NCBI GenBank assembly: GCA_951394405.1
Contig: OX596340.1
Span: forward strand, 2,604,001 to 2,668,000
Reading direction: 5' to 3'
Source of the DNA: Coprinellus micaceus
Taxonomy: Eukaryota; Basidiomycota; Agaricomycetes; Agaricales; Psathyrellaceae
DNA: 64,000 nucleotides
The number at the start of each line of letters is the position of its first letter. The stretch's first letter is position 1. Shown here in pieces: positions 1 through 64,000 of this stretch. The notes under the pieces were generated by a model. It saw only the letters and a program-made list of their open reading frames with translations. It did not search any database and had not been told where the DNA came from. Position numbers and translations under genes: made by a program.

Positions 1-1902
<1,902 letters not shown>

Positions 1903-2103
1903 ATGTTATCACAAGTTGTGTAGGATATTCTTAGTCGTCTCCACCCCTTCCATCCCATTTCGTGAGATCGTGGGCCTGTCTGGGCGCTTCGCCGCCGATG
2001 TGGCACGTGCTGGATGTCGACGCGGAGTTTAAAAATTCCGCATGTCACAGGCATTTGGTTTAGCGACACTCCACTTGCCACCCACTTCTTCATCGTACCG
2101 ACC

Positions 2104-3735
2104 ATGTCCACCCCTATAGCACACACCCAGCACCCTTTCTCAGCTACCAACCACCCCTCAACTCACTGCGAGCCGCTCGCAGTCGAACCACAAGGCCCCG
2201 AGCTATTGCAAACTATTGCATCTATCGAATCCCAGCTTTGCGAAAACGCAGCCCGCCCCCAGTTTTTGAAGCTCCCACGCGCACCAATTCGACTTATTCC
2301 TGTCGAGATTCTTGGAGAGATCTTCCTCAGTATACCGACGTCTCGGCTGCGCCCGGGGAACCACCAAAAGTCTGTCTGCAGACTATCGCTGGTTTGCAAG
2401 CGCTGGCGTGACGCTGCTTGCCTCACGCCTCGACTTTGGTCCCACATGTGGGTGAACGCGGAGAACCCAAAGCTCTCTTTCGCGGCCCTTTCCGCATATA
2501 CAGCCCGCGCAGGGGGAGTTCCAAAGGAGATCGAAATCTCGTCCTCTTGCTGTGGAGGCGTCGACTGGGCTGCTTTTTGCAGCATCCGCTGTGCCGGGCC
2601 TCACGAGTGCTTGTTCTCGAATAGCGTCTTCCCAAAGCTCCTGAAGCGTACACCAGGAACATGGCGTTCTATCTCCCTGAACTGTCCGACACCCAGTTGC
2701 TTTCGATACTTCATGGAATCCATGGAAGCAGTTGGGCAACCCATCGAATCAAATGGGTGGGGTTCTGTCCAGTCATTCGAAGTAACCGCCTCCAAGTGGG
2801 TTAACTGGATGAGCCCGAGTGCTCGATTCGCATTATCTGTCATCCCACCATCAGTCACAAAGCTTTCCCTCACTACCCCTCCTCTCGCAGAACAAGGGGA
2901 ACGCCCTTACGCAGTACTCGCTTGGCTCTATCCCCTCAACATTCCACATAGAATCGTGGAAGGATTAACTTCCTTGAACCTGAAGCTCGACGCTTGGGTC
3001 GTTATGGCTCCCACAGCTCTTTTCGAGACGCTGCAGCATGGTGCAAACCTTGAAACACTGGAAATCGATTTATCGGGCAAGCTCCTCATGTGTCACGAAG
3101 CCGACCCCCTCAAGGGATATTTCGACCAACACGCCGTCTCCCTCCCTAAACTGCATCGCCTACACTTGCTACAAATATCACCCGTATCACTCCTTGCTGT
3201 TAAGTTCATCAAAGCCCCTATGCTTTTGGACCTTTCCATCTCTTTCCGGCTGGACTGTCGTGTGGACGTGGATGAGCAGACCCCAAATTTCAGCCACGAT
3301 GAAGATGACACCAGCGCGGTGTACGACGGACGGGCCCTCGCTAACATCATCCGTGGCGACAGCAGCTTCCCATCGCCCCTTCAGAGGCTCCACTTGAAGA
3401 ACCTCTTTTTCTTCGACGGCACTCTACGTTACATCATCCACGATCTCCACTCACTCTCTCACCTTCAGTTGGAGTGGGTTGGACTCCCCGGGAACGCCGA
3501 TGACTTCCTTGACCTGATCAATGACGGACCAACCTGCCTTCCCCAGCTCAAGACGATGGAGATTACAAAGCTCAAATACCCCATCGGTAGGGACATTCCA
3601 CACCTATGGGCATTTGCTGAGGATCGGCATATCAACTTGAAGTTTTCAGTCCACGATCGTGCAGCCTGGGAGAAGGACAACAAACGGTACTTGTATCTCA
3701 CGGGGTACGAGTCTGAATCTGACGACGACTGTTGA
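2104..3735 (+). CDS. F-box-like protein with leucine-rich body (paralogue A)
   Basis: Single-exon gene of 543 codons. The ORF is open further upstream, but the MSTP start at 2104 matches the starts of paralogues at 8824 and 18815. An F-box-like domain lies at about residues 62-110: RLIPVEILGEIF, then LVCKRWRDAACLTPRLW. It is followed by a conserved CGGV motif and irregular leucine-rich repeats to the end (for example LHRLHLLQISP, LSHLQLEWVGL). The tail RYLYLTGYESESDDDC is the family signature. F-box proteins normally tether substrates to an SCF ubiquitin ligase through Skp1; the substrate here is unknown. Head-to-tail neighbour of three more paralogues. Family assignment is firm, function inferred. 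Confidence 0.85.
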   Translation: MSTPIAHTQHPFSATNHPSTHCEPLAVEPQGPELLQTIASIESQLCENAARPQFLKLPRAPIRLIPVEILGEIFLSIPTSRLRPGNHQKSVCRLSLVCKRWRDAACLTPRLWSHMWVNAENPKLSFAALSAYTARAGGVPKEIEISSSCCGGVDWAAFCSIRCAGPHECLFSNSVFPKLLKRTPGTWRSISLNCPTPSCFRYFMESMEAVGQPIESNGWGSVQSFEVTASKWVNWMSPSARFALSVIPPSVTKLSLTTPPLAEQGERPYAVLAWLYPLNIPHRIVEGLTSLNLKLDAWVVMAPTALFETLQHGANLETLEIDLSGKLLMCHEADPLKGYFDQHAVSLPKLHRLHLLQISPVSLLAVKFIKAPMLLDLSISFRLDCRVDVDEQTPNFSHDEDDTSAVYDGRALANIIRGDSSFPSPLQRLHLKNLFFFDGTLRYIIHDLHSLSHLQLEWVGLPGNADDFLDLINDGPTCLPQLKTMEITKLKYPIGRDIPHLWAFAEDRHINLKFSVHDRAAWEKDNKRYLYLTGYESESDDDC

Positions 3736-4095
3736 GGCATTGGTAGGTGGGCCTTGTTCATTTATATTCGACTTCAATCTGACGTCCTGTTTTGCTCAGT
3801 CCCCGCCCTCTTATTATTATACCCCTCCACGCGGCGCCCCTCTGCGAAAGGTGCTTGAGCCCCTCGGGCACCTCGTCATAATCTACAATACGTAGACAAT
3901 AGCTAATAGGCAATGTTACGTGCAGAACCGCTTGATCGACACGTTCGTATCTGGAAGATAGAAGGGGGCTACCTGGGGGCTACCTGGGGTGGTACAGCCT
4001 ACCCTAAATTAGAGGGGTTGCGCGAGATACATAAGTGGGCTGATCGCACCAAAAGGCACCGCCTGCGGGTTGGGATCTTCTTCTACACCTCCACT
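3736..4095. other. Intergenic, F-box A to F-box B
   Basis: The reading frame of the next gene is open back to 3913, but the upstream part (MLRAEPLDRH onward) has no counterpart in paralogues and is taken as 5' UTR. No RNA gene or repeat seen. Confidence 0.5.
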
Positions 4096-5751
4096 ATGGA
4101 CAGTCCCCTACTCCTCGCCTACCACCCCTTGACCACAACCAATGCCGTCCCCAGCCTTCACAAGGCCGTTGTTACCCACGAAGAAATTGAAAGCATAGAA
4201 CCTCAAGAACGTGAATTAATATCGGAGCCCGTCGAGCGCATGCAGTCCAAGCCCCAAGTCGTCACGAGAAAGCTCAGTTCATTGAAGCCCGCACTCTCAC
4301 CGATTCGGTCCCTCCCTCTGGAAATTCTTGGGGAGATATTCCTCAGGGTTTTTCTCACCTCGAAAACGCGCCCCAATAGCTACCAGAAGGTTTTGACGAG
4401 GTTGCCCCTCGTCTGCAGAAGTTGGCGGGACGCCGCATTCCGAACTCCGCGACTCTGGTCCCACATTTGGGTCAGAGCGGATGCACCGTCGATCTCGTAT
4501 GACTCCCTCAGCGCATGGACTTCCCGGGCAGGTGCCGTTCCAAAGAACCTGGAACTCACCTTGTCCAACTGTGGTGGAGTTACATGGCCCCATGGCGCAA
4601 TCGACACAGCTCTTTGCGCCGGAAGCTCCTGCCGCTTTGCGAACCCGATTTTCTCCAAAATCCTGAAGAAGACACCCGGCTCCTGGGGCTCTGTGACGCT
4701 GAATTGCCCCACCCCGAGCTGCCTTCGAAAACTCGTCGCAGCGCTTGAAAAGGGTCGACCCGAGTCGAGCAGTGAATCCACGTGGAGCTCTGCCAAATCA
4801 TTCGCGTTGGTTGCCACGAGCTGGGGATGGTGGATCGGCCCATCCCACCACCGTTCACTGCAAGACCTTTCCTTTATCTCAACCTCGGTCACCAGCCTTT
4901 CAATCCAACTTCCGACGATGAATCCTGAATTTCTACTCTGGAACCAGCCTCTCCACATCCCACCGACACTTCTTCAAGGCCTCACCTTCCTTGAGGTTAT
5001 ATTCAACGCTAGCCTGGCTGACATCGAGGCCTCGGTCATTTTCTCGGCACTTCAACACTGTCAAGCTCTTGAAACTTTGAAAATAGATTTCTCTCAAAGT
5101 TGCCTATCCCCGGATGAAGGTCCGAATCAATTCGAACGGTCCGTTATACTCCTACCCCGTCTGCGATATCTCCGCTTTTACCAGGCGTGCGGTCCCTCTA
5201 CGGTTCTTTTTCCCCTGCTAAAAATGCCCAAGCTGTTGGACATGTATCTTTCCTTCGACTTAGACGGAAATATCAACGACACAACGACCAGGGTCACAAC
5301 ATTTAGCTTGGAACACGAAGACGATGGTTGCGACGATGTCGTTCCTCTCACGGACTTCATCCGTGGATATGGCAATTCAAAGTCGGAGCTACAGTCCTTG
5401 CATATTCGAGCAGCGGACTTTTTCCCCGACGCGCTTGATCACCTGCTCCGAGAGCTTCACTCACTCGTCGACCTCACGTTGGAATGGGCCTCCATGGTCT
5501 ACGATACCCCGGATTTTCTATCACTCATGCGGCATCAACCGCCATGCCTCCCCCAACTCCGAACCTTGAAATTTCTCAAGTACAGAGGCCCCAATGGCTT
5601 TGAAATTCCTCACCTCAGATCCTTTACCGAATCACGAGGGATCCAGCTCACATTCTCGACCTACGATGTGTTCGAGAATGCCTTTAGGACAGACATACAG
5701 CGATATCAGGATCTCATTGGCCTACCTTCGGACTCTGAAGATGAGGACTAG
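4096..5751 (+). CDS. F-box-like protein with leucine-rich body (paralogue B)
   Basis: Single-exon gene of 551 codons starting MDSPLLLAYHP. The start at 4096 was chosen by alignment with paralogues; the frame is open to 3913. The F-box-like segment is PIRSLPLEILGEIF followed by LVCRSWRDAAFRTPRLWSHI, then the CGGV motif and a leucine-rich body with LHSLVDLTLEW near the C-terminus. The tail ends DLIGLPSDSEDED, the acidic terminus shared by the family. Two extra residues inside the F-box helix (FLRVFLTSKTRPNSY) distinguish it from copy A. Probable SCF substrate adaptor by family; no substrate can be named. Confidence 0.84.
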   Translation: MDSPLLLAYHPLTTTNAVPSLHKAVVTHEEIESIEPQERELISEPVERMQSKPQVVTRKLSSLKPALSPIRSLPLEILGEIFLRVFLTSKTRPNSYQKVLTRLPLVCRSWRDAAFRTPRLWSHIWVRADAPSISYDSLSAWTSRAGAVPKNLELTLSNCGGVTWPHGAIDTALCAGSSCRFANPIFSKILKKTPGSWGSVTLNCPTPSCLRKLVAALEKGRPESSSESTWSSAKSFALVATSWGWWIGPSHHRSLQDLSFISTSVTSLSIQLPTMNPEFLLWNQPLHIPPTLLQGLTFLEVIFNASLADIEASVIFSALQHCQALETLKIDFSQSCLSPDEGPNQFERSVILLPRLRYLRFYQACGPSTVLFPLLKMPKLLDMYLSFDLDGNINDTTTRVTTFSLEHEDDGCDDVVPLTDFIRGYGNSKSELQSLHIRAADFFPDALDHLLRELHSLVDLTLEWASMVYDTPDFLSLMRHQPPCLPQLRTLKFLKYRGPNGFEIPHLRSFTESRGIQLTFSTYDVFENAFRTDIQRYQDLIGLPSDSEDED

Positions 5752-6189
5752 GTCCCTTTGGCATTCAAGAACGTAAAATTATTCTCCCGCTCGGACTAGA
5801 GGCAATATCCGCAAAGCTTCAACGCTTCATGCGTCTGGCATCATGTACCCTGCTTGCATCATAAATTTCACAAACTGTGTTTGACTTTGGTTCGCCCATA
5901 ATCGCTTGCATCCTTTCGCCTGAAACGGTGTTCAGATGTCAGGATCGTCAGCAGTCCCGTCGACACACTCACGGGCGCTTGGACTGGGCGCCAAACATGT
6001 TGCGCTTCATGGGACTTCGAGTCGCGGCTGTATACTATCGGATCTGTGAACTTCATGCAACACCCGGGGATGCGGAGCGCACGAGCCCCCCTATCCTCAG
6101 TTTCGAAAGTCACTTACATCCGTGGCAGTTCGCAGCGCGGCATGAACTCGGAAAGAAGGGGCTCAGGGCGGAGCTCCGAAATTCGATCC

Positions 6190-6507
6190 ATGGCGAGGCT
6201 CCTCGATATCTCTCTCTCCTTTGACCCAGATATGGCCGTCTACCAGAACCATGAAGGAGGTACCGGTTTCAGTCTTACACCGAAGATCGATGACATACAC
6301 CCCCACGTCTCGAAGCCATCGATATTGCGAAGCTGAAATTTTAAAAATAAAGAATGGTCCGGGATGCCTGCGCCTCGAGCTTTTGCGGAAGAGAGGGAAA
6401 TCGCCTTGGCCATCGGGGTTCACGATCGCACGGCTTGGAGGTTCCGGGATGACAGGCGCTGCTTGTATCTTGCGGGAATGGGGTCGGATTCCGATGACGA
6501 GGACTGA
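6190..6507 (+). pseudogene. Truncated F-box-like paralogue, C-terminal remnant
   Basis: This stretch carries three pieces of the family C-terminus in the right order but not in one frame. MARLLDISLSFDPD from 6190 matches KLLDMSMSF of the intact copies. RLEAIDIAKLKF, ending at a TAA near 6342, matches LKTMEITKLKY. A frame from 6364 reads PAPRAFAEEREI...RCLYLAGMGSDSDDED and stops at 6507. The F-box and most of the leucine-rich body are missing and an in-frame stop plus frameshifts separate the pieces. It is a decayed family member between copies B and C. Confidence 0.75.
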
Positions 6508-7034
6508 AAGTGGCTGTTGGTGAGTGAGCATGCGTCTCTGGTACTCAATGTTTCTGACAATGATCTCACGATCTTCCCATACAGGTGGGATTGGTACCGA
6601 CGAGTGGAGAAATGGCCAGAATCCGTTCTCGTTATATTGGAACGTTTATCGTGTACGGCGGATCCCATAAATACACTTCAACAGTATGGCAGAGATGCGC
6701 GACGGAGGTCCGGTCTTCTTTGGGGATGATGAAAGGGGAACGGGGACTACGACTACGACTGGGTCAGCGTTTATCGAGGAATGCACTACGTAATACAAGC
6801 TCAATATAATTGGATGGTGAGCGAGGAGCCCAGTGGTCGTTACGATTTTGTGCTTCTTGAAGTGGAACATGGCGGTCCTATTCCAAGAATTTACTCGGTC
6901 ATCTGCGGAGTTAGAACGTTTGTGGCTGAGTAACCTGGGACTTGGGTTTGAAGTATCGATCCTGATTTAGCCCAACATTGAGGTTTCCTCCCCCCACTTC
7001 CCGCCCACAACATCGCCATCCCAAAGCCACATCC
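6508..7034. other. Intergenic, pseudogene to F-box C
   Basis: No coding stretch resembling the family or any known protein, and no RNA gene, on either strand. Likely holds the promoter of the gene at 7035. Confidence 0.45.
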
Positions 7035-8585
7035 ATGTCATCCACCCACCATGATCTACCCACCGAGAACGTCCCTCAAACACCGTCTCACGGACTCGCC
7101 TTTCTGCAAGCCCAGCCCGAACCCCTTTCCAGCGAGCGAACGACTCCAATACCCACATCTGTTCGGCGGGTCCCTCCAGAAGTACTAGGCGAGATCTTCC
7201 TTTGTGCTCCAATCTCGGGGACGCGTCCTAGGAACTACCAGGCTATTGTCACTCAGGCGTCGTTGGTGTGCAGGAGCTGGCGCAACGCCGCTCTCCTTAC
7301 CCCGTGGCTCTGGTGCGACATATGGCTAAGGGCGGATTCGCCCTCGCTCCCATACGAGTACATATCTGCGTGGGCTGCTCGTGCTGGCAGGATCCCAAAG
7401 CACCTCGAAGTCTCGGCGATGCATTGTGGCGGCATCAATCCCTTTTATGGCGCGGAATTTTGCGCTGAAGCCACCTCGACTTGCATCTTCGCCGATAGTG
7501 TCTTTGGCCAGCTTCTGAAACAATCACCCAGTGAATGGACCTCTGTCACCATCGACTGCCCCACTTTGGAATGTCTTCAGCACTTCGTTGCATCACTGGA
7601 CCTCACTGAGCACAGAGGCGACCATGGTTGGGATTACATCCAGTTTCTTGAAGTGATTACCACAAGGTGGTGTGCTTGGCCTGACGCCGACAACCCTGAA
7701 CCGCTCTTCCACTTCCTTCCACCGTCGGTAGATAAACTCAACCTCCGTCTCCCACACTCGCATGAAGTCGGGTTCAGCGATTGCTGGGACGCTCCACTTC
7801 AGATCCCGCCATCCAGCCTACACCGCCTGACCTTCCTCGACCTGTCGTTCGGAAGGTTCATGGAGATATACTACCTCCCTCTGTTTGCCACCCTGCGTCA
7901 CTGCACAATGCTCGAAACACTGAGGGTTGACTTTTCGTTCGCAGGATTGATGCACCTTGACCCCCTATCGTCTGTCCACCGTGAGTCGGGCTTCATCCTC
8001 CCCAAGCTGCGACATCTTGACCTGCGCCAAATGGATTGGTCCTTCTATTACCTGAAAAGGATCAAGCTGCCTTTACTCCAAGAGTTGCAAATCTCCCTTT
8101 CCGCAAATGAGGACGTAGGGAAGCTAGGCACCCGAGGCCCAGAAATATGCACGGTGGACGACCCTAATCCGTACAATGGGTACGATGGACGAGAGCTCAT
8201 TGACTTTATTCGAGGAGGTGGGGAGATCAACAATCAGCTCCGCTCGCTGCACATCAAGGCTATCTGTCTCCACAACAACACACTCTTTCACATCCTACGT
8301 GATCTTCCTGCATTAAGACACCTTAGATTGGAATGGATCCAATTCCTTCCCATTCCGCTCAAGGTCGATGACTTTGCGAAACTCATGGCGCACACCCCAC
8401 GTTGTGTACCCGATCTCAAAACGTTGGAAATTCTCAATTTGAAGCACGCTAATTACCTCGAAATTGGATCCTTGGATTCCTTCGTAGAGGAAAGGGGCAT
8501 CGAGTCAACGCTTACGTGTCATGACCATGCTGCAGCATTGAGGGAGCAGGAGGAAGGGGGAGGGTCTTATGGCTCGGATGAGTAG
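7035..8585 (+). CDS. F-box-like protein with leucine-rich body (paralogue C)
   Basis: Single-exon gene of 516 codons. The MSST start at 7035 is preferred over the in-frame ATG at 6978 because paralogues also begin MS(T/A). F-box-like region: SVRRVPPEVLGEIF, then LVCRSWRNAALLTPWLWCDI, then a CGGI motif. The N-terminal heptad segment is shorter than in copies D-G. The leucine-rich body includes LRHLRLEWIQFLP. The C-terminus lacks the RYLYLAGL signature and ends in a Glu/Gly-rich tail, as in the truncated type. Acts presumably as an SCF adaptor by family membership. Confidence 0.84.
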   Translation: MSSTHHDLPTENVPQTPSHGLAFLQAQPEPLSSERTTPIPTSVRRVPPEVLGEIFLCAPISGTRPRNYQAIVTQASLVCRSWRNAALLTPWLWCDIWLRADSPSLPYEYISAWAARAGRIPKHLEVSAMHCGGINPFYGAEFCAEATSTCIFADSVFGQLLKQSPSEWTSVTIDCPTLECLQHFVASLDLTEHRGDHGWDYIQFLEVITTRWCAWPDADNPEPLFHFLPPSVDKLNLRLPHSHEVGFSDCWDAPLQIPPSSLHRLTFLDLSFGRFMEIYYLPLFATLRHCTMLETLRVDFSFAGLMHLDPLSSVHRESGFILPKLRHLDLRQMDWSFYYLKRIKLPLLQELQISLSANEDVGKLGTRGPEICTVDDPNPYNGYDGRELIDFIRGGGEINNQLRSLHIKAICLHNNTLFHILRDLPALRHLRLEWIQFLPIPLKVDDFAKLMAHTPRCVPDLKTLEILNLKHANYLEIGSLDSFVEERGIESTLTCHDHAAALREQEEGGGSYGSDE

Positions 8586-8823
8586 CGTTGGGACCTTTCA
8601 GGCTGATTGGGATAATTCGCGTCTCTGTATTGCTTCAACTTTGTGCATTTGAGTTGCTGGTATTTTTTCATACTCGCTACGTAGCTTCATGTGCTTGCTT
8701 AGTAGGCGCACGTTTCGGCCATTGCCGCTTAGGAGGTTGGGCGGAGCTTAAAGGTCGTCGAACCCTGGACGAATAGCTGCCGCTCTTTCATTCTTTCATT
8801 CTTCTTTCTACTTCGGCGCGATA

Positions 8824-10485
8824 ATGTCCACCTCTGTACCATCTACACCCCGGGCCCACCTTCCTTTATTGAGTAGCAATGATCCACCCAGTTTTCAAGA
8901 GGCGTGTATAGTACGAGGCAAGATCGAGCAATTGGAAGGCCAACAGGAGCAGCTTTTGCAAGAGATAGCACCGATCCAGGCCAAGCTCGATGACACCATA
9001 GCCGAAATCGAGTCCCTAAAGCCCATAGTCTCTCCGGTCCGACGATTGCCCCTCGAAATCCTGGGAGAAATCTTCCTCAGGGTGCCTACATCCCAACTGC
9101 GTCCAAGAAACTACCAGAAGCACGTCGTTCGTGTGTCACAAGTTTGCAAGAGCTGGCGGGACGCAGCTCGACTCACGCCTCGGCTTTGGTGCGATATATG
9201 GGTGAAGGCGGACGCACCGGGACTGACATACGAGTCACTGCTTGCGTGGACGAGCCGCGGAGGGAGCATGCCGAAGATATCCTCGTCTCGGTGCGGTCGC
9301 CTCGATAGGTGCAGCGGGCGTAATATTTGTGCGAGACGTCGCTGCCTATTCTCCAACATCGCCTTGGCGAAGTTTCTGAAGTTTTCACCCGCCGGATGGG
9401 ACACTGTTGTCCTCAACTGTCCAACGCCAAATTGCCTTCGCAATTTCACGAAATCCCTCAACCGGCTTGAAAGTCCAGTGGCGTTGGGCGGCTGGAACAC
9501 CGTCCGGTCGTTTGAAGTGAACATGGCGAATTGGACCGGCTGGATTGACCCCCTCCAATACCAAATATTCACCTTTGTTCCAAGTTCGGTCACCGGCTTC
9601 TCCCTCCATTTACCGTGGATACCAGATTCTGCTGACCTGGGTGGCTCGGGGGACGACGAATACGAGTCGGAGGACTCTCAATGGCAATGGTGTCTTCACA
9701 TCCCTCACAGTCTACTCCGAGGGCTCACTTCCATCGAACTGAAGTTCGATGCCCCGACGATATATGCCGAACCGCTATTCACCGCCCTTCACCACTGTTC
9801 CAGACTGGAAACACTGCAAATCGACTTCTATGACGGTTTCTTTGTAGGCGAGGGAGACACCCCAATCACGTACATAACCTTCCCCGAACTGCGGCGGCTT
9901 CGTCTCCTCCAAGTCCCCGGGGAATGCGCTGGGAAACTTGGTACGCTCAAGTTCCCGAAATTGCTGGACATGTCGATGAGTTTCGGTATCGACTCTCATG
10001 TTGACTGGTACGACGAGCGGCCGTGTTTCTCCTTACGCGCGGACACCCATGGAATGTGGTTCGATGGAGACAGTCTCGCCGAGTTTATTTGCGGAGATGG
10101 CAGTTCACCATCCACTATACAGGGGCTTCACCTCAAAGGTGCCTCCTTCCTCCCCGGCACTATCCACCGCGTACTGCGCGACCTTCGTTCGCTCTCACAC
10201 CTCAAGTTGGAGTGGGCGGCCTTGCTCGGTGATGTGTGGTCAGACCCCAAGGATTTCTTCTACCTCATGGAAGACCAGCCGGCGAGTCTTACTTCTCTCA
10301 AAACGCTCGAGGTCACGAATCTGGTACAGCCTGTTGACTCGCCGATACCGTTCCTGGAAGACTTTATTGGGCGGCGGGGCATCGATTTGAAGCTTTCACT
10401 CCACGATCGCGAAGCATGGAAGAGGGATGGCAACCGATACCTGTACCTTGCGGGACTCGGGCCTGATTCGGAGGGTGAGGATTGA
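8824..10485 (+). CDS. F-box-like protein with coiled-coil N-terminus (paralogue D)
   Basis: Single-exon gene of 553 codons starting MSTSVPSTP. Residues about 20-68 form a heptad-rich helix (KIEQLEGQQEQLLQEIAPIQ), then the F-box-like domain PVRRLPLEILGEIF and VCKSWRDAARLTPRLWCDIW. The usual LEISSS-CGG segment is altered: PKISSSRCGRLDRC, so a Leu-Glu pair is lost. The leucine-rich body and the tail RYLYLAGLGPDSEGED are intact. The sequence is closest by eye to copy E on the opposite strand (shared ADAPGLTYESL and NCPTPxC motifs), suggesting those two share a recent duplication. Confidence 0.86.
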   Translation: MSTSVPSTPRAHLPLLSSNDPPSFQEACIVRGKIEQLEGQQEQLLQEIAPIQAKLDDTIAEIESLKPIVSPVRRLPLEILGEIFLRVPTSQLRPRNYQKHVVRVSQVCKSWRDAARLTPRLWCDIWVKADAPGLTYESLLAWTSRGGSMPKISSSRCGRLDRCSGRNICARRRCLFSNIALAKFLKFSPAGWDTVVLNCPTPNCLRNFTKSLNRLESPVALGGWNTVRSFEVNMANWTGWIDPLQYQIFTFVPSSVTGFSLHLPWIPDSADLGGSGDDEYESEDSQWQWCLHIPHSLLRGLTSIELKFDAPTIYAEPLFTALHHCSRLETLQIDFYDGFFVGEGDTPITYITFPELRRLRLLQVPGECAGKLGTLKFPKLLDMSMSFGIDSHVDWYDERPCFSLRADTHGMWFDGDSLAEFICGDGSSPSTIQGLHLKGASFLPGTIHRVLRDLRSLSHLKLEWAALLGDVWSDPKDFFYLMEDQPASLTSLKTLEVTNLVQPVDSPIPFLEDFIGRRGIDLKLSLHDREAWKRDGNRYLYLAGLGPDSEGED

Positions 10486-11204
10486 GGGCTGGGGTAGAAG
10501 TGGGTCGCGAGCCATGGACCGCGTTGTTGGGTGCCACCACGAATCGCATGGGGAGGGGATGGCTGTTGCTCGCCGGCGTACCGACTCCTATCTAGTTTCT
10601 TTTGCCTGTTCGAAGCTTACTTTCCGATGAAGTGAGGTTGGAATTCCACCAGCGATGGTCGCATCCCTGGGGCGTATAGGATGGCAAGACTGCACTCCGC
10701 CCTCAGCACAAGACTGTAAGCTCTGTCCCGCGTTCTATTAACCCTGTCACCCTTTTTCTCCCACCTCTGAGTCATAACGTGAATGATATGAAACCCTGCC
10801 ACCCTCTGGGCCCCTGATCGTCCCCAGTCCAACTGCGACCACCAAGCCCAGATACTTGGATTCGTCTATCCTCGGCTCCGACGACCCACAAGCCTATCCC
10901 GTTTTGTCCTTTCGAACTGTGCTTCACACGTCCCGCCCGTAACACCAATTGGCGCTAGCGTTGGCCTTGACATGAGCTGGCGACACTACCGAGGTGGAAT
11001 TCTGTAGAAATTGGCATTTCCAAGTGTCCAAGGGGGAAGAGACGGAGATGATGGTGGTCAGAAGGAAGGAAGCGCGGATCAATCGCGGCCGCCGATGACG
11101 ATGGCGCGGAATTGGAAGGGTTTTGCACCATCCATCATTTGCTCTTCTCTATCTTGACCTCCTTTACGACGCTACCCTATCTCTGGCTAGATCGATACTA
11201 CACT
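10486..11204. other. Intergenic, F-box D to MDE1
   Basis: About 720 bp without a supported gene. Short open frames have no recognisable motifs. The tail end presumably carries the MDE1 promoter. Confidence 0.45.
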
Positions 11205-12257
11205 ATGAGCACCACTATTAACGTTGCCGTCAACAGTCCCGAGACAGAGGCTCTTGTCCTCTCGAGTGATCCACTTCACGTATGTCCTCGTCCCCAGTCT
11301 CCCCATTCCGGAAGGATATCTAATCTAATCTCGTTCTGCTTGGATATGGCATAGCCCGCGAACCTCATTCCAGAGCTCTGCAAGTCTTTCTATCACGTAC
11401 GCTCTGAATCCGAGTGTTGGACAGGCGCAAGCTAATTCAATTGGCGCGTTTCGGCGATAGCTGGGATGGGTTACTGGTACTGGAGGTGGGATCTGCATTC
11501 GTAAAGGGTGAGTGAGTGGCAGTTGGTCTTGTCTTGAAGGTTCTCTTATCGCACTAACCTCCTATTGTATCCCTACCGACCCACTCTTCGTCGTATTATC
11601 TCCCCGTCCTCCGCCTATCCAATAGCGACGTAGTCTACATCGCCCCATCGGGCGTCCAAAAAGAACGCATCAAACCCACCGACATCTTCGTCCTCCCCTA
11701 CCCGCAAGCCCCTTCCCCACACACCGACCGCATCTTCCTCCGGCGCCCCTGCAATGGCCTCAAAGAGTCCGCCTGCACTCCCCTCTTCTGGAACTCCTTC
11801 GACCTGCGAGATGCAGGCAGTTGCATCCACACGCATTCTCAACACGCTGTTATGGCCACGCTCTTGTGGGAGGGAGATGTGTTTAAGATCAGTCACCAAG
11901 AGATGATTAAGGGTGTGAGGATCGCGGGGACGGGGAAGGCGCTGAGTTATTTGGATACGCTTGTGTTGCCGATCATCGAGAATACGCCGGATGAGGAGGA
12001 TTTGAAGGATGGGATGGAGGCGGCGATGAGGAAATACCCGGATGCGGCGGGGGTGTTGGTGAGGAGGCATGGAGTATATGTTTGGGGTGCGTATCAACCT
12101 CCCTTCGTAAAGCGACCCACCTTCTCTTACTGACACCCTGACTTTAGGTGTGGATTGGGAGAAGGCCAAGACCCAGACGGAGTGCCTCGACTACCTCTTC
12201 GAGATCTCTGTCAAGATGAAGCTCGCTGGTCTCCCCACCCTCCTCAATGCAGACTGA
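11205..12257 (+). CDS. MDE1: Methylthioribulose-1-phosphate dehydratase
   Basis: Dehydrates 5-methylthioribulose-1-phosphate in the cytosolic methionine salvage pathway; class II aldolase/adducin fold using a zinc ion. Five exons with consistent phases: 11205-11279, 11355-11396, 11461-11507, 11626-12086, 12148-12257 (244 residues). Diagnostic motifs are [15 protein letters not shown], then [12 protein letters not shown], the zinc-binding [14 protein letters not shown] (two His ligands) and the third His in [12 protein letters not shown]. The segment [10 protein letters not shown] is typical of the family. Length matches fungal MDE1. A single-copy housekeeping gene embedded among F-box duplicates. 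Confidence 0.93.
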
Positions 12258-12815
12258 TCGTCCACGGCCCATCTATCCTCCATAAAAAGCTGGCTACTAT
12301 TCACGCCGTGTACATGTATATAAACCTTATCTCTAACTATCTAAGCCTTCGGAACCTGACCGCTTCCACCTCATGGTCACTCTCAAATTTATATGACGGG
12401 CGCTTGCTACTATCGGCGATCAGCACCTCGGTTTGAATCAGAGGTTCGGTTTGGACACCCAAACCTCACCGTTTGGCCTCATTCTTTTCGGGAATTTGTG
12501 TGGTCACCTAACCGAGCTCAATTCCAAAATTTGAGCCCCACGAGAAGAGGAGAAGGTGTCGAAACCGGAGGTCGGTTTGTCGGCTTGGCGGAGTTTTGGC
12601 AGGGAAACCGAACGTCTGATCAAACCGAGGTGGTGATCAATGATAGTACTAGGCCGGCATTCAGATCAAACGCCGTCGATCACAAAAATTCCGGTGCCTA
12701 TCTCTCATCACAAGCGCTCTCTTCCTCGTACCACCACCATCTCCCCTCCCCTCTTTTCCCTTCCATTCATCCGTCCCACCTTCTCGCATCCTCAAAAGCC
12801 TCTGAATTCCAAAAA
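12258..12815. other. Intergenic, MDE1 to TRM61, with repeated CGGTTTG/CAAACCG motifs
   Basis: About 560 bp between the stop of MDE1 and the TRM61 start. Between about 12430 and 12630 the hexamer-like motif CGGTTTG or its complement recurs several times in both orientations. The frame upstream of TRM61 is open here but is taken as 5' UTR because the protein family begins at MWSS. Confidence 0.5.
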
Positions 12816-14601
12816 ATGTGGTCCTCAAACCGCACAATCTCAGCCGGGGACACCGTCATCATCTGGATGACTCGGGACAACCTCGAACCCCTCACCATAA
12901 CCCCCAACGCCATCCTCCACAACAAATTCGGCGTATTTCCCCACAACTCCCTCCTCGGTCTACCTTACGGTTCGAAAGTGCGTTCTTCCGCACCCTCGAA
13001 CTCCGGTAGGCGAGGCGAAAGTAATACCGGGGGAGGGTTTTTGTATGTCTTGAGGCCGACGCCGGAGCTTTGGACGCTTGCGCTGCCACATCGGACGCAG
13101 ATTTTGTATATCGCCGATATTAGCTTCGTGGTGGCGCATTTGGGGATTGGACCGGGGAAGAGGGTCGTGGAGGCGGGCACGGGGAGTGGGTCGTTCAGCC
13201 ATAGCGTTGCGAGGACTGTGGGGAACCAGGGAAAGTTGTATACGTTTGAGTTTCATGAACAGCGGGCGATTAAGGCGCAGGCAGAGTTTGAGAAGCATGG
13301 GTTGAGCGTCCCAGCGACGGCTTTGGATGGAGGGGAAGGTGAGGGAGGGGAAGAGGGCGAAGGAAGGACAGGGATTGTGAGGTTGCAGCATAGGAACGTG
13401 TGTAAAGATGGGTTTGGGAGCGATTTGGAGGAGAGGGAGGAGGTGGACGCGGTGTTTTTGGATTTGCCAGCGCCATGGGAGGCCGTTGGGTGGGCGACGA
13501 AGGTTATGAGGGTGTGTCTATCTCATTCGTCTTTCGCACTGTCTTTTGTATTAACGAAGAGTTGGGGATTGTAGAAGGATTGGGTATCGAGGATATGTTG
13601 TTTTAGCCCGTGTATTGAACAGGTTATTAGGACGGTTACGGCGCTAAATGACGCCGGGTTCTCAGGTACGTTTCTCCCCCGCCTCCCACACCTCATTGTC
13701 ATCTAACCTCCCCTCCTTCCCTTCCTCTTCCCCTCATCCACTCTCCCACTCTTCTTCCACCTCTTCCCCTCCCTAACCCACCCTACGCAATCCAACCTAA
13801 ACGGAACCAGAAATCACAATGTTCGAAACCCTCCTCCGGCCCATGGACGTCACCTCCACCCCCTCCCTCCCCTCCATCAACGACGTCACCGCACGGCTCA
13901 AAGCTGCCGAAGTAAAACGCGAGGATAAGCGCCTCAGGCAGATCGCGCAGAATAGGGAACGGGAAGCTAAAGAGGCTAAGGAGGCCTTTGCCAGGGGAGA
14001 GGTACTAGCGTCTTCGGTGAAGCGGAAGCAGGAGGATGGTGATGAGGCGAAGGGTGGGGATGAAGGGGAGGTGGAAAAGAAGAGGGTTAAGACGAGTAAC
14101 GGAGTGGGAGAGATTCAGGTTGACGGTGACCTACCCGCGATTCCGGTTATCTCGACGACCCAGATCACACTTTCTCAAATCCTCGCGCCTACTTCGACTT
14201 CGGCTTCCTTCCCCGCTGCATCTTCTACACCGGCACTCCCATCAGCGACGCCTACTCCAGCGCCAACAACCACTCCTGCTCCTGTACCGTCACCATCACC
14301 GTTTCCAAAACCCCCAGCAGGGAAGATCTCCGTCTCAAAGGCCCTCCCGGAGGTCCGCGGCCACACGTCGTACCTCACGTTCGCAACGCTTGTGCCGTAC
14401 GCGTATGCCAAGAAGCTCAAGTTGAAAGGCGGCGAGGCGGCTCGAGCTTCGCAAGAGACAACAAAAAAGAACAGGGTAGCGGAAGTGCCTCAGAGCGAGA
14501 ACCAGAACTTGGAGGCTGCGGTGCCGGGGCCCCGCGGGAGTGCGAGTGTGAGCCACGCTACCAGTGCGGAGCCGGAGGAGAAGGCGACGGGGTCTACGTG
14601 A
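12816..14601 (+). CDS. TRM61: tRNA (adenine58-N1)-methyltransferase catalytic subunit
   Basis: Catalytic subunit (also called GCD14) of the Trm6-Trm61 complex that makes m1A58 in tRNAs, notably initiator tRNA, in the nucleus. Three exons: 12816-13511, 13575-13665, 13811-14601, phases consistent, 525 residues. The start MWSSNRTI fits the family; the longer open frame to 12393 is UTR. S-adenosylmethionine motif I is VVEAGTGSGSFSHSVAR, the acidic end of motif II is LYTFEFHEQRA, and the active-site motif is AVFLDLPAPWEA. ICCFSPCIEQV, split by an intron, and RGHTSYLTFATL are family hallmarks. A Pro/Ala/Thr-rich insertion of about 100 residues precedes the last motif, making it longer than yeast Trm61. 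Confidence 0.94.
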
Positions 14602-15286
14602 GGTAGTGAGGTGGTTACCGCTGCTTTGTTTATGCAACAACAAAAGAGGCCAGGACTGTGGTACGGAAGGATGGTGAGGAAATGAGGTCCACGGTCGGAA
14701 GCGAAGGTGGAAGAGGAGATAAAACAGCTATCAGCGTCGGATGCAAGCCGTCGAAAGCACGGTTTGGGTATGAGTGTGGGATAGGAAATGAGGGAGGGAA
14801 GAGAATGAGGGCGGACATGAGTGTGGGACGGGAACGTGTCCCGAGGATCTGTTTGCGAAGGAGGGAATGAGAGAAGACCAGGGAAGAAGAAAAGAGTGGG
14901 GTGAAGCGGATGCAAATCCCACCAGAGTCGGCCTCGGTTCTCGGGAGCGAGCAGAACTGAAAACGTGGTGAATCTCGATGCGCGGAACCGAGCCAGTGCG
15001 TGGTTTGAAGGGAGGGGAGGGGTGGAGATCCTCAGAAGTTCGGTTGGCGGGCTAGATCGTGGAGATGGGCAGTTTACGTCTCGGTCGTGGAGGATCCGAG
15101 GGCTTGTATGGTGCCTCCCATCGTCATGCGCACCACTGAATTAGGGTCGTTTCCCCTCCATAGTTCGGTACAAGCGGGACGGGGCATGATCTAGAAAGCC
15201 TCAAGTGATTATGCCAGTAGCTCGACTCGTTTACATCAGTGCGCCGCCTTGCTGACAACAAGTCGAATCCCCTTCTCTCGTCGCAT
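14602..15286. other. Intergenic, convergent gap between TRM61 and the hydrolase gene
   Basis: About 685 bp between convergent 3' ends. Purine-rich on the + strand; the long minus-strand frames come from this bias. No gene seen. Confidence 0.5.
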
Positions 15287-16525
15287 TTACAGTAACGCAG
15301 CTCGATGAACAAACTCCACAACCTTCTCAAACACATTGCCGAACTTCTCCTCCGCGTCAGGCGCGAGGTCGAAGGAATGCTCTACGCCGGGAACCTCTAT
15401 CAACAGGTCCTCCACCGCTCCTGAGCCCGAAGCATCCTTTCCATCGATTTCATGCCTGGAGGATTTTAAGAGTCGGTAAAGGTTGCGCGACTCGTGGATG
15501 GGAACGGCTGTATCGTCTGTTCCATGGATGAGGACCGTTGGAGGCCATCTTCTGGCGTCGTCTTTTCTGTTGCCGAAGCTGAATTGAGGGAATAACCTCA
15601 AGTGCCTCTCCCCGATGATTTTCTCCGCTTCACTTTCCACCATTGCTTCAGATCGCATCTCTAAAGCTTCACGCAACCGTGCACTCAAACTTGGCTCATG
15701 CTCGCCCGTATAATAATCGATGTAGGTCCCCACCTGGAGATACAGCCTCGCGAGGAGCATGCGCGGGTTGCAGGGGTAGCCCGGCTTTGTCGGGTGGGTT
15801 GGCGAGTTGTATGAGAGAGGGGAATCTGAAGTTGGTACCAGAGACTCAGGGGCGGAAGGGTATGGATAGACGAAAGAGCGCAGAGGGGGGTCGGAAGGTG
15901 AGAGAAGCTCGTAGTGTGGAGTCTGATGAAAGGGTGCTTTAACATGACATCTTGGTAGACGGGGTTATGGGGAGAGATATCTACCAAGAAGTCACCTCCC
16001 ATCCCGTAGCATGAGAGAACGGCTACTGGGCGAGGGCCGTTGCAGTGCATCGCAGCGATGTAAGCGCACAGGCCGCCTGCACTCACACCCGCCACAACAA
16101 TGGCTCCTCGCCGAACCTTCATTTCCTTCCCTTCCAGTTCTCGGAAGGTGAAAGTAAGGCTGGGGTCGTTTAGGAACGCCCATAGATCCACAATGTCCTC
16201 GGCAATTTCATGCCCGGTGCTGGGAGGGAGGAGGCGGTAGTCGGCTGAGATGAATAGGTATCCTTTACCTGTGAATCTTTCTGACAATGCGCTCGTCAAC
16301 GATGTACGTTCTATCAATTAGAGACGCGGGCCTACTCTTCATCCAATAAGGGAACCAACTCGAGCGGTTCCCAACAGTGAGCCCGCCTCCATGGAAGAAG
16401 AGAACCGCAGGCGCTTCCTGAATCGCCGAGTCCTTGTCGACGACGCCAGGTAACGATGGCGAAGGTGGGTAGACGTCAACCTGGAGGTCCAGGCCAGAGA
16501 CTTGCTTGTAAATGAGCGTAATCAT
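15287..16525 (-). CDS. Alpha/beta hydrolase (HGGG-type esterase/lipase)
   Basis: Predicted serine esterase of the hormone-sensitive-lipase type. Three exons on the minus strand: 16336-16525, 15985-16280, 15287-15922, all phases matching, 373 residues. The start MITLIYKQVSG at 16525 is preferred to the in-frame ATG at 16558. Oxyanion-hole motif HGGGLTVG, second-shell ISADYRL, nucleophile elbow GVSAGG (Ser), acid in HGTDDTAVP (Asp), and catalytic His in PGVEHSFD are all present and in order. No signal peptide, so probably cytosolic. The natural substrate cannot be told from sequence. Convergent with TRM61. Confidence 0.88.
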
Positions 16526-17090
16526 GGTGGTCGCAGTCAAGAAGGGTGGACATGTCAAGCGCCCGTGATGAAGAAGCGCCCATTTCGGCTTGGTTGATCG
16601 AGCAAATAAACAACAAATAATGTGTCATGCCCGACGGAGTCCACATTGCTCCCCACTCCTTGTGGACCTGGCATTCGACGCCAACGAGTTTCTAGAAAGC
16701 GTGAATACTCTCCAATGGAACACCTGGCCAAGCCTACAGTAGCTACAGCGATTGAGTTTCGTACGCATACGCAGGCTCAACGCAGGCTGGCCGGTTTCTT
16801 GAGATGCGGTAAGTTTGGCACCCTGTTTGTCCCATGAACGACCGGCTGGTCTCTACTCTTAACGGATTGGATGGGGGAAACACATAGTTTCACTACTTCC
16901 CCAGGTTATACAAATATGGGACAGTAAGTATGAGTTCAGGAACGAAATAGGATCCAGTAACTTTGACAAGAAAACGCGTTTGTTTTCCCCTACTCTGTAG
17001 AGCGACGGTCGATACTTAACACAGGGGGGTAAATGTGAGGCGTAGGTCTAGTGATTGCAGGGGACTCACGGACAGGCTCCTCCCTAGGTC
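16526..17090. other. Intergenic, hydrolase promoter to F-box E 3' end
   Basis: About 560 bp. Contains the upstream region of the minus-strand hydrolase gene. No gene or repeat recognised. Confidence 0.45.
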
Positions 17091-18815
17091 TCAATAATCA
17101 TCTGCGGAATCATACTCAAGCCCAGCGAGGTACAAGTATCGCTTGTCGTCCTTTTCCCATCCTTCCCGATCATGAGGTGAAAGCTTCAAGTCGATGCCTC
17201 GAGCTTCAGCGAAGGCTCGTAGAAGCGGAATTTCTGCAGGCTCTTTCAGCCTCGTTATTTCCAGGGTTTTGAGCCCTCGCAGTGGAGTGGGGTTGGCTTC
17301 GATGAGTTCAGCGAAGTCATTTTTGGCTTCCCCGAGCAGGGAGATCCATTCTAGCTTGAGATGGGTGAGGGAATGAAGATCGCGGATCACACGACGCAGA
17401 GCGCCAGGGAGGAAGGAGGCCCCTTTGATGTGGAGGTTTTGTAGGGTCGACGGTGAAGTGCGATCCCCGTGGATGAAATCGGCGAGGGGGTTCACATCAT
17501 GTTGGTCGCGGTGGTGGTGGTGGTGATAATGGTGAGGGTGGGGGTGATGGTGGTGATGGTGGTGGTGAATGTCATCTTCAATGTCCAAACCAAAGGTCTC
17601 GCAATTGCCACTGCCGTCAACAAATCCGTCTTCACCAAAAGAGATGAATAAATCCACCAAATTCGGGAACTTGATCAGTTTCAGATCTTGCATGGATTCA
17701 CCAACGACTTGGCACAGACGCAATCGACGGAGTTGAAGAAGGGATACCCCATCTCGGTTGAAATGTTGCGGCACAGAGAAACTATCCATGTCGTTGGTGA
17801 AGACACCGCTTGACAATTCGATTTCGAGGGTCTCTAGGTTTTCGCAGTGCTGGAGCGTGGTGAAGACTGTTGAGGCAGGAATACTGGGAGCGTCGAAGCG
17901 CAACTCCAGACTGGTTAACCCTTGCAGCAGTTTGATCGGGATCTGGAGTGGCCATTCCAGCTGGGCGTCGATCAAGAGGTCATCGTGGTCGTCTTCGTCG
18001 TCTAGGTAGATTGGGAGGTGGAGGGAGAAACTGGTGATGGAGCCTGGGATGAAAGAGAAGGCCTTCCAAGAGGGGCTGTGGTCCGCTCGGTCCACCCACC
18101 CATTCCAAGTGGACGTTATCATTTGGAATGATTGAAGGGAGTTCCAACCGTTCAGCTCAGCTGGGGCCCCAACCTCATGAAGCGAATCGATGAACCGGAG
18201 CAGGCAAGTAGGTGTCGGGCAGTTCAAGACCACAGATCGCCACTCAGCCCCTGCGTGATTCAGGAGTTTTGCCAAGGCATGGTTGTAGAACCGGCAGCGT
18301 TTCCTGTTACAAAGAAGTCGACCGTTGTTCCGATCGATATGACCACATATTGAAGACGAAATCTCCAAGTTCTTCGGCATGCTCCCTCCACAACCCGCCC
18401 ACGCCGACAGAGACTCGTAGGTCAGCCCTGGCGCGTCAGCTTTCACCCATATATCACACCAAAGCGCGGGGGTGAGTCGAGCAGCGTCGCGCCACTTCTT
18501 GCAAACCAGTAACAACCGGGTGATATGTCTCTGGTAATTCCTTGGGCGCAACTGGGAAGTAGGCATCCTGAGAAAAATCTCTCCGAGTACCTCGAGTGGG
18601 ATTAGTCGGATTGGTGCAAATATCGACTTTAAGAACCCAAGGTGTGCTGTCTTGTCGTCGAGCTGGGCCCGAAGGAACCCGAGTCGGCGCGATAGGTGGC
18701 TATTATTGTCCTCTAGCTCTTTGATGCTTGCTCGAATCACACGAGCTTCTTGAGTTGTGGGTGGGTTATTGTTTCCGGCGAGGGGATGCTGGGTCGCAGG
18801 TGTAGAGGCAGACAT
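17091..18815 (-). CDS. F-box-like protein with polyhistidine tract (paralogue E)
   Basis: Single-exon gene of 574 codons starting MSASTPATQHP. N-terminal heptads (SIKELEDNNSHLSRRLGFL), F-box-like domain APIRLIPLEVLGEIF and LVCKKWRDAARLTPALWCDI, then ICGHID in place of CGGV, and the leucine-rich body. Near residue 430 it carries a run of about 18 His broken by Pro and Tyr, encoded by an imprecise CAC/CAT repeat at about 17505-17575, at a site where the other copies have only a short acidic loop. The tail RYLYLAGLEYDSADDY is intact. First member of the minus-strand arm of the cluster. Confidence 0.86.
   Translation of the reverse strand: MSASTPATQHPLAGNNNPPTTQEARVIRASIKELEDNNSHLSRRLGFLRAQLDDKTAHLGFLKSIFAPIRLIPLEVLGEIFLRMPTSQLRPRNYQRHITRLLLVCKKWRDAARLTPALWCDIWVKADAPGLTYESLSAWAGCGGSMPKNLEISSSICGHIDRNNGRLLCNRKRCRFYNHALAKLLNHAGAEWRSVVLNCPTPTCLLRFIDSLHEVGAPAELNGWNSLQSFQMITSTWNGWVDRADHSPSWKAFSFIPGSITSFSLHLPIYLDDEDDHDDLLIDAQLEWPLQIPIKLLQGLTSLELRFDAPSIPASTVFTTLQHCENLETLEIELSSGVFTNDMDSFSVPQHFNRDGVSLLQLRRLRLCQVVGESMQDLKLIKFPNLVDLFISFGEDGFVDGSGNCETFGLDIEDDIHHHHHHHHPHPHHYHHHHHRDQHDVNPLADFIHGDRTSPSTLQNLHIKGASFLPGALRRVIRDLHSLTHLKLEWISLLGEAKNDFAELIEANPTPLRGLKTLEITRLKEPAEIPLLRAFAEARGIDLKLSPHDREGWEKDDKRYLYLAGLEYDSADDY
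17500..17575 (-). repeat. CAC/CAT microsatellite coding a His-rich tract in F-box E
   Basis: Imperfect trinucleotide repeat (GTG/ATG on the + strand) that stays in frame and encodes a His-rich segment with isolated Pro and Tyr. Intact flanking frame shows the expansion is tolerated. Confidence 0.8.
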
Positions 18816-19148
18816 TGTGGGGTGAAAGACGAAAGGGAAGCAATGGGCCGGGAGATATTTCCGCTGTCAGACCGTTGAAACCCCGCGCTGAGCTCCGATT
18901 TCGGGCACTGGACTGTGGCTGCCTGACTTAGCATAAACCGACTTCAAACACTGCTACGGTTGACCGTACATATAGGTAAAATCTCAAACGAAGTCGGTTT
19001 CCAGTGTTAACAAAGTGCGTGACCCCTACCATCGATCATTCCAAGAAACGAGGCTATGGGCAATGTTTAAAACGATGGTTGGAGGATGGGGCTCAAACTT
19101 GGCTCAAGCAATAGTAAGGTAAGGAGAGGGCGAACGATTGTGGGTTAT
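18816..19148. other. Intergenic, F-box E promoter to F-box F 3' end, with inverted repeat
   Basis: Holds an 11-bp inverted repeat: AAACCGACTTC at 18935-18945 and GAAGTCGGTTT at 18990-19000, 44-nt spacer. No gene. Confidence 0.5.
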
Positions 19149-20831
19149 TCACAAATCCCACCAAATCGCGCCTGACGGATTCCAATATTTCTCGTCCGAA
19201 TCCCATCCATCAAGCGCTCCATACAGCTTATCGTCCTCCTTCTGCTGCTCCAGCGCCACCACGTGGTCGTGATACGTGAGGGTCAAGTCGATGTGCCTCT
19301 CCTCTACGAAGGCACGCAAAGAAGGAATTTCGAAATCAGGGGAATGCTTGAGGTTGATAATCTCCAGGGTCTTGAGGTCGGGCATGCACAGCGGCGATTG
19401 AATTATGAGGTTGGAAAATGAGTCGTCGGGGGTGTGGGACAGGAGTTGCAACCATTCCAACCTGAGGTGAGTGAGGGAACGCAGTTCGCGTAGTAGGTGG
19501 AATAGCAGGTCTCCGTAGAAAGAGGCGGCTTTGATGTGAAGTACGCGCAGGGGACTTTCCGCGTCACGACCTCCGCGGACAAAGTCGATGAGTTCCTTCG
19601 CATCGGGTGCCCGATCCCATTCGCTATCCATGCTATAGGGGGTTGGTCCACGCCTTCCCATTTTATGCGCCTCGTCGTCCTGCTCGAGGGATAGGTAGAG
19701 CTCTTGGAGAGACGGCATCTTGAGCGCTTGGAGAGCCCCGAAACACGTGTTGAACTGAGGCAAGTGTAGATACTGCAGTTTAGGGAGCAGAAGTTCCTCT
19801 TTCGTGAAGCGAGTCGTCGGGGGATCGCGCTCAGGAGGCGATACGAAGGAGGTGTTGAAGTCGATCTTCAAGAATTCGAGGTTGGTACAGTGCTGCAGTG
19901 CGTTGAGGATCGATGATCCCGAGATATCCGTGAACTGGCCGAATGACAGCTCAAGGGACGTCAGGCTCCGCAATATAGGTGAAGGGATGCTGAGCGACGA
20001 CCTCCAGCAACCATCGAACCATCCAAGCGTGGTTTGCTTTGGGAGATGAAGTGTCAGCGCCGTCACGGACTCGGGGATGAAGGAAAACAGCTCGTCGGGG
20101 CCGTCGGCGGCAGGCCAGTGACTCCACTTCCTCATGCCTATTTCGATGGAGAGGACGGAGTCCCGAAGCATAGCGGCGGCATCGGGCTCACGGGGTTTCA
20201 GCATCTTGGTCATTTGAAGCAGGCAATCCGGAGAAGGGCAATTGAGAGTGACGCGGCTCCATGTGATCGCAGCTTTCGTCAGAAGTTTGGCGCAGAGAGG
20301 GTTGAGGAAGACGCAATCGCTTCCGGCGCAAGTGTCGACATCATTTTCGTAACCGTCTGGGCCCTTCTTCTCGACCCCGCCGCAAATGGTCGAAGAAATC
20401 TCCAAGCTCCTTGGGACGCTACCTGCCCGGCTAGTCCAAGCGGCGATCGCTTCATATGAAACTGGTGCCAATGCATCAGCCCTCGCCCAGAGGTCGCACC
20501 AGAGCCGCGGGGTAAAACGAGCGGCGTCTCGCCAGGTCTTGCACACCAGCGAGACTTTGGTGACGGAATGTTGGTAGTTCCTCGGACGCTCCTCCGAAGG
20601 CATACACAGAAATATTTCTCCAAGAACTTCTAGGGGGACTCGGCGAACGGGTGCGAGGATCGTTGCCAGCAGATTGAGCTTGCCATCGACATCTTCCAAC
20701 CGGGAGTTTACAGAGTCAGACAATCGACGGCGCTTTCGTTCCAAATCTGCGGCTTGCGCCCGAAGAATAATGGCTTCTTGAGGCGTTGGAGGCGAGTTGC
20801 TTTCCGCTAGTGAGCAGGCGGGCGTAGTCAT
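19149..20831 (-). CDS. F-box-like protein with leucine-rich body (paralogue F)
   Basis: Single-exon gene of 560 codons starting MTTPACSLAESN. N-terminal helix (AADLERKRRRLSDSVNSRL), F-box-like domain APVRRVPLEVLGEIF and LVCKTWRDAARFTPRLWCDL, CGGV motif, leucine-rich body (LTHLRLEWLQLL). The C-terminus resembles copy C (AFVEERHIDLTLTYHDHVVAL) and ends in a Trp-rich tail instead of RYLYLAGL, so C and F form a subgroup although they lie on opposite strands. SCF adaptor by family. Confidence 0.85.
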   Translation of the reverse strand: MTTPACSLAESNSPPTPQEAIILRAQAADLERKRRRLSDSVNSRLEDVDGKLNLLATILAPVRRVPLEVLGEIFLCMPSEERPRNYQHSVTKVSLVCKTWRDAARFTPRLWCDLWARADALAPVSYEAIAAWTSRAGSVPRSLEISSTICGGVEKKGPDGYENDVDTCAGSDCVFLNPLCAKLLTKAAITWSRVTLNCPSPDCLLQMTKMLKPREPDAAAMLRDSVLSIEIGMRKWSHWPAADGPDELFSFIPESVTALTLHLPKQTTLGWFDGCWRSSLSIPSPILRSLTSLELSFGQFTDISGSSILNALQHCTNLEFLKIDFNTSFVSPPERDPPTTRFTKEELLLPKLQYLHLPQFNTCFGALQALKMPSLQELYLSLEQDDEAHKMGRRGPTPYSMDSEWDRAPDAKELIDFVRGGRDAESPLRVLHIKAASFYGDLLFHLLRELRSLTHLRLEWLQLLSHTPDDSFSNLIIQSPLCMPDLKTLEIINLKHSPDFEIPSLRAFVEERHIDLTLTYHDHVVALEQQKEDDKLYGALDGWDSDEKYWNPSGAIWWDL

Positions 20832-21313
20832 AGTGGTTGGACGGGAGGAAGAAACCTCGAGAAAACGATTGAAAATTCGAAGCCACTTGCTTCAAAGTCC
20901 GCTCTAACCTCCGATACCGCGGTTGATTCAGGCGCCTAGAACTCATTTGCTGGGCGACAGACTGCGACACAGTCACTTTCTTGCCTGTGTTCTACCCACC
21001 TTTAAATCGTCTGTTGCTTTCTCGCCCACACGATCATATCAACTGTGGTCTAAATAAAGTAGCCTTCGCCGGGCGGCAGCCCCTCACCAGGTCTAGTACC
21101 AACCGGTGAGGGCCAAGTCGGTTCCCCTCGCTTGCGGGAAGGCAAAGCGTCGACACGCGGCTGGCCGTTGGTCCATTCCTCGCTTCAACTATACCACGGC
21201 CTCCAGTTTCGTAAGTGAGTCCTGAGATGATGAAAAAATGAGAGGTCACTTGAGAGGCATGAAACTCGTGGGCTGGAAACTCACGTCGACGTCCGCCAAG
21301 GTCACACCCCTCA
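20832..21313. other. Intergenic, F-box F promoter to F-box G 3' end
   Basis: About 480 bp between two minus-strand paralogues. No gene, RNA or repeat recognised. Confidence 0.45.
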
Positions 21314-22828
21314 TCAATCCGCCCCCTCGCAGTCCACAGAATCGCATCTTGAAGTCTTCAGTGTGATTCCACGTGCCTTAACAAAGCCATCCAGGCCGAA
21401 AAGCTTGGAAGGGTTGGTATGGAGGCGTAGTAAGTGCAGCATTTTGAGTTTAGGCAGCAAATTATTCGACGAAATGTTCGCGAACAGATCGTTGGTGAAG
21501 ACGACATTGTCGAGGATGAGGAGGTTGATGTTGGAGAGATTTTGCAGTGCATTTAGCATCGTATCGGCTTGGAAGACGCCCCCACGAATATGGAGGGTTT
21601 GTAAAGTGGACTGGCTTGGGTTTGGCCCCCGTACGAAGGTTGCGAACGAAGTACCGAGGTCCGGGGTGATCTCATTGTCGTTGGAGTTTAGGTGTTCGGG
21701 AGCCCAGTCCTCGTCGCCGAACTGAATTCCCAGGAAAGCAATGTTTGGCATCTTTAGGAACTTCAACCTCTTCATTGCAGACGTCTCGACATCCAGGAGC
21801 CACATGGTTTTGAGTTTCTGCAGAACGAGACCATCTCGAGTGATGTTCCGCACAAACGCGTCTTGAGGTTCCCATTCCAGGAAGCCACCCCCTGTGTGGA
21901 CTTCCAAGGTTTCGAGGTTGGTGCAGTACTGCAATATCTGAAAGATCTGGACTGCATCCCAGTCGCACGTGAGGATCAAAGTCGTGAGGCGCTTGTACGT
22001 GGTTGGCGATATGTTGAGTTCCAGGTCAGAACGGTCGAGAAATATGTTGTCAACCCATGGTAAGTCCAAGTGGAGGCTCCTGATTGAGGCGGGGAAAAGG
22101 CGGGAGAAGGTTCCAGGGGGGATATTCTCCCACTCGCAATTCCAATGGCTCCAAGTCACAACAAACGATTTGATGGAGCGCCAGGGAGAGGCGTAGATCA
22201 AATCAAGGGCGGCCACCAAGTTCTTGAAGCATTGAGGAGTAGGGCATATGAGGTTGACCCTCTCTAGGTTTGACGTCGTCTTCAAGAGCTTCGCAATGAC
22301 GGGTTTCGAGAAATAACATCTGTTCCCCCGACAATGGTCGCGCCCCTCGGTGTCCTGACGCCCACATTCTCGTGAATACACAACCAGGCTACGTGGCAAC
22401 CCTCCCGAGTGCCCGATCCAGGAACTGACCACATCGTATGCAAGGGTTGGGACCGATGGATCGATGGTCGTTTCCTTCCACAGCCTCGGGACGAGGTGAG
22501 CAGCCTCCCGCCAACCCTTGGACACCTGGCATATATGGGCGAGCATGCTCTGCTTTCTGTCCCCCATAGCGTGAACGAATATCTCCCCGAGAACCTCCAA
22601 TGGCATCCGGCGTAAGGGCGAGAGCATTGGCTTGAAAAATTGGCGCTCGTGCTCGAGGTCCTGAAGGGTTGCCTCGAGGGCTCGGAGCTTGGAGCGGACT
22701 TCAGCGGCGTTCTTCTCGATGCCGCCCACTATTTCGCGAATGAGGGTAGCATCTTGAGCGCTCGGCGGGTTGTTCGTCCTTGCGAGGCGGCCAAGGGCCC
22801 TGTGAAATTCGGATGTCGTGGATGCCAT
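21314..22828 (-). CDS. F-box-like protein, divergent (paralogue G)
   Basis: Single-exon gene of 504 codons starting MASTTSEFHRALG. Strong N-terminal heptads (VRSKLRALEATLQDLEHER), F-box-like domain SPLRRMPLEVLGEIF and CQVSKGWREAAHLVPRLW, a CGRQ motif where others have CGGV, and a leucine-rich body. It is the most diverged intact copy: shorter, its C-terminus (FVKARGITLKTSRCDS) has no RYLYLAGL or DED tail, and LYDLHSL-type repeats are rewritten. Probably a distinct older lineage within the cluster. Confidence 0.82.
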   Translation of the reverse strand: MASTTSEFHRALGRLARTNNPPSAQDATLIREIVGGIEKNAAEVRSKLRALEATLQDLEHERQFFKPMLSPLRRMPLEVLGEIFVHAMGDRKQSMLAHICQVSKGWREAAHLVPRLWKETTIDPSVPTLAYDVVSSWIGHSGGLPRSLVVYSRECGRQDTEGRDHCRGNRCYFSKPVIAKLLKTTSNLERVNLICPTPQCFKNLVAALDLIYASPWRSIKSFVVTWSHWNCEWENIPPGTFSRLFPASIRSLHLDLPWVDNIFLDRSDLELNISPTTYKRLTTLILTCDWDAVQIFQILQYCTNLETLEVHTGGGFLEWEPQDAFVRNITRDGLVLQKLKTMWLLDVETSAMKRLKFLKMPNIAFLGIQFGDEDWAPEHLNSNDNEITPDLGTSFATFVRGPNPSQSTLQTLHIRGGVFQADTMLNALQNLSNINLLILDNVVFTNDLFANISSNNLLPKLKMLHLLRLHTNPSKLFGLDGFVKARGITLKTSRCDSVDCEGAD

Positions 22829-23156
22829 GCCGATGTATGCCCGGAGTAGAAAGCGAGAGAGCGAACTTCGATTTCATCCAGGGGTCCTCAAGGAGCAGTA
22901 GAGTTGAGCAACCTCGTGGAAAGAGCGACGATCAGAGCAAATCTCATTCCGGACTGGAAAAGCGGCGTCAGTGTAAACAATGATAAACATCATTATGGAT
23001 GACCGAAGAGATGATATCATATGTGACAAACGTATTGTGGTAACGATAATCCTGGCTATGGGTCGGCAGCAGCCAGAAGAGAACATCGTGTAACAACGGA
23101 AAGAAAGGAATGGGTTTTCTGAGAGGACATGCCAGGACCGCTCCTACTGGGCGGCC
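22829..23156. other. Intergenic, F-box G promoter to remnant
   Basis: Nothing recognised apart from the expected promoter space of the gene at 22828. Confidence 0.4.
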
Positions 23157-23470
23157 TTAGTCGCTCTCCTCAGGCTTGCACCTCGGATGGCGAGAAAACG
23201 ACAGTTCGATGCGTCTCTCTTCGACGAATTCTTGGAGATGGAGGATCTCATCTACCCTCTCAATCCATATGTTCTGAAGGCTGAGCACACTAAGCCTCGG
23301 TAAACTTGAATCCAACTTGGACAATTTGAGGAACTCGTCGTTCTCCATCTCAACCTCGTCTAAGGTGAGGCGCGTGAGCGATGCGAGGTCCTTCAGAGCA
23401 TCGAACAGCACATTGCGGTAGAACACGATCTGTTTTACCTGGACACTATAAGTGGACAGGTTTAGACTAA
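23157..23470 (-). pseudogene. F-box-like family remnant (C-terminal leucine-rich part only)
   Basis: Reads LSTYSVQVKQIVFYRNVLFD, then LKDLASLTRLTLDEVEM, SLPRLSVLSLQNI and EFVEERRIELSFSRHP to a stop. These align with the last 110 or so residues of the intact copies (LHIKGASFLPGALRRVI; SLTHLKLEW; LKTLEITRL; AEARGIDLKLS). No F-box or upstream body is found up to 24 kb, and the frame is closed just upstream. A broken paralogue at the end of the cluster, next to the Helitron. Confidence 0.7.
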
Positions 23471-24317
23471 GGCCAAAAAGTTAGCATATGGAAGGCATGT
23501 GAAGATCGGGTGCTGTAGCTTACCGGAAAATCCCGTGAGGCTATGCTGATGGCTTGCGGTCTTTGAGTGTTTTGTCTTGGTTTCGTCCCAACTTCGATGA
23601 GGCACTCTTACTAGTTTCCCTCCTCTGTACCTATTGACTCGGTATGGCTCACTTTATTCGTCGTTTCTTGTGCTGACAATGCATTCATTGTATGCGGTAG
23701 CAGGTTAGTCAGTTGTGTATGTCAGTATTCAAGCCTGGAATCTTGCTGGAAGGCCTGTAGGCGTCAGCCATCGGTTTCTCATCCGGTTCCGCTGTGTACC
23801 ATCTGGTGTTCTGGTCTTAGTGCCGGTGGCTGGAGAGTGACTGGTCCAAACAGGCGTTCGTAGTGGCCCCTAAGCATGGGTTCGTCGTCTCAATGGATGC
23901 CTTGTCTCGGAGTCACGTCTTGTGGCGAACGGACAGGTCATGGATTTCATTGGTAAGCTGGCTTGTATTTCATAGATGTCCAAGATCGAATTCTTAACCA
24001 CTCGCCTTATGCCCGCTCACATCTCGTAGATTTGCCTATGTCAGCGGCGGATATGATCACTAGGTGGTGTGTCGCATTGCACCACCGTGATGCACCGCTA
24101 GCAACGTCGTCTGGGTCTACTCCCCCCATTCCCCTTCCGTTGGTGGCCGATGCATAAGCACTTGTACTGGATTCCGTGCCAGGCGTGACCTGGTACGTGT
24201 GGCTTTGTCATGCGTTTCACGACTCGTCAACTTCTGGTTCCCAATGCTGATTCATTCAATTTATGCTCGTTGTGCAGGGTGCTGGGCTCTGTGACATGTT
24301 GTCACGCTGCGTAGGAC
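23471..24317. other. Gene-free stretch between F-box cluster and Helitron
   Basis: About 850 bp with no coding support. The left Helitron end should lie here, but Helitrons have only 5'-TC and a 3' hairpin with CTRR and I could not place the boundary by eye. Confidence 0.4.
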
Positions 24318-24324
24318 TATAAAA
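24318..24324 (+). promoter_or_regulatory. TATA box of the Helitron helicase gene
   Basis: TATAAAA, 60 bp upstream of the ATG at 24384; its spacing supports the spliced start rather than the ATG at 24565. Confidence 0.55.
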
Positions 24325-24383
24325 GCCCGTTGGTTTTGTCAAGTTGCCCTACTTTACGAGACGAATTTCCAACCGCAACAAAG

Positions 24384-27300
24384 ATGTCAGATATCCAGCT
24401 TCTTGCTAAAGGTAAGCGTTGGCACCCTTCAATCCCCGTCAAACCAATGCTGACTTTTGACAACTCTCGTGCACATCTCTGCGTCCTTATGGTCGCTGCA
24501 CCCAACGTTATGTATACCTCCATAATATCTTGCGTTTACTTGCCGTGCTACACCCATAATATGTATGACTTCTTCAGAAATATCCATTCGCCGTATTATA
24601 GCGGTCAATGGGGTGTCTCGTCTGGAGTCTCTGTCCGTTCGTACGTTCAATGAATATTACTCTTTGCACAGTATAACGCCCTCACTGGACTCCTTAGGCC
24701 CTAAGCTGAACGACGCAAACTACTTCATTACCTGTGGTGTCAGGCACGATGAATTGGTTGAGTGCCATCGATTCATTCTGGGCAAGGATTTAAAGGTTCT
24801 GTGTTCGTACCATGGCATCCCCACGTTCAATGCCTGTGTCGATTCTATGCGCGATGGCTTACGGCGTCATCTGGTGTGTGGCCCTGACTGTAGGATCGCC
24901 TTTATGACTTTCAAACTGCTTCCTAGAGCTCGTCACAACGTCGACGCGCGATTCTTGTCGACAGTACTCGATATTCCCCTTGTCAGATCTGAACTCGATA
25001 GTGGTTTCCCTAACGCTCGTTCTATGCCCGAGGCTGTGGGTCACTCCCTATCTTCCCCCAGTTATACCCTCGGCGACGACTCTCACTTGGTTCCCCCGTC
25101 CACGGAGTTGAAGGAGGCGATCATCAGAGAATGGCAAGGCGCCCTGTGCCCCACAAAGCTCCGAAGGGGTTCCTGTGCAATCTGCGCCAAGCTCGTTGCC
25201 CATAGTTCCCTGGAACCAGTTAATGCGGTGGATCTGGATTTGAGTCTCCTGAGAAATGACCAGTTGCCGATAGAATTGTGTCCGACTGACTATGACTACC
25301 ATTTGTACGACAGAGCCCTTCTCCACGCCCGAGGTATGCACGACAAATGGCGGCTAGGGTTGCTCGATGTGTGCGAGGCCTGCGGCAATGATCTGTCGAA
25401 AAAGAAAATGCCAAAATTCGCCCTCTGCAACTGGCTGTACTATGGTCGGGACCGCCTACCGCCTGACGTGCAGGTCGCGTTTACGGAGTCCAGTGTCTTC
25501 GAAAGGGTTCTGGTCGCTCGCGCTAGGTCGAATGTCCTATCTTGTCGGTTCAGTACAACGCCTACAAATGCATCTGATACTGAGCCGACTACTGATGGTA
25601 GAGGCAAGTCGTTTCGTCATACTCAGCATGGGATGAAAGGGAACGTTGTGGTCACTCCGATGGATCTGCTGAGATTAAATGAGTACCTCCCACCTTCACC
25701 TGACTCCATACGAGATACATTGTGTATCATATTTACGGGTTCAACTCAGCAAGTTACAAAGGAATCGCTTCAAAGCCGGAAGTTACATCCCGTTCTCGTC
25801 CGCAAAAGTAGAATAAAGCTATTAATCCAGTTCCTGATTGCGTACAACCCTCACTACGGTTATGTATCTGGGTTCAAAGGTTTCAGCGACGATTATTTGA
25901 ACCGCCTGTTCTCTGGCTTGGGTGATGTCGGCGTACCGGATCGCGTAGAGATCGCCCAATTGAGTGACTCCATTGCTAGTGACGCGCTGAATTCTGGGTA
26001 CATACCTCGGGCTGACGCTCCTATTCCAGTGCAGACCCCGGACTCTGATGTATTAATGATGGAAAATGTGGGATATACCATGACCGACCGCACGCCTCAT
26101 GCGTATCAGCGAATGAAATGGGATGCATTGCAAAGGTGTCTGGATAAGAAGCCATTCCTGAACCTTCGTAGGGGGAGTAACATAGTGCCAGATTTCTCGA
26201 ACCCTTGTATCTTGTCGTGGATCCTGCCTCATTTGGATCCCTGGGGAATAGGAGGTTTTTACCATCCGTTGCGAACTCGGTATATTAGCATGGAGGAGCA
26301 GCTCGCCCATATGCTTCAAATGGACGACGACTACTTTGTCAAGGACCCGGAGTTTGCTTTCATTTTTTACAATATCATACGAAAGAAGAGTGTCTCGCAA
26401 GGGCTCCGCTTTTCGGCGCCTATCTCGAAGTACCGGCGCTTAGTTGAAGATATCCTCACTGTTGACCGCGTGCAGTTGGTTCAACTCGCTAACAAATTTG
26501 ATTCTGACCCTACATACTCCCCTGTGAGCGAGTCTGAGTTGCATTTGGTCAATCTGTTGCGGACTATCAGTGCGTCTTCGGCCGGAGTTCCGGGGAGCGT
26601 TGCCCAAAAAATCGTGATGCGCAATGAAATTAGAGCCATGATTGTCGCATACGGAGCGCCGAAGCTTTTCATTACACTTACCCCTTCGGATCGCGATAAT
26701 ATTCTGGTGCAGGCGTTGACTTCCGCTTCACCTGATATTGGAGACTTGATGCGGGGGACCGCATTATCCGATTGGCAGCGGAATCTGTTGGCGACGAGGA
26801 ATCCATGTGCGTGCGCCATGTTCTTCGATCATGTCATAAAAGGATTCATTGAAATCATCCTGCGATACGGACGAGACGGAGGAGGCCTGTATGGCCATTG
26901 CACTGCGTACTATGGAACTGTGGAAGCTCAAGGAAGGGGTACCCTCCACTGCCATTTTTTGATTTGGTTGACGGGTCATCCACCTCCCAATACGCTGCAG
27001 CGGTTGGTCTCGGAATCCCCGGACTACAGGGTTAAACTTTTCACTTGGTTAGAGTCAATAATGTGTGCCGATTTTCTTGGGGAGAATGGTCGCAGGCTTG
27101 GTAGTGAGGCATGGACTAAGCGAAAGGAGCGCGAGATCAGAGGCGTTGGGAGCATCCATCCGGGCGCACTCATCGGACCCCTAATCAATAATTACTCATC
27201 CGAGCGCTTCTGGGAAGAGTATGATATGTACGTGAATCAATTGTTGGTCGAATATCATATACATGAGCACAAGCCTACGTGTTTCAAGTATCTCGCACGA

Positions 27301-30300
27301 TGGGAACAGCCTACCGCTGCAGATTGCAGAATGGGTATCACTGGAGAGGTATTTCCAGAGACGATGTTTGACCCCGAGACTATGAGCATCATTGTAAAGA
27401 GAACTCACCCGAGAATGACCCATTTTACTCCAATCGTTACCTTCCTCTTGAAGTGCAATTCTGATACTAAGTTCATCGGCTCGGGCGCAGAAGCCTTGGC
27501 ACGCATGTACTACCTTACTAGCTACCTTACTAAACCGTCAATGTCGATGCACGTTGGACTTTTCGCGCTTTCGTACGCAATCAGTAGGATCGAGAAGCGT
27601 CTTTTTGACGATGGGGTGGCAGCGTTTGGTTTGTCAGACGAAAGGATTGCCTCCGCTATGACAACTGCTGTGAACAGTATGATGGGTCACCAGGAAATCT
27701 CACATCCTCAAGTCATGAGCTATCTCGTCGGAGGAGGCGATCATTACTCCAGCGAAAAGTTCCAGGCTTTCAATTGGGGCAGTATACTTGGTTATGTCTC
27801 TTTATACTGGAACTCAGTAGACTCTGAGGTACCCTCTTCAGATAGAACTGAAGATAACGTGTCGCTGTCTATGAAACGTGGCGAATTGATGATCTCGAGT
27901 CAGCGCTTGGACTATATGCTTCGTAGCACGCATGATCCGTATAATGCGCTGTGCGTGTACGATTTTTTTGCCATGGTGCGAAAGCAGACTATCGGGCTCG
28001 TAAGTAATGGCTACCCTCTTGACAGTGCTGGTCAGAATCCGCTAGGCGGAGCTCATTCCCTTGGTGTAGACTGTGCTCGGTTCTCGTCGCCTGACCATCC
28101 TCAGTTCAGAACGCATTGCCTTAAATTCAGGAGGAGACCGTGCATTCCTGTGCTTTTAGGTCCGAGTGTCCTTCGCAAGGGGTTAAATACTGATAGCGAG
28201 CGTCGGGCTATGCAAATCCTTACTTTATTTAAACCTTGGCGTGAGGCTAGGGACCTTAAATCGGTCGCGCAGACTTGGTGTGACGCGCTTGCTGAATATA
28301 CCCCTGTTTTCTCCATGCAGCATGCAGCCTTAGTGGACCATCTTGATATATTAGCTGAATCCAAGGAGGAACGAGACAAGAGTATGAACCGTAGGCGTCA
28401 GAATAAGCGCCGTCGGGTGACTGCGCCACCGGGTATGACTATAGCCGGACTCATCTCGGATATTGCCGATACGGGGAGGTCTGATACTGACTCAATTGTG
28501 TTGGCTGGCTCTGTCTTTAATACCTTGCTCCATACCTCTTTTACTCCGGATGCTGTGTATTCAGATGGGTCCATACGCCGATTAGTTGAACTGATAGGAC
28601 CTTTGTGTGCCGCGACGTTGAACCATTGCTACCCTGTTTCTTTGTTAACAGCGTCGTCTATGGATTTAGATGGTGGCGATGTATGTAGTCCTCATGAGTA
28701 CGTGGGTGTGCCCATGGACGTGGACGATACTGATAGCCATATCCGTCATGTCGCAGGTATGAGATTAAACCATATCAGTACTAACGCTCTAGACGATGCT
28801 CAGGAGGTTCACCCCGGTGATACATTGCGAGCAGGTGGTAGTCTCAACCCTACCGTGCTAATCGGGCGACTCGCTGACGAGGGCGCGAATGGCAATTTGG
28901 TTGATGTGCCCCTCGATATTAGATCTGCGGATAGTCCTCTGGATTGGAGGTGGTCATGTCTAGCACGCGTTATATCCGACAAGATGCTCTACACGAATCC
29001 TGAGCAATTAAGGGCCTTTCTAATTATCGCTCGGCATATAATCGAGGGTGGGAGACAATTGTTGATGTACGTTGGTGGCATGGGCGGTACTGGCAAGTCT
29101 CACGTCGTGGAATCTATTGTGTTGTTGCTTAGCCTTCTCGATCGCAGAAAAGAACTCCTCATTGGGGCCCCTACTGGCATTGCGGCCGTGTTGATAGGTG
29201 GGGCAACCCTGCACTCCTTGATTCTAGCTAATACTACCAAGCGTCAGTCTGTAAGTCAAAAATTGACTGATATATGGCGACATGTGCGATACTTGATCAT
29301 CGATGAAATTTCTATGGTCGGTGCTTCGTTCTTCGCCATGTTGTCAAATCGCATTTGCATAGCCAAGGGTGACGATCCCCTCAACGGTTCACGTCTTTTC
29401 GGGGGTGTTAGTGTCATTGCGCTCGGGGACTTTTGCCAGTTGAAACCTGTGAACCAGCACAGTCTCTTCTCCTCTGCATTAATATCGCGGCCGTCCTTTG
29501 AACAAGTGCGTGATAACATTGCGCTTGATGCCATGTCGGGTGTCTACATTTGGCGAGAATTCCGAACTGTGGTTCAGCTGATGCAGAACCAGAGGCAGAT
29601 AAATGACCCTGTGTACGCCTCTGTGCTCAGTAATATCCGTTTGAAGCATTGGATGTCGCCCATCGATGGGACAGTGTGGACTGAGACTCAATATATTGAC
29701 TATCTACAGAGCCGACTGTTGTCACGAGTTGCTAGGGATGACCATCAGGAGTTGGCAATGTTCTCCGACGCGCCGGTCATCGTGGGACATCGCATGCTAC
29801 GGGATGCTCTGAATGTGAAACTCCTTCAATATCATTCGCGTCAAGCCAACGAGCGTGTGCATCTCTACTACGCACATGACACTGTTTCTGGCCAGCCATC
29901 CGAGGGCCGAATCAAGGAGGTACTGTGGGGTTTACCGTCCACTAAGTGCAATGACATGCTCGGTGTCCTACCGTTATTCGTCGGAATGCGGGTTATGATA
30001 ATGGAGAATATTGCGATTAGTAACGGGATTGTGAACGGCGCAGAAGGGACTGTGTGCGACGTGAAATATCATCTAAATTCTGAAAATGAGCGTGTGGCTG
30101 ATGCAGTGTACGTCCGCGTCCCGGGGAGTCAGATTGCAGTCCCGGGATTGGACCCGGACGTAGTCGTGATTGCTCCTGTGGCTATTAGCGTGCCTTTCAA
30201 TTTCTCTGTTTACTCACCGCACATCTCGGTGCAGTCGTTCCGTCGGAGGCAGATCCCTATCATTCCTGCATACTCGTACACAGACTACAAATCTCAGGGG

Positions 30301-30606
30301 AGGTCGCTTGAGCGTTGTATCGTTGATTTGGCGACTGCCCATGGGCAGGGAGTATATGTCATGCTTTCAAGGGTCAAGAGCCTTCGGGGCTTGCTGATAT
30401 TAAGGTGGTTTCCTCCTACGCAAATATTCCAGAGACCGTTGGAGGAGCTCAGAACGGAATTGTCGAGACTAGATGCATTGGATGTGGCTACTCTTTCTGT
30501 TTTCAACGCACCTTCCACTTTCCATGACAGGATGGCGTATATCATGTCTGCAGTTCGGCAAGCTGGCACGGCCACCAATCTGGGTGATGATACAGTGGCG
30601 AAGTGA
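24384..30606 (+). CDS. Helitron Rep/PIF1-type helicase (transposase)
   Basis: Rolling-circle transposase of a Helitron. Proposed exons 24384-24411 (MSDIQLLAK plus one base) and 24578-30606; the GTAAGC donor, TCTTCAG acceptor and phase all fit. The main exon alone is an uninterrupted frame of 2013 codons. Order: Cys-rich N-terminal region (CAICAKL, VCEACG), Helitron-like N domain with Rep metal motif GTLHCHFLIW, Rep Tyr/Lys motif YYLTSYLTK, then a PIF1/RecD-like helicase with Walker A GGMGGTGKSH, Walker B YLIIDEISMVG, GDFCQLKPV, and C-terminal YTDYKSQGRSLERC. No stops or frameshifts, so the copy looks recent and possibly active. Confidence 0.93.
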
Positions 30607-30725
30607 GCGCTTGATTAGGCGCCTAACTTGATCGGGATTTGATTTGATTTTCTGAGTGTCCTGGTATTCGTTTTATAGTCTACGACGGCATACGGGTGTC
30701 ATTCAGGGTCTGTTATGATGTTTAT

Positions 30726-31297
30726 TCATAGTAGGAGCTCGTTTATCCCGTATCTAAAGGATTCAAAGTTGAAATTCAGTCCTGCCTCGGGCGTAAAGTG
30801 GATTACCGGCACGTACCTAGCTAGCACTTGTCGGTTATAGACATCACATCCTTCAAGCCAATCTAACCAGTCGACCTTGTCGTTCACAAAAATACCCCAT
30901 TGGCTGAAAGCTTCTTGTACCTCTTTGGTCATCCGATTGGAAGCTTCTGGAGACGCCCACCCCAGCCTGCCTAGTTGACGTAGAGCCCAATTATAGCACT
31001 CTGGATGGCGGTTCATCTCTGCGATCACTGAGGGATCGCGGCGAATGTGGGCCTGTCCAATATGTTGTCGTCAGTCTACGACGAGGCTTAGCCGTATGTC
31101 GGGGAGATACTCACAATGTCTGTGGCGAATGTGCGCGCCCACCTCAGTGCCCAGGTCCATTTGTTCGCCAGGACGCAATTTGGGTACATAAGCATTGGGG
31201 CTGCCCATCCGAGTGCGAAATGGAAGTAGATGAGGTTTGGGTCTCTGTTGAGGGGTGCGACGACTTGAGGCGTCTTGTGTGGCGCGAGCGTAAACAT
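30726..31297 (-). CDS. Unknown two-exon protein next to the Helitron
   Basis: Exon 1 is 31115-31297 (MFTLAPHKTPQVVAPLNRD) and exon 2 is 30726-31052, joined in phase 0 across a GTGAGT...ACAG intron; 169 residues. The product is Trp-rich (WTWALRWARTF, WLDWLEG) with Leu/Ala-rich helices and ends FRYGINELLL. I recognise no family. Convergent with the Helitron helicase, about 120 bp from its stop, so it may be cargo or the first unit of the neighbouring kinase-like locus. Codon usage shows no obvious break from its surroundings. Confidence 0.6.
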
Positions 31298-31789
31298 CCT
31301 GTTTCGGTTTCCAGGATGCAGTATGCGGCGCGGGGGGTTGGATGTCGCGTCGTCCTGCTCTCCGTGAGGGTTACTTGGCTGCGTACTTAAATGGTTGTCG
31401 AGTCTTCATTGGGGCATGAGTACGGTAATTCGCGGTGGAGGTACTTATGATATGATGATTAGTTAGGTGTACTGACTGTCGGGGCCTCAAATTCGCTCAC
31501 ACATGGACGGCGGTTGGTTACCACGGGGTGTGGGAGGTTGGTGTGTGGTTAGAGCTCGTGCGTGTCTGCGGTTAAATCCAGACTTGGGTCTGGGTATGTA
31601 CCGTTTCTCGTTTGTGTGCAGTGAGTGTTTGGGTTCGGCTCAGCGGTCCTGGCCGGTTCGTATTTCAAATTACTGGCTTTGGGGGTTGCGTTGCTGAGTT
31701 GAGATGTTGATTATAAACGGTAGGACTAGATACAGCTTGTATTAATTTGGTTGATCATCGAGCGTTGTATCTATCATCATGGGGCTTTG
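31298..31789. other. Intergenic, unknown gene to kinase-like gene
   Basis: About 490 bp, promoter side of the unknown gene. A short + strand frame at 31503-31697 has no support. Nothing else recognised. Confidence 0.4.
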
Positions 31790-32865
31790 TTACATCAGCC
31801 TATCCCTGAAGAAAATCGAGCGTTCGAGGACATCATGTAGGTCCCATCTAGCCTCTGGGTTGATACGCATTAGGGCGTAGACGATGTCGCATAGGTCTTT
31901 GTCTCGTATGAGGTCCTGATTTCATTATTAGCGCAGTGCTGAATATCGTAGGAACAGCGCACCTCAATTCTGTTCGAACCTTGGACATGCAACTTGGCTC
32001 GGTGGTGTACGTGACTGTCCACCTGGACGAGCTCCCACTCGTCGAATATATAAGGGTAAATGCGGCGTATCTCGCTCACCATCCTGGGTGGGATGAATTC
32101 AATAGTGTGTTCCATCATGAGGAGAGAGTCTCTAGCGTAGTAGCTAGACGACGAAATCCTGGGGAATATTGAGTAGTTGAGGGCCATCTCGGCAATGACG
32201 CAACCTAGTGAGAAGTTATCCGTTTTGTAGTTGACATCGGGTAGGCCTGTGGTAGGTCCTTGTCAGATAAACAGTCCTAAGTATGCCCGCATCACACCTA
32301 CCCAGTATGAGTTCGGGAGATCTGTAACGGTCAGTCCCGGTCATCGTTCCTTCGTTCCTCGTGTCGCCCATGAACGCGATGCGAATGCGAGGGTCAGTCA
32401 AAACGTCCTAGTTTTGAGTCAGCGCTTGCATGGTTACTATTGCGGGACCCGTACCCTTTTGCGGAATCTTTCAGTGCAGATATCATAGTACCCTTCTTTC
32501 GAGTACTGGGGGGATACGAGGTAAATATTCGCCGGACAGATGTCACAATGGACGAGATGGTGGTTATGGAGATCTAGGAGTGGATTGTATTAGTTAGTAT
32601 TGTGATTCGACTGGTGGTTAAGATGCTCACATCCGAGGCCTCTCATGAGCTGCCCGGCAATCTGCTTGACCTGATGCAAGGACAGAGGGGCCGCATTCTT
32701 ATCAAAAAATGTGGCGAGGGTTGAGGTTTGGTGGGCAATTACGGTGAGCAAATCAGCCCCTTGGTCGAATTGCTTAAGGGTCTTGAGGAAGTAGCTAAGG
32801 TAGCGGGAATAGTTAGACGAGGTGACAAGTTGTTGAAATTGGTCGGACAACGCGCCTTGGGCCAT
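31790..32865 (-). CDS. Protein-kinase-like gene lacking N-lobe and DFG aspartate (probable pseudokinase or captured fragment)
   Basis: Five exons join in phase: 32631-32865, 32455-32573, 32302-32407, 31963-32246, 31790-31915. The product shows the kinase C-lobe: GYLHNHHLVHCDICPANIYL (catalytic loop HCD..N), then IRIAFMGDTR where DFG should be, so FMG replaces it, GTDRYRSPELILG (activation segment with SPE), and DNFSLGCVIAEMA (helix F). A C-terminal RINPEARWDLHDVL matches the conserved Arg region. Upstream of MAQGALSDQF at 32865 I find no glycine-rich loop or VAIK lysine, so the N-lobe is absent or on an unseen exon. Adjacent to a Helitron, which are known to capture gene pieces. Confidence 0.7.
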
Positions 32866-33357
32866 CTGTGGCGACGTTTTGAAGGAGGAAGCGCTCCTCA
32901 GCCTTCAACTTGGCCTCTTCGATGCGAGACTTTCTCACCCTATGACACCCGAATGACATGCACCCAGTGACTCACTTGAGTGTGCATATGGCCCTTACCT
33001 CATGAGCTGATTGTGCCCAATTGAGTAGAAAGGATGGCCTAAACACCCTGAGTCAACTGAGGGGGGCTCAATTGACTCATCCCAGGTATGCCAGAAGTGA
33101 GGGAAGGACGCGCCCGCCTGATCCCCAAAATAGTGGTGCGCCCTCGGCGCGGATCAAATGGCCGACAACCCCCACATCCGAATATAGGACCCGGCCTGGA
33201 ACTGGACTCCACACCGTCGGGCCAGATGAATTCGGGCCATCAGGACCTACGGAAAGACTGTAGCACTTAAGTTCAATACATATAGCTAATTGGTCGGACA
33301 TTGGAGCTACAATTCGGATACACTGAAAGATATTCAATACAACCACGGGTGAACAGA
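32866..33357. other. Left flank of the KDZ island with CTCAATTG motifs
   Basis: No gene. Contains CTCAATTGA at 33067-33075 and the inverted CAATTGAG at 33018-33025, plus related GAGTCAACTGAG, resembling motifs near 57.25-57.35 kb. Confidence 0.5.
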
Positions 33358-34100
33358 CTAATTAGTTTTATCGGATTTCACTTTAGCTCGACTATCCTCC
33401 AGCTTCTCCAGGTAGTCCTCCAATTCGTCCTGCCTAGACGTGACATACATCGCCCGACCGACCGCATCCAGCACTGCTTTGGTCTGATTTCGATCACGGA
33501 TCAAAGTACGATGGTGGTCCCTCAGACGGTCTCGCATCCACTCTAAGTCTCGAAGGTGAGCCCGCAAAAAGGACACAGACAGACGGAGACCATCATGCGA
33601 GTGCAAGTCCCAATAGTTAGGGGTTTGCGGGCGATCCCCGAGCGACGGAGAGCCGGGCTGGCGTTCGATATGGGGCACGCTGTCGACGATGTCATTGACT
33701 TGGGAGAGTAAGGCCTTCTGCATGCTGGCACCACGAACGGGGTCCTTGGATACAAGGAGTCGAGGGGGATTCACAGAGCTCCCGCTCTTGGTGGTAGCAT
33801 GCCCGGCCGCAGCTTTGAACAAGCCGCCGCCCACGTTCGCAGCCCAAGCACTCTCGGGGGGGTCTTGAATTGAGCGGCTGTTAGTAAATGATATGTCACA
33901 ACCCAGTAAGACCACCTCTCACCCAACTGTTGCGATCCGGGCGGGGAGAAAGAATCAATACCATTTCCCTGATCAATATCCATCCCAAAGTCTTTGCACG
34001 ATGTTAGAACCCCTGTGTCTGCGTGTGGATGATATTACTCACCTTCCTTGGTGTTGCCGGCCTTCTTCTTCGTCGAGGCTTTACTGGTCATCATGGGCAT
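33358..34100 (-). CDS. Unknown nuclear-type protein with C-terminal coiled coil
   Basis: Three exons: 34043-34100, 33923-33991, 33358-33863, phases 1 and 1 matching, 210 residues. It begins MPMMTSKASTKKKAGNTKE, a basic stretch suggesting nuclear localisation, then an unstructured Gly/Ser/Pro region. The C-terminal half is helical and charged (SFLRAHLRDLEWMRDRLRDHH, RQDELEDYLEKLEDSRAKV), a likely coiled coil. I recognise no family. It lies at the left edge of the KDZ island and is transcribed away from the Zn-cluster gene. Its overall plan resembles the small coiled-coil genes at the right end of the island. Confidence 0.65.
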
Positions 34101-34414
34101 CAACTCAAAGGCGAACCATCAACCTTGGGAGGTCGTGCACGGAGGCAAATCGGGGAGCCTAGGACGTGACCTTTAAAATGTTCGCCGCGAGGTAATACCG
34201 GTGTCTCGGAAAAACCATAGATAGTCGCATGACCAACGGTGGTGGAAGAGCGGACGAGGCATGTGCTTCCTTCCAGGCTGAGATTATCGGGGCGATCTGA
34301 GATTTTCGACTCAAGCGGTAAGAGACGCAAGGGACATGTGAACTTCAAACCTTGTCCCATCTGAGCTTAAGTCGAATCTGCACCCCCAAAGCGAACCTTT
34401 GAACAGACCTCACA
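34101..34414. other. Divergent promoter region
   Basis: About 310 bp between divergent starts at 34100 (-) and 34415 (+). No TATA box or repeat stood out. Confidence 0.4.
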
Positions 34415-37400
34415 ATGAACCAGAAAGCAAGGAAGGCTCCTAGTGCTGTGGTGCTGAGAACCCGGACGGCGAACCCAGGGCTACCGCCAGGCCCACCGCC
34501 ATCTATCCAGGAGACCAAGAACGCGTTGGTGAAGGTCAACGAACTCCTCGCGATCGCACCGAAGTTGAACCCCACCACGGACCTTGTGGCCGCAAGGCGA
34601 AAGTTGGTTGGCCCATCTGTGAGTGACTTACTGCATATTTATTGGAGCTCTGTGGACTAACTCTCATCGTAGATCATCCTGGCTCGCGGGATCCTCGCCC
34701 ATGGGAGAGATCATCTAGATATCAGTGCTCGCGTTGACAAGTGGTTGCTGGTACTCGACGCCAGACCTGAGTACGTTACGATCCCCGGTACCAAGCTAGA
34801 CCTCGCAATATTCGAAGACCCCGTGTTCACGTCGGGCGACAGCAAACCGGACAGCCCTCCTCAAGCCAATCCGAGTGCGGCTGGACTACTGATCAACGCT
34901 GAAGCACCCCCTGGGCAGACGGAGACACCTGGATCAACCGAGAACCAAATAAACATCGACCAAGAAGCCCACCGCCTGGCCGAACATAGGCGCGCGGTTC
35001 AAGAGGCCGTCCTTCGACCGGGTTCGGGCGTTGCAGCGCAGGAACAGGGCAACAAGGCCGAGCAGCGATCTCTCCCTGCAGGGACTTCGGGCGAACGTCA
35101 GAGTGATGAAGATGGGCAGCCCCAAGTATCCCCCACAGTGCACCAGCTAGATGAATCTGGCGAGGACGCAGAGGGGAGTGACGATCCCAGTATGTTTACC
35201 TTCAGATCGAAATACCAGCGATAAGAGATTCTGATATAAAATATAGACGATCTGGATGAGGAGGTTGTCCCGGAGCGACCCGACCATTTCGGTTTCGAAC
35301 AACAGGACTACCCAGGACAAGACGTTGACCGCGAACACGTGGATGGCTTGGGTGACGAAGGGATTGGATTCAATAAGAGGAAAGTCCAGGACGAAGGGGA
35401 GAGCCCGGATGAAGGTGGCCTCGATGACGACGTCGCTGATCAGCAGTTCAAGCGAAGGAAGATATACGAATCTCCTCCCAAAGTTCGAACCCTGAAACAA
35501 TCGAAGGGCGATCAGTGGAAGGAAGATGAAGCCAGGACGGGAGGGGAGGTTGAGGCGAGCGGAAACGCGGGCGAAGCAGACTCAAGGGCAAACAAGGATA
35601 GCATTCAAACATTGGCGGACAGGGAGGCAGCCCTAGCAGAAGCGAGGAGAGGCAAGCACCGGGAGAGCGATTCCAGGGGAAACCAGAGCGGAGCGACGAA
35701 CATTGAGAGGAACGCTCAGTCGGGAACAGTAGTGCCCACGAAAGACGCCAACGTAACAGGTGACCCCGAGGAGCAAGAAGACGATCGGCGAATCATCGTT
35801 GTCACTGGTCACGAGCTTTACGAGAAGCCATGCGAGTCGTGCCAGTCAAGGCCGGGGCAGCTGTGCTACAAGCCTCTGCCCCCCCCGCTGAAGCCAGGGG
35901 ACGGAGGCAAGACGGGCAGGGGTAAGGCAACGCGGAAGTCAAATAAACGTAGACTTGTCTGTCATCCATGCGCCGTCCGGAAGGTGAAGTGCTCCCTTTC
36001 GAGCGTCCAGGTGAAGAAGGAGTCCGAGGGGAAGAGCGGGGAAGGGTCTATCGAAGCGAGCGAGGCGCCCCACACAAAGGGGAGAGCTGCGGGTTCAGGG
36101 GATGGGAAGGAGGAAGAGACTGCGGAGAGGAGGGGTGAGTCGGGTGGAATGAGGAGCGATGGGGACGGTGGGGACAAAAACGCAAATGAGGAAAGAAAGA
36201 GGTTGGGAGGAAAAAAGAGAAAGGGAAAGGACAGGAACGTACGAGGACGAGGGAAGACCACAGGAATATCTGAAGACGAGGACGTCAATATGGAGATCGA
36301 CGACGCACTCACCGGAGAGAAGAACAAAGCTGAAAGCTCTGCCGGGGAGAGGGAGCCCGTACAACATCGAGTCGTCGTCCGAACGAGAGAAGGGGGTGAA
36401 GGGCCAGCTCCTGAACGGCGCAAGGGCAAAGGACCGGCCCGTGCTTCGGCAAAATCCGAAGTGGATGGGGCTCGAACAACGAACGATGAGAACGACATGG
36501 AGGTTGGTGGTGAGATAGCCCCAGGCGGAACCTCGGTCAACACGCGTTCTATGCGAGGGGTGAGTACTATTTATTTACCAAGGGCGCAAACGCTGATCCA
36601 CTGACACACCAACGTAGAGCACGGCCAACCAGGCATCTGAAATGGCCGAGAGCACTCTCAAACGGGTACGTCCAGCCCAGGTGGGCGAGCTTCTCGAGGG
36701 AGGTGTAGAAGTGGTAGTCGAGAGGCTCGTCTTGGAACAGCAAGATCTGGACTCTAAGGTGTCCGATGTGCATGCAGAACTCCGTGTTGTCGAGCGGATG
36801 CAGGACCATCTCCATCAACGCAGCTCGGTGGCTGAGGAGTCCCTCCACAGTCTTGAGGTCGAGTACCGAGAGGGAAGTGACCTCCTCTCCGGGACCGTTG
36901 ACCACCTTCGGGCGAAGGTTCACGGGGACCACGGGCGGCGACTGGACGAGATAGAGAGACGAGTTGCTGAGAGGCATATTGACGCCAAACTGTTGGACAA
37001 GGTCGTCGTCCAAACAGCGAACGTGGATTCTCGCATAGCAGTTGTGGAGCAGATGGTGAACCAAACTGCTGTAGGAGGGCCTTCGACTCAGGTTGGCCCA
37101 GAACTCCAGACGGTGCTAGCCAAGCTCAGGGAGGATATCAAGACCGACGTCTTTGAACTTGTCTCCGATCTTCAGAGGCGGCTGGAGACCCTGATGGTTC
37201 AGCACTTTGGAACCTTGCAATCATCCCCAGTAATGCGGGCCTCTCACGCCTCGGTTGGGATGAGGTCTGATGGAAGCACTGGTGGAGCGGCAATCATTCA
37301 ACCTCAGTCGAACGTTCGACCTAGCGCACTGGCTAATCGTCGACTCTTCGTAAGTTCGGCGACCCCTCGTTCGACATGACGATCGACTCACATCGTGACA

Positions 37401-38312
37401 CAGATGCCTGGAGGACAGCCCACAAGGGTGGAACCTCCGTTCGCTCGATCCCCATCCGCACCGTCCTCGCTTGCGGGATCTGGTAGACGAGGGATAGCTG
37501 TGAACCAAGGGCCATCTCAAATGCATCAAGCTCGTGAGGCCGTTTCACGAAATCAACCACAGTCTACAGGCCCCCAGGGGAGTGGAAACTGGCATTCGAC
37601 GGAGCAACACACCGGACGACCCAATAATCAAGGCAACACATATATCCTCGCACCCATCGATCCAAGTCCTTTCTTTGGCACTGCCCCTCATGTCTACTCT
37701 CCGGACGAAGGCGACGGCAACGCCGGAAATCGAAGCAATACAGGACCGAGCAACGCTCCAGCTAGGAACCAAGGCAGCACCACGTCGGGGACAAATACAG
37801 CCCAATTACCCCCCGGGTCTGAATACATCGACAACAACCAATCCACGTCTTCGAACCGCCCTGGAGCTCACGCATCAGAACCTCCCAGGCCCTCCAATGT
37901 GCAGTTCATGGTCCGTGACCAGTCGATCTCTCAGCATCGACAAAATCGCATGAACGTGAGGCCTGACATGGAACAATACATCGCAGCACAGCAAGGCAAC
38001 GAGAGCATGCAGGGTCACGCAGGGCCAAGTCACTCGGCCGGTTTGCACCAACAGTCGAATGTGTCGGGACGGGCGGGCATACCCAGCGTTGGCCCGAACG
38101 TGACCTACTACACTACGGCGACGGCGGGGACATCGGGAGATCGAACTGCATCCTATATCGGTGATGATGAGTCTGGGGGGAGCTACGTGCAGTATTCCAT
38201 GGCATCTGACGGGGGGGTACCGCATCATATGCGAGCAGGGTGGGGGGACAACAATTCGCGCCTTACCTCGGCCGCCACCACGAATCACCAGCTGTCTGGG
38301 CATGGCGTATGA
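34415..38312 (+). CDS. Large Zn2Cys6-like / coiled-coil protein, putative DNA-binding cargo
   Basis: Five exons with matching phases: 34415-34618, 34673-35189, 35247-36559, 36618-37349, 37404-38312; about 1,220 residues. An N-terminal helical region (VKVNELLAIAPKLN) and an acidic/Gln linker lead to two Cys clusters: PCESCQSRPGQLCYKP, and after about 30 basic residues RLVCHPCAVRKVKCS. Each has C-x2-C-x6/7-C, as in a fungal binuclear zinc cluster, but the basic half comes second and the spacer is long. A highly charged Glu/Lys region follows, then long heptads (VVERLVLEQQDLDSKVSDV) and a Gln/Ser/Gly-rich tail. Probably a nuclear DNA-binding protein; target unknown. Convergent with the HMG-like gene. 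Confidence 0.72.
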
Positions 38313-38508
38313 TCACTCTTTCATGAGAATATCGCTTATCGCACATTACGTTGTACCTCTTACTGTACGCCAAATCTCTGAAATGTAAGATGATTTCCGA
38401 CTGTCAGCACCATTACTAGTCCCGTCGTCATCGCATGGCGAGATACATATGCAAATTTATACATTTTAGGGACAAAGTATACATAGCTGAGTAGAAGCGT
38501 CTTTAGCC

Positions 38509-39195
38509 CTACAAACCCCCGGCGTAGCGCGAATTCTCCCTCTTACGACGAGTAGCGGATGTCAGTTGCCAGTACTTACCGCTGGTCGCATTCGAAAGGA
38601 TGTCCCGGTCTTCTGCGGACTGCTTGCGAGGGCTGCCCCTGTCACTCACATCTCCATCTTCCTCGTTGATATGATCAGCTTCGTCGAACGCGGCCGTGGA
38701 GTCTGCAGCAAGGGTTTCAGTCGCCATCATCCTCACCCTTTTCCCTTTTCCCTTTCCTTTTCCCTTTCCCTTTCCCTTTCCCATTTCCATTTCTCTCTCT
38801 GCAGACTCACGCGTCTCGTCATATAATCCTTCCTCTATGGCGGCCTTCTTTGACTTCTTGCCCTTTGCAGAGGATTTAGTAGGCGCCGTCTCCGGATCTG
38901 GAAGATTTGGCGTCACGTGCGAGGGCCCCACGTGCTCCAAGCCAATGTCCTCAGCATTTGGGCTTGCTTCCCTCCCCATCGATCGCACGACACCTCGAAT
39001 AGGCGTTCCCTCTTCGGATACCTCTGGGTCGCCTTTTCTACCCCCAGTCTTGGTCTTTTTCTTCTTGGATTTCTTGCCCTGGCGGTCCTTGGGTTCCGAA
39101 GGCAAGACTTCCGACTGGCCATCGTTCTCCCCACTGGCAACACCTTCTCCCTTGTCCCTCTCGTCGTCGCTCGGTGACTCCTTTAAATCTTTCTG
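38509..39195 (-). CDS. Lys-rich reading frame, possible 3' exon of the HMG-like gene
   Basis: An open minus-strand stretch coding a highly basic and acidic tail: DRQGKKSKKKKTKTGGRKG, a (GK)n run encoded by a CCCTTT repeat near 38740-38790, and an end at RYAGGL. No ATG precedes it. A GTAAAC donor near the stop of the upstream gene with an AG acceptor at about 39139 would splice it in phase as a sixth exon. Alternatively it is a separate or decayed gene. Composition (Lys/Glu-rich) matches the upstream gene's C-terminus. Confidence 0.45.
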   Translation of the reverse strand, partial: QKDLKESPSDDERDKGEGVASGENDGQSEVLPSEPKDRQGKKSKKKKTKTGGRKGDPEVSEEGTPIRGVVRSMGREASPNAEDIGLEHVGPSHVTPNLPDPETAPTKSSAKGKKSKKAAIEEGLYDETRESAEREMEMGKGKGKGKGKGKGKRVRMMATETLAADSTAAFDEADHINEEDGDVSDRGSPRKQSAEDRDILSNATSGKYWQLTSATRRKRENSRYAGGL

Positions 39196-39207
39196 CTCTA
39201 CCTCATC

Positions 39208-41836
39208 TCAGCGTTTACCCCCCTTCTCCTTTAATGGCTTACTTCCACCCCGTTTCCCATCGTCCGGGAGTATGACTCCCTGTGAGAGCTTCTGCTTTCG
39301 GTTGCTGCGCTTATTTTTGTCCCTCTCTTTACGGGGCCCCTCTGCGCTGTGGCCCCGAGTCGGTTCTGCAATCATTGTCTCGGCGTCATTCTTCACCTTT
39401 TCTCCTGTTCCGCCTACCCTCGCCCCGGGTCGTCCCTGGGGCGACCCCTCGTCGTCCACCACCGGGTTCTTTGGAGGTTTGTCATCGCCATCTTTGATTT
39501 GCTTCGATGACTCAGTCACCACAGTCGCCCTTGAGAGAGGCGACGATTGAGTCGGCGGGACGTTAGGGTGATTGGCCTCGATTGTGAGGCCCTGGGTTGC
39601 TTCGACGAGACTGGTGGAACCAGGACTATGTTCCCTGTCTTGAGTACCTATTTCCGGAGGAGGCGGCATCTTGGAGTGTGGGGGAGCTTTCTCCGCTTGG
39701 GTGGGACGTTGAGTCGGCCGTGGTTTGGGGACCTCCTTCTTCTTCGTTGTCCCCCCATCCTTCGACGTGTCACCGCTTGCCTTCGGGGCTGATGATCCAC
39801 CCCTCGGAGGGTCAGGAAGAGAAGTGACGTGTTCCTTTCCTTTCGTTGGAGCCTTCCTCTGACCCTCTTTCCCGGAAGACTTGGCTCTCTTGGTGTCCGT
39901 AGGCCGAGAGGCGGAGCCCTTCTTTCCCTTGCGTGTTGCCGGCTTGACGTCGGAGGCTTCATCTTCTGGGAGATATTCTTCCTCCACCCTCTCCGCGAAG
40001 TCCTCGCCATCCCAATACCCCCGGAATTGAAAGGCTGTTAGACCCTGCTGCTGGCGGTCCCACCAGTGCAATACCAGCTTCTTACAGTTCTTCACGTTGT
40101 ATGCTCCAGGATCTTTAAGGGGTTCCGCTCCTTCGGGGAGGTATTGAGGGTCAATATACTTGGAAACATTATCGCAAATATTGACCCATGAAGGGCCATT
40201 GTTAGCCCTCATCGGCTGACCTTGTGCTCTGGCTGTATGGATACCTATCAGCAGGTCTCGAGGGGGGGGGGGGGGCACGAGCGACGTACCCCAATCGAAA
40301 TGCATGAACCTCCTGACCACTGAGGGATACCATACGTAGTCCTTCAACGGCTTATCCTTTTGGTTGGGATCCGGTAAAATGGCCTCGCCTCGGGCGTTTA
40401 CCTCAAATGTCATTGATTTTGCGGTCACCCTTCTGTCAACGATTTCGCCTTCCTGAGGAACTGCCTTCTTGGCAAATGCCGCGTAATGGTTCAACAGATC
40501 GACTCTCTCAAGGTAGGACTTCGCAGCAAGTTTGTACGATGCCCCGTTGCTTCCGAGCTCATTGTTAAAATCGAGGCTCACTAAGATTGTATTAAGTTAC
40601 CCCGAGTTTGGGTATCAAGGAAAACCGACTAACCAGCGATGATGTCGTTGTTTGAGTCTTCGTAGTTCGCCAAGATGAAAAGCCGAACCCCCATCTGCCG
40701 GTATAAGTCCTGAGCAAGAAATCGAATAACCCGACAAGCTTCTTTCTCCGCGAGACTGGATGAAGCAAGGTTAATGCAGGATCGAGAACGGGCGCCTAAA
40801 GGACTCACCCCTTCCGTACCTCCTCGGAGGGACCGTCAGTTCGCCAATCTGTCGCCAAAACTTCGTATCTCTCCTTTTCCTCGGGCAACAGTTGATCCCA
40901 CTCAGCCGAGAGGGCCTTCTGGAAGAAGTTGAAGAGAGAAGGTGCCTTTCCGCCCACCGGGGGTGTGATATCGTCGTCGTCGACAAGGTCGAGGTCAACT
41001 TTGGTAGTAGCCTCTCCAGGCTTCATTCCAGTGTTGGCTTCGAACATCGCCCTCTGAGTTGCGGCTACCAATGCCATGTTCTGTTTGTAGAAAACTTGCC
41101 GAGCGGTCCAGTTTACAGTCCATCGGACAGGTTCCCGACGGGTCCTTGCGCGCTGACTGAGCCATATCCTGACATGCTAAAGTCATTAACGAGTCAGCCT
41201 ATGTCGGCCGGATGTCGGATGCTGAGAACTTACACTGAACAGGTTCTTGGTTTGCAGCTGCGTGAGGGCCTGACCTTGTCGAATAAGGTCATCGCGGAAG
41301 CTTTCTCCGGTTTTTATGGCGATCTCTTTCCTTTCTTTGGCAGAGGTGAAGCGGTACCTTTGCCTGAGGCCCAGTAGTTGTTCGAGCTGGGAAGGGGTGA
41401 ACTTCGAATCCAAACCTCTGTCCTCCTCCAGGAGTTGATCCTCAATATCGTCCTGATCGGGTGAAGGGTCGACATTATCTTTGCCTTCGTCGCCTTGGAT
41501 GGAGCTCTCGTCACTCTGGCCTTTATCAGACGAAGTGCTGCTCGATTCGTCCGACGAAGTGCTGCTCGATTCGTCCGACGAAGTGCTGCTCGATTCGTCC
41601 GACGAAGTGCTGCTCGATTCGTCCGACGAAGTGCTGCTCGATTCGTCCGACGAAGTGCTGCTCGATTCGTCCGACGAAGTGCTACTCGATTCGTCCGAAG
41701 ACGAGCTGGAGGAATCCTCGGGCGCGGGGTCTGGGGAATGCTCGGATTGTGGGTGAGACCTGGCTGAATTCTCGGAGTCTGAGGAAGGGGAGGCCCTGTC
41801 GGAGCTGTTTTGGACTCTCTGAGAGCGGGGTGCCAT
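39208..41836 (-). CDS. HMG-box-like, Ser/Lys-rich nuclear protein of the KDZ island
   Basis: Five exons in phase: 41234-41836, 40820-41176, 40634-40745, 40290-40580, 39208-40244; 799 residues. N-terminus MAPRSQRVQ, then seven copies of an eight-residue DESSSTSS repeat. Residues about 270-310 (APSLFNFFQKAL, EWDQLLPEEKERYEVLATDW) resemble an HMG box: aromatic core, Trp, Leu-Pro, EK..Y and a terminal W. A central Trp-containing region (VVRRFMHFDWG, VLHWWDRQQQGLTAFQFRGYW) is conserved-looking but unknown, and the C-terminus is disordered and basic. Divergent from the KDZ transposase gene with 148 bp between starts. The HMG comparison is by eye only. Confidence 0.68.
40261..40276. repeat. Poly-G run in an intron
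   Basis: About 14 consecutive G inside intron 4 of the HMG-like gene; prone to slippage or sequencing error but outside coding sequence. Confidence 0.7.
41528..41700 (-). repeat. 24-bp coding minisatellite (about seven copies)
   Basis: Near-perfect direct repeats of a 24-bp unit encode repeated DESSSTSS in the HMG-like gene. The last copy carries single substitutions. All units preserve the frame. Confidence 0.9.
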
Positions 41837-41891
41837 GTTTGAGAACAGAGAAGGAGATGACCTGGAAGAAAGATAAATGAGGAGCACTTGG

Positions 41892-41899
41892 GTATAAAT
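41892..41899 (+). promoter_or_regulatory. TATA box of the KDZ transposase gene
   Basis: TATAAATA, 86 bp upstream of the ATG at 41985, oriented toward the transposase in the short divergent intergenic region. Confidence 0.55.
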
Positions 41900-41984
41900 A
41901 GGGGCATGGAGCTCACCGTCCCACATCCCTGCCCTTCAAACACATTGACTCTCATCTTGGATCTCAATCTGCAATCGCCTCAAT

Positions 41985-44900
41985 ATGGTTAGCAAGATCG
42001 TGATGAGCCGCAAGAGGGCTCGCACAGCCGACTACATTGGCCGCTTCACCAATCGTGGCTACAAGGGTCGAGTCGTCAAGGAAGGGACTCGAAGCTCCCG
42101 CACCAAGACCGCCAACTATCCAGCACTTGAACCGCCTCCGAAGCCAGTGTATGGAAAGCGTCCCAGATTGGATAGATACTCCCCCGATAGAGACGTGATC
42201 CTCGCTCCCCCCTCACCTTCTTCATCCTGCTGCGATGGGCCGGCCGACAATACAGTCCACGAAACAACTTACGATTCACATGGCGGAGAACATATCCCAC
42301 AGAATGACTCCCCAAACCCCTTATTGGAGGCACCAGAGGGTAAAAGTCGCTCCGGAAGGGTTAGTCGTCTCGCACCCTAATTTACCTGAAGGGTATTCTT
42401 TTGACATGTCGACTTTAGAGAAGTCAAGATTATCTGGACGAATGGCAGAGGACAAGGGTGGCTTCATATCTCAATCGGGTCATACTAGGAGAGGGCCACG
42501 GAGGTGATGTATGCACAATGTGCACAATTGGGAACGCGGACTGGAAGTGCCTCGAGTGCATCGGGCAGCCCCGTCTGTGCACTAGTTGCTGCAGGGTTTC
42601 TCATCGAGCAAACCCTCTGCACCGAATCGAAAGGTGGACGGGCACCCACTGGAGGCCGGCGTGGCTGTGGCAAGTCGGCTCGGTCGTGTGCCTTGGGCAT
42701 GGTGGTGGGCCGTGCCCGAAGTATGAGGCCTCCCTCGAGCGGCTCGAGGAACGACTTGTATCAGTGAACGACGTGATCAACCTCCAAGAGGACAACAATT
42801 TTGGCGCCAAGCCCGAGGTGGTGGCCATTGGGTGTGGGGAACTTGTCGTGTACGTCCACACCAATGGTTTCCACTACATCCCTACCTATCCTTGCTGGTG
42901 CTCCGACGGCCTCGACGACGACTTGCAGTACCTGGACCGCCAACTCTATCCGGCTTCCTGGAAGAATGTTTCCACTGTCTTCACCTTTCAGGTTCTCAAC
43001 GTATTCCACCTCTTGAAGGTCCATTCGCACATGTCGACCGACCAGTATGCCAGCATTCTCGAAAGGGTCACGAACTTCGTGTTTCCGGCCAAATCGCCGG
43101 TATGTTCCTCAGTGTAGCTCTAGGGCGTAGCTCACCGTCAGCCACAGGACCGACGAAGGGAACTGGCACGGGCATGGCTCCAGTGGAATTACCTTACGAG
43201 CTTGAAACGTCACGGGTTCGGACACACCCAGCCTGGTGACCAACCGGGCAAGGCAGAACTTGGATTGTTTTGCCCCGCCTGCCCTATCCCCGGGGTTAAC
43301 CTTCCCGATGACTGGAAAGAGGATAAAAATACGTGAGTGTAATTCCAACGATATAAAATGCCATAGGGAGACTCACTAAGTGCTCACATCGCTGCAGGTG
43401 GCTTTATCGCCGGTATCTCGTGGCCGATGGGAATTTTGTGTTGGATCATCTGGCGAATCGAAGAGGGCGGGACGGGACCAACCTTACCAGTGGGGCCGCC
43501 TACATGACCGAGCCCACTCGCTATGCCAAGCATGTGGAAGCTGGCAGGGAGACTCAAGAGGTGAGTATTTCGCCCACCATCTATGCGCCGTAAAAAGACC
43601 CGCGTCTATTGCTTGGACCCGGCCGAGCAATGTTCGGCAAAGGCCGAGCGTCACGTGGACTCGCGTTTGGGCGCTTACACCCCGATAAAATTTCGTCTTG
43701 TTGTGTACCTCCTGCACGAATCCCAATTACTGTTAAAGTATTGGAGTGACCAGGAATCGAACCTGGGACCATCCGTTGACTAGACTGGACGCTCTACCAC
43801 TGAGCTACCACCCTATGGATAGACAGTGTGCAGATGTTGATACTATGGGGCCTTAAACATTCCCCATACACAGGCTCGTCACCATGTGGGATACAGTCAC
43901 ATATAGCACTGCACCAATATCAAGTCTAGGCTGTCGATTGACCACTTCCAACAATTACACTTATATTACTCGATGGCTCAACCCCGTTCGACTCACAGCC
44001 CCCCACCTGCAACAAGCTGCGCGCGGTATCCGAGAAGAACGTGTACAAGAAAGGTTACGACGCGACGGGAGTTGTCGCAATTGCATGCGCCCGCCATGGG
44101 TGTTTCGCGCCCGGATCCGTTGTAGACATGCAGAAGGGTGAGAGGTGAGTGGACTTTGCACCCGATAGACGAATTCGAGTCTCACCGGGGTACCTATTCA
44201 GACAATTGAACGTTGACTATGCCTTTTGCCAAGCGATGAAAAACACGAAGGCCTTCAAGACACCGGGCGTCGTACTCGCTTACGACGTGAATTGCCAGTA
44301 CTCCGTCAACTTTCGTAAGCGAGTTGACAACGCTCGGTATCTCAAGTGCGACCCAGACTTCCCTATTGACTTTGTCATTGGGTTGTTCCACGTTCATGGC
44401 CACAAGGACGACTGCCTGTCACGCTTTGCCCCGACGTTCTTCCCTGGAGCAGGCGTTACCAGCGGTGAAATACTGGAGTCTCTCTGGAGTACTATGAATG
44501 GTGCGGCGGGGATAACAAGGAACATGCTACTATCCAACAGATCCGAGCTACTGGACGCCTGCATGGCTGACAGCAATTGGCGGAAGCTTCAAATGTTGGG
44601 TTCGTAGCCTTCTCGTGTAACGGCCGGTTCAAATAAATCTCAATATGTCTTAGGACCCTATCTCGTCAAACAATTAGAGCTGGCCCGGTCCGAAGTCAAA
44701 GAGGCAGCCAACGACTTCAAGGGGATCAATGAAAATACGTCTATCCGGCTACGCAAGCGATGGAAGGCTCAAATGAAGGAGGCAAATGAAGCCCGTCGAT
44801 CGGATCCACATGCGATGGACGTGTACAATGTAGTCGTTCCCAAAGGCCAGTGGCCAACCTTCTTTCGTCTCATTTATCATTTTTTACTTACGGTGTGTCT

Positions 44901-46162
44901 AGTTGCTACCCAGGATATCGTCCAAGCCCAACTAATGGAGGAAGAGCGAAATGGGGTCGAGATCCGAGGGGTCGTCGAATGGCTTGCAGATGCCATAAGG
45001 ATCCAAGAGTCTCAGTTGAGTGCCTCAAGTCGGTTTATCCCTGAGATACACCCTCCCTAATTTGTTCGATTCTTCTCACTAGAATAAACCTGCGCTCTCT
45101 CATTGACGCTTCGAAAGATCCTTCATCCATGGTGACTATCGATCTGGGGAAGAAGTCGACAAATCTCGGCAAGGATATCACTGCCCTCAATAGGCAGGCT
45201 TCCGCCCTCTTCCCGGATGTAGACCTTGAACGTGAAGTGGGGTCGCAATGGGAGCACAATGGCGTGGAAATCTGCGTCTGCGAGGACGAGTGTTCTTGTG
45301 CCGAGCTTGCAGAACTTCCCTGGGGTCGCCGAGTCTCCGACATAAGCGCATACCCAGAACTCGTCCCCATCCCTCTCCCATCGAGCTTCAACGAACTCCC
45401 CGACGGATGGAAACCCTACGCAAAGAAAGAGGAAAAGTTGCGGATCGCACAGGCCGAGGAAGCACTCGAAGCATTGCGTGGAGAGATCGCCCATAAGTCC
45501 TTCCTGTATCGGGACAACCGGACCTGGGCGACTGGAAAGCGAGGCCGCACACGATCGTATGCCGAGATCAATGAAATCGAAAGGAAGATGCGGGGCCATA
45601 TCAAGCGATACAAGGCCGCGTTATGGGCGCTTCGGCGCCTTGGAAAAGCTCGGAAAATCACGCGCTTCAAAGACATCACGAGGGCCGATACCAAGGCGGT
45701 GACGGCCATCTTCGATCCAAACAAAAGGGGCGAGAGGAACGAGGGATTGTCCTGGATTTGGCATGTCGTGGTTGAAGGGAAGAAAGACAAGAAGGGCTAT
45801 GCTCGGGAACGTAAGCCACACCTCGTAATCGCCGATACGAAGACCCTGCTGACGGAGGCACTCGGACAGTTTATCGCGTGAACTGGATTAGGGCAAGATC
45901 TCGTCGCGATAGATGGGCAGAAGAGGTACGCTACGTCAAGGCCGAGATGCAGTGGTACATCCGGTATATGGACCATTTCGAGAAGCGTGCTAGGAAATGG
46001 GCGAAGCTTGACTTGGGCGATGGATATTCGTCGTATGCGAACAAGCAGGCGGATATGTGGAGACGTCTCGGGCAGGAAAGCAGGAACCTGTTTGGCGGTC
46101 ATACACCACTTCCAGATCTGGGCGAGGATAGTAAGGCGGCAGACGACGATCCAATCGAATAA
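41985..46162 (+). CDS. KDZ (Kyakuja-Dileera-Zisupton) family transposase with CxC2-type cysteine cluster
   Basis: DDE-type transposase of a DNA transposon class abundant in agaricomycetes. Nine exons join with correct phases: 41985-42359, 42419-43099, 43142-43332, 43398-43560, 43999-44144, 44202-44599, 44654-45032, 45083-45810, 45870-46162 (1,117 residues, no stops). N-terminus MVSKIVMSRKRAR; CxC2-type zinc region VCTMC...CLEC...LCTSCC followed by PLHRIERWTG; the linker FCPACPIPGVNLPDDW; first acidic motif LVADGNFVLDH; TCNKLRAVSEKN and CARHGCFAPGSVVDMQKGER; second Asp AYDVNCQY; FHVHGHKDDC; the Glu motif SGEILESLWSTMNG; and a C-terminal helical domain with SWIWHVV and RARSRRDRWAEEV. In-frame exon 7 may hide one further 84-nt intron (44828-44911). 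Confidence 0.92.
43592..43814 (-). repeat. tRNA-headed SINE-like unit inside a transposase intron (tentative)
   Basis: On the minus strand a tRNA-like head (43814-43742) is followed by about 145 bp of unrelated sequence and a T5 run at 43596-43592 that could end Pol III transcription. The whole lies in intron 4 of the KDZ gene. No target-site duplication was identified. Confidence 0.35.
43742..43814 (-). tRNA. tRNA-like sequence, probably a tRNA pseudogene (anticodon uncertain, AGT/Thr possible)
   Basis: Seventy-three bases fold as a tRNA with a D arm (GCTC/GAGC) containing a good A box (TAGCTCAGTGG), a perfect T arm CCAGG-TTCGATT-CCTGG with B box GGTTCGATTCC, and an acceptor stem AGGGTGG/TCACTCC with one A-C mismatch and two G-U pairs. 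The anticodon stem pairs only if one A is bulged (TCC-A-GT / ACGGA), giving loop CTAGTCA and anticodon AGT with an unusual pyrimidine at position 37. The extra base makes it 73 instead of the expected 72. It sits antisense in the 438-nt intron 4 of the transposase gene. Confidence 0.6.
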
Positions 46163-46235
46163 GTACGTAGACTTCGAGGTACAAGAATTAACTGTTGCGT
46201 CCGATCATCACACTTTCCCTCCATCGATAACTTCC

Positions 46236-47065
46236 ATGGCGTCGACCCTCCTGACGTCTCATCTCCTCCAAGCGACCAGGTCACTGGATACTCTGACCTG
46301 GCAAACGGTTGTGAACCTCCTGGGGAGTAGATGCCGGGCCATTGCGACCGCTTTCGCAGTCCAGTCAATGTCCATGGACCAGGACGCGCGAATCGCATTC
46401 GCCGCTGTGGCCAAATTCGAGGTGGTGAGCTACGTAGCATACTGGGTACGGATTGCATGACTGAGCCAAGATACCATCATCCTTCCTAGACGAGTGCGAA
46501 CATACTCCTGGGTCTCGGGGCCTGTCTGCACCCCACAGGCATCCATCCTCCCGCCGCTCTCAAGATCCTGAGCAAGATTATGTTATACGAAGAGTTGGAA
46601 GACTTCAAGGCTCTTCAGCTCTTGCTAGAGGACACGCGCGATCCAGACGACGCGCTCCTGTACCGGTATGAAGGGAACTGGTGGTCGCCATTCGATCATC
46701 GTTTGACCCTCGAGGATCGCAACCTACGTCCCGAGGATCTACTCATGTACTGGGAACTACAAAAGAAAACCTTACCTCACGCCCGACAGCCACTCCACCC
46801 AACCATTATATTGAATACCGGGCTCATGGCCGACACAGAGCTCAAGCTCGCCTGGAACATCAGCAAGGACGCTCTAGATATGTTGGACGAGGAAATAGCT
46901 GACTCTCTTGTCCACTTAGGGGATATCACGATGGACATTACAAGGCAGCATGAATTACTGGCTGATATGGAGGCGTTACTTGAGAACCGGTTAGAGGAGG
47001 AAGGTTCCAAGGAAATCATGGACGTGATAGGGGCACGCAAAGGGACCGATGAGTCAAACGCGTGA
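46236..47065 (+). CDS. Unknown KDZ-island protein, first of a tandem paralogous pair
   Basis: Two exons, 46236-46424 and 46490-47065, joined in phase 0; 254 residues. It starts MASTLLTSHLLQATRSLD only 73 bp after the transposase stop, same strand. Features: LTWQTVVNLLGSRCRA, an Ala-rich helix, the intron right after KFEV, GACLHPTGIHPP, a Trp-containing middle (EGNWWSPFDH), and C-terminal heptads (LDMLDEEIADSLVHLGDI) predicted to coil. It aligns along its length with the next gene, including intron position. I know no family for it. Location and orientation suggest a function linked to the transposon. Confidence 0.68.
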
Positions 47066-47183
47066 CGGGAGCTCACTGGAAGCGCTGCTTGTTACAAATG
47101 TTCCGTACATAAACGAAGACCTTAACAAATTCAACACATCATCTCACTCTAACTCCCCTTCGCAACTCGGCCTTCGTGCACGA

Positions 47184-47855
47184 ATGTCTCTTGATGGGTC
47201 TCGGGAGACATGGAAATCCCTCGTCACCTATCTCGGGTCTCGGCGAGAGGCCTTTCTACGGCACCTGTACGATAATCGGAAGACAATTCCGTTCGATAGA
47301 CGATATGTCGTCCTCTTCAAGGCAGAACTGGTGAGTGGAGAGCGCGTCTTGGAACCACATGCTGAAGGAATTCAGGCGGCATCGGTCGCCTGTTACGGGT
47401 TTCAAGCGTGCAAGTTAGACCCAGAATCCCAAATCATTGACGTTGCATTGAATGCCATTCTCCACCGGCTTCCTGCCTACCTCGGATCGGATGAGGACTT
47501 GTGGGATGCAATTAAATTTGGCGTTTTAAGATATCGGGTAGATGGAGACTACCCTAGGGGACCTCTCCCCAATGTCGTGAAATGGTGGGAGGCCCTCGAT
47601 TCGCCTCCTACCTTGGATTCGGTCCTACGAGACTGGCGGGAGGACTTGCTCAACATCCAGTTGAACGTTGAGACGTTGGAGCCCAACACCATGGACGGGA
47701 TAAACAAGTGGGGGCTGCAATCCACTCACCTCTTGAACAAGGAGATTATTCATACGGAAACGGAAATTGCGAAGACGGTGGATAGAATTGAGCGTGTTCT
47801 ATGTCTGGTGAAGGCGTTTGAAGATCTGGGAGCTATTCAGTATCCTACCGCATAG
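47184..47855 (+). CDS. Unknown KDZ-island protein, second of the tandem paralogous pair
   Basis: Two exons, 47184-47330 and 47376-47855, phase 0. The 45-nt intron is itself open, so an unspliced frame (from 47049) also reads through, but splicing aligns it with the upstream paralogue: ETWKSLVTYLGSRREAF matches LTWQTVVNLLGSRCRA, FKAEL precedes the intron as KFEV does, and AASVACYGFQACKLDPESQ follows. 208 residues with C-terminal heptads (LLNKEIIHTETEIAKTVDRI). Start at MSLDGSRETW chosen by that alignment. Function unknown. It converges on the first TET/JBP gene, 32 bp between stops. Confidence 0.66.
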   Translation: MSLDGSRETWKSLVTYLGSRREAFLRHLYDNRKTIPFDRRYVVLFKAELVSGERVLEPHAEGIQAASVACYGFQACKLDPESQIIDVALNAILHRLPAYLGSDEDLWDAIKFGVLRYRVDGDYPRGPLPNVVKWWEALDSPPTLDSVLRDWREDLLNIQLNVETLEPNTMDGINKWGLQSTHLLNKEIIHTETEIAKTVDRIERVLCLVKAFEDLGAIQYPTA

Positions 47856-47887
47856 CTATCTATCTATCCATCGCCGGTGTTCACGTC

Positions 47888-49309
47888 CTACTCCCAAATG
47901 TCACCTTTGTATGCCACATCGACCGCCTTCAAACCGAACATCTCCCAAAACAAATGCTTTGATGGGGGTGCGTGCTCCTTGTACTCATCCCCAAGGGCCC
48001 CGTATCCAACATTGGGTCGGATGAAACTTGCGATGCAAATTCGCTCTCCGTCGGTATGGCTGGCTCCATGCTCGAACACACCTCCTGGTAAAGCAAACGC
48101 TGTCCCTGAATTGTACAGAAAACGACTGCGCAAAAGAGGGACTTCGAATCGGCCTTGCTTGTATCGGCCGAACACTGACAGTATGTCCATGAGCTTCTTC
48201 CCTCCCTTCAAATCGCGGTGCAACGGTGTTTCCCGATTTGCGATGAGGGCAAACCCAGAGAATGGTGTCGTCCAATGGTGGAATGTTTCCATCATGAGGG
48301 GTCGGTCCTTGCAGGGTATCCTTCCCAAGGCTATCGCATCGAGGACTTGTAGTTGAGTGTTGAAGAGGGTAGGGTGAACAAGGGCCAGCAGGGCACCAAT
48401 GATGGCGTTGCTCTCAAACTGGCTCTCGAGAAAAGCGATGCCACCAGCTTCCGGTGCTCTTAGGTTAACGGATGGGGCTGGGGCTGAGTTCCTGTGCTAA
48501 TATTAAATGTGTTAGGCTTGTGCTAACCAGAAGGCTTTGTCTGGCTTACGTCGAATGCTTGATTGTACCAGCAAATGCTGATGTTTCCGTGGCCTGGTCT
48601 AATGCTGCACCTCGAAGGGTCGGTGAATGTCGACCGATCATAGCGCCAGCTCGTACCCGAAGATGAACCCTCCAGCAAGGTCTCATCTAGCTGTGAAAGT
48701 TGACGAGTAGCTTCAAACACACTCGCCTGAAAGTTTGGGTCAGCGTTTTTGCAAAGGTGAACCCACGTAATAACGCTTACGCGCATGCTCGCACTAAACG
48801 CGGCCGGGATGTACCATGCAATGACTCGGCCGGACTTGTCGAGGAACACGGTAGGCTTGACTACGAGAGGCAGATCGCCTAACTCCCCCTTTCTATTGAC
48901 CCCAGGTCCCCCAAACTTCTTTCGCAGTGTCTGGTCCTTGTTCCCCCCTTTCTTCGTAGCGACATCCAATACTTCATCGAATGTGTAGGGCATATATACT
49001 GGGCAACGCTTAGGACTCATCGTCATTTTTTGACAAGGAGCACTGACCAGGGTTGTTCCATGCGGCCAGAAACTGGTCGACTAGCCGATGGACGTCACAT
49101 GCGCCGCCCTTTGACATGGCCCTGGGAACCTCTGCACGTTCCAGCATCCCAGTCTTTTCCTTGACGAGGTCTTGGGCAAAGATCCCATAGAGGCGACAAA
49201 TTTGGAGGCCTCTAGGTATCGTTTCATCCATGGTAGGAGATGTGGGGGGTAAGTTTACGCGAACACCGGAATGTGCGCCCTTTCCTTTCCCTTCGCCCGG
49301 GTCGCTCAT
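47888..49309 (-). CDS. TET/JBP-type 2-oxoglutarate/Fe(II) dioxygenase, copy 1 (HxD intact; exon 1/2 junction unresolved)
   Basis: TET/JBP enzymes oxidise 5-methylpyrimidines in DNA (5mC to 5hmC and beyond) in the nucleus. Exons 47888-48496, 48550-48726 and 48781-49008 join in frame; exon 1 (49048-49309, MSDPGEGKGKG to AAWNNP) cannot be joined by a GT-AG pair in phase. An alternative start MTMSPKR at 49026 keeps the rest in frame. Active site: NRETPLHRDLKGG gives the HxD metal pair, VFEHGASHTDGERICI the distal His and the 2-oxoglutarate Arg, and PFSGFALIANRE the preceding strand. RYKQGRFEVPLL and FALPGGVFEHG are shared with copy 2. Neighbouring a KDZ transposase, as reported for fungal TET/JBP genes. 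Confidence 0.82.
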
Positions 49310-49644
49310 AGGTCGCCCTTCCGGTGCTCGGCCTTGATCACGATGGTTGTTCACATGACGATCATTACTACGTCCCTTTGCCCATATGTCAACTTGGTAT
49401 CGAGTTGTTGGGATCCATGCTCTCGTCACTGGTGGACGGCCGGAGACAATAAGCGCCTTCGTTTTTTTTGGCGCTCAGTTAAGTCGGATCAATCTGGGAA
49501 GCGCCCACTACAGCACCCGCCTGTGCCTTCCTAAATAAGGATCCTTTCTACTCCCCAGGGAGTCAGAGCGAAATCAGCATTCTCCCACCCTCGCCCCGCG
49601 TCACACCCTTTCCTTCACCAGACCATTTCGTCGAATCGATTGGG
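49310..49644. other. Divergent promoter region, TET/JBP copy 1 and coiled-coil gene
   Basis: About 335 bp between starts at 49309 (-) and 49645 (+). Contains TTTTTTTGGCGCTC near 49470 and GAAGCGCCC near 49500, and a TAAATAAGG element near 49530. Confidence 0.45.
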
Positions 49645-50136
49645 ATGTCGAATATCGCCCGCCAGAACCTCACATCCCTTGCCGAAGCTCTAGACGACCA
49701 GATCAACCTAAGCATCAACCTAGCGTTGGTCAACACGTTGATAAAGGCCAGCATCGAACCACGCACAGGCAACCAAAGCGGTGAAGAGATCCCCTGCCAG
49801 GACAGCGAAGCCGCGAACGATCCTTCCACCGGAGAACTGACCGGTATCGAGGGCGCGAGCATCGACGGCATCACCCTACTCCGCGTTTTAGAGGTCGTGG
49901 GGGAGATATTGAAAGAACAAGGCTCGGAGATCGCTGAGGTGAAGGCCGAATCCCGCACTCTTCGACAGGCCGCCAAGTCGTTTGGCGAGACGCTCGCCGA
50001 ACTCCACGAGAACCTTCGAATCCTCAAGGAGGATTACGGGAAGCTGCTAAAGTGCCTCAAAAAGAGTGAGGATCTTTTGTCGAAGCAGCAGCGTCTCCTC
50101 ACGGCGTGTACTTGTCGCCCAAAGTCTGTCAACTAA
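49645..50136 (+). CDS. Small coiled-coil protein of the KDZ island (a)
   Basis: Single exon, 163 residues, MSNIARQNLTSLAEALDDQ. A short N-terminal helix, an acidic middle, then a long heptad helix (GEILKEQGSEIAEVKAESRT, LAELHENLRILKEDYGKLLK) ending in LTACTCRPKSVN with two Cys. No family is recognised; it shares the size and coiled-coil plan of the genes at 52.3-56.6 kb but its sequence alignment to them is weak. Divergently transcribed from TET/JBP copy 1. Confidence 0.6.
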   Translation: MSNIARQNLTSLAEALDDQINLSINLALVNTLIKASIEPRTGNQSGEEIPCQDSEAANDPSTGELTGIEGASIDGITLLRVLEVVGEILKEQGSEIAEVKAESRTLRQAAKSFGETLAELHENLRILKEDYGKLLKCLKKSEDLLSKQQRLLTACTCRPKSVN

Positions 50137-50656
50137 TTCGAAGTATGTCGTTATCAATTTGCTCGCTCCTCTTGCCTTGGCCTTGGAACTGACCTTCCCT
50201 CCTTCGATAGGTCGTGTTGGAAGTAGCTAGAGATTTGATCAATGTATTATCTTGACTTGATCGTCCAATGGATTTGGAATCGTGAATGTCGATTCCTGAG
50301 TAGGTTGAATGCGAAGGTCGTCCGAGTGAGAGCCGCCGACGAGACGTCGTCAGAATTGGACTTCAATCTATCAAGATGCTTGGTAGTAATCCTATATTTC
50401 TTGCGAACGGCCGTTAGAATGTCGGATACTCATTGACAGCCTTGAGAATGGCCGACAGTGAGAAGGCGTCACAAACATGACAAGAACCCACATCTGAGCC
50501 TCTTTATTGGAACTCACAATTTATCCGCAGTCTCATGTCATTTACGTTGACGCTATGTTCGCATGGCATACACGAAGACTTGCTAATATATTGGATGATG
50601 TGCACTTGCGATGTCTACAACGATGAGAGGTATGGGAGATTAAGTTACATCGCTCG
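50137..50656. other. Intergenic, coiled-coil gene a to TET/JBP copy 2
   Basis: About 520 bp between convergent stops. A short + strand frame at 50242-50436 is not supported. Nothing recognised. Confidence 0.4.
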
Positions 50657-51971
50657 CTAACCCCGCTGACCCACCCAATCGGCGAACCCCTTGGAGTAGC
50701 CTACACCAAAGCCAGATGCCGTCAGGTCTTCCACTGAAGGAGGTCCCGGCTGCCTCTGTCCCTGCATGTGCTCTCGAAGGCTCGACGGCCGGACATTGAA
50801 GACTAGCCCGATCCTCTCGCCATCTGTCCGACTCGCTCCATGTTGGAGAAGCCCTCCCGGAAGCAGCAGACCGGTCCCCGGGTTGTATGCGAACCTCGCA
50901 CCTAAGGCAGGAACTTCGAACCGGCCTTGTCGATACGGTCCCAAGGCGACGAAGAGGTCGTAGAGAGCGTGCCTGTGGGTGGACCGGTGTCGATGTGACG
51001 GAGTTTCCCTGTTGCAAATGATATTGCAACCAGAGAATGGGGTCGCCCAGACATCAAAGAACTGCTCAAGGAGCGTTGTATGGGGACTTCCTTGCCTTCG
51101 GCCGAACATACTCGCCAGGAATTCGACTTGGTACTCGAACAGGTCAGGATGCGTAATGGCCAGAATGGCCCCCACCAATGCCATGGACTCCATCTGCGAT
51201 TCGAGGTACTCCATAGCCCCGCCTTGGGGATCCCGCAAGGAGCTGGATATGGTGCATGCTGAGCCCTGCTGCTGTGAATATCGGATATATGGTTAGCCAT
51301 TGTATGGGGGTCGCACGATGAATGATGACGCTGGCTCACCTGGATTTCGATTGTTGCCTCGCCGGGCCAAACTGTGCAAACCTCAGGGTTCGCATAGGTG
51401 CTCACTTCAAATTTCCAAGGCTTGGATGTACCTCCTCCGCTGATTATCGACTTGGGCCTCGTCGAAAGTTCCCTCAGAGCCCGGAACATTTGCTCCTTGG
51501 GTAAGACCGTCAGATGTTGGATCATGGGGATGACCTCGCCAGGGCTGAACTTACTCTTCGTCGCTTTGTCAAAAGGTCAGGGATGTACCATCCGATGACC
51601 AGACCCCGTTTATCCACAAAGACAATGGGTTTCGTCACCAGACCAAGGCCGTTAGCCACACCGCCCTTGGGCGGTGCTCGATTCAAATCCCACTCGGTGT
51701 CAGCAAGGAGTACCTCGACCGACAGATCTACGACGACTACTCTTCGGTTAAGACTCACAACCAATGGGATGCATAGAGAAAGCTTACCTCGATTAGCCCA
51801 TGCTTCGAAAACCCTGCCAACCAGCTTTTCCAAATCGACGAGAGCTCCGGGCGAGATTGCTTCGTGAATAGCCATAGGCGCTTGTCCTTTCCTTTCCCTG
51901 ACTAATTGTTGCGCATGCCGCCCGTAGATCCGACAGAGACGTAGACCGACAGGCTCGTCGTTGCTGCTCAT
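50657..51971 (-). CDS. TET/JBP-type dioxygenase homologue, copy 2 (HxH in place of HxD)
   Basis: Four exons, all phases consistent: 51788-51971, 51555-51739, 51340-51495, 50657-51271; 379 residues from MSSNDEPVGLRLCRIYG. Clear paralogue of copy 1: VFVDKRGLVIGWYIPD, YLESQMESMALVGAI, FDVWATPFSG, GPYRQGRFEVPALG, LLLPGGLLQHGASRTDGERI. The distal His (HGAS) and 2-oxoglutarate Arg (GER) are kept, but the metal motif is NRETPSHRHRS, so the aspartate ligand is His (codon CAC; GAC to CAC is one base). The enzyme is probably inactive or altered; a three-His site could still bind metal. The frame is clean, arguing against simple decay. Confidence 0.84.
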
Positions 51972-52287
51972 ACCGGATGTGAGCCTGTAACAAAAAAAAT
52001 GCGTCGAGTAACCTTGGTGGGATTGATCAAAGCGTGCTCCTGGGCGCGGACTTTGAATACTTCAATTGGCGCTTAATTAATTTTTCTCGTCGTATTGGGA
52101 CGCTCAAAGTTTTATCACCGAATCCTTGTCATCATATATCGGACCAACTGAGCACAGAAGCCCTCTCCTCCATCTACTGTATGTGTATCTGCCGAGTTTC
52201 CCCTATCCCAGCGTAACTAGGAGGGTACGTCAGTTCGATGACATCTAAGGCCAGTGTAAACGAGCATGACTCACCGTTCCTCCGCCC
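51972..52287. other. Intergenic upstream of TET/JBP copy 2
   Basis: About 315 bp. Carries the TET/JBP copy 2 promoter; TTGGCGCTTAATTAATTTTT at about 52062-52081 is the only striking element. No gene. Confidence 0.45.
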
Positions 52288-52941
52288 TCAAATCCCCAAT
52301 CCGTCAAATGTGCCTCGCCACTCGGACGTCTCACCATCGCTGTCCTCCCACTCCGAGTACTCCGCATCGCTAGATGGAACTTTATCAGCCTTCATAAGTT
52401 CTTGTCGCTTGGTGGCTCGGGCCTGCAACCATTGGGTGAGTTCCTTGCGTTCCTTCGCCTGCGTGACCGCGAGTTTATCCCGAGTCGCGCTGAACATTGC
52501 AGTCACGGCCGCGACCCATTGTGCTGGGTCACTGTCGATGGCCTCGGTAGTGGATATCTCCTCGAACATCTTGACAAGTTCGTCCACCGTCCCACTCAGG
52601 CCCCCAAACTTCTGGACCATAAGGTTGTACTGTTCCTCGTGGTCCTTGAGCGCGTCCTGGGCGACTTCGGCCGTGCGCTTCAAACGCATATTGTGGTTAA
52701 CAAGGCCAGTCTTTACTAGCTCAAGTCTGGCCACGGTTAACTGGAGGGCTCGTATCGTTGCAGACTGAGATTGTATAATGTTCAGGTGCTCGCACCCAGG
52801 ACCCAAGTCTTCAGGACCTTTGTTCGTGGGCGAATGACTGCTGTCGGACGATAGGGAGGATAAGCTGCTCTCGGACGCGGGGCTGGTAGGCATAGGGATG
52901 TCGCTGGCTGCTTCGCTGGAAGGCCTTGGTATGGATGGCAC
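52288..52941 (-). CDS. Small coiled-coil protein of the KDZ island (b)
   Basis: Single exon, 217 residues, MPSIPRPSSEAASDIPMPT. A Ser/Pro-rich N-terminus, then GCEHLNIIQSQSATIRALQ opening a long coiled coil, a DSDPAQWVAAVTAMF segment, ERKELTQWLQARATKRQEL, and an acidic Trp-containing tail. The pattern C-x2-L, heptads, D-D/P-x-W block and Q-W-L-x-x-R recurs in genes d and e, so these are diverged paralogues. No known family. Nuclear or chromatin role is only a guess from context. Confidence 0.65.
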   Translation of the reverse strand: MPSIPRPSSEAASDIPMPTSPASESSLSSLSSDSSHSPTNKGPEDLGPGCEHLNIIQSQSATIRALQLTVARLELVKTGLVNHNMRLKRTAEVAQDALKDHEEQYNLMVQKFGGLSGTVDELVKMFEEISTTEAIDSDPAQWVAAVTAMFSATRDKLAVTQAKERKELTQWLQARATKRQELMKADKVPSSDAEYSEWEDSDGETSEWRGTFDGLGI

Positions 52942-52998
52942 CTTCGACGGCGCCTTACGATTTTATGGAGTTCGGATGGCTCTCGTTTGGGCGATGGA

Positions 52999-53051
52999 TA
53001 CACCGGACCGTAAATGAAAGTCTGAGTCATGTTCGTTTACGGTCCGGTGTA
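52999..53051. repeat. Perfect 16-bp inverted repeat
   Basis: TACACCGGACCGTAAA at 52999-53014 and its exact reverse complement at 53036-53051, 21-nt loop. A related TACACCGGACGGACC lies near 55527. Confidence 0.85.
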
Positions 53052-53088
53052 CCCCCCTTACTGAGAACAACCAACGAGACCTATGCAT

Positions 53089-53234
53089 CGTTCCCCGCTC
53101 TTTCAAATACCAACCAGTGGCCAACCCTCGCCTCGCCGTGTGCCCTTTAGTCGTTTCGCAACGTTCCCCGCTCTTTCAAATACCAACCAGTGGCCAACCC
53201 TCGCCTCGCCGTGTGCCCTTTAGTCGTTTCGCAA
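53089..53234. repeat. 73-bp perfect direct tandem duplication
   Basis: Bases 53089-53161 are repeated without change at 53162-53234. No coding role. Identical copies imply a recent event. Confidence 0.93.
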
Positions 53235-53806
53235 TTTAAGCGCCCAAGGGATCATCCACCTCAGGATCTACCCCGAGCGCCCTCCTTACACGGATTTTCC
53301 TGGTGGACAATGCTCCTCAGCAGGTGCTAGGTATTTTACGGCGATACTCGAATCCTCCTCACGAGGTTGTGCTAAGGAAGGATGTGCCCTTCGGCCATCG
53401 TTCCGGTGTGACATCTTGACCTCGATCGATACTCGGGTTCAGAGCGGCTGATGCACTCACCCCCACGTCTTTTGGAACTGGGGTGGGACCTCTCCTCTTG
53501 TCTTATCGCCCTCTCCCAAATGCTTCCTGCCCGATGAGATCTCCGCCTCATGCCCGGGCCCCTCGATTGTATGTCGTTGACCTTATGGAAACAGGGTATC
53601 GCCTCGCCCGAAATATTGGGCGCTCTGAGATCGATGTCACGATATCTCTTTGCGAACATTTCATTCAATTTAAAATATCCAGCCAGCTACATGTGGTGTG
53701 TACACCTTCCATCTCCAAAGATATCCTAATTACTAACCGCCTGGTGTCAGCAACCACCCATCTCAGGAAGGAGATAGTCCGAAGAACATACCTTGCGAGG
53801 TCAGTT

Positions 53807-54373
53807 CTATGCCCCATCCACCGACAACTCCCCTGGGTTTGCAGGAGTCGCTTGCGAGAGCCCTTGCGGGTAGGCTTCCCCCATGCCCGCCCAGGTATCT
53901 CGGGCCAGCTCTTCGTCCGAAATCCACCTTTCGAGACGTGCTTGGACTCGTTGTAGGTGACTTGCAAGCTCTGTAGCATGAGCATCGCAGCACCGAGGCT
54001 GCTCGATATCGTCGTCGGCGGCCGGCGTGAGGACGAGCGCCATCTTCTGGAATTGTCCACTGAAGAACCCGGTGTGCCCATCGAACCGTTGTTGGTAAGC
54101 CATCCTCTCCTCTACGAACCGCCCAATTTCGTCCTCCAAGAAGTTGTATCGGCATTTATATTCCTCCTTCCTCCGATTTATCTTGACCTTGTCCCTCACG
54201 AGTTCGTTGCACAACTGCTCGAGAGTCGTGATGCGGTCGGCCTGGATTGGCACCAGCCATCGATTGGCACAGTGGCATGGCGTGGATGGGGTGCTGCTTC
54301 CCACCTCTTCCTCTGACGACGTTTCACCTTGTTCGCCCGTGGGGCTGGTGGATGTGTGGCTATCGGATGACAT
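53807..54373 (-). CDS. Small coiled-coil protein of the KDZ island (c)
   Basis: Single exon, 188 residues, MSSDSHTSTSPTGEQGETSS. A Ser/Glu-rich N-terminus, a Cys/His cluster (STPCHCANRWL), then charged heptads (VKINRRKEEYKCRYNFLEDEIGRF), a short hydrophobic block with AADDDIEQPRCCDAH, and a second helix ending RWISDEELARDTW. It shares the general plan of b, d and e but alignment is weak. A splice variant skipping the last segment is possible near 53793. No family recognised. Confidence 0.55.
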   Translation of the reverse strand: MSSDSHTSTSPTGEQGETSSEEEVGSSTPSTPCHCANRWLVPIQADRITTLEQLCNELVRDKVKINRRKEEYKCRYNFLEDEIGRFVEERMAYQQRFDGHTGFFSGQFQKMALVLTPAADDDIEQPRCCDAHATELASHLQRVQARLERWISDEELARDTWAGMGEAYPQGLSQATPANPGELSVDGA

Positions 54374-54784
54374 GTCTGTCTTCTTGGGGGTTGCGAGCTT
54401 GATTTGATTGGAGGGGTATGCGTTCGTTACTTATACCATGAGCCGGTTTCGGTATTCCACTATCCGACCCGGACGTGAATGAATTGAATGGCTTCTTCTC
54501 ACCGCATTCATTCGTAATTCCATTCTCTGGTTATGTTCGGCCATTGGGAATATTTTGTTCTCGGCCGATGGTCATGCGTTTCGCCATCCATTTGTCTCCA
54601 TCTTTCCATATACGTCGACTTTTGTAAATAATAGTGACAGCGGGCGGAGGAACCTACCTCCTCTAAGGTCCTCTAAGGCAATGTTTGAAGGGTACCGTGA
54701 CGTACGAATGAGTTTCTACGGACATTCATCAACGATATGCCATGAATCGACCAGGCGGCTGACGTACACAGATCTTGGAAGGAT
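54374..54784. other. Intergenic, coiled-coil genes c and d
   Basis: About 410 bp. Promoter side of gene c. A + strand frame crossing it is antisense noise. Confidence 0.4.
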
Positions 54785-55348
54785 CTATTGGCTCGCTTCG
54801 TCGCTCGATTCCTTTAGCTCTGGAATCTCGTCATCGCTCTCCTCCCCAATGAACGATGTCTTGTCAATGCCACCAAAAAGAATATTCTGAAGTCGCTGAG
54901 GCCTCTGCGAGAGCCACTGGTGATAGCTGGAAAGCTCCTCTTTCTCGAGCTTGTCAAATTTCTCTCCTGCCTCCCAAAGCTCCCCACTGAACTTCGCTGC
55001 CCAACTCTCGAGGTCGCCATCGTCATGGCTGAGCCGTGCCGCCATGCCCCGAAGGGTATATGCGACGTTTCCGAGGGAGTTGCGGAGTGCGTCAATTCTG
55101 GCCGCGACCATGTCGTGTTGTTCGTCTTCATGTCGAATCGCATACTCGACTGAGCGCTTGTACTGCTGACTCTCCATGCGGTGGTCTAGATTTTCCATTT
55201 CTAGATGGGAGATCATGCGCCGGAGTTTGGCGATTTGTTTGGCCTGGGAAAGCTGAGCGCGAAGGTGAGGGCATTCCCCTTGCTCAGGGTGTGCCATCGA
55301 GGTCTGGTTCGGCCGCGCGGAGGCTGGGGGGGTGTCGCCACAGAACAT
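54785..55348 (-). CDS. Small coiled-coil protein of the KDZ island (d)
   Basis: Single exon, 187 residues from 55348; an in-frame Met at 55297 (MAHPEQGE) is an alternative start. Motifs: ECPHLRAQLSQAKQIAKLR at the start of the coil, a long heptad region, HDDGDLESWAAKF, EELSSYHQWLSQRPQRL, and an acidic tail. These match genes b (GCEHLNIIQ, DSDPAQWVAAV, ERKELTQWLQAR) and e (DCPNLDTIA, HDPRAVALVKE, SQEFLEFIKQR) in order and spacing. Divergent from gene e. Confidence 0.65.
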   Translation of the reverse strand: MFCGDTPPASARPNQTSMAHPEQGECPHLRAQLSQAKQIAKLRRMISHLEMENLDHRMESQQYKRSVEYAIRHEDEQHDMVAARIDALRNSLGNVAYTLRGMAARLSHDDGDLESWAAKFSGELWEAGEKFDKLEKEELSSYHQWLSQRPQRLQNILFGGIDKTSFIGEESDDEIPELKESSDEASQ

Positions 55349-56062
55349 TGAACAGGGCGGCGAATTTTCTGAGGTACAATAGCGATGTCTTGCTTTTCAA
55401 ATGCGCGCTTCGTGTGATGGGGTTCTGCTGATTGGTTTCGACCCCGTGTACTTCGCGCATGGTTCTGCGGAGCGTGTTCGGAGCTTGGTGATGGTGTCGC
55501 TATTTAGGCGCCCATCGGCCGGCCTCAGTTACACCGGACGGACCAGATGACGTGTTCCTAGATCCAGTACCATGAGTACCCTTTCGGGATTAGGGTATTT
55601 GCTTCCGTGTCCCACTCCCTCGGTGCGATGTTCCGGACGTTGGTTCTCGATTTCCATTTCTGTTTACCTCTTGCCTCCAACTGTCCACGCGGTCGAACCC
55701 CACCCCCAGGTTTCGAAGCTCACTTTCCAGAGGCTTCTGCGGATTTCTGAGGGATCAGAACTTTTGAGAACGAAAAAGTCCTAGACGCCTGTGACGCGAC
55801 GGTCGGCCTTTCCTTCAATATAGATAACAGTCCGCGGTTCGGGGGTGTCGCCACCTAAGCGCCCGAATCTGAGATCTCACTCCATCCGTGGACTTGGTAA
55901 GCTATATTAGGTAGATGTAGTTCACTATCCCCGATTCATTTCCGGATTTGGAAGGGCCGTTCCGTCACGTCACCTCGCTCATTCGACATTCCTTTATTTC
56001 TTTTCCTGTGGGTCACATTCCTATGAGTTTCCACCTTTCGCATCACCCTCCTTGGCGGCAGA
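55349..56062. other. Divergent promoter region of coiled-coil genes d and e
   Basis: About 710 bp. Contains TATTTAGGCGCCC near 55502 and CCTAAGCGCCC near 55854, one on each gene's side, and TTACACCGGACGGACC near 55526. No gene. Confidence 0.45.
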
Positions 56063-56641
56063 ATGGCTGAGCAAGCCCATATCCTCCAGCAACTCGCTGC
56101 CTTTGGCATCCCGTCCAGCAGGGTCCACTTTATCAACCCGGAACTCGCTTCCAGCGAGCTCCCGCCACCCACTGCGGATCAGGGTTGCAGGTCGGATTGC
56201 CCCAATCTCGACACGATTGCAGAGCAAGCGAGGGAGATCGCCCAGCTACAAATCAAGGCCCTTCGCTCCGAGGTTCGGGACCTTCCCCTCACCACCCTGG
56301 TTCAGGATCTCGAAGGCGCCGTGCGCCACGCACAGTCCATCATCTCCACATACTCAGAGGAAATGGATCGCTCGAAGAAGGGTACCGAAGAATTTGTGAC
56401 CATCATCCGCGGGATCTGCAAATCATTCTCGGACTTCGTCGGCGTCGTTGCCCATGACCCTCGGGCGGTCGCACTTGTAAAGGAGATAGAGAAGGGGCAG
56501 AGGATGCTGAATGTCTGGGCCGCCAACGAGTCTCAAGAATTCCTTGAGTTCATCAAGCAGAGGACCGCCCCGGAGGAGGACCTGAACGCCTTTATAGATT
56601 GGATGGACGAGCGAAAGGCCAAGGAGGGACAGGCCAACTAG
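56063..56641 (+). CDS. Small coiled-coil protein of the KDZ island (e)
   Basis: Single exon, 192 residues, MAEQAHILQQLAAFGIPSS. SDCPNLDTIAEQAREIAQLQ opens a coiled coil, then EEFVTIIRGICKSFSDFVG, AHDPRAVALVKEIEK, SQEFLEFIKQRTAPEEDL and a Trp near the end. Aligned by motif order with genes b and d. Unknown family. It is the last island gene before the right CTCAATTGA cluster. Confidence 0.65.
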   Translation: MAEQAHILQQLAAFGIPSSRVHFINPELASSELPPPTADQGCRSDCPNLDTIAEQAREIAQLQIKALRSEVRDLPLTTLVQDLEGAVRHAQSIISTYSEEMDRSKKGTEEFVTIIRGICKSFSDFVGVVAHDPRAVALVKEIEKGQRMLNVWAANESQEFLEFIKQRTAPEEDLNAFIDWMDERKAKEGQAN

Positions 56642-59600
56642 AAATACCCATCGGTGTGCGTCGGGCCGTGTTCTTGTTGCGTTTGAGAAGTGGTTTTCTT
56701 GTATCGTGTTCCGTCCGTACCACGAGACTGCATTTGTATATTTCCGCCCCAATCTCTGCCAATGTAACCGCAGAGCTGTTCTCCGCTTTCGATTCTTGTT
56801 TGTTTCCTTGTATCCGCTGTCCCTTTTCCATTCTCACACCAGCGATATCTGCGTTACTTCCCTCAGCGAAACGGAGTGCACATAAAGTATGGCCGAGGCT
56901 ACATAGATAAGAAACATCTTTCTGTCTACGTTTAGCATTCTTTTCTTGTCTCAGGTGTCTCTCCGAATCGCCAGGACTCAGAGCACACTCCCGACGCCAT
57001 CACTGAGTCGCTTTAGATCGGCAGTGTGCTTCCGTCAGGACCGGTTTGGGTTTTTATATATTTCTCAAGATGTCCGACACCGTTTCTCTCCAGTACCTCC
57101 GTTACCTTTGTTACTGTGGCAGCTTAGGGAGTATGTCATGGGCCGACGAGTGAGGGATGGCTTGGACCCTGGCCGGATCAGAAATCGCAACCGAAATAGG
57201 AAGGCGATTCACCGTCATCGGTGCCGAGGCCGATTAGGGGGTCACTCAATTGACCCATGGACAGTGATCCATGACTGCCTAAGTTGACTCACTCTGGCAG
57301 GGTCCTCAATTGACCCTAAGGGATATGTGTCATTGGTGGGTGGTCAATTGAGCAACATTGGGGCATGTACAAGGGAGCATAATGCCACTCAAGTCAGCCA
57401 TTGTCAATTTGGCTTAGCCGCCCCATGCCCTGACTTTCTGGCTATCCGAATCATAACGAGTGTACCACTCATTACTTCTCGGGCGGTCGCAAATTGACGT
57501 CCCCGCCCCACGGTCTTGCATTGTATGATATAATCTGTGTGGCTTGAGTATTATCCTCTCTGGTGCGGGATCACAATTTACATTGCCGGTTCACAATGTC
57601 TCCCTCCTTGTACCTGTACATATGTTAGCGGAGTCGTTCCTAATGACTGAGAAGAGCTCACGTTGGGGATCCTGATACTGAGGGGAGCGGCATTCCCATC
57701 CTCGAATTGAAGTATCTGTCGCTATTGAGCTGGTACCAGTCGATGATTTCAAACAAGGCTGGATTCGCCTTTTATTACATACCGGCCTTCGGGACTAGCC
57801 CCTTTGCCGAGCTGCTTGAGAACTCATCGTCGGAACGGTCAAGACGGATGAGGGTTGGGATGAGGAATCAAACATGACGGATATCACTATTTTCCCATTC
57901 CCGTGGGTTCACGACGCTTCCCATGTCTCGTGGTAAACGACCCCATTCATGACATAGCTTTAGTCATGCGCGGCCCACTGGTACTCAGATCTGGCGATGG
58001 CTTGATGTTCCAAGGCCAACACACCTCCGAGGCGGGGACCCGTCTGAAGCAGAGTGCCAAAGAGTCTCAAAGAGTGCCAAGGAGTCTCGATGAGGCCATG
58101 TGAGGTGTGATCGTGGGAGCATGTTGCTACTGCTTGTCTTTCCTGGTTCGTCCCTCTCAGCTCACCCCTCGTTCCCAGTATAGTGGCCTTTTCTGCCCGT
58201 TTCACTCTGAACCGCAATTGCCACCCGTGGCCCGGGTCTCTCATCCCCAAGACTATTCTGCCAGTGCCTGACTACAGGCCCGCAACTATCAACCTCAGAT
58301 CTCGCCTCTGGAGACTTGCCTCTTCAGTACGGTGACTGTCATTTCCTCTTCTTTCCGCTCCTGGACTCATTCAAGTACAAACCCCCTGCAATCTCTTTTC
58401 AGTTCGGCCCAATGACGCAACGATGTGTCGAATCCGGCACACTTCATCCCCATGATCCCGCTGGTCCAATTCGCTGGGTCCAGATCATGCGACCGGTTCA
58501 CCAATAAGAACAATGGCTCGGCGACCGTCGCTCCCGCCCCATTGGCTCTGTCCAGAATCAGCGCGTCGAGATTAAGCGAACCAGCATACCGATCGTGCGA
58601 TCTCTGTGTCCCTAGCTGCGACATGAAGCGTCGAGTTGACCAAGGACGGCTTCGACTTTACGGTCTCGACTGACCACACGCGGTTTGACATGGTCCCCTA
58701 TCACGTCTACATCAAGTTCGCGAACGGTATCATTGATATCCTTGCCTCCGCGGGCGCCGACGTCTATCCAGATCGTCGCTCTCTGATGGCGTCATACGTC
58801 TCGCCTCTATCCTCTCCTCTAGGTTCGCCCTCGCCCAATGAAACCCCACCTCCACGCGCGCCTACCGTCACCGATCGCACTGTAAATGGGCGGATGCATC
58901 CCACATTCCAGAACCCCGGGGTACGCGACAGTGGTGCAGGCAAATTCGGGCAAAATTGGACAAATCCACTCTTAGTAGTGTTGAATCGCCGTGCATTAGT
59001 CTGTTACCCCTATCCGTTGTTCCAACTCGACACGGAAGCACCCCGCCGGCTCTTGACGGCGCAAAACACGACCTTGGCACCGCCATCACGGTCCCCTCCC
59101 ACCCTTGTTGCGTTCAATTATTGGTTTACTTCGCTTGCTCGTTGTCTGCATTGACGGTTTAGGTGTGCATCTATGTTCATTCGCGCTCATTCGCTTCAGC
59201 TAAAGCCCTTCGCTACCATACACGGATCCATGCATTGCCCAACGACATACATACTTAAGACTTAAGACCGCCTATCTGCCGTACTACATCCCATTTTCTG
59301 CTGCCCGTCCAACACCTCCGCTCGATCAAATGCCTCCACCTCTGAGCAGGTTCACGAACTCCATGTTGAGTTGGAAAGTATGAGGCCGCATGAGGGGGAC
59401 GATGTGAGACTAGGTGAGTGGTGAAGAGGCGCGTCTACCAACTAAGACGTGAGCACGTGCTCGTTCAGTGCGGTTCAAAATTGATTTGGCTTGTCTATCA
59501 TCTAGCGTTAACTTAATGCGATACTCGCAAACGGTAGCGACAGCGGGAGTGCCGAGCGAGTCAGTGGACAAGCTAGCGCCGGACAACGATCACGAGACGG

Positions 59601-60097
59601 GACGCGGTGTTTGCGGGTGTTAGGTTCACGCCGCCTAATCATCGCGTCGATCGGTTCTCGTTCCTTGGCCTCCTCCCTCATCATCTGCGTGTAGTCGACA
59701 CGCTTCTCGTTTTTGTTCTCGTCTTTTCGGTTTTAGGGTGTATGTCCGAGGAGATACGTCGTGCGGACTGTATCGAGCGCGAGCGAGATACGGGGAGGGG
59801 CGGTGGGCGAGTAGAAAGGGAAGCGGGACGAGAAACCGAGGAGAAAGGGCGGGTCGACATTCAAGTGTCGGGGTTGGCGAGGTGGAACGCGATTGAGGCG
59901 AGTTGAGAGGGAGGGGAGACAGGGAGGGTTGAGATGGGGCGAGGTTGAGGAGAAGAACGGGTCAGGCGAGGCGAGTCGATAGAGATGCGAGAGGCGGGAG
60001 ATCGGGGTGGAAGGAGGGAGGAAGGGTAGGACGAAAGAGATGAGACCAATCAGCTACCCTCGAAGGATAAACACGGACCAGAGGGAAAGGAACGTAC
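56642..60097. other. Gene-poor stretch of about 3.4 kb
   Basis: Holds three CTCAATTGA motifs (57245-57253, 57305-57313, and inverted 57344-57352). A + strand frame at 58636-59154 has coding-like composition in its first half (TKDGFDFTVSTDH, PYHVYIKFANG) but no family or clear start, so it may be a remnant. The 59.6-60.0 kb part is purine-rich and simple. Nothing else recognised. Confidence 0.45.
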
Positions 60098-60806
60098 CGT
60101 CTCGCGCGCCGCGACTGTCCATCGCGTCGTCGACTTGTTCAGAGATCCGGTCGGCTTCTTCGTCGTCCTGGGGTGAACATCATTTTGGTCTTGCATTCGT
60201 TGGTGGTATAGTGGGGAGCGGGGAGAGGGGTTGGGAGGGGAGGGAAAGAGAAGAGACGAAGGGAGAAGGGATGGGAGGAGAGCGAGAGCGAGAGGGAAGA
60301 AAGAGGGAGATGGAATGGATGAAGGGACAGGGAGGAAAGAGAAGAAGGAAGACAGAAAGGAAGGACGTACAGCCTCGTAAGTCATCCCCGCAAAGAGCCC
60401 ATACTCGTTATCCGGATCCTGGAACTGTTCGGGGTCGGGCTGGTCTTCTTCGCCTCGTTTTGCGCGGGCTTCTCTGTGTGGAGGGAGGAGGGTCAGTCGA
60501 GGGTGGGATGGAGAGAGAGGGAAGAGGGGGAAGGAGGGGAAGTATACGAAGAAGGGGATGGGTGAGCATAGAATAGGAACTGGCAGAAAGGCCAGGAACG
60601 AAGGAAAGAAACGAAACGAAACGAAGTACCGCAGAACAAGAATGGACGACTCACGCAACAATCTCCTCACTCGGCCCCTCCCTCGCCGGCCCGATATCGC
60701 TCCTCGTTGTGAACCCGCTCGCGCCACGGCCGAGCCCGGCGACGTACGACGCGGGCGCGGGCATGGAGAGGATGGCGAGTTTGTTTTTGGGGACTTTGGA
60801 TGCCAT
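60098..60806 (-). pseudogene. PRP6: 5' exons of pre-mRNA splicing factor PRP6 (gene truncated)
   Basis: PRP6/PRPF6 is a U4/U6-U5 tri-snRNP bridging protein of about 900 residues with HAT repeats. Three exons fit: 60655-60806 ([20 protein letters not shown], then [20 protein letters not shown]), 60371-60473 (GEEDQPDPEQFQDPDNEYG, then TYEA) and 60098-60167 (DDEEADRISEQVDDAMDSR). This is the conserved PRP1 N-terminal region only. Downstream on the minus strand I see no continuation (the usual IQxQFADLKR block or HAT repeats) in the next several kb. Either the gene is broken here by the element insertion or this is a partial duplicate. Confidence 0.72.
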
Positions 60807-61121
60807 CTTCGGTGTGGGGTGGTTGGTGAAGGTTTGGATAAGTTGTCGCGTGTATGAGTCAATATTTGTTGTATTGAGGTCGCCTTTATTTATCTCGAAA
60901 ACTCGACATTTTCAGATACTATACGAGTGCTACAGAGTGCAACTGCTAGTATCCTCCCCTATCCCTTGTCATTGGTGAAGAGCCTTCGATGGGAGCTAAA
61001 TGCGGTCCAGTACCTCTAATTGACAATTTCCATTCCTGACTGTCCTCGATTGGAATGAGTGCAACTTGAAACTGAGTCGCTTGCGACGACGTCGTTCGTT
61101 CTGGCCCTTGATTGTCCTCAT
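60807..61121. other. Intergenic, PRP6 fragment promoter
   Basis: About 315 bp between the PRP6 start and the stop of the next minus-strand gene. Nothing recognised. Confidence 0.4.
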
Positions 61122-62145
61122 CTAGCCCAATTGAATGCCGGTCGTAGCCTGTGAAAATTTCCAGTTAATCACCTTGCCCAGCGATGATATGTGGGTCGGC
61201 TCACTGTTGAGGTCTATGACCCAACTTTCCTTATCCCCTACATGCCGAATCCCTTGCTTCGGTTCGAGGGGTAGAGGATGTGGGAATCGGGTTACTATCT
61301 CAAAGCCTCGCTCTCTGTATTTATCCATCCATGCCCTCGCTTTCGGATTGTCTACGTCTTGTGTAGTGAAGGACTGGCGGAACAGAAACGTCGCCCTTGG
61401 AAATAGGGAGATCGCTCGACGGGGAGATATGATGTTCATGACCGTAGCTGACAACGTGGGTGAGTAATTGGTAGCTAGCATGGAGGAGGAGGTACTCACT
61501 CGAATGGAAGTGTTGCACGATGAAATCGGTTGGCGTCATATTCACTATGATGACCTGGACGGTTAGATACCCGAGCTGGGGCGTCTGAGCTTGCTTCCGG
61601 AAATTATACACTCCAACTAGTTCCGCGCGATTCCGTGACGAACTCGAATGCCGGTCTTCGACTGCACGCGATAGGTGTTCTTGCATATCATTGACTGGAG
61701 TTCCGTCCCATGTCTGCGCTGTGTATCCCTCATCCAACAACGTCGTGTTCAGGGTCATCATCCCGCCTACTTGCACGAATATGTCAAGGTCATTGCTGGG
61801 AGATGGGGCGAGGCGGTCCATGAAGCGAATGGCTTGTGAGCCCGAGATCACGCCTTGAGCGCTGTCTAGTTCTTGTATGAATTGGCGTGGACGTTCGAAC
61901 CATATCTTGGTGAATCCAATGAGGTCCCATTTAGTGTGCTGGTAGAATTTGATCAGAATGTATAGCGTATATGATGTCTGGGATAGACGGTACAATTCGA
62001 TGAGGTGCAGGGTGTCAAGTAGTCGTACGATTAACGGGGGAGGGGCTCCCGATATCCAGCGTTCCAACGCTGAAATGCCGTGTGTGCAGTCTGCGTCGTC
62101 ACCTGCCAATGTATTGGTAGAGGATGCTGGGCTGAGTGACGACAT
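61122..62145 (-). CDS. Nucleotidyltransferase-fold-like protein (agaricomycete family)
   Basis: Two exons, 61500-62145 and 61122-61447, phase 1 matching; 323 residues. N-terminal helical region (LIVRLLDTLHLIELYRLSQT) resembles an F-box-like start. The core GVISGSQAIRFMDR followed by NDLDIFVQVGG has the GS and DxD-like spacing of nucleotidyltransferase folds, with GSQA as the nucleotide-binding turn and DLD as metal ligands. TVQVIIVNMTP and IVQHFHST follow, then a tail QGIRHVGDKESW. Enzymatic activity cannot be judged. Probably one of the many lineage-specific members in mushrooms. Confidence 0.6.
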
Positions 62146-62513
62146 AGGTCGTGCGGGGGATGCTGTTGGTTGGTTGGGGGTGAAGTTCGAATATTATGAC
62201 GACGCAGTGCTTACTTGTATGCATTGGGCGGCGGGTGATTTGATACTGGCGTATTGGCTGTGCTGGAGCTCCAGCCCGGCCTGTCGTCGATCGAGAAATG
62301 CACAAGCGAGTGCCTTTCCAATCGCATTACCAATCGACTATGAGTGTATTAGTGGTCTTGTACATCCGTAATCATGGATTGGGCATACGGTGGACATGCT
62401 CTATGGTGCTTAGTTCCGACTGATGCCTCCGTTGGGTACCATTTCGTGGCGAGTCTGTACTGGTATATAATGTAGCGTGTGGGGCCCTGGAATATCTTGT
62501 CACATTTCCTGCT
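62146..62513. other. Divergent promoter region
   Basis: About 370 bp between divergent starts at 62145 (-) and 62514 (+). Contains the TATA box at 62464. Confidence 0.45.
62464..62470 (+). promoter_or_regulatory. TATA box of the gene at 62514
   Basis: TATATAA 44-50 bp upstream of the ATG. Confidence 0.5.
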
Positions 62514-63872
62514 ATGAATCAGGACATACTTGCCCAGCTCGCACCTTGGAAACTCAAAACGTTCCGCTCCGACCCGCCTGAGATAGCCCTTGACACAGTC
62601 GTGGACTCTATTGTACGAGATCAGCCTATCGTGCACCTGGTTCCCAACAAAAACAAGGACCGATGGGTGGTAAGCATTCCATTCCTTGCTCAGGAGCGTA
62701 GATGAGGCTAACGTACCACAGGCTTACAGGAAGGATATCAGGAATCAACCCGCCCTCATATGTTACGCCTCAGTTTGGCTGTGGGGGTCGCCGCCCGAAA
62801 CAGGAAACTACGTTCCGGATGGGGAGAAGAAATCGCCCGATCTTCCTTTGTCGCGAGTGTGAGTTCAATTCCTTCATGTTGAGGGACTAGTGGTAGAACT
62901 TATCTTCGCAGGCAAAATACTCCGACTACACATCTTTGCGAGATATCGTATACGTTTGATACGTCTGAGGACAGAAGCCTCTATGATAAGGCCAAGGTCA
63001 GTGTGTAATTCACCACGAGTACACAATCGGGGCTGACTGGAACCTTCAAGATCCTAGACCGCCTTGCCGCTGAAAACCCATCCTTCCAAGAGGCTTGCCA
63101 AGGCAGACCGAAATCAACCTTTCAAAACGGAGAAAACGCAAACAATATTCACCGTTACATCATGACAGCCCGGGTATTCATGTACAAGACCCCGCACTTC
63201 AAGATGAGCCAGCTAAAGTATCACCTCCATGATTGGGTGAGGGGAGCCGTGGAGAAGGAACCTCGGTTAGCACCAAATAAGGCTCGCCCCCGTTTATGGG
63301 ATTGGGATGGGTCCCGGTGGCGGAAAGTTGAAGATACTGATGAGAGTCGCTTCAAAAAGGATGAAATCGTTTGGTATTGCTGCATATTGGCTTTCAGTAT
63401 CAAAAATTCGTTTTGGACGCGAGACCTTATTCCTGTCTCATTGGTTAGGGTTGGGAAGTTGGACACTACATCTCGAGTGCTTTACCCACCTTTAGATACC
63501 GATTTTGACTTCCCTGAGTTAGGTGTTGATGGCGATGTTGACGAAAAACCTGGGCCGTCTGACGAGGATGAGTTTCCGGATCCTGATGAGAAGCTTGAGG
63601 ATGTCGGTAAAAAGCGAAAGAGGGTGGATACTTCGTCTCACGATGAGCATAGTGACGGTGAAGGTTTTGGAAACAATCATGACATGATCGAAGGAAGTGT
63701 CAGGAAGTCATACACTGGGGATCTTGAGGCAGATCTTGACATATCAAGTGTGGAGAACGGTGTTTCCAATATGGATATCGACGATGTGAGCGATATACAT
63801 ATGCCAGAGACCAAATTTGCTGCTTCGGGCATGTCTACTCCTAAGAAACGAATCCGTAAACGTCAGACGTAG
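62514..63872 (+). CDS. Unknown protein with acidic, basic-ended C-terminus
   Basis: Four exons in phase: 62514-62669, 62722-62858, 62912-62996, 63051-63872; 399 residues, MNQDILAQLAPWKLKTF. The folded N-terminal two-thirds contain NQPALICYASVWLWGSPPET, GRPKSTFQNGENANNIHRYI, ARVFMYKTPHF and DEIVWYCCILAFSIKN. The remainder is acidic (DEDEFPDPDEKLEDVGKKRK) and ends in KKRIRKRQT, a likely nuclear localisation signal. I recognise no named family; similar Trp/Cys-rich proteins are common in agaricomycetes. Its good splice sites, TATA box and complete frame make it a credible gene. Confidence 0.7.
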
Positions 63873-64000
63873 TAGACTTGCAACTTAGTAGTAAATGTAC
63901 GCATGGATTTAGTGGAACATACACCAAATTTAGACACCTCCATTGGCCATGTCGTCGCCCCGACTGTGTGGAGCGACCGATCTGACCGTAACATCCCGTC
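63873..64000. other. Window end, no gene seen
   Basis: Too short to hold a supported feature. Confidence 0.4.

Follow-up and report, generated by a model that had tools for sequence, protein, structure and literature searches.

The 64,000-nucleotide stretch of Coprinellus micaceus DNA analysed here (the window) carries two TET/JBP genes in tandem, one of which displays HxH in place of the HxD metal motif. What is such a gene, and why is it retained beside a canonical neighbour? The earlier note on this DNA had taken the substitution as a sign of selection for an altered function. Selection instead of decay was indicated by dN/dS. With confidence somewhat above even, the gene can be described as a conserved pseudo-TET devoid of ordinary Fe(II)/2-oxoglutarate (2OG) 5mC-oxidase chemistry and maintained by selection in partnership with the adjacent HRD enzyme.

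The gene (copy 2, referred to as HRH after its motif) occupied positions 51971-50657 of the minus strand. Its four exons, separated by introns of 60, 59 and 68 bp, formed a single open frame of 375 aa, and the clean, in-phase gene with HxH, a conserved distal histidine and a conserved 2OG arginine reported in the earlier note was recovered in each respect (Table 1). Exon 4 matched Pfam domain Tet_JBP (PF12851) with an E-value of 2.3e-16 and 59.9 bits, against a curated cut-off of 34.9. The motif was NRETPSHRH, compared with NRETPLHRD in the neighbouring gene (copy 1, HRD) and likewise HRD in CcTet of Coprinopsis cinerea. The first histidine of the motif, His264, was present; the His-x-Asp/Glu...His metal triad was absent, with histidine at the carboxylate position in all five HRH copies found. 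The predicted fold was TET-like with CcTet as best fold match, in a model whose residues 101-105, adjoining the motif, had a pLDDT under 50, which made the metal-site geometry unusable.

Table 1. Features of the window (position 1 is its first nucleotide)
Feature	Position	Strand	Basis or remark
HRH gene, exon 1	51788..51971	-	splice model; open in the other four copies too
HRH gene, exon 2	51555..51727	-	splice model
HRH gene, exon 3	51340..51495	-	carries Trp146/Lys147, aligning with CcTet Trp204/Arg205
HRH gene, exon 4	50657..51271	-	holds the catalytic double-stranded beta-helix core; last base of the stop codon at 50657
His266 codon, CAC	50987..50989	-	replaces metal-binding Asp (CcTet Asp328)
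Distal metal His315, retained	50840..50842	-	CcTet His376; sequence and alignment
2-oxoglutarate Arg324, retained	50813..50815	-	CcTet Arg385; sequence and alignment
HRHRSTHRH stretch	50969..50995	-	four of the nine residues are His; one residue inserted compared with HxD genes; alignment
HRD partner gene (copy 1), canonical HRD, 395 aa	47888..49231	-	exons 49231-49048, 48998-48781, 48726-48550, 48496-47888
Kyakuja-type (KDZ) DNA transposon, 24,497 bp	32936..57432	+	both TET/JBP genes inside; limits of homology between copies, ends, target-site duplication
Left target-site duplication, ACTTTCT	32929..32935	.	7 bp, perfect; read beside element end
Right target-site duplication, ACTTTCT	57433..57439	.	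read beside element end
KDZ transposase, part	44149..44604	+	PF18758, E 4.8e-25
CxC2 cysteine cluster associated with KDZ transposases	42419..43114	+	PF18803, E 2.7e-18

Both genes were cargo of a DNA transposon with termini 5'-CACCCTATG...CCATGCCCTG-3', of the CA..TG type. No clear terminal inverted repeat (TIR) was found in an ungapped comparison of its 40-base ends (18 of 40 positions agreeing, longest run three bases). CA..TG ends, a target-site duplication (TSD) of seven bp and absence of TIR are the marks given for Kyakuja by Kojima 2025 (PMC12730594); the assignment to Kyakuja, as against Dileera or Zisupton, was made from these marks, the transposase domain itself being KDZ. At the right boundary, homology to the copies C4 and C2a stopped at 57432 and that to C13 at 57433, a chance base match; the left boundary was set against C4, the sole copy compared that far. 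The C4 element was itself flanked on either side by a duplicated GCCTGGG. Of five aligned pieces of the window and C13 elements, four were 99.8-99.9 % and one was 98.1 % identical; together with their different right flanks, this near-identity suggests that the family moved recently.

Several other features of the element were recorded. A segment of 221 bases (43731-43951) between the CxC2 and transposase parts was matched by neither C4 nor C2; in C13 the corresponding place was occupied by ~2.9 kb (L032:5643-8517). Both may be insertions close to the transposase. An additional, partial copy of the right end (L028:5274-6629, corresponding to window 56081-57432) lay beside the C2a element and adjoined an N run. 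Four short frames (49483-50136, 52288-52962, 53807-54430 and 54785-55396) encoded charged, coiled-coil-like products, one of them located between the TET genes on the opposite strand; their DNA was conserved among element copies, and none of the three that were scanned reached a Pfam cut-off. Two tandem units of ~73 bases starting GTTCCCCGCTCTTTCAAATACC were seen by eye at 53090-53235, and a frame with repeated SSSTSSDE units was located at 41186-41935, inside the element.

A whole-genome Tet_JBP search returned at least 31 matches, representing at least 30 loci since two matches are fragments of one broken gene (both counts being lower bounds). HRH was read in five of the 30 loci found, namely in the window, in C13, in C4 and twice on C2, and was encoded by CAC each time; the remaining loci comprised 24 HxD genes and a single RRT gene (on C1, the upstream gene of L023). 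The five HRH copies represented three distinct lineages: the window and C13 coding sequences displayed one synonymous difference, and the two from C2 were identical. The element copies carrying the latter (4.54 Mb and 5.14 Mb; L019/L020, L028/L030, L029/L031) were 100 % identical over 9,842, 9,841 and 1,327 bases, and because a 200-N run also lies near each, one of them may be an assembly duplicate, or the duplication very recent. A comparison of window DNA with its own genome gave 15 weaker matches, several of them to transposase at least a few kb from TET loci; near-identical copies were missing from this list, which was therefore left out of the copy counts. Recurrence of CAC in three lineages led to rejection of a sequencing error at this codon, the doubt for which the earlier note had proposed resequencing.

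Every HRH copy found (five of five) was paired with an HxD gene. Start-to-start distances between the HRH match and the HRD match downstream of it, both on one strand, were 2,775-2,803 bases, or 3,532 bases in C13. In the latter copy the HRD gene was interrupted by a 743-base insert (L015:2871-3613) flanked by the eight-base repeat GAGAATGG. Such a repeat would presumably suit a small hAT-like element. The RRT gene displayed a comparable arrangement (L023:3490-6270; C1:4584989-4587769), as it was followed after 1.5 kb by an HWD gene, with transposase similarity ~3.2 kb beyond as in the window; this pair sits in an element related to the window transposon. The upstream gene carried RRT for HxD and GEC for GER, so that His, Asp and the 2OG Arg were all lost, and its long open frame persisted. 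Thus each of the six non-HxD genes had an HxD gene 1.5-3.5 kb downstream, whereas all 18 genes devoid of a second match nearby retained HxD, including two visibly damaged ones (L025, with an internal stop, and L024, with NRET changed to NGKT). As indicated by these counts, loss of Asp tracked the upstream place in a pair (6/6) and not general decay (0/18), in what are only two element families. The L023 upstream gene and HRH were alike in having no WY, otherwise conserved in the SICWYN stretch, and in being altered at the positions of Arg205, Asp328, Gly331 and Leu339. They were not joined in the tree, and an AU test of a single origin gave p 0.467; the two may or may not have a common origin.

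Database searches with HRH alone, with an HRH/HRD profile (scoring the best 7,996 candidates by common words) and with HRD alone gave two, one and seven homologues, respectively. The seven distinct homologues comprised six HRD proteins and one HRN protein, and none displayed HxH in a database whose fungal coverage is seemingly thin; those with a name derive from Coprinellus and Ephemerocybe. The HRN protein (P0007), with Asn at the metal carboxylate, displayed another natural change at this position.

CcTet residues were mapped onto HRH by alignment, with roles taken from the portions of PMC11040006 consulted. All three HRH lineages retained the equivalents of Trp204, Arg321, Thr323, His326, Ser330, Asp337, Tyr361, His376, Arg385 and Arg393, and all three displayed Arg205->Lys, Asp328->His, Gly331->Thr, Leu339->Phe and Phe391->Asn. 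The one-residue insertion was located near the Gly331 equivalent, its exact placement depending on the alignment. The Arg205 position is His in one HxD gene, that downstream in L023. The residue pattern is suggestive, and only suggestive, of a protein with a mostly retained metal/2OG side and an altered base side. HRH retained 38 of the 63 near-invariant columns of 14 HxD rows (five of the six that concern metal or 2OG, and 33 of the remaining 57), and this excess of cofactor residues was not significant (Fisher p 0.39); the L023 upstream gene retained 43 of 63, with three of six for metal/2OG.

These substitutions bear on the first alternative, namely that HRH is a catalytically dead reader which flips and holds modified bases (5mC or oxidised) so as to shield or mark element DNA. 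The 5mC base is sandwiched by Phe391 and Arg205 in CcTet (PMC11040006, as far as covered), and both positions were changed in all three lineages, to Asn and Lys, respectively. The reader proposed in the earlier note is weakened accordingly and is now unlikely, although the change at Phe391 is weak by itself, as Asn was also encountered in the HxD gene L005.

Quite unlikely as well is the idea that HRH remains an active enzyme whose metal is held by three His or by a His cluster, with a changed metal preference or reaction and possibly another base as substrate. It would account for the retention of both metal histidines and of the Arg385, Thr323, Tyr361, Arg321 and Asp337 equivalents beside a changed base pocket, and for the four histidines of the HRHRSTHRH stretch, which were common to the three lineages. 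Such a density was reached anywhere in 85 of 20,000 shuffles of the HRH protein, a figure that overstates the surprise since one of the four histidines is ancestral. Other enzymes offer precedents in the excerpted literature: the 2OG oxygenase AspH is active without a carboxylate ligand, with water in its place (PMC13168262), and the non-haem iron enzyme EgtB displays a three-His facial triad (PMC13426267). Against this reading stand the altered base-sandwich residues and the non-significant cofactor retention. In addition, neither the literature matches listed nor the covered parts of Kojima 2025 (PMC12730594) contained an HxH TET/JBP protein; one may have been mentioned earlier, in the 2014 papers of Iyer and of Chavez. 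A bolder form, in which HRH would be a TET-fold metalloenzyme with such a site and a new DNA chemistry, performing the second step of a two-enzyme transposon pathway with HRD, appears doubtful.

Comparison of the lineages revealed strong purifying selection. Whole-gene dN/dS (Nei-Gojobori) between the transposon copies, which are not orthologues, was 0.169 (window/C4), 0.140 (window/C2) and 0.161 (C4/C2) for HRH, and 0.131, 0.140 and 0.155, respectively, for HRD, with bootstrap upper limits not exceeding 0.26. HRH values were 0.165, 0.115 and 0.126 for the catalytic exon and 0.171, 0.168 and 0.197 for the N-terminal part. The comparison with HxD copies put forward in the earlier note, with dN/dS near one as the sign of a dying gene, thus gave 0.14-0.17 for HRH against 0.13-0.16 for its HRD neighbour, far from decay. 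Intron divergence was 0.36 and 0.37 against 0.17 and 0.19 for exons in two of the three comparisons; in window/C4 it was 0.12, barely above the 0.11 of exons, which counts against the pseudo-TET reading. Exon indels relative to the window copy were three or six bp long except for a single one-bp deletion near the 3' end of C4, by which the protein is shortened to 359 aa. This deletion aside, frame and splice sites were retained in all five copies. HRH displays one mark of a pseudoenzyme, a lost catalytic residue with continuing purifying selection.

The HRH genes formed one group with 100 % bootstrap in two trees, composed of copies from this genome and one or two database proteins and both including the metal-motif columns themselves; within this sampling the HxH clade suggested by the earlier note exists. 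Neither the partial HRD gene of C13 nor the fragments of L025 entered the first tree, whose window HRD branch was inflated (0.5), probably through the interrupted C13 copy. The second used spliced HRD and comprised 18 rows, fewer than the 30 loci, as near-identical copies and L003, L009, L013, L018 and L024, among others, were left out and L025 was included up to its gap. In this 18-row tree, the stem of the HRH group was long, with 1.33 changes per column versus 0.5 for HRD. HRH history consisted of a large change first, followed by constraint about as strong as that on the canonical partner.

A dying paralogue or hitch-hiking passenger, with HxH as neutral decay, would be compatible with this long stem and with the shortened end of C4. 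Predicted-inactive TETs are also common in fungi, since active ones were predicted to make up 32 of the 47 of C. cinerea and 47 of the 74 of L. bicolor (PMC8889193, in the passages covered). Such a fate is nonetheless very improbable and already contradicted by the data: low dN/dS was found in all distinct-lineage comparisons, and frame and splice sites have been kept. Least probable of all is a TET of the usual active kind that obtains its missing ligand from a neighbouring residue or can do without it, as AspH does without the carboxylate (PMC13168262, in part) and as PE-type TETs have Glu in its place (PMC12730594, in part), because the HRHRSTHxH stretch is devoid of any Asp or Glu and the Arg205 and Gly331 positions were changed as well.

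The preferred reading of HRH as a pseudo-TET partner combines these observations with a mechanism deduced by comparison. In the portions of PMC11040006 consulted, 5mC oxidation was lost in CcTet His326Ala, Asp328Ala and His376Ala, and Arg205Ala and Arg385Ala abolished activity. By analogy with these mutants at equivalent positions, HRH would have lost ordinary catalysis; the HRD enzyme would be active, and HRH might act with it as a heteromer, an activator or a DNA-targeting subunit. Together they could protect element DNA against silencing by methylation, much as inactive DNMT3L stands beside DNMT3A or inactive Mta9 beside Mta1. We infer this partnership from the order of the two genes, their joint conservation and the comparable selection acting on them.

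Some points argue against it. His at position 328 and Lys at 205 differ from the Ala mutants tested in CcTet and might behave otherwise. A pure scaffold would hardly need the retained equivalents of His326, His376, Arg321, Thr323, Tyr361, Arg385 and Asp337, although the excess retention of metal/2OG columns was not significant (p 0.39). AspH, as an active 2OG oxygenase without carboxylate (PMC13168262, in the excerpt), suggests by analogy that loss of this ligand need not abolish activity. Furthermore, the C13 copy has an interrupted HRD gene and an intact HRH gene, and the pairing rule rests on two element families only.

The other HRH copies, the transposon cargo status, the pairing with HxD in every copy found and the further pocket changes all extend beyond the earlier note. 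A role in the escape of elements from methylation is ascribed to the TET genes of fungal transposons. If the partner reading is true, a live TET and a conserved one that is dead or altered in its chemistry, both on one element, would constitute a two-protein arrangement not met for TETs among the literature matches listed, the founding 2014 papers lying outside them. Counts of 'predicted inactive' fungal TETs are affected too, as at least the HRH genes are under selection and not junk. The observation of the earlier note is confirmed and strengthened, and of its functional reading the part on selection is supported; the pair is amenable to direct expression and testing.

Among known systems, CcTet (PDB 7vpn, 7w5p, 8jkk) was the sole solved sequence relative (two distinct sequences, E about 1e-20). 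It has the two metal histidines and the main 2OG positions in common with HRH, in which the equivalents of Asp328, Arg205, Phe391 and Gly331 are replaced. AG-type TET/JBP proteins of Kyakuja, as described in the parts of PMC12730594 covered, resemble the HRH element by CA..TG ends and a seven-bp TSD; they carry a Tet_JBP domain and are close CcTet relatives. They display HxD, from which HRH differs by HxH and a one-residue insertion. This type is defined by HxD with equivalents of Asp337 and Gly/Ser331, of which HRH retains Asp337 and lacks Asp328 and Gly331. Sections 3.2 and 3.4 and other passages of the same paper do not describe a tandem HRH/HRD cargo pair. A tandem canonical/degenerate TET cargo pair was likewise absent from the literature matches listed, but may figure in the 2014 papers of Iyer and of Chavez. 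The PE type of TET (PMC12730594, in part), an accepted variant with HxE, is a natural change of the metal carboxylate as in HRH; Glu preserves the 2-His-1-carboxylate triad, whereas His does not. AspH is like HRH in being devoid of a carboxylate ligand; it is an active two-His enzyme that acts on protein.

The partner reading finds its closest parallels outside the TET family. DNMT3L works with DNMT3A. DNMT3L and Mta9 are inactive partners in DNA modification (PMC13297926, in the passages covered), and prozyme is an inactive paralogue partner in another pathway (PMC5201418, likewise in part). Their folds and chemistry differ from those of HRH and their partnerships are established, while that of HRH and HRD is deduced. 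All three are dead paralogues beside an active enzyme, the first two in a DNA-modification setting, as would be the case for HRH beside HRD.
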